From a virus: DNA of 20,865 bases. Numbering within the stretch: position 1 is the stretch's first letter; each line of letters begins with the position of its first letter. Positions 1 through 20,865 of this stretch are shown in pieces. The stretch is taken from the IMG/VR virus record IMGVR_UViG_3300020454_000104, positions 1 through 20,865 of that record. One strand, 5' to 3'. A program made the position numbers and the translations under genes. Under the pieces are notes generated by a model that was not told the DNA's origin, made no database searches, and was given only the letters and a program-made list of their open reading frames with translations.

Positions 1-1
1 T

Positions 2-3000
2 ACTGCAACTAAAACATATCCAAGATCTACTGACCCTTCATCTGGACAGGCACTGAATATTAGTTCAGTTACTACTGATACAATAACTGTAAACGTAGGT
101 GGATCACCCATCGTCAATCATGATGTTACAAATGCAGCTTATGATCCTGCAACAGGTGTAATGGTACTAACAATTGGTACTCATTCCTTAACAACAGGAA
201 CAAGTATTAAGATCGCTGCTAACTCATTAACATTCACTTGTGGAATGGATAACAATGCAACTCAGCATACTTATCCTAGATCAGGTGACCCTGCATATGA
301 TACTGCTATCAATATTGATTCAGTAGGTGCAGACACAATTACAGTTAATGTTGGTGCTGCTGGTTCTGCTACTTACTACTGTGCTAACGTTCTTTCTGCG
401 CAAAATACTTTATTTAATATCATTGAAGCAGGTATTGATAATGCTGGTACAGTCAATAGCACAAATGCTGGTGTGTTCGCTGCTATAACTAAAACTTCAC
501 CACAACAGACAATCATTCCTAGATTGAATCCAACTGTTGATAGTTCTCAGTTTGCTAATCGTGCGACATTATTTACAGTCAATGCTGGTGGTAGTAACCC
601 ACATAAGTTTGAGACTGGAACTCCAGTTCGTTTAGTTGCTAGACCAAAATCAGGAATGACTCCTGATGAGAGAGACGTTCGTCTACCAATAGGATTCCAA
701 CCAAACAGAGTATACTATGTAATTGCCCCAGGTAGAGACACACAACCATTCAACTATAACCAAGCAAGTGTATACAACGGTATCTTTGACGGTGGTGATC
801 AAACTAAACTGATGCTTGCAAACACAAAAGAAAATGCTGCAGCAGGTATCTATATCTACTCACCTGAAACTGAGTCAATTGAAGATGATGTTGAGATTTT
901 ACTTCAACAGTATGTTCTTGATGAGAGATTTGATCTTACTGAGTATCGTGTAACTTTTGATGGTAGCAGCGGTACAGTCATGAAGACTGATGTTGCACAC
1001 ATCTTTGATAAACCAACAACAGGACTAGGAGCTGCATATCTACAGAAAGTATTCTTTAGAGCAGAAGGTTCTGATGGTCAGGTAGGAACACTTCCTACAC
1101 TCTCAGGTGTTGGTGGTCAACAGATCTCAGCAACTAAAGAGTTCTTTGTACGTTATACAAGTGATGATACATTTAAGATATTCAACACTGCAGCGGAAGC
1201 GATCGCTGGATCTCCTGAGGTAACACTTGTTAATAGCACAACTCAGTTCTGGTATGTCTTTGCTAACAAGCGTGTATCTCCACTAAAATTTGATCCTACA
1301 TTTGTTGATACTAGTGCATCTAGAGTGCCTGCTATCACTGATGGTCTATGGTATCTACAGACTAAAGACGAGTCTACTAATGATGATAATATATTCTCTA
1401 GATTTAATCAGACTGACTATGATGCTGCATCTGGTCAATCACAGACAACAGACTCTAACTACAGAAGACTTCTTGATGCTAGAGAGAAAGAAGATAGAAT
1501 ATATCGTTTACGTTACGTACAACCTAAGGAATTCCCTGGTGCTGTAAGAAAACCAAACAACGGATTTGTTCTTAAGATCAGAACTGACGAGAAGAGAAAT
1601 CTTCTACCTCAGAATATTGTTCTAGAACCTGTTGGTGGTGCTCCTACTAAGGCAGAATTCCGTAACCCATATACACAGAACAACGCAACTGAAGTTCTAG
1701 GTATGAGTAGAACTGCATATGATAGTGCAGTACAGGCAGGTACAATTGATCCTGATTTTGTATATGATCCTGATAATAATCCAGTAGTTGTTAACACTAG
1801 CAACTATCTACGTTTCAGTATTCGTTCTGCTAGAGAAAAAACTGTTGGTTCTCAGCAACTTTTAGAAGTTACTGCATTCAACCATTCTGTTGATGATACA
1901 AATGCTCCTTCATTAAAGAATACTGTATTCCACACAGTTAAGATCAACTCTCCTCAGGCAGGTTCATTTACTGCTAGTAAGACAACTTCTACTCCAACTA
2001 ATAGAGTTGAGTGGACTGGATACTCTAGTGGTTTTGCTTATATTCATGCATACTTCTCTGTAGGAAGTGAACATTACCTCATCTTAAAAGATGTAAGTGC
2101 TCGTCCTAGTTTTGATGCCTTAACTAATACTAGATTTACACAAGGTTCAGTATATGCTGATCTACAGGAAGATGCTAACGGTGGTAGAGATGTTAAAGAT
2201 AACTATCTTTATGTTGTACAGGGTGCTAACCTCTTTACTATAACCCCTGGTGATACTTTAGATGACTCAGTTGGTAACACATATAAAGTTATTTCTGTAA
2301 ATGATGTTCCTGATATTGATGATACATTCTATATCTTTAACACAGAAGAGATTCAAGAACGTGTTTCAGGGCAGCAAGATGGTATTTACTATCTAACTGC
2401 TGTTCGTGGTAATATCACACCTCTACCTCGTGGTGCTGGTATTGGTAACAACTTCCAGAACTTTAAGTTCTCTCAACCTATATCCTCTCTGTATCCATTA
2501 GATTACAAAAATGATCCAACTTGGTATCAGGTTGTAGACAATAATGGTACAAAAGATACATTAATTACTGATCCTCAAGAGTCTAGTTCTTATGCTGATA
2601 ACTATACTCATGGTTTAGTTTACGTTAACGACGCCAAGCGTTCGATGACGAAGGAAGCTGTTGTAGATTTAACTAAGAGTGCATACTTCGATGGTTATAC
2701 CTACACTGGTACTAATGAGATCAAGGCAACCACAGGTAATGCAACATCTGGATCAGAACAAAGAAAGATTTCTATCGCTGGTGATGCTGCATCTATCCAC
2801 GATCAGAAGGTTTACGTTGAATTACGTCGTCCTTCTATTGCTAGATCTGGTAACCATACATTTGAATACTTAGGATTTGGTCCAGGAAACTACTCTACTG
2901 GTCTACCAGCACGTCAAGAAGTTATTTTATCTGACTTCCAAGATTACTATGCACAGGCAAAACGTGAAGATGGTGGTATCGTATTCTATACTGGTCTAAA

Positions 3001-6000
3001 CTCTAATGGTGATCTTTATATTGGTAACCGTAAGATTGATGCTATTACTGGTGAGGAAGAGTTCCTCGAGAGAGCAGTTCTTGCAGCATCTGAAGATGAT
3101 ACCGATGTAATTACATCACTGGTTACATCTTTCGATACTCCTGTTACATTTAAAGATAAGATTACAGTTGAAGGTGTTGGATTCTTTAATAATAGAGTCA
3201 TTATCAACACTCAACCACCTAACGAAAATCCTGCTTTGACTATTCAGTCAAACCCAAGGAACGATGGTGGTGCTGAAGATCTTACTTTAACTAGAGGTAA
3301 CTTCGCTAACAGAAATGAAGGCGACATTACCATAGATCGTAATAAAATTTCCGCTGCACTTTTCCATGTAAAAGGTCGTGGTACTGCGGCATTCCCTGGA
3401 CAGGCATACAGTCTACGTTCTAACTTCTCATTCAATGAGAATGTCCCATCAAACAGAACTCCTGATCAGAACACAACATTCAGTAATGATCAGTTTGTAA
3501 GATACTACAACTCTACTGATGTTGAAGCAAATCCACAAGCGGGTGATATCCTATTCAAGGGTAACTCTGTTGAGAGAAGTGGTTCTCTTGGTTGGGTGTA
3601 TGCTAACTACTACACTAATATTCCTGAGTCAAGCATTCTTGATTTAGTAACAGATGGAAGTAGTAAGATCAGAATCAATTGGACTGGTTCTCTAACTAAC
3701 GCAAGCACAGGTATTGGACTTAGTGTTGGTAAGACAATTAGAATCCAAGGATTTAGTAATAGTTTAATTAACGGTAAGTGGGTAATTACTAAGGCAGATC
3801 TAACTGGAACTGATAACGACTTTATTGAATTTATTGTTGCTAATGCTATCACTGCTGCAACATATAACTGGACTGCTGCTGCTGAACCAACAGCGGTATT
3901 AGAAAGATCTGATGAAAACTTCAAAGAGTATGGCGTTATTGGTGCAGAAGCACTTAGAACAACCACAGATACATATGGTCAATTCAAATTAGGCGTTAAC
4001 ACACTTGCACGTACTGCACATGCTGCACATGAGTATGGATTCTTAACTTATAATGCTGGTGGTATCACATATGACCAGCAAGAACCAAGAGCAAACTTAG
4101 ATGTTGTTGGTAATGCATATATCAGTGGTAAGGCAATCAATGATTACCTCAATAACTCAACTACAAGTAAGACTGAGACTAACCTAGATGAGGCGTTCTT
4201 AGTTGGTGGATCTTCCGATTCTCCACAATCTAATGCACTTCTTAGAGTTTCTACTCAAGATACTAGAGTTGGTATTAATGTAAGTAGAGGTGAATTAACT
4301 GATACTCTGACTGTTCAAGGTACAGTTAGAATGCTTGGATCAGGTGCTAACTTAGATATTGATGGTGATCTTAATGTTGATGGCGGTGATATCACAACAA
4401 ATGCAGGTGTATTCAACTTATTACAAGGAAATGCACTCACAGTCAATGCATTTGGTCAGGCAACTACATTACATATTGCTGATCTAGCAGTCAACGCCCA
4501 ATCAATTAGTATTGGAACTAACGTTACTGCACAAACAATCTTTGATCTTCATACTAGTTCAACTGATTCCATAGTTAATATTGGAACTGTTGCTGATGGT
4601 GCTACAAATAAATCTGTTATCACAATCGGTGGTGCATTTAGTAATACTGCTAATTCAACATTAACAGTTAAGAATGCTCAGACTATCTTAGATGGTGATT
4701 TAGATGTAAATGGTGGAGATATTCAATCTGATTCTCAGATAATTAATCTTCTTACAAGAGGTGGTACTGCTTCTACAGTTAACTTTGCTACTAGAGCATC
4801 ACAATTTAATATTGGTGGTGTTGCTGGTTCAACAACTATTAGAAACTCACTTAAAGTCAATGGTGATACCGATATGTTCGGTGATGTTACCATGCATGGT
4901 GGATCTAACAGTGGTACAGTTACAGTTTCTAGAGCAAAATTTGGTACAAGTAAGATTGCTCACGCTAAGGGTTCTCTTGCTAACCTTAATGTTGACTTCT
5001 ACGAGTTTATTGCCGATATTGATGGTATTGAAATTATCAGTGCATTGAATACAGTCAATGGTACATTCTCTGTTCCTGATAACTATTTCCTTGATGGTAA
5101 CACTGTAAGATTCTCAGACACTACTGGATTCTCAAACAACGTTGATACTGTAACAACATACTTCATTGTTAATTCAACTGGTGTTGCTGGTGGTACATTC
5201 CAGATTGCTTCAACTGAAGGTGGTACACCAATCGTTGTTTCTGGAACCCCTGGAACTGCAACTGGTATCACATTACAAAACACTTTAGTTGATACTGGAT
5301 CTGGTACTACATCATGGACTTCAAACCCAGTTGATGCATCATATACTAATCTACCTGTTAACAACGTAGAGGGTATTGAGATCGGTGACGTTCTTCTCAT
5401 CAATAATGAGTTAGTTCAAGTTATATCCCCAGGTGCTGATACTAGCAATAGACTTGTTAAAGTTACTAGAGGTTTTGATTGTACAACTGTTACACAACAC
5501 AATGATAACAGTCCTATCGTTAAACTTGGTAAGTCTGCAGCTGCGACTCATTTAATTGGTAGAGTACCACAAAATAGTAATACTATTGCTATACAGCAAA
5601 TTGTTGATGTAACTGATGTAATTGAAGTTACACTCGGTGAACTAGAAGAGGGTGATGCAATCACATTCGGTAGTGTTGGTAGTATTACTGGCGTAAACAC
5701 AAACACAACATACTTTGTTGTTAATGCAGTCGATGATACACCTAACAGCATCACTAGATTTAATGTTTCTCTTGACCCAGGTGGTGCAGCGTTACCTCTA
5801 GCAGGTACTGTAAACAGTGCAACTATCACATTTAGTGATACTCTTGTCGCACTGTCTGAATTTGGTGGACAATTTAAAGTTAATGACTATCTAAGAATAA
5901 GTGCTGGTTCTACTTGCCCATCTGGTGAATTTGTACAGATTACTGCAGTTAACGATACTAACTCTGAGAAGTTTATCGTTAACAATGGTGCTAACCAAGA

Positions 6001-7051
6001 TAGATTCATTATTGATTCTGTATATGGTGGAGTTGATTCTACAATTCTTGATACTCAAGACTTTACAATTAACCTTACATCTGATCCTGCTACAGCTCCA
6101 ACTGATAACCAGTTTAAGATTGTAAATGGTCAACCTACTGCTAACACAAGACTCACAGTCAATAGTGATGGTGAATTAAATGTTGTTGGAGCTGGTACTG
6201 AAACTAATCCAAAAGCAAGAATTGATAAGTCTGGTAACCAGTGGTTAGCAGGTAACTTAAGAATTACTCTATTGGGTGATAAAGTTCCATCAGTAGATGA
6301 TGCAGATATGGCGTTATACGTCAACTCTACATCTGGTGATACTGAGATTGCTGGTTCTTTATCAATCGACAATGACTTTAATGTATTCAGTGGAACAACT
6401 GGTGTTCAGTTTGGTTCTGCTTCTACATCTAAATTCCAAGTTGATGCGTCAACTGGTGATACAAGAATCGGTGTTGCTGGTTCTGCACTAGGTGATGGTG
6501 ATTTAACAGTCAATGGTGGTCATGTTAACATTGTTAGCACATCTACTACAACTCCAAGTGCTACAGATTACGCTCTTAATATTAGCAATCTTGGTAACAG
6601 TGCAGATAGAAACTTTAGAATCCGTCAGGATGCTGCTGTTGATGCATTTGGTAACACTAACTTCTTTAATAGAAACGGTGGTCGTAGATGGGACTTCGTT
6701 AATGCTGATACAACACTAAGTAGTGGTAGAAACTACATCGTTGCTGTAGCAGCGACAACTGTTCTAACTCTACCAAGTGATGCTGAGACAGGAGATATGA
6801 TTAAATTTGTTGAGGTATCTGGAGCACTATCCTATCAAACTTCATTAATCATTCGTGCTCCTCTAAGCACTGCAATCATGGGTGATAGCACTGGAACTAA
6901 TGCGGGTGGTCTTGCTACTGCATATGCTGGTGGTGAACTAATCATCCAAACTAGAAATGCTGGATTTGGATTAGTCTACATGGGTACTAACGATGGTGGC
7001 GGTTCAGTAATTCCTCCAACATACCGTGGTTGGTGGTTAACAGAGATCTAA
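2..7051 (+). CDS. Giant virion structural / tail fibre-like protein (5' partial)
   Basis: The frame is open from the left edge, so the gene begins outside the window; the Met codon at 161 is internal. At least 2,349 residues are visible. The N-terminal part carries the end of a tandem repeat with an 85-residue period. Further in, residues around nt 4361, 4691 and 6494 repeat the motif DGDL(N/D/T)V(D/N)GG(D/H)(I/V), and two TTYF(I/V)VN modules occur near nt 5152 and 5705. These Gly/Asn/Thr/Ser-rich beta repeats are typical of elongated trimeric fibres. The C-terminal region ends in YRGWWLTEI, an ending I recognise from large cyanophage virion proteins. There is no signal peptide, membrane segment or enzyme motif. 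It is followed after 4 bases by the first collar-domain gene, consistent with a tail/fibre operon. Which T4 fibre protein it replaces, if any, is unknown. The structural role is confident, the exact position in the virion is not. Confidence 0.88.
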   Translation, partial: TATKTYPRSTDPSSGQALNISSVTTDTITVNVGGSPIVNHDVTNAAYDPATGVMVLTIGTHSLTTGTSIKIAANSLTFTCGMDNNATQHTYPRSGDPAYDTAINIDSVGADTITVNVGAAGSATYYCANVLSAQNTLFNIIEAGIDNAGTVNSTNAGVFAAITKTSPQQTIIPRLNPTVDSSQFANRATLFTVNAGGSNPHKFETGTPVRLVARPKSGMTPDERDVRLPIGFQPNRVYYVIAPGRDTQPFNYNQASVYNGIFDGGDQTKLMLANTKENAAAGIYIYSPETESIEDDVEILLQQYVLDERFDLTEYRVTFDGSSGTVMKTDVAHIFDKPTTGLGAAYLQKVFFRAEGSDGQVGTLPTLSGVGGQQISATKEFFVRYTSDDTFKIFNTAAEAIAGSPEVTLVNSTTQFWYVFANKRVSPLKFDPTFVDTSASRVPAITDGLWYLQTKDESTNDDNIFSRFNQTDYDAASGQSQTTDSNYRRLLDAREKEDRIYRLRYVQPKEFPGAVRKPNNGFVLKIRTDEKRNLLPQNIVLEPVGGAPTKAEFRNPYTQNNATEVLGMSRTAYDSAVQAGTIDPDFVYDPDNNPVVVNTSNYLRFSIRSAREKTVGSQQLLEVTAFNHSVDDTNAPSLKNTVFHTVKINSPQAGSFTASKTTSTPTNRVEWTGYSSGFAYIHAYFSVGSEHYLILKDVSARPSFDALTNTRFTQGSVYADLQEDANGGRDVKDNYLYVVQGANLFTITPGDTLDDSVGNTYKVISVNDVPDIDDTFYIFNTEEIQERVSGQQDGIYYLTAVRGNITPLPRGAGIGNNFQNFKFSQPISSLYPLDYKNDPTWYQVVDNNGTKDTLITDPQESSSYADNYTHGLVYVNDAKRSMTKEAVVDLTKSAYFDGYTYTGTNEIKATTGNATSGSEQRKISIAGDAASIHDQKVYVELRRPSIARSGNHTFEYLGFGPGNYSTGLPARQEVILSDFQDYYAQAKREDGGIVFYTGLNSNGDLYIGNRKIDAITGEEEFLERAVLAASEDDTDVITSLVTSFDTPVTFKDKITVEGVGFFNNRVIINTQPPNENPALTIQSNPRNDGGAEDLTLTRGNFANRNEGDITIDRNKISAALFHVKGRGTAAFPGQAYSLRSNFSFNENVPSNRTPDQNTTFSNDQFVRYYNSTDVEANPQAGDILFKGNSVERSGSLGWVYANYYTNIPESSILDLVTDGSSKIRINWTGSLTNASTGIGLSVGKTIRIQGFSNSLINGKWVITKADLTGTDNDFIEFIVANAITAATYNWTAAAEPTAVLERSDENFKEYGVIGAEALRTTTDTYGQFKLGVNTLARTAHAAHEYGFLTYNAGGITYDQQEPRANLDVVGNAYISGKAINDYLNNSTTSKTETNLDEAFLVGGSSDSPQSNALLRVSTQDTRVGINVSRGELTDTLTVQGTVRMLGSGANLDIDGDLNVDGGDITTNAGVFNLLQGNALTVNAFGQATTLHIADLAVNAQSISIGTNVTAQTIFDLHTSSTDSIVNIGTVADGATNKSVITIGGAFSNTANSTLTVKNAQTILDGDLDVNGGDIQSDSQIINLLTRGGTASTVNFATRASQFNIGGVAGSTTIRNSLKVNGDTDMFGDVTMHGGSNSGTVTVSRAKFGTSKIAHAKGSLANLNVDFYEFIADIDGIEIISALNTVNGTFSVPDNYFLDGNTVRFSDTTGFSNNVDTVTTYFIVNSTGVAGGTFQIASTEGGTPIVVSGTPGTATGITLQNTLVDTGSGTTSWTSNPVDASYTNLPVNNVEGIEIGDVLLINNELVQVISPGADTSNRLVKVTRGFDCTTVTQHNDNSPIVKLGKSAAATHLIGRVPQNSNTIAIQQIVDVTDVIEVTLGELEEGDAITFGSVGSITGVNTNTTYFVVNAVDDTPNSITRFNVSLDPGGAALPLAGTVNSATITFSDTLVALSEFGGQFKVNDYLRISAGSTCPSGEFVQITAVNDTNSEKFIVNNGANQDRFIIDSVYGGVDSTILDTQDFTINLTSDPATAPTDNQFKIVNGQPTANTRLTVNSDGELNVVGAGTETNPKARIDKSGNQWLAGNLRITLLGDKVPSVDDADMALYVNSTSGDTEIAGSLSIDNDFNVFSGTTGVQFGSASTSKFQVDASTGDTRIGVAGSALGDGDLTVNGGHVNIVSTSTTTPSATDYALNISNLGNSADRNFRIRQDAAVDAFGNTNFFNRNGGRRWDFVNADTTLSSGRNYIVAVAATTVLTLPSDAETGDMIKFVEVSGALSYQTSLIIRAPLSTAIMGDSTGTNAGGLATAYAGGELIIQTRNAGFGLVYMGTNDGGGSVIPPTYRGWWLTEI
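17..355 (+). repeat. End of an 85-residue tandem repeat in the fibre gene
   Basis: Two copies of a 28-residue core (nt 17-100 and 272-355) begin with YPRS and end with DTITVNVG. By eye 19 of 28 residues match. The spacing is exactly 255 bases. No third copy follows at nt 527, so this is the right-hand end of an array that probably continues left of the window. Confidence 0.75.
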
Positions 7052-7055
7052 TTAT

Positions 7056-8600
7056 ATGGCTTCTAATTACGAAACACAGAAAAAAATGCGTGCTGCTCAA
7101 GTCGGCACCATTATGCCTTGGGTTGGAGATTTATCTACTCAACCTGATGGATGGTTAGAATGCAATGGACAAACAATAGAGGCAACTGACTATCCTGTTC
7201 TTGCTTCAGTTATTGGTAACACATACGGTCCTGCTAATGGACTCAATAATAGAACATATGGTAATTATATACTTGGTGATCAGTTCAGACTACCTTCATT
7301 AAATGGTAGAGTTCTAACTGATTATGAACCAAGTTTAGTCAACGTATCTAATCTACAGATGGGACAAACATATCCCAGTGGTGCGGTTGGTGGTTTAGTT
7401 ATCATTCAAGGTGAAAGCGATACTACTCGTACTTCACAAACTGTTAACGTAACGAGCAACACTGCTCAACTTGTTCTTGGAACTGGTGTAACTGGATCAG
7501 CATTACAACTAACAGTTGACTGTGATGTTAACGGACGTGTTGATGTATCTAATATTGTTAATAAAGGTAGTGGATTTGCTACAGGAGATAAATTAACAAT
7601 CCCAGCAACTGTATTCTCTGGAAATGATGATGTTGTTCTTCAGGTTGCATGGGTATTACCATCTGTTGCTGATGTACTTACACCAACAGCGGCAGGAACA
7701 ACAAAATTAATTGATGGTGATGGATCTACCGTCACTCCACCAACAGCATTAAATGCTACTGCTGATTTGAATTTTGTTGTGACTGACTCTCAGAACATGA
7801 CTGCACAGATTAGAAACTTTAGTATTAATCCTCCTGCATATTTTAAAAGTTATTATACTATCCCTAGAAAATTAAGTAAGGATCATATGCCTTCACATAG
7901 GCACGTAGGACCCGATGGTTCAGCAGCAGGATATAGTCGTGGTGACTCTGATGCAGGTTATGTTGAGGGATTTCAATGCCCTGGACTTGTAGGTGCTGTT
8001 GAATCTAATCAAAAACAAAAACGATTGGATGCTGGTGCAGGTGGTGATATTGATACTGTTGACCCTGGAACTCTCTTAGTCACATATTATGAAGAAGGCG
8101 TGACTACAATGACTACGTTCCAACCTACAACACAGAATGTTGCAAGTGTTGGTACACAAGTTCCAATGCCTACTTGGACTGGTCCTGTTCCTAGAGCATT
8201 AAACGGTACATATCCTAACGAATGTAACTATCGTGAATCTTCTCAGTCAGGTTTCTTTGCAAATAAAAAGAACTGGTATGGTAATCAGACTGCTGATCAA
8301 ATTAACCAAGCAACTGGTACATCATTAACATATCCTACTACACTAAATCATAATAAAGAAAATATGACTGGTGTTGGTAACTCAATTAATTCTCATAACC
8401 ATTATTCATTTGAAGTTGTTATGAATGCTGGTTATGTTTCACCACCCACAATTGTTCCCGTAGATAACATTCAAATTCAGAGTAATTTAACTGGTGCTCC
8501 AACCAATATTGGTGTACAAAACATCCCGTCAGCACTAAATATTAACGTAGATGTTAGGACTCCAGCATTGTCCATGATTTACCTAATTAGAGCATACTAA
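7056..8600 (+). CDS. Tail collar-domain protein 1 (putative receptor-binding/fibre tip)
   Basis: Residues about 17-89 form a phage tail collar domain: GTIMPWVG, then PDGWLECNG, then DYPVLASVIGNTYG and a closing FRLPSLNGR. The collar family is found at short tail fibre and fibre-tip proteins, acting outside the cell at the host surface. Residues about 150-185 hold a module reading NGRVD...NKGSGFATGDKLTI, a pattern seen in other phage tail proteins. His-x-His motifs at 281-283 (preceded by H277) and 447-449 recall the metal-binding HxH motifs of T4 gp12/gp37 tips. The C-terminus ends PALSMIYLIRAY, similar to the next two proteins. The gene follows the giant fibre gene by 4 bases and its stop overlaps the next start (TAATG). 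Collar assignment is firm; adhesin function is inferred. Confidence 0.88.
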   Translation: MASNYETQKKMRAAQVGTIMPWVGDLSTQPDGWLECNGQTIEATDYPVLASVIGNTYGPANGLNNRTYGNYILGDQFRLPSLNGRVLTDYEPSLVNVSNLQMGQTYPSGAVGGLVIIQGESDTTRTSQTVNVTSNTAQLVLGTGVTGSALQLTVDCDVNGRVDVSNIVNKGSGFATGDKLTIPATVFSGNDDVVLQVAWVLPSVADVLTPTAAGTTKLIDGDGSTVTPPTALNATADLNFVVTDSQNMTAQIRNFSINPPAYFKSYYTIPRKLSKDHMPSHRHVGPDGSAAGYSRGDSDAGYVEGFQCPGLVGAVESNQKQKRLDAGAGGDIDTVDPGTLLVTYYEEGVTTMTTFQPTTQNVASVGTQVPMPTWTGPVPRALNGTYPNECNYRESSQSGFFANKKNWYGNQTADQINQATGTSLTYPTTLNHNKENMTGVGNSINSHNHYSFEVVMNAGYVSPPTIVPVDNIQIQSNLTGAPTNIGVQNIPSALNINVDVRTPALSMIYLIRAY

Positions 8601-9745
8601 TGAAGTTTTTAACACGAGAAAGATCAAAATTAGGATCTGCACCTGGGACTATTATTCAGTGGGCTTTACCTATTCAAGATGGTGATCCAGATGGATCTAC
8701 AAATGTTGTGGATTTACCTGCAGGGTATCTTAAATGTGATGGTTCAATATACACAGAGAGATTATATCCTGAGTTAGCACGTATTCTCGGTACAGGTGCT
8801 GCGTGTATTTACAAAAAAAGTGATGTAACTTTACTAACAGATCAGTTTCAAGTTCCAGACATGGGATCTAAACATATTGAAGCATCTGTTAATGCTAACG
8901 TTGGTACATATAGAAACATTGAAAAAACCACTGCTAATACTACTATTACAAAAGCGGGTGTTGGTGTAGAAATAGTATCAAATGTAGGTAATACAGCAAA
9001 CGTTGGATTCAATGGTGTGTTTACCGTACCATCCCAAACTTTTGCTTTGAACGGTAATGTAGGGTGGACCGTACCAACAAACACAGAGAGTGAACAGGTT
9101 GCTGCAACAGCAATTGGTCCTCATATGCACTATACTTCTACTTCTCGTGTGACTGTTAAGGAAGATCCTGGGCAACCAGCAGGAGCTTATGGAAATACAT
9201 CTAGACCATATTATTTGAGAACTGCTGACGCAACAACTGCTACTCCAGACTGTAATCAAATTGCTGCAGCATTTTATCAACAGACTGTACAAGGAGGCGG
9301 TGGACCAAATAATTGTAATGCTGGGTGTGCTGGGTTTGGTTCTTATTTTATTGGTTCATATGGTGGTGCTGTTTCAAACTGGCCAGTAACTAAGACCATC
9401 TCAACCATAACTGCAAATAGTTGGCCATCACTTGTAAATCAACAAGTTGGTAATCTAAGACCATATGATGTTGTATCAAATACTGGTGCTTATGCATATC
9501 CACTTGTAAGAAATACTGAGCAGGTAGTGTCGTCTCCCCCAGGTGCTGATACTACTAACTTGACTATACATTCTCATAGAATTGAAAAAGAAATCGGTGA
9601 TACTGCTTTTAATGCTACAACTGATGTCGAAACTATTAGACCAGACGGATTACAAGCGTCTGTAAATATAAGAACTGATACTGATACTAAGTTTGACGAC
9701 ATTGTATCTCCTTATGTTGTTATGGAATTCCTAATTAAGTATTAA
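8600..9745 (+). CDS. Tail collar-domain protein 2
   Basis: Second of three consecutive collar proteins (381 residues). The collar domain spans about residues 15-88: APGTIIQWAL, LPAGYLKCDGS, LYPELARILGTG and DQFQVPDMG. Compared with the first protein, an extra loop rich in Asp and Gly (about 26-38) precedes the GYLKCDG strand. HxH motifs lie at 175-177 and 324-326, and the chain ends VVMEFLIKY. A Gly/Asn-rich middle (about 200-260) with several Cys residues is unlike its neighbours. The start codon overlaps the previous stop (TAATG), suggesting translational coupling. It is probably a structural tail tip or fibre component; the partner and receptor are not visible. Confidence 0.85.
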   Translation: MKFLTRERSKLGSAPGTIIQWALPIQDGDPDGSTNVVDLPAGYLKCDGSIYTERLYPELARILGTGAACIYKKSDVTLLTDQFQVPDMGSKHIEASVNANVGTYRNIEKTTANTTITKAGVGVEIVSNVGNTANVGFNGVFTVPSQTFALNGNVGWTVPTNTESEQVAATAIGPHMHYTSTSRVTVKEDPGQPAGAYGNTSRPYYLRTADATTATPDCNQIAAAFYQQTVQGGGGPNNCNAGCAGFGSYFIGSYGGAVSNWPVTKTISTITANSWPSLVNQQVGNLRPYDVVSNTGAYAYPLVRNTEQVVSSPPGADTTNLTIHSHRIEKEIGDTAFNATTDVETIRPDGLQASVNIRTDTDTKFDDIVSPYVVMEFLIKY

Positions 9746-9746
9746 C

Positions 9747-10820
9747 ATGGCTATAAGATTAGAACACAAATATAATCATCATTATAGTGATATGCATGAC
9801 GATAGTGGAATACCTATTGGTACTATCATGTGTGTCTTTGTAGATACAAATGGAAATGGTGCTGCCGATGTTGCTAATAACTATCCTGGCTGGTTATACT
9901 GTGATGGAGCACAACATAGTGTTAATAATTTTCCAATGTTATATGATGTGATTGGAGATAAGTATGGTGGTACTGCTCCTAATACAGTCACATTATCTGA
10001 TTGGGGTAACACTGCAGGTAGTGTACAGAATGCTGTATTTAATGTACCTGATATGAGAATGAAAAGAGTTGTAGGTCCTGGTGGTGTAGACGGTGTAGGA
10101 TCTATCACACCAGACAATGCACCAATGAACGTAGGTGATGTTGGTGGTGAATGGTATATTTCAAGAGCTAGACAAAACGAAGAATATGGTGTAGGATCAG
10201 TAAGGGTACAAGGTTATAGTGACTGTATTGGATTTGTTTCTGGTACACTAGGAGGAACAGCAGAAATTACTATTGGTCCTCTACAATCAAGAATAATAAA
10301 TGGTCCACCCGCACACGGTCATACTGTTTTAAATTCTGAAAGGGATCAACGTAATGGAGGACAAAATGGTACTCCTGCTGATGGTGAAAAGTCTACAAAC
10401 TATATCACCAACACAGGACCAATTGATCAGTTTGATCCTACAAATGGACAACAGGCAGAACATACTCATTACTTAGCAGAATATTCTCCTGTTAAATCAG
10501 GAACTGATTCACAGTATTCTTACTGTACTTCTGCACCATATACAAATTCACCTGATGCATATACAAATGCCTATGGTGCTACAAAAGTAAATGATGGTGT
10601 TGTAAATCAACGAGGACAAACAGTTAATATGTTTGAATCTCAAGCATTGACTGGTGCTAATGCAGTTACACCTGCACAGGCAGGTATGTCTCTTAATGAA
10701 GGGACAATCACTATGACTCCTGGGGAGCAACTTAGTGTAATTGCAGGTATTATTCCACAAACTGCAGTTCCACTTGTACTAAAATACTTTAGGGTAAAAT
10801 ATTTAATTAAAGCTTGGTAA
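9747..10820 (+). CDS. Tail collar-domain protein 3
   Basis: Third collar protein (357 residues). The collar core covers about residues 22-105: IPIGTIMCVF, PGWLYCDGAQ, FPMLYDVIGDKYGG and FNVPDMRMKR. HxH motifs occur at 190-192 and 239-241, and the C-terminus KYFRVKYLIKAW matches the hydrophobic/basic tail of the other two. It begins one base after the previous stop and is followed three bases later by a dioxygenase gene, so structural genes and enzymes appear to share a transcript. The N-terminus is His-rich (HKYNHHYSDMH), which is not seen in the other two. Its role is taken to be tail tip or fibre, by family. Confidence 0.86.
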   Translation: MAIRLEHKYNHHYSDMHDDSGIPIGTIMCVFVDTNGNGAADVANNYPGWLYCDGAQHSVNNFPMLYDVIGDKYGGTAPNTVTLSDWGNTAGSVQNAVFNVPDMRMKRVVGPGGVDGVGSITPDNAPMNVGDVGGEWYISRARQNEEYGVGSVRVQGYSDCIGFVSGTLGGTAEITIGPLQSRIINGPPAHGHTVLNSERDQRNGGQNGTPADGEKSTNYITNTGPIDQFDPTNGQQAEHTHYLAEYSPVKSGTDSQYSYCTSAPYTNSPDAYTNAYGATKVNDGVVNQRGQTVNMFESQALTGANAVTPAQAGMSLNEGTITMTPGEQLSVIAGIIPQTAVPLVLKYFRVKYLIKAW

Positions 10821-10823
10821 ATT

Positions 10824-11525
10824 ATGGCGATTACAACTCCTGGATCATCGAATTTTAATGAGATGGTCAGTCCCATCATTCCTGTTAATATGATGGGTGG
10901 GAAAGCAGAATATGATGATTTTATTGCTGTTTATAAAAACTTTATGCCCTCTGCGGTATGTAATGATATTATAAGTTTTTATAAACAATGGAAAGATCAG
11001 GCAGTTAAGCAACATATGGAAAAAGATCTTCGTAGTCGTCAAGCATTTGATAACTATGAAGAATCTATGAGTGGAGACGGTCAGTTTGCTACTGGTGAAC
11101 TTGGGAGAAAAGATCTATCCATTATGTTGGAGACTCTCAACACACCATTAACTGCTAGAATTAATCAGTATCTACAATCTGTAGTAAATGATTACTGTAA
11201 ACAATATAATACACTCAATGGTACAGCACTAACTTCTTGGGCAGTTAAGTTTCAAGAAACTCCTGAGGGTGGTGGGTATCATGTATATCATTATGAACGT
11301 GGTTCATGGAGTGAAACTGCTAGGGAACTTGTTTGGATGATATATCTTAACGAAGAATTTGAAGGTGGTGAAACAGAATTTTTATATCAAAAGCGTAGAA
11401 TTAAACCTACCACAGGCACTGTAGTTCTATGGCCAGCAGGGTATACTCATACACATAAAGGAAACTTAGTACTCTCAGGAACTAAATATATTGTAACTGG
11501 ATGGTACTATCAGCAACCCGTTTAA
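10824..11525 (+). CDS. 2OG/Fe(II) dioxygenase, prolyl-4-hydroxylase-like (HxE type)
   Basis: A 233-residue member of the 2OG/Fe(II) oxygenase superfamily, which couples decarboxylation of 2-oxoglutarate to hydroxylation of a substrate. The double-stranded beta-helix core is in the C-terminal half: GGYHVYHYE gives metal ligands H156 and E158, WMIYLNE then GGETEFL are typical core strands, and the distal ligand is H211 in THTHKGN. K221, ten residues on, fits the 2OG-binding basic position, Lys rather than Arg as in collagen prolyl-4-hydroxylases. HxE replaces the usual HxD. A close relative lies at 16702. The gene follows collar protein 3 by 3 bases, so it is probably a late gene. The substrate is unknown; tail proteins or host proteins are possibilities. 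Confidence 0.85.
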   Translation: MAITTPGSSNFNEMVSPIIPVNMMGGKAEYDDFIAVYKNFMPSAVCNDIISFYKQWKDQAVKQHMEKDLRSRQAFDNYEESMSGDGQFATGELGRKDLSIMLETLNTPLTARINQYLQSVVNDYCKQYNTLNGTALTSWAVKFQETPEGGGYHVYHYERGSWSETARELVWMIYLNEEFEGGETEFLYQKRRIKPTTGTVVLWPAGYTHTHKGNLVLSGTKYIVTGWYYQQPV

Positions 11526-11528
11526 GAC

Positions 11529-12386
11529 ATGTCTCTCACAAATAAAACAATATCAATCAGTGGATTGAATAAGACTATCACTCGTGGTGGTTTCTCTAGA
11601 ACTTTTACAGATAAAGACTGGACTACGTTCATAACTCCTCTTATCTACCCATTATGGGATAGTGATAAAGATCTTTTAGTAGCATTTAACTATGTTGACT
11701 CTCCAGTAGAAACATGGTCATGTGATAAGAAAAAGTATGTTCGTAATCATACTACAGGAGAATACTTTTGGAAACCATATATTTTTACTGAAGTAGAGAT
11801 CGATGTAGTACAGAAGTTTGTTACTGATATAGATGAAGCATTTGATGCACAACTCTCAACTGAATTTGAGCATCAAAGTCTTAAAATGAATCAAGTTATT
11901 GATGAAGCTAAAGGTTTATCTCTCTCAAGAATTAAATCATGGAGAGACTTCTTCTTACATTCTAGTGATTGGACAATGTTAGAAGATGCACCCGTTACTG
12001 CTGATGAAAAAGTACAATGGAAAACATATAGACAAAAATGTCGTGAACTTCCAGATCTGTTTTCATCTGGTACTGAAGTTCTTGCTGAGATTAAAGTACC
12101 TATCGACCCTATTGTTTACAAAAAGAATTATCTACCCTATAATAGTGGAGCAACATATCTTGGAAGTGATGATCAGTGGGTAACATTCCCAGGAAAAGAT
12201 ATCCCAGGTGGTGCAATGGAAGAAGCAATGAGAAGATATGTTGATATCGCATTACAACTATCAAGACCTTCACCATTGTTCAACGTATCTGATATTTCAC
12301 ATCTTACTGATCCAGTTGAAGTTCTAATCAAACAAATTGAGAGAGAACAAGCACTACTAGATGAAGCAAAAGCAGCAGAGGGCTAA
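11529..12386 (+). CDS. Putative tail/fibre assembly chaperone-like protein
   Basis: A 285-residue protein. Residues about 134-176 (RIKSWRDFFLHSSDWTM, then WKTYRQKCRELPD) match the pattern of phage tail assembly chaperone proteins, in which R..RD.LL..SDWT is followed by W..YRQ.LRD.P. Residues 1-100 have no family I recognise, although they are rich in Trp and Tyr. The C-terminal 30 residues look helical and charged (EVLIKQIEREQALLDEAK), possibly a coiled coil. In other phages such proteins are encoded next to the fibre whose folding or attachment they assist, which fits the collar genes just upstream. It sits between two dioxygenase genes and its stop overlaps the next start (TAATG). The chaperone-like segment is moderately supported; the overall function is inferred. 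Confidence 0.55.
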   Translation: MSLTNKTISISGLNKTITRGGFSRTFTDKDWTTFITPLIYPLWDSDKDLLVAFNYVDSPVETWSCDKKKYVRNHTTGEYFWKPYIFTEVEIDVVQKFVTDIDEAFDAQLSTEFEHQSLKMNQVIDEAKGLSLSRIKSWRDFFLHSSDWTMLEDAPVTADEKVQWKTYRQKCRELPDLFSSGTEVLAEIKVPIDPIVYKKNYLPYNSGATYLGSDDQWVTFPGKDIPGGAMEEAMRRYVDIALQLSRPSPLFNVSDISHLTDPVEVLIKQIEREQALLDEAKAAEG

Positions 12387-13075
12387 TGATTCGACAATAT
12401 AAATGGTTAAGTGAAGTAATCTGTAAAAATATTAATGATCTTTATAATAGTGGTAATTTTGTAGACGGTAAAGAGTCTGGTACTCACAACAGAGACATTA
12501 AAAGAAATAGAGAACTAGATGGAGATGCAGTTGATACAGCTACTGAGTTATTCATGAAAGCATTTAGAGAAGATCCATGGTGTACTTCTCTACATCTTAG
12601 ACATCATACTATGCCCATGTTCAATGAATATGATGCAGTAAAAGATAATAATGGAGTATATAATTTTCATTGTGATAATGCTATCATGAATGGATTACGT
12701 ACTGATCTAGTTATTCTTACTGCTATGAATGATGAGAGTGAGTATGAAGGTGGTGATTTAACAATCAAAGTTGGTAATATTGATGTAGGTTTCCGACTAC
12801 AGGCAGGTCAAAGTATTGTATTCGACCCTAATTTATGGCATACAGTGTCCCCAGTTACTAAGGGACATCGTAGAATGTGTGTAATTTGGGGAGAAGCACT
12901 CATCCGAGACGCATGGATGAGAGAAATGTTCTATGATTATATGGATGTATCTGCAAGATGTTTAAATAGTATAGATCAAGATAAATGGTATGAGCAAGGA
13001 AATCAAATGGATCCTGCTACATACCTTGGAGCACTCAGACAAAAAATACTACGTCAGTATTCAACCCCACTATAA
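12386..13075 (+). CDS. 2OG/Fe(II) dioxygenase, PKHD-type hydroxylase-like
   Basis: A 229-residue protein with a complete canonical facial triad: H95-x-D97 in YNFHCDNAI, distal H152 in LWHTVSPVTKGHR, and the 2OG-binding R162 exactly ten residues later. The GGDLTI strand at about 122-127 is also characteristic. This is the PiuC/YbiX (PKHD-type hydroxylase) style of the superfamily, in size and motif spacing. Its start overlaps the preceding stop (TAATG) and an AGAGGG ribosome-binding site lies just upstream. It belongs to the same run as the tail genes. The Fe(II)/2OG chemistry is well supported; the substrate is unknown. Confidence 0.87.
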   Translation: MIRQYKWLSEVICKNINDLYNSGNFVDGKESGTHNRDIKRNRELDGDAVDTATELFMKAFREDPWCTSLHLRHHTMPMFNEYDAVKDNNGVYNFHCDNAIMNGLRTDLVILTAMNDESEYEGGDLTIKVGNIDVGFRLQAGQSIVFDPNLWHTVSPVTKGHRRMCVIWGEALIRDAWMREMFYDYMDVSARCLNSIDQDKWYEQGNQMDPATYLGALRQKILRQYSTPL

Positions 13076-13078
13076 ATC

Positions 13079-13444
13079 ATGGAAAATTTTCTAGGACTAC
13101 AAGAATTAATTTCTCTATCATCACTACAATCTTATGCTAACGATAAAGTAATTTTGTTCTATAATGCATCTAATATTAGAGACTTAGAAGCAACAGGTAA
13201 TACTACTAAACTCAACACAGTTTATGAGTTCTATAAAAATTTAATGCCTGATGGATTATACGCAGAGTTTTTTAAGTCATCCTTTGGTGGTATAACTTAC
13301 ACTGATGAATATTCAGCACAAGATTTTGCTGAAGACTATTTCCCACGTCCTGCACTATCTGTTGATTCTGATCACTATGTCTATGCGTGTGTATATAAAA
13401 ATGGTGTTATTGTATGGGAAAATACTGATCCTCCGACAAGTTAG
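13079..13444 (+). CDS. Hypothetical protein, 121 residues
   Basis: I do not recognise a family. The chain is acidic and rich in Tyr and Phe, has no membrane segment, and alternates short hydrophobic strands (VILFYNA, YVYACVYKNGVIVWEN) with loops, suggesting a small folded alpha/beta domain. It begins 3 bases after the PKHD-type oxygenase gene with no clear ribosome-binding site, so it may be translated by coupling. Its last 38 bases overlap, tail to tail, the end of the minus-strand oxygenase gene. It is the last plus-strand gene before the inversion, which may place it at the end of the structural operon. No hairpin terminator is visible at the convergence. Confidence 0.7.
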   Translation: MENFLGLQELISLSSLQSYANDKVILFYNASNIRDLEATGNTTKLNTVYEFYKNLMPDGLYAEFFKSSFGGITYTDEYSAQDFAEDYFPRPALSVDSDHYVYACVYKNGVIVWENTDPPTS

Positions 13445-14207
13445 AAGGACGAAGTTGAGTAACTAAAAAAGAATCTCCTGGCTCATGGAACCCATGAAAT
13501 TGTATAGCAGTCTCTACACCTTCTAACCAAGCAGTAAAGTGTCCATGAGGTTTACGAAATTCTAAATCAGTTTGCTTCTTTGGATACAATAATACATCAC
13601 TTTCTTTAATTTTGTGTGGTAAATTATATTCTACACATGCAGGTTCAAATGGACGAGTGTTCCATAAATTGTACATAAGTGTAACTCTTTTGTCTCCAGG
13701 TTGTATATGTCCCATACCAGAGGGAACTCCATGAAAGTATGGTAGTGTCCAAGAAATATGCTTACCCATCTTTGGATAAGACCAAAATGTCCAATCATCA
13801 TTACCAGTAACATACACACCGTCTTTCTTTAACCAATCATGATGTTGGTCACATACGACAGTGGGTTGTCCACCGTCACATAGATATGTTACAGTAGAAA
13901 AAGGTGCAGCAATATACTCACCAGTTTGTCTAAATCTATCGACATCACCGTCTACATGAAAATACCATTGACTATCAATAGTATCATGTGATCTAATCCA
14001 CCACTCAGCACCTAGATATCCGTCTAGTCCATGTTGATGTGCAGATCTGTATATAAAGTTTTCAATTATATTTGATGGTGGTTTGCTTAATTCATACCAC
14101 CAAGTTAACTTTTCTTCTGGATCTTGTGCTAGAATAGTATTAGCTTCTACACGTAGATCTAAAGCACTCTCTTCAGTGAGATAATTATTATATGATTCAA
14201 TACTCAT
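13407..14207 (-). CDS. 2OG/Fe(II) dioxygenase-like protein on the opposite strand
   Basis: The only convincing minus-strand gene (266 residues). Motifs fit a 2OG/Fe(II) oxygenase: H84-V-D86 in WYFHVDGDVDR, a core strand STVTYLCDGGQPTVV, distal H159 in LPYFHGV and R174 in GDKRVTLMYN. The His-to-Arg gap of 15 is longer than the 10 seen in the PKHD-type neighbour. About 90 residues follow the core, with a further His-rich stretch (about 221-241) whose purpose is unclear. The gene converges with the 121-residue gene (38-base overlap) and diverges from the gene at 14206, the two start codons sharing the palindrome CATG. Any promoter must lie inside the neighbouring coding sequence. The family call is good, though less certain than for the others. 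Confidence 0.78.
   Translation of the reverse strand: MSIESYNNYLTEESALDLRVEANTILAQDPEEKLTWWYELSKPPSNIIENFIYRSAHQHGLDGYLGAEWWIRSHDTIDSQWYFHVDGDVDRFRQTGEYIAAPFSTVTYLCDGGQPTVVCDQHHDWLKKDGVYVTGNDDWTFWSYPKMGKHISWTLPYFHGVPSGMGHIQPGDKRVTLMYNLWNTRPFEPACVEYNLPHKIKESDVLLYPKKQTDLEFRKPHGHFTAWLEGVETAIQFHGFHEPGDSFLVTQLRPSNLSEDQYFPIQ
14127..14135 (+). promoter_or_regulatory. Possible extended -10 box for the 14206 gene
   Basis: TGC followed by TAGAAT (14130-14135, five of six matches to TATAAT) lies inside the minus-strand oxygenase gene, about 70 bases before the divergent start. It resembles the TGC-extended -10 boxes at 15531 and 18290. No convincing -35 box is present, so support is weak; the main argument is that the divergent gene needs some promoter here. 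Confidence 0.28.
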
Positions 14208-14907
14208 GACTAATAAAATTCATCCGCTGTTCCCTACAGTTATTTACCAGTGTAAGGTTGATGGACATGAAAAATGGAAAGAATTGTTGGAATCGAAAAC
14301 AGAACATCATTTTGACCCATGCACATTTGCAGACAAATATGCTAAAGGATATCATCTAACTGGTGAAGCAAGAGGTAAGAGTGTAATGCATAAAGATGAG
14401 GATCTCTCTTCGTTCTTCACTATTATAGCAGATAATGTTCGTGAATGCTTAACTAGTTCTGGTATCAAACCAGACATGCATGATGTTCACTTCATGAAGT
14501 CGTGGTGTACTATCAAAGAGTATACAGACACTATGTCTGAACATAACCATGCATGTTCTGATCTATCCTTTGTATACTATGTTAACACACCATACAAAAC
14601 TGGTCTAGTATTTACTGTTCCAAAGAATCCAAATGAGTATTTTGGTGGAGTCTTTGATCCTAAAGATGATCCACGTTCACATACATTTGAGGATAACTTT
14701 ATTAATGCATGTAGCACATTCCTACCAGTAGAGGCAGGAGATCTATTATTATTTCCTGGGTCCATGCGTCACTCAGTACCACCAGAGGGACATAAGAAAG
14801 GAAAGTATTTAAGAAGTATTGCAGGAGATATTAAGATATCATTGAAAGAAAAATATATTAACCTAGAGACAGGACTTATTCATCCTTCACATTGGAGATC
14901 ATTTTAA
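14206..14907 (+). CDS. Putative 2OG/Fe(II) oxygenase (HxH type)
   Basis: A 233-residue protein opening with HPLFPTVIY, the characteristic N-terminus of the TIGR02466/PF13759 putative 2OG/Fe(II) oxygenase family. The core shows H113-N-H115 in SEHNHACSDLSFVYYVN, then GDLLLFPGSMRHSV with distal H189, and R203 in LRSIAGDIKI. The position normally occupied by Asp or Glu in HxD/E is His. An insertion of about 30 residues between the second and third core strands contains FGGVFDPKDDPRSHTFED. The start shares CATG with the divergent oxygenase gene, and no good ribosome-binding site is visible. The stop overlaps the next start (TAATG). The family assignment is good; catalytic activity is less certain. 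Confidence 0.78.
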   Translation: MTNKIHPLFPTVIYQCKVDGHEKWKELLESKTEHHFDPCTFADKYAKGYHLTGEARGKSVMHKDEDLSSFFTIIADNVRECLTSSGIKPDMHDVHFMKSWCTIKEYTDTMSEHNHACSDLSFVYYVNTPYKTGLVFTVPKNPNEYFGGVFDPKDDPRSHTFEDNFINACSTFLPVEAGDLLLFPGSMRHSVPPEGHKKGKYLRSIAGDIKISLKEKYINLETGLIHPSHWRSF

Positions 14908-15527
14908 TGCAGCAGTTTCTTGATTTTAGATGTCGTATCATTAATTACACTACACATACATTTGATGTGTTAAAAATTCTTAATGCAATTTATGATACAA
15001 GTTGGGATAAACGTATTAAGAACGCTACCATGGTAGGAGGATATCAAATACGTGAAGCATATCTTAATGAGATATGTAATGAAGAGATGAGAAAATTTAT
15101 GGATGAGGTTGTAGTTGATGCAGTACAACAATATTGTATGCAAGAGTATGCTGCAGGCAATGTTGGCGATCGTTTTGGAGATGGACCTGGGCAGGGTGGA
15201 TTACCACCTATCTCTATTGATCTAACTGAATATTGGATTAACGTCATGCCCCCAGGAGGGTATCAAAGGATACATTCACATCCTAACGCTAATTTAAGTG
15301 GTACATTTTATCTACAGGCACCTGAGGGATCAGGAGATCTGTTTATTCCGTCACCATATATAAATGGAATTGAAAATATAATCTCTACAGCGTCAGAATA
15401 TATCATACCACCAAAAGTCAGAGAAGGATGGTTACACCCGTCATCACTCCCTCACTCGGTATCCAGAAATGAATCAGATGAAGATAGAGTCTCAATTTCG
15501 TATAATTTAAAACTAAAAGCTGTGTAA
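14907..15527 (+). CDS. Putative 2OG/Fe(II) oxygenase (HxH type)
   Basis: I place the start at 14907, not the in-frame Met at 14892, because 14907 overlaps the previous stop (TAATG) and has GGAG nine bases upstream. The 206-residue product belongs to the PF13759-type putative 2OG/Fe(II) oxygenases: PPGGYQRIHSHPNANLSG gives H123-S-H125, LPHSVSRNES gives distal H183, and R194 in DRVSISYN is the likely 2OG anchor. A Gly-rich loop (about 88-99, DRFGDGPGQGG) precedes the core. It is a distant relative of the genes at 14206 and 15851. It ends just before a short gap with a promoter, so it is likely the last gene of its transcript. Confidence 0.82.
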   Translation: MQQFLDFRCRIINYTTHTFDVLKILNAIYDTSWDKRIKNATMVGGYQIREAYLNEICNEEMRKFMDEVVVDAVQQYCMQEYAAGNVGDRFGDGPGQGGLPPISIDLTEYWINVMPPGGYQRIHSHPNANLSGTFYLQAPEGSGDLFIPSPYINGIENIISTASEYIIPPKVREGWLHPSSLPHSVSRNESDEDRVSISYNLKLKAV

Positions 15528-15530
15528 TTG

Positions 15531-15539
15531 TGCTATAAT
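15531..15539 (+). promoter_or_regulatory. Sigma70-type extended -10 promoter
   Basis: A perfect TATAAT (15534-15539) preceded by TGC forms an extended -10 box. It lies in the 33-base gap upstream of the gene at 15561 and would start transcription near 15546. The -35 region (AACTAA at 17-base spacing) is poor, which is tolerated when the -10 is extended. The same TGCTATAAT recurs at 18290. Confidence 0.6.
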
Positions 15540-15560
15540 AAAATTAAGTAACTTATTAAT

Positions 15561-15860
15561 ATGAAAGATCAAGGTTCAGTAGGGAATGAATCCTCTGCTA
15601 TTAAGTATGATAGAGCATTATCTCTATTCACAGAGTCAGTAATGAAACCTGACGCTGATTTACGTGGTTGTGCTCACAACCAAGGATGTTTCGATGAACT
15701 CATGGAGATCAGGACACATGTATTAGACTATCTCAAAACATTAAAGGAAGTCACACACCATACTAATCCTGATGAGAGTGATGAAATAGAAGCAGCGAAG
15801 TTACAAGAGCAGAAAGAATACGTTAACGATCAAAAACCATATTATTACAAATGGAGATAG
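15561..15860 (+). CDS. Hypothetical protein, 99 residues
   Basis: I recognise no family. The protein is acidic and probably helical, with a predicted long helix at about 45-65 (FDELMEIRTHVLDYLKTLKE) and a second at about 75-88. The end, KPYYYKWR, is basic and aromatic. It is the first gene after an extended -10 promoter and has no clear ribosome-binding site. Its last 10 bases overlap the start of the following oxygenase gene. There is no signal peptide, membrane segment or metal motif. Placement suggests an accessory or early-expressed product, but no role can be read from it. Confidence 0.72.
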   Translation: MKDQGSVGNESSAIKYDRALSLFTESVMKPDADLRGCAHNQGCFDELMEIRTHVLDYLKTLKEVTHHTNPDESDEIEAAKLQEQKEYVNDQKPYYYKWR

Positions 15861-16468
15861 ACCCACAAGTAATTAATATTTGTCCTACATTTATTATTAC
15901 ACAGAAATTTCCACCCTCTAAGGCATGGAGGATAAAGAAACAGATACAAGAACTAGAGTTTCTTTCAAGTCCGAGACAAACTAAGAACACTCGTATCTTA
16001 GATCTCCCTTTCATGAGAGAATTAAAAGCTACGATTACAGGTACAATAGAAAATCTTATACACAATCTCGACAAAGATTCTAAAAATGCAGGTTTTAAAT
16101 TCTTAGATTCATGGGCAAACCAGTATGATAAAGGGGAAGCGGCACAGGTACATGTACATCCAAACTCACAGTTTAGTGGAGTAGTATTCTTTGACGATGA
16201 TGATAAGTTGATGTTTCATAGACCAGATCCATGGCATGATCCAACGCTACCTATTAATATGATAACAAAAGATAATAATGATTATTACAGGAAGCATACT
16301 CATCAACAAATTACTGCACAAGCAGGCACTATCCTTGTATTCCCTTCAATGTTAGAGCATTCTACTATGCGTTCTGATGGAGATAGAGTCACTGTATCAT
16401 TCAATACTTTCCTCACTGGAGACTTCTGTATGGAAGGACATACATTACAAGGAACAAATCTTGCTTGA
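15851..16468 (+). CDS. Putative 2OG/Fe(II) oxygenase (HxH type)
   Basis: A 205-residue PF13759/TIGR02466-like protein. It begins with a strand INICPTFIITQKF comparable to the PTVIY opening of the family. Core motifs are H101-V-H103 in VHVHPNSQFSGVVFF, GTILVFPSMLEHS with distal H170, and R179 in GDRVTVSFN. Its HPN..FSG segment matches HPNANLSG of the gene at 14907, so the two are paralogous. Between core strands is an insert of about 40 residues (about 118-155) with MFHRPDPWHDP. It starts inside the 3' end of the 99-residue gene (10-base overlap). Its stop codon is followed closely by a consensus-like promoter for the next gene. The substrate is unknown. Confidence 0.83.
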   Translation: MEIDPQVINICPTFIITQKFPPSKAWRIKKQIQELEFLSSPRQTKNTRILDLPFMRELKATITGTIENLIHNLDKDSKNAGFKFLDSWANQYDKGEAAQVHVHPNSQFSGVVFFDDDDKLMFHRPDPWHDPTLPINMITKDNNDYYRKHTHQQITAQAGTILVFPSMLEHSTMRSDGDRVTVSFNTFLTGDFCMEGHTLQGTNLA

Positions 16469-16493
16469 CCTTATGCACATTATCAGTTACAAT
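16465..16493 (+). promoter_or_regulatory. Sigma70 promoter TTGACC-17-TACAAT
   Basis: TTGACC (16465-16470) and TACAAT (16488-16493) are separated by exactly 17 bases, five of six matches to each consensus. The -35 box overlaps the stop codon of the preceding oxygenase gene. Transcription would start near 16500, about 17 bases before the gene at 16517. It probably drives that gene, the HxE oxygenase and the small genes after it. Confidence 0.75.
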
Positions 16494-16516
16494 AGAGATT
16501 ATACAACCTATTAATC

Positions 16517-16705
16517 ATGGATCTTCCTACAAACGTACCGTTAGACACAAATCAGATCAGATTTATTCTAGATATGATGATGGGTTGCCCTCTAGGACAC
16601 ACAAGTTCATACTCACGACAACATGACGTGATTGCAGAGGATCTTTACAATCATCTTGAAGCACACTTAAATGCAGCGAATGCTGAACTATCTACAGGTA
16701 AATGA
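16517..16705 (+). CDS. Small hypothetical protein, 62 residues
   Basis: A short acidic protein without a family I can name. The middle holds MMMGCPLGHTSSYSRQHD, followed by a helix AEDLYNHLEAHLNAANAEL. It lies directly after a strong sigma70-type promoter and its stop overlaps the next start (ATGA), so it is the leader gene of an operon with the HxE oxygenase. There is no ribosome-binding site before its ATG. Short length and conserved-looking composition are compatible with a small phage regulator or adaptor, but nothing in the sequence proves it. Confidence 0.72.
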   Translation: MDLPTNVPLDTNQIRFILDMMMGCPLGHTSSYSRQHDVIAEDLYNHLEAHLNAANAELSTGK

Positions 16706-17346
16706 GCGAAGATTTCATCAGAACATATGATAAAGTATTGACGAGACAGTTATACGATAACGTCATATCAATCTGTGATCAAAAGAAAGCATTTCAAATT
16801 CCTCGTTCTGTTAACAGAAAACAGGAGCATGTAAATGATATGCAACTACTGTTAGAACCAATCTATCCTGAGGTTGCCCGTGAGATCACGGAACTAGTGA
16901 TGCATCGTATGGTTATACCATATTTTGCTGAGTTTCCTGCTAGTAGAATGGAAGGAAGATGGACTAGTGGTTCGACTCTATATCAAAAGACAGAACCCAC
17001 AGGTGGATATCATATTCTACATGCGGAAGCAACTGGATGGTATAATAGTACTCGTGTCCTAGCATGGATGATTTACTTGAATGACCTTAATGATGAGGAT
17101 GATGGTGGTGAGACCGAGTTCTTATATCAAAGTCGAAGAGTCAAACCAGTAAAAAATCTAGGAGTAGTGTGGCCAGGTGGTATCACACATATGCATAGAG
17201 GTAATCCACCATTGAAGAAGACCAAAAAGATTCTCACTGGATGGATTCAACCATGTGGTGATATGCACCTCTATGAACCAAATTTCATTGCTGCAGAACA
17301 GGATGATATGCAAATTAAAAAAGATGGAAAACCATACAAACGATGA
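16702..17346 (+). CDS. 2OG/Fe(II) dioxygenase, prolyl-4-hydroxylase-like (HxE type), second copy
   Basis: A 214-residue relative of the oxygenase at 10824, sharing WMIYLN, GGETEFLYQ and the pattern THxH(K/R)GN. Metal ligands are H107 and E109 (GGYHILHAE) and H165; K175 takes the 2OG-binding position ten residues on, again Lys instead of Arg. The C-terminal 30 residues (from about 185) are an extra tail with KKDGKPYKR at its end, absent from the first copy. Translation is coupled to the upstream 62-residue gene (ATGA overlap) and to the downstream membrane protein (ATGA). It is transcribed separately from the first copy, so the two may act at different times. The substrate is unknown. Confidence 0.86.
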   Translation: MSEDFIRTYDKVLTRQLYDNVISICDQKKAFQIPRSVNRKQEHVNDMQLLLEPIYPEVAREITELVMHRMVIPYFAEFPASRMEGRWTSGSTLYQKTEPTGGYHILHAEATGWYNSTRVLAWMIYLNDLNDEDDGGETEFLYQSRRVKPVKNLGVVWPGGITHMHRGNPPLKKTKKILTGWIQPCGDMHLYEPNFIAAEQDDMQIKKDGKPYKR

Positions 17347-17633
17347 CTAACAAATTAATGAGAAAGCGTGCTAAGATACGAGCACAAATGAAATCTAGAT
17401 TCTATTATATGTTCTGGGGAGCAGCAACTGTTGCAGTTGTAGGAGGACAGTTGTATGTTGGTACATCATATCGTGCTATGGCGAAATCAATGAACAGATG
17501 GTTTGAAGAAACTATTGACCTCATACAAATACCTGCGAGACCTAAAACTGGTACTCCAGTGGTACCTGATAGGGGAGGATATTATATGCCTGTACCTACA
17601 CCAGAAGATTATGGTATGACTATTATAGAATGA
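17343..17633 (+). CDS. Small membrane protein, 96 residues
   Basis: It has a very basic N-terminus (MTNKLMRKRAKIRAQMKSR) followed by one hydrophobic stretch at about 20-40 (FYYMFWGAATVAVVGGQLYV), then a Pro-rich C-terminal part (PARPKTGTPVVPDRGGYY). By the positive-inside rule the N-terminus would be cytoplasmic and the C-terminal part periplasmic. There is no cleavage site typical of a secreted protein. Start and stop overlap neighbours by ATGA on both sides, so it is co-translated with the HxE oxygenase. I cannot assign a function; small inner-membrane proteins of phages often affect lysis or host metabolism, but this is only a possibility. Confidence 0.72.
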   Translation: MTNKLMRKRAKIRAQMKSRFYYMFWGAATVAVVGGQLYVGTSYRAMAKSMNRWFEETIDLIQIPARPKTGTPVVPDRGGYYMPVPTPEDYGMTIIE

Positions 17634-17737
17634 TGGAACTTTTTATTATATTTGGAGGTGCATACGCACTGTACACAGTAGGGATGGCGATTGCTACTGA
17701 AATTGATTATAGAGCAGTTAACAAAAGGAGCAAATGA
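17630..17737 (+). CDS. Micro-membrane protein, 35 residues
   Basis: A 35-residue frame beginning MMELFIIFGG that overlaps the previous stop by ATGA and the next start by ATGA. Residues about 4-22 are hydrophobic with Gly and Ala (LFIIFGGAYALYTVGMAIA), enough for one membrane helix, followed by a charged tail YRAVNKRSK. The starts at 17630 and 17633 are equally possible. Its support is the tight overlap pattern and the sensible hydrophobic/charged layout. The function is unknown. Confidence 0.5.
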   Translation: MMELFIIFGGAYALYTVGMAIATEIDYRAVNKRSK

Positions 17738-17838
17738 AAACAGAGACACTACTTAGAATATATAAGGCAGTGAGAGTTAAACCTATTAAAGAGGTGAAAC
17801 CAGTTCGTAAACACTATAACATCATGACCTATGGGTAG
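17734..17838 (+). CDS. Very small basic protein, 34 residues
   Basis: A 34-residue, strongly basic frame (MKTETLLRIYKAVRVKPIKE at the start) overlapping the previous stop by ATGA and the next gene by 8 bases. Composition suggests a nucleic-acid- or protein-binding peptide, but that is speculation. Evidence for coding is limited to its place in an unbroken overlapping chain and to the upstream AAAGGAG (17724-17730), a good ribosome-binding site four bases before the ATG. Confidence 0.42.
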   Translation: MKTETLLRIYKAVRVKPIKEVKPVRKHYNIMTYG

Positions 17839-17977
17839 AGAGTACGCAAAAGACAGAGCAGAATACTTTCGTGAGTTTCATTCAGTGATCGGACCAGTGA
17901 TCAGTGTGGATGGATTTGAGTATGAACGTAAGTATGATGAAGAACCAAGTTATTGTAAACACCCTGAGGACAGTTGA
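17831..17977 (+). CDS. Small hypothetical protein, 48 residues
   Basis: The frame starts at an ATG overlapping the previous gene by 8 bases and runs 48 residues: MGREYAKDRAEYFREFH, then a VISVDGFEYERKYDEE segment, then YCKHPEDS. It is charged, soluble and without cysteine pairs (one Cys). I recognise no family. It is the last member of the chain that begins at 16517; behind it comes a gap with a dyad and a promoter. Confidence 0.5.
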   Translation: MGREYAKDRAEYFREFHSVIGPVISVDGFEYERKYDEEPSYCKHPEDS

Positions 17978-17978
17978 G

Positions 17979-17992
17979 ATAGTGTCCACTAT
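17979..17992 (+). promoter_or_regulatory. Perfect 14-base dyad, possible operator
   Basis: ATAGTG and CACTAT form a perfect inverted repeat around TC, two bases after a stop codon and one base before the candidate -35 box at 17994. The position suits a repressor or activator site. A weak hairpin without a T-run makes a terminator unlikely. Six-base arms can arise by chance. Confidence 0.3.
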
Positions 17993-17993
17993 G

Positions 17994-18023
17994 TTACACA
18001 AGAGAGAGAATTTAGTGTAATAT
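17994..18023 (+). promoter_or_regulatory. Candidate sigma70 promoter TTACAC-18-TAATAT
   Basis: TTACAC (17994-17999) and TAATAT (18018-18023) are 18 bases apart, four of six matches each. The predicted transcription start falls at or beside the ATG at 18030, so the message would be nearly leaderless. It sits next to the dyad at 17979. Moderate to weak support. Confidence 0.4.
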
Positions 18024-18029
18024 AGATAT

Positions 18030-18242
18030 ATGAACCAAAAGTATTACTACGACATCGTTTGGACAGACTACCAATACGAGAAAGAACTGACTACTGCACA
18101 AATGCAGGAGAAAGAGCACGTTGATGAGATGATCAAGCGTGTGAGTCATCTTCAATGGAAAGATGAACAGCGTGCGAAGTGGATGGGTGGAGAGTCACCT
18201 CAAATTCCTACGTACGTGATACCAGATGATTGTCCATTCTAG
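18030..18242 (+). CDS. Small hypothetical protein, 70 residues
   Basis: A 70-residue soluble protein. It starts with an aromatic segment (NQKYYYDIVWTDYQYEKEL), followed by a charged helix (about 24-52) and a short Pro-containing end (PQIPTYVIPDDCPF). I do not recognise a family. No ribosome-binding site precedes the ATG, and the nearest promoter would give an almost leaderless message. A strong intrinsic terminator lies 22 bases after the stop, so this is a one-gene transcript or the end of one. Confidence 0.66.
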   Translation: MNQKYYYDIVWTDYQYEKELTTAQMQEKEHVDEMIKRVSHLQWKDEQRAKWMGGESPQIPTYVIPDDCPF

Positions 18243-18264
18243 GACAGTTCAACAAGTTGCACAC

Positions 18265-18287
18265 ACCCCCTTCACAGGGGGTTTTTT
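18265..18287 (+). terminator. Rho-independent terminator
   Basis: CCCCCT (18266-18271) pairs with AGGGGG (18276-18281) across a TCAC loop, with one further A-T pair, followed by six T residues (18282-18287). It follows the stop of the 70-residue gene by 22 bases. Its 3' half overlaps the promoter of the next gene. Confidence 0.88.
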
Positions 18288-18298
18288 ATTGCTATAAT
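18271..18298 (+). promoter_or_regulatory. Extended -10 promoter overlapping the terminator
   Basis: TATAAT (18293-18298) is preceded by TGC (18290-18292). TTCACA (18271-18276), one base from TTGACA, lies 16 bases upstream, in the loop and stem of the terminator hairpin. Transcription would start near 18305, with a GGAAC ribosome-binding site before the ATG at 18322. Confidence 0.62.
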
Positions 18299-18321
18299 AA
18301 TAGTATAAACAAAGGAACTCC

Positions 18322-18669
18322 ATGACCTCAACACTTACTTCCGCAGAAAGAGCACGCAAAACAATCGAGGATAATATATTTAAGCACACTCAATCACTAT
18401 GTGACGCACTTCAGAGAGATTTTGAGAAGGATTCATCATCAGGTTATAGTTTCACCATTGACCCAGGTAAGAAGTACTACAAGATCATTATGAACACTGG
18501 AAACCAACGTTCCGTGCATGCCTTCGTAGACAAGAAAACAGGAGAAGTATATAAGGCAGCAAGTTGGAGAGGACCTGCTAAACATGTCCGTTTTGACCTA
18601 CGTCTGATAGCAGACAGAGAATATCTGTTTGAGAATGCGGACTGGGCAGGCGGATATCTGTACATGTGA
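18322..18669 (+). CDS. Conserved phage hypothetical protein, 115 residues
   Basis: A 115-residue soluble protein with an N-terminal helix (about 6-35) and a C-terminal domain reading KYYKIIMNTGNQRSVHAFVD, then GEVYKAASWRGPAKHVRFDL, then ADWAGGYLYM. I recall this pattern (NQRSVHAF(I/V)D, TG(D/E)VYKAA.W..PAK..R) as a widespread phage domain of unknown function, found in cyanophages and also in phages of actinobacteria. It has its own promoter and a GGAAC ribosome-binding site. No catalytic residues can be named. That it is a real gene is nearly certain; what it does is unknown. Confidence 0.85.
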   Translation: MTSTLTSAERARKTIEDNIFKHTQSLCDALQRDFEKDSSSGYSFTIDPGKKYYKIIMNTGNQRSVHAFVDKKTGEVYKAASWRGPAKHVRFDLRLIADREYLFENADWAGGYLYM

Positions 18670-18698
18670 TTGACTTCAATCGCATTATATGCTAAATT
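18670..18698 (+). promoter_or_regulatory. Sigma70 promoter TTGACT-17-TAAATT with TGC extension
   Basis: TTGACT (18670-18675) and TAAATT (18693-18698) are 17 bases apart, and TGC directly precedes the -10. The -35 box begins at the base after the stop codon of the preceding gene, the same economical layout as at 16465. It would start transcription near 18705, upstream of the gene at 18724. Confidence 0.7.
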
Positions 18699-18723
18699 AG
18701 TATAGTAGTCAACCATTTCTCTC

Positions 18724-18966
18724 ATGTCTGCACCAATCCCACCCACCTATTATCTCGTTGCTGAAGGTAATGCTTATGCACTTGATGATGACGGTACACC
18801 TTTCGGCGCTCCCGTATTTAATGATGGGACAGTAGATTGGTCTGTTTGCTTTGATCTCGACCCCTGCGAAGAGGATCTAGATTACGTAGCACACATTATA
18901 CTCCACCTACAACAGATTCATGATCTGACGGTAGAACACTTAAACTCAGAGGTTTTTATTAAATGA
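18724..18966 (+). CDS. Small acidic hypothetical protein, 80 residues
   Basis: A strongly acidic 80-residue protein (YALDDDGTPFGAPVFNDGTV, then FDLDPCEEDLDYVAHIILHL). The first half looks like beta strands around a DDDG turn and the second half is helical. The family is not recognised. It is the first gene after a good promoter, has no clear ribosome-binding site, and overlaps the next start by ATGA. Small acidic phage proteins can act as inhibitors or DNA mimics, but here that is only a thought based on charge. Confidence 0.72.
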   Translation: MSAPIPPTYYLVAEGNAYALDDDGTPFGAPVFNDGTVDWSVCFDLDPCEEDLDYVAHIILHLQQIHDLTVEHLNSEVFIK

Positions 18967-19241
18967 GCATCGTCACTGATGACCTAGTGGATAATCTTAT
19001 CCAACCACCATATGTAAATCCGTTCTATGGTACACACACTACGTGGATAGTTCCAAGAACTGATTTAGACGAGGAGGAAACAAGAAGATACTGGAAGTAT
19101 CACAAACGTTTCCCCAATGAATTTGCAGGAGCAATTAACAAATTAATGCTCAAGCAATCCAGATCCTTTAAATTCGTAACCTACGATCATCTCCAAAACA
19201 TTCTGACTTATGAACAACGAACTCACTCTTCAAATCTCTGA
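18963..19241 (+). CDS. Small hypothetical protein, 92 residues
   Basis: A soluble 92-residue protein: an N-terminal region with PPYVNPFYGTHTTWIVPR, an acidic helix (DLDEEETRRYWKYHKRF) and a basic C-terminal half. The family is not recognised. It begins by ATGA overlap with the acidic protein, so the pair is co-translated. Its last 32 bases overlap the start of the next gene in another frame, which makes its final ten residues less certain to matter. Confidence 0.66.
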   Translation: MSIVTDDLVDNLIQPPYVNPFYGTHTTWIVPRTDLDEEETRRYWKYHKRFPNEFAGAINKLMLKQSRSFKFVTYDHLQNILTYEQRTHSSNL

Positions 19242-19443
19242 GCAACGCGACGACATCTGTGGATGGATGGTCGAGCGATTCAGATATCTCCTCGAGAACA
19301 AAAGAATCGAAGACGCAATGGCGCTCGGTGATGAGTTCTTTGAGTGGGCAGATCCCGAGAACTACATACATGAGTCCACACACTTCTATAACGAAGATGC
19401 CCTCAGAAAACTCTACGTCAGCTTACGAGAAGCAGATCAGTGA
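19210..19443 (+). CDS. Small acidic helical protein, 77 residues
   Basis: A 77-residue acidic, mostly helical protein (DDICGWMVERFRYLLENKRI, then EDAMALGDEFFEWADPENY). It overlaps the upstream gene by 32 bases and the downstream one by about 47. The sequence has the regular amphipathic spacing of a real helical bundle, which supports this frame as the main coding frame between about 19240 and 19400. The function is unknown. Confidence 0.68.
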   Translation: MNNELTLQISEQRDDICGWMVERFRYLLENKRIEDAMALGDEFFEWADPENYIHESTHFYNEDALRKLYVSLREADQ

Positions 19444-19549
19444 ACTACTGATTGATATCTGTAAGGAACAGAACGTAGAAAAACGTAAGGTGTTGGAATC
19501 ACACCTCGAAACAATTCGTAAACTTTGCCCTAAATGTAATGAAAACTGA
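19397..19549 (+). CDS. Small protein with a C-terminal CxxC, about 50 residues
   Basis: The frame stays open back to 19259, but the upstream residues are Ser/Thr-rich and overlap the better 77-residue frame, so I start at the ATG at 19397. The 50-residue product has a helix (EKQISELLIDICKEQNVEKR) and ends RKLCPKCNEN, a single CPKC pair that could bind metal as a dimer or be structural. It overlaps the previous gene by 47 bases and the next by 11. The start is uncertain. Confidence 0.52.
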   Translation: MPSENSTSAYEKQISELLIDICKEQNVEKRKVLESHLETIRKLCPKCNEN

Positions 19550-19715
19550 AGTCGGAACAGAAGTCGTGTACATGTTGAACAAGTCGAGTGCATGTATGAG
19601 ACGAGTGATGAAAATGAAACTCAGTGATAAACAAGTCACGAGTATGCTCAAAGACCCCAAAGAGAGAAGATCATTTGGGTATATGTACTTAGTTCAAATG
19701 GTTGCAGATGAATAA
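19539..19715 (+). CDS. Small basic protein, 58 residues
   Basis: A 58-residue basic frame: MKTEVGTEVVYMLNKSSACM, then RRVMKMKLSDKQVTSMLKDP, then an ending SFGYMYLVQMVADE. It overlaps the previous gene by 11 bases and the next by 8. Eight Met residues in 58 is unusually many. The composition and overlap pattern fit a real small phage gene, but no family is recognised and no ribosome-binding site is present. Confidence 0.5.
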   Translation: MKTEVGTEVVYMLNKSSACMRRVMKMKLSDKQVTSMLKDPKERRSFGYMYLVQMVADE

Positions 19716-19845
19716 GAAGTATCCATTACTTGCATATGTGATCATCGGTGTAGTTGGTCTGACTCTCATTCGAGGAGCATTTCAACTTGATCGTGATGCT
19801 GAGAATCAAAGACTCTATGATGAGTTAAAGGAAATGCAATCATGA
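19708..19845 (+). CDS. Single-pass micro-membrane protein, 45 residues
   Basis: A 45-residue frame with a short basic start (MNKKYP), a hydrophobic stretch at about 7-20 (LLAYVIIGVVGLTL) and a charged helical tail (FQLDRDAENQRLYDELKE). The layout predicts an N-in, C-out single membrane helix. It overlaps the previous gene by 8 bases and the next by ATGA. The layout resembles the membrane proteins at 17343 and 17630, with no evident sequence similarity. The function is unknown. Confidence 0.52.
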   Translation: MNKKYPLLAYVIIGVVGLTLIRGAFQLDRDAENQRLYDELKEMQS

Positions 19846-20006
19846 ACTGTTGGGCATGTGGAACTGAACTCATATGGGGTGGTGATCACAATGGTGAGGA
19901 TTACTGCAACGAAGAGTATAACATCGTAACTAATCTATCGTGTCCCAAGTGTGATGCATTTGTATTAGTGTACCATTCACCAAATGAAAAGTACTATGAG
20001 GAGTAA
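19842..20006 (+). CDS. Zinc-ribbon-like protein, 54 residues
   Basis: A 54-residue protein with two CxxC pairs: C3-W-A-C6 (MNCWACGTELIWGG) and C34-P-K-C37 (NLSCPKCDAF). This spacing is that of a small zinc ribbon; C22 lies between the pairs. It is acidic outside the finger. An AAGGAA ribosome-binding site lies about nine bases before the ATG, and the stop overlaps the next ATG (TAATG). Such ribbons commonly mediate protein or nucleic acid contacts; no specific role is visible. Confidence 0.68.
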   Translation: MNCWACGTELIWGGDHNGEDYCNEEYNIVTNLSCPKCDAFVLVYHSPNEKYYEE

Positions 20007-20205
20007 TGCCGAGAACACAACGATCACTGGACAAGAACTTGAAGACTCTATCGAAGAGTACATCAAGAACAAAAGAAAAGAGTTCTATCAAGAGTTCGGA
20101 ATCTCAATCAAAATTAAAAGTCAAGTTCACAAGAACAAAAGACATAGACCTATTTCCTCACAATCCATTCCCATGGAGGATGGAACCCAAAACAAAGAAG
20201 TTTAA
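19984..20205 (+). CDS. Overlapping frame, 73 residues (alternative to the 20006 frame)
   Basis: This frame reads as a plausible protein in its first two thirds (TTITGQELEDSIEEYIKNKR, then KEFYQEFGISIKIK), with alternating charged and hydrophobic residues, while the last third (HKNKRHRPISSQSIP) looks like noise. A Met at 19996 is an alternative start. It overlaps almost wholly with the 125-residue frame at 20006, which is poor where this is good, and the reverse. Either two genes overlap, or one base has been gained or lost near 20110-20130. Stated as a candidate only. Confidence 0.42.
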   Translation: MKSTMRSNAENTTITGQELEDSIEEYIKNKRKEFYQEFGISIKIKSQVHKNKRHRPISSQSIPMEDGTQNKEV

Positions 20206-20383
20206 TCTTACATGGGTGAGTTGTTACGAACATGCAGTTAAGATAGTTGAAACATTAAATCTCAATCCAAGAGACTATAAATTACAGTGTTACGTCTCGG
20301 TACCAATGTCTGATCCATTAACAGGACCAGTACGTTATGCGAGAACAGTTCGAGGACCTAACATTGTACACACCTCAACTTAA
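20006..20383 (+). CDS. Hypothetical protein, up to 125 residues
   Basis: The start at 20006 overlaps the zinc-ribbon stop (TAATG) behind GAGGAG. The first 40 residues are Ser/Lys/Thr/Arg-rich and low in hydrophobic residues, while from about residue 45 it becomes convincing: DIDLFPHNPFPWRM, then FNLTWVSCYEHAVKIVETL, then YKLQCYVSVP. A shorter gene starting at the Met at 20180 (67 residues) is possible, but GGAGG there lies too close to the ATG. The last 47 bases overlap the next gene. I recognise no family. That the C-terminal two thirds is coding is fairly sure; the N-terminus is not. Confidence 0.58.
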   Translation: MPRTQRSLDKNLKTLSKSTSRTKEKSSIKSSESQSKLKVKFTRTKDIDLFPHNPFPWRMEPKTKKFNLTWVSCYEHAVKIVETLNLNPRDYKLQCYVSVPMSDPLTGPVRYARTVRGPNIVHTST

Positions 20384-20633
20384 TGATTACGTCAAGTGGA
20401 AGGTTAAACTAGGACAAGATCTTGAAGGATGGGTATATTTCGTCAGTGATCAGTACATCACAATTGAAATATCAACTAAACCAAGACCAGACTGTGACCT
20501 AACCACTTGGAGACATAAGCGAGTACACACATGTATCCTATGTTTCCCACATGATTATAAGGATTTAACATATGTAACCACACGTCCTAGTGTACACGAT
20601 GGGTTAGAAAATAGCAAGAGGAGAACAATTTAA
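20337..20633 (+). CDS. Conserved cyanophage hypothetical protein, 98 residues
   Basis: A 98-residue protein with DYVKWKVKLGQDLEGWVYFV, then QYITIEISTKPRP, then RHKRVHTCILCFPHDYKDL. I recall this general pattern from hypothetical proteins of T4-like cyanophages, but no function is known to me. The fold looks beta-rich in the first half, with a C-x-x-C (CILC) in an H-rich segment. AGGA lies ten bases before the ATG, and the start is inside the previous gene (47-base overlap). It is followed directly by a GTG-started mini-gene. Confidence 0.75.
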   Translation: MREQFEDLTLYTPQLNDYVKWKVKLGQDLEGWVYFVSDQYITIEISTKPRPDCDLTTWRHKRVHTCILCFPHDYKDLTYVTTRPSVHDGLENSKRRTI

Positions 20634-20720
20634 GTGGATAAGAAGATCAAAGACTTTATCGAAAGATGGAAGAAGAAGTTACGAATGCCTAAAATACCAC
20701 CACCAACATGTCCTGCATAA
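20634..20720 (+). CDS. Very small basic protein with GTG start, 28 residues
   Basis: A GTG directly after the previous stop, with GAGGAG nine bases upstream, opens a 28-residue frame: (M)DKKIKDFIERWKKKLRMPK followed by IPPPTCPA. It forms a basic amphipathic helix then a Pro-rich tail. The ribosome-binding site and the tight spacing argue for translation; the tiny size and rare start codon argue for caution. The function is unknown. Confidence 0.42.
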   Translation: MDKKIKDFIERWKKKLRMPKIPPPTCPA

Positions 20721-20728
20721 AATAAATA
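20721..20728 (+). promoter_or_regulatory. T4-late-like promoter box AATAAATA
   Basis: AATAAATA differs by one base from the T4 late consensus TATAAATA and fits the NATAAATA form described for cyanophages. It lies 24 bases before the ATG at 20753, a normal spacing for a late promoter. AT-rich sequence makes chance matches possible. Confidence 0.45.
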
Positions 20729-20752
20729 GGACTACGGTTAAGGAGAATACAC

Positions 20753-20865
20753 ATGAACGGTAGACTAGACAAAGTTGCAATGACTAATAGACTCATGCAA
20801 CTGAAGAGAGAACTACATTATAAGTGTGAAATAGGAGAGAAAGGTAAGTGGGAATGTGTAGGAGC
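20753..20865 (+). CDS. Small conserved cyanophage protein (3' partial)
   Basis: The frame starts MNGRLDKVAMTNRLMQLKRE and stays open to the window edge (37 complete codons), so the 3' end is missing. AAGGAG ends eight bases before the ATG, a good ribosome-binding site, and a late-type box lies further upstream. The sequence (LHYKCEIGEKGKWECVGA near the edge) matches my memory of a short hypothetical protein common in T4-like cyanophages. It is helical at the start, with two Cys in the visible part. The function is unknown. Confidence 0.76.
   Translation, partial: MNGRLDKVAMTNRLMQLKRELHYKCEIGEKGKWECVG

Follow-up and report, generated by a model that had tools for sequence, protein, structure and literature searches.

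Oxygenase genes locked to a tail-fibre module in T4-like cyanophages: a possible link to fibre hydroxylation

Cyanophage genomes hold many genes for 2OG/Fe(II)-type oxygenases, for which DNA repair, control of 2-oxoglutarate (2OG) and nitrogen, and general host metabolism have been proposed as roles; fibre modification is not among the proposals in the papers found. The window considered here, the whole stretch of 20,865 nucleotides, represents part of a T4-like cyanophage genome and carries seven such genes behind its tail-fibre genes. Does this arrangement reveal what the enzymes act on? An earlier note took the density of the run as a sign of a modification system. The linkage of particular oxygenases to fibre genes is the stronger finding, and the constant place of one of them, with the last fibre gene on one side and the gene for the fibre chaperone on the other, singles out a candidate substrate and brings the question within reach of mass spectrometry on existing isolates.

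The genes form the fibre module of a T4-like cyanophage: a giant fibre, three collar-domain fibres (c1 to c3) and a fibre chaperone, together with seven 2OG/Fe(II) oxygenases (A to G; Table 1). The 5' end of the giant fibre gene lies outside the window. The chaperone passes the Phage_tail_APC profile (43.4 bits, cut-off of 26.6). Two HxH pairs are invariant in c1 (44/44 relatives) and in c2 (57/57), and the first HxH pair of c3 is kept in 99 of 100 relatives. Near-identity DNA searches in phages returned short matches only. The T4 late promoter TATAAATA does not occur in the window, and a GGTAAATA site, 34 bases ahead of C, offers only a weak lead.

Table 1. Fibre-module and oxygenase genes in the window
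Feature	Position	Strand	Supporting match
Giant tail-fibre protein	161..7051	+	phrog_4527 short tail fiber protein, E 0, 1880.7 bits
Collar-domain fibre c1	7056..8600	+	PF07484 9.8e-15
Collar-domain fibre c2	8600..9745	+	PF07484 3.5e-6
Collar-domain fibre c3, last fibre gene	9747..10820	+	PF07484 4.5e-10
Oxygenase A, prolyl-4-hydroxylase-like	10824..11525	+	PF13640 2.7e-11, 44.7 bits
Tail-fibre assembly chaperone (Phage_tail_APC)	11529..12386	+	PF16778 3.1e-11; phrog_4697 tail assembly chaperone 2.8e-27
Oxygenase B, PKHD/PiuC/YbiX-like	12386..13075	+	PF13640 5.5e-8, 34.1 bits
Small conserved cassette protein h	13079..13444	+	phrog_4883 2.7e-6
Oxygenase C, divergent 2OG fold	13407..14207	-	AlphaFold2 model and Foldseek PDB matches
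Oxygenase D, HxH type	14206..14907	+	PF13759 5.7e-11, 43.1 bits
Oxygenase E, HxH type	14907..15527	+	PF13759 1.1e-18, 67.9 bits
Small phage ORF between E and F, non-oxygenase	15561..15860	+	phrog_495 5.2e-30 (family without annotated function)
Oxygenase F, HxH type	15851..16468	+	PF13759 2.6e-16, 60.3 bits
Small phage ORF between F and G	16517..16705	+	phrog_20742 3.4e-8 (family without annotated function)
Oxygenase G, HxE type, paralogue of A	16702..17346	+	PF13640 4.3e-10, 40.8 bits

The seven ORFs reported by the earlier note, which together span 6523 bp, all encode 2OG/Fe(II)-type proteins. The Pfam search that it called for placed six of the seven over the curated cut-off (27 bits for both PF13640 and PF13759), the exception being C. 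Several lineages are represented, as had been claimed: 2OG-FeII_Oxy_3 or PF13640 (A, B, and G), 2OG-FeII_Oxy_5 or PF13759 (D, E, and F) and the divergent C; G and A share 32.5% identity over 203 amino acids. It was also correct that A begins three bases past a collar gene and that an oxygenase (B) comes third among the plus-strand genes of the run. The genes are not strictly consecutive, since the chaperone gene, h and two further small ORFs lie in between.

The signature of His-x-(D/E/H), a distal His and Arg/Lys is near invariant in alignments of non-identical relatives. In A, H156 and H211 are present in 104/104 relatives, E158 in 99 (D in the other 5) and K221 in 102; in B, H95, D97 and H152 are each found in 94/94 and R162 in 93/94. 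D, E and F combine HxH with a distal H and an R and depart from the canonical site of two histidines and one carboxylate: H-x-H occurs in 27/27 relatives of D, 13/14 of E and 29/33 of F, with H-x-D in the remaining 4 of F. Because three histidines occupy the metal site, it is not certain that D, E and F perform canonical 2OG chemistry. All seven oxygenases are under purifying selection, with dN/dS values against the closest relative of 0.08 to 0.36, comparable to those of the fibre genes (0.22 to 0.25).

Oxygenase C has no Pfam or NCBIfam match in profile searches, in which its sole match is phrog_23934, a family without annotated function, and profile comparison found no relation to A or B. 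Its structure was modelled with AlphaFold2 from 28 relatives, with the P-HM2 homologue left out of the alignment (pLDDT 85.3, pTM 0.87); this model supersedes a poor one built from 11 sequences (pLDDT 58). The best PDB matches in Foldseek are 2OG/Fe(II) enzymes, headed by the proline hydroxylase H11 (E 9.1e-5, probability 1.0), with TM-scores normalised by C of only 0.36 to 0.47 for the best matches. The predicted fold is thus that of a 2OG hydroxylase, including the double-stranded beta-helix on which the earlier note had made its reading depend, and on the strength of this confident model C can be assigned to the 2OG/Fe(II) superfamily. The putative active-site residues are H84 (33/34 relatives), D86 (32/34), H159 (33/34) and R174 (34/34).

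Gene order across relatives separates a fixed part of the set from a variable part. A lies directly behind c3 in all 77 testable loci, mostly with a gap of 1 to 15 bp. Most loci were picked by similarity to A. Among 28 loci picked by fibre c2 instead, all 23 that were read and had a contig reaching far enough carry A, and in the isolates not picked by A whose collar genes pass the Pfam threshold (S-PM2, Syn1, and S-RSM4) oxygenases always lie directly behind the last collar gene. The tail-fibre chaperone follows A in 80/80 loci, the loci spanning 31 clusters at 90% identity, and B comes next after the chaperone in 71/77, being absent from that place in 6. In relatives the small gene h follows B, or the chaperone at loci without B there. 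C, always reversed, and D are also fixed in one clade. The position and minus orientation of C are kept among the 34 loci listed, and the ATG of D and the start codon of C overlap in head-to-head fashion, in a CATGA that is invariant in 16/16 aligned relatives. E, F and G differ among relatives in order, number or presence and may be unrelated cargo.

Similar associations occur elsewhere in cyanophages. P-SSM2 has the order fibre-APC-PiuC-fibre at another fibre locus (its chaperone, used as sole query, retrieved one relative), S-SSM7 has an APC-oxygenase pair at another fibre locus, and Syn9 has an oxygenase run downstream of fibre genes. Many oxygenases of the same families are located away from fibre genes, and no Pfam-detectable oxygenase adjoins one chaperone gene, that of ACG-2014j at 104 kb. 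An extension of the fibre link to non-cyanophages is not supported, given a Rhizobium phage relative with no tail genes nearby.

The oxygenases are clustered beyond chance. On a 63 kb contig with the same locus, 7 lie within 6.5 kb, compared with a random mean of 3.1 (P ≤ 0.0005, with C counted by hand). Nevertheless, density alone does not mark a special modification system, because comparable runs occur in S-RSM4 (eight domains), Syn9 (seven, weak matches counted) and others; similar runs are already present, unremarked, in published phage genomes. What stands of the modification-system reading is the enzymes with their catalytic residues, their several lineages and their tie to the fibre genes; stepwise chemistry is not supported.

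Two to four oxygenases locked to fibre genes and a chaperone in related phages suggest a chemical finishing of the fibres. The family or fold of each enzyme, the intact active sites, the purifying selection and the fixed gene order are observed, and we infer that the oxygenases are co-expressed with the fibres, that fibre proteins are their substrates and what the modification would do. Chances seem about even that fibre proteins are hydroxylated by A and B, probably joined by C and D, while the chaperone assists their assembly, with E, F and G as variable additions. The core enzymes A and B would hydroxylate residues of the collar-domain fibres, or a fibre-chaperone intermediate, inside the infected cell while the chaperone folds the fibres, drawing 2OG, O2 and Fe(II) from the host. 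Such hydroxylation could tune fibre folding, stability or receptor binding. C and D would have joined the fixed cassette in this clade, and E, F and G might share these substrates or simply be cargo. The published text on the virion proteome of S-SCSM1 (45 proteins) names no 2OG oxygenase, and the genome has 24 (PMC9602691); this fits enzymes acting before assembly. Against this reading, the neighbouring fibres offer no collagen-like substrate for prolyl hydroxylation, as they hold no run of ≥4 G-x-y units.

A bolder version, which we consider doubtful, is a dedicated chaperone-coupled hydroxylation line in which several oxygenases would complete the fibres with collar domains, possibly at their invariant HxH sites or close to them, and set stability or receptor choice. 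If it exists, it would be a modification system for virion maturation with no counterpart described in the literature found. If fibres are indeed hydroxylated, host recognition by abundant ocean phages would hinge on this reaction and hence on cellular O2, iron and 2OG.

The most serious alternative, though somewhat improbable, is that only A and B are related to fibres, with C to G being unrelated cargo in a variable region behind the fibre genes and having small-molecule or host substrates of their own. The variability of E, F and G is consistent with this, as are the varied contexts of the many 2OG genes in cyanophage genomes and a family composition of runs that differs from phage to phage. 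However, the position, orientation and overlapping start codons of C and D are kept down to ~52% protein identity, and the purifying selection on all seven genes also argues against it.

Host-interaction genes of phages often cluster with fibre genes. The oxygenases could accordingly act on envelope proteins, ribosomal proteins or lipopolysaccharide parts in the infected cell, and their linkage to fibres would then reflect co-evolution with host type; works cited in PMC9602691 describe ribosomal proteins as targets of 2OG hydroxylases in bacteria. This is unlikely, as a host-directed enzyme needs no place tightly packed between a fibre gene and a fibre chaperone, which A occupies in every testable locus.

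Steering of the host nitrogen response by lowering or sensing 2OG, proposed by Sullivan et al. (2010) from NtcA sites and the many 2OG genes (PMC3037559), is very improbable here, since a bulk 2OG sink could do without seven enzymes that have diverged and keep their active sites and gene order, and that order tracks the fibre genes. Equally remote is AlkB-like repair or modification of nucleic acids, as proposed for Syn9 and in keeping with some cyanophage 2OG genes that adjoin uvsX/uvsY (PMC2984593): the cassette belongs to a fibre module, the matches of A are to prolyl hydroxylases rather than AlkB, no AlkB-type Pfam family is listed for the window proteins at E ≤ 10, and in the fold search with C the hits to AlkB are confined to the weaker ones.

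The relatives of A speak for fibre hydroxylation. The closest solved relatives of A by profile are bacterial prolyl-4-hydroxylases (PDB 3itq and 5hv0, 1.4e-8), from which A differs by a glutamate for the usual aspartate of the metal triad and by neighbouring fibres without a collagen-like repeat. B matches the YbiX/PiuC PKHD-type hydroxylases (PRK05467 models, best 1.9e-31) over most of its length, but at 109.3 bits it is under the equivalog cut-off of 143, and it differs by its tie to the fibre chaperone of a phage. D, E and F match TIGR02466/PF13759 proteins (PDB 2rg4 and 3bvc) and have H-x-H at the metal site; E is above the TIGR02466 cut-off and matches 2rg4 at 2e-11.

Among phages, S-RSM4 genes 133 to 142 (FM207411) encode eight 2OG domains, one of them weak, within 5.3 kb and follow a gene resembling those for tail fibres, but at another fibre locus, near gp13, rather than in the collar cassette. 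Synechococcus phage Sf-CH1b (PV340850) is alike at 34 to 51 kb, with collar genes, A, chaperone, B and four further annotated 2OG-type oxygenases in ~6.4 kb; unlike in the window, local profiles find no C, and other oxygenase lineages lie in between. In S-PM2 (AJ630128) the positions of C and D have no annotated or detected gene and the oxygenase run is shorter, but genes 219 to 231 follow the same order: gp12-like fibres, a 2OG oxygenase, T4-GC 741 in the chaperone position, PiuC, T4-GC 166, which is a PF13640 match, and a phytanoyl-CoA-dioxygenase.

The window, a 20.9-kb virus record, is a portion of a T4-like cyanophage, and short DNA matches to Prochlorococcus phages suggest a picocyanobacterial host. 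Its gene order is given in the table; two small phage ORFs are interspersed among D, E, F, and G.

Features of the window, from left to right, and of compared phage loci
Feature	Record	Position	Assignment
Giant fiber	window		giant fiber protein
c1	window	7056-8600	collar fiber (PF07484)
c2	window	8600-9745	collar fiber (PF07484)
c3	window	9747-10820	collar fiber (PF07484)
HxH pairs	window	7056-10820 (c1 to c3)	two pairs per fiber
A	window	10824-11525	oxygenase (PF13640)
APC chaperone	window	11529-12386	tail fiber assembly chaperone (PF16778)
B	window	12386-13075	oxygenase (PF13640)
h	window	13079-13444	small conserved protein
C	window	13407-14207, minus	oxygenase
CATGA	window	14205-14208	start codons of C and D
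D	window	14206-14907	oxygenase (PF13759)
GGTAAATA	window	14241-14248, minus	inside D, 34 bases before the C start
E	window	14907-15527	oxygenase (PF13759)
F	window	15851-16468	oxygenase (PF13759)
G	window	16702-17346	oxygenase (PF13640)
C relative	P-HM2 (L120)	42612-43358	Arg in place of distal His
C relative	L185	3897-4702	split over two ORFs
"DNA endonuclease V" genes	S-MbCM7 (L003)	21198-22194	PF13640, below curated cutoff
Tryptophan halogenase region	Syn9 (L132)	8966-12071	beside oxygenases, downstream of fibers
Tryptophan halogenase region	S-SSM7 (L134)	15511-16998	beside oxygenases, downstream of fibers

The earlier note read the close packing of seven oxygenases as a hint of a modification system, but this density is not special by itself, as comparable clusters occur in named phages. 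Whole-record Pfam scans, taking in weak matches, gave 7 to 21 2OG-type domains per genome in seven named phages (21 in P-SSM2), and S-SCSM1 was published with 24 2OG genes (PMC9602691). Within 6.5 kb, S-RSM4 holds eight such domains, Syn9 six (seven in 7.4 kb, three of these below the curated cutoff), and S-SM1 five. Clustering exceeded a random-placement model in six of the seven phages tabulated and was not above it in Syn1.

The distinctive trait of the cluster is its linkage to fiber genes, not density. Eighty IMG/VR loci picked for their similarity to A, forming 31 clusters at 90% identity, were annotated with profiles built locally. The gene directly upstream of A is the last collar gene wherever the contig reaches (77/77), the chaperone is directly downstream in all 80, and B comes next after the chaperone in 71 of 77, with h there instead in the other 6. 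When 28 loci were chosen by fiber c2 rather than by A, A was present in all 23 that were read and long enough. In the Sullivan et al. 2010 set of 16 cyanophage genomes, covered except for P-HM1, collar genes pass the Pfam cutoff in two of 15, S-PM2 and Syn1, both with PF13640 genes directly behind the last collar gene; S-RSM4, not picked by A, is a third such phage. Counterexamples exist: many cyanophage oxygenases sit in other contexts, a Rhizobium phage oxygenase lies away from tail genes, and no oxygenase was detected beside the second APC gene of ACG-2014j.

The linkage is apparently unreported and makes an old question testable. Papers found propose roles in DNA repair, 2OG and nitrogen control, and general host metabolism, and one describes a phage's 2OG genes as scattered across the genome (PMC9146016). 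The literature search found no report of fiber modification, which is weak evidence of absence since most subscription journals lay outside its scope.

The identification of all seven genes as oxygenases held, as did their assignment to several lineages: HMMs group A, B, and G, group D, E, and F, and leave C separate. All except C pass Pfam cutoffs. The A profile matches bacterial prolyl-4-hydroxylase structures, B matches PKHD/YbiX/PiuC models below the equivalog cutoff, and D, E, and F fall into PF13759/TIGR02466; the solved proteins of that family (2rg4 and 3bvc) carry the name "uncharacterized proteins." A and G, 32.5% identical, are clearly paralogues. C gave no profile match, nor any relation to A or B in profile-profile comparison; a confident model from 28 relatives matches 2OG enzymes in the PDB, and because TM-scores of the best hits are modest (0.36 to 0.47), C is predicted to be a divergent member. 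Active-site residues are nearly invariant across relatives, and all seven genes are under purifying selection. At the position of the usual carboxylate ligand, A and G have glutamate, whereas D to F have histidine. The C relatives of P-HM2 and L185 are possibly inactive or broken. A also matches PHROGs 274, 2297, and 3531, named endonuclease V, DNA endonuclease, and ferrochelatase; these names, there and in S-MbCM7, may be mispropagated.

In loci picked by C, the order c3-A-chaperone-B-h-C (reversed)-D is kept as far as contigs reach, and E, F, and G vary among relatives. C and D point away from each other, and their start codons overlap in CATGA, which is invariant in 16/16 aligned relatives. 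The D stretch holding GGTAAATA is also invariant in 16 relatives, silent positions included; the motif is a possible late-type promoter for C.

In the simplest reading, A and B would modify the fibers encoded by adjoining genes as these are held by the chaperone, and C and D were perhaps recruited into the cassette within the window's clade. Known 2OG chemistry would predict side-chain hydroxylation using host 2OG, O2, and Fe(II). No collagen-like repeats were found in the fibers, so a collagen-type substrate is unlikely. No 2OG oxygenase is mentioned in the text on the S-SCSM1 virion proteome (PMC9602691). This agrees with enzymes that work before virions assemble, but 13 of the proteins detected there have unknown functions and no collar match was found in S-SCSM1.

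The HxH pairs are a conspicuous trait shared by the collar fibers. The few invariant residues of c1 (44/44 relatives) and c2 (57/57) include all four histidines, and one pair of c3 is conserved in 99/100. In T4 gp12 and gp37, HxH pairs of this kind are metal ligands, and those of the collar fibers, judged from sequence, resemble metal-binding fiber tips.

The tryptophan halogenases of Syn9 and S-SSM7 would, by sequence, be a second oxidative enzyme type in fiber regions. The link to fiber genes recurs outside this cassette. The Syn9 oxygenase run lies downstream of a putative fiber and two such halogenases, and in S-RSM4 three genes separate the run from the tail-fiber-like gene upstream of it. 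S-SSM7 has, behind an APC gene, a gene that matches PF13640 below the cutoff (3.5e-5), and P-SSM2 has the order fiber, small gene, APC chaperone, PiuC oxygenase, fiber. Sf-CH1b carries A, the chaperone, B, and four more oxygenases directly behind collar genes, and S-PM2 shares the core of collar genes, A, chaperone, and B.
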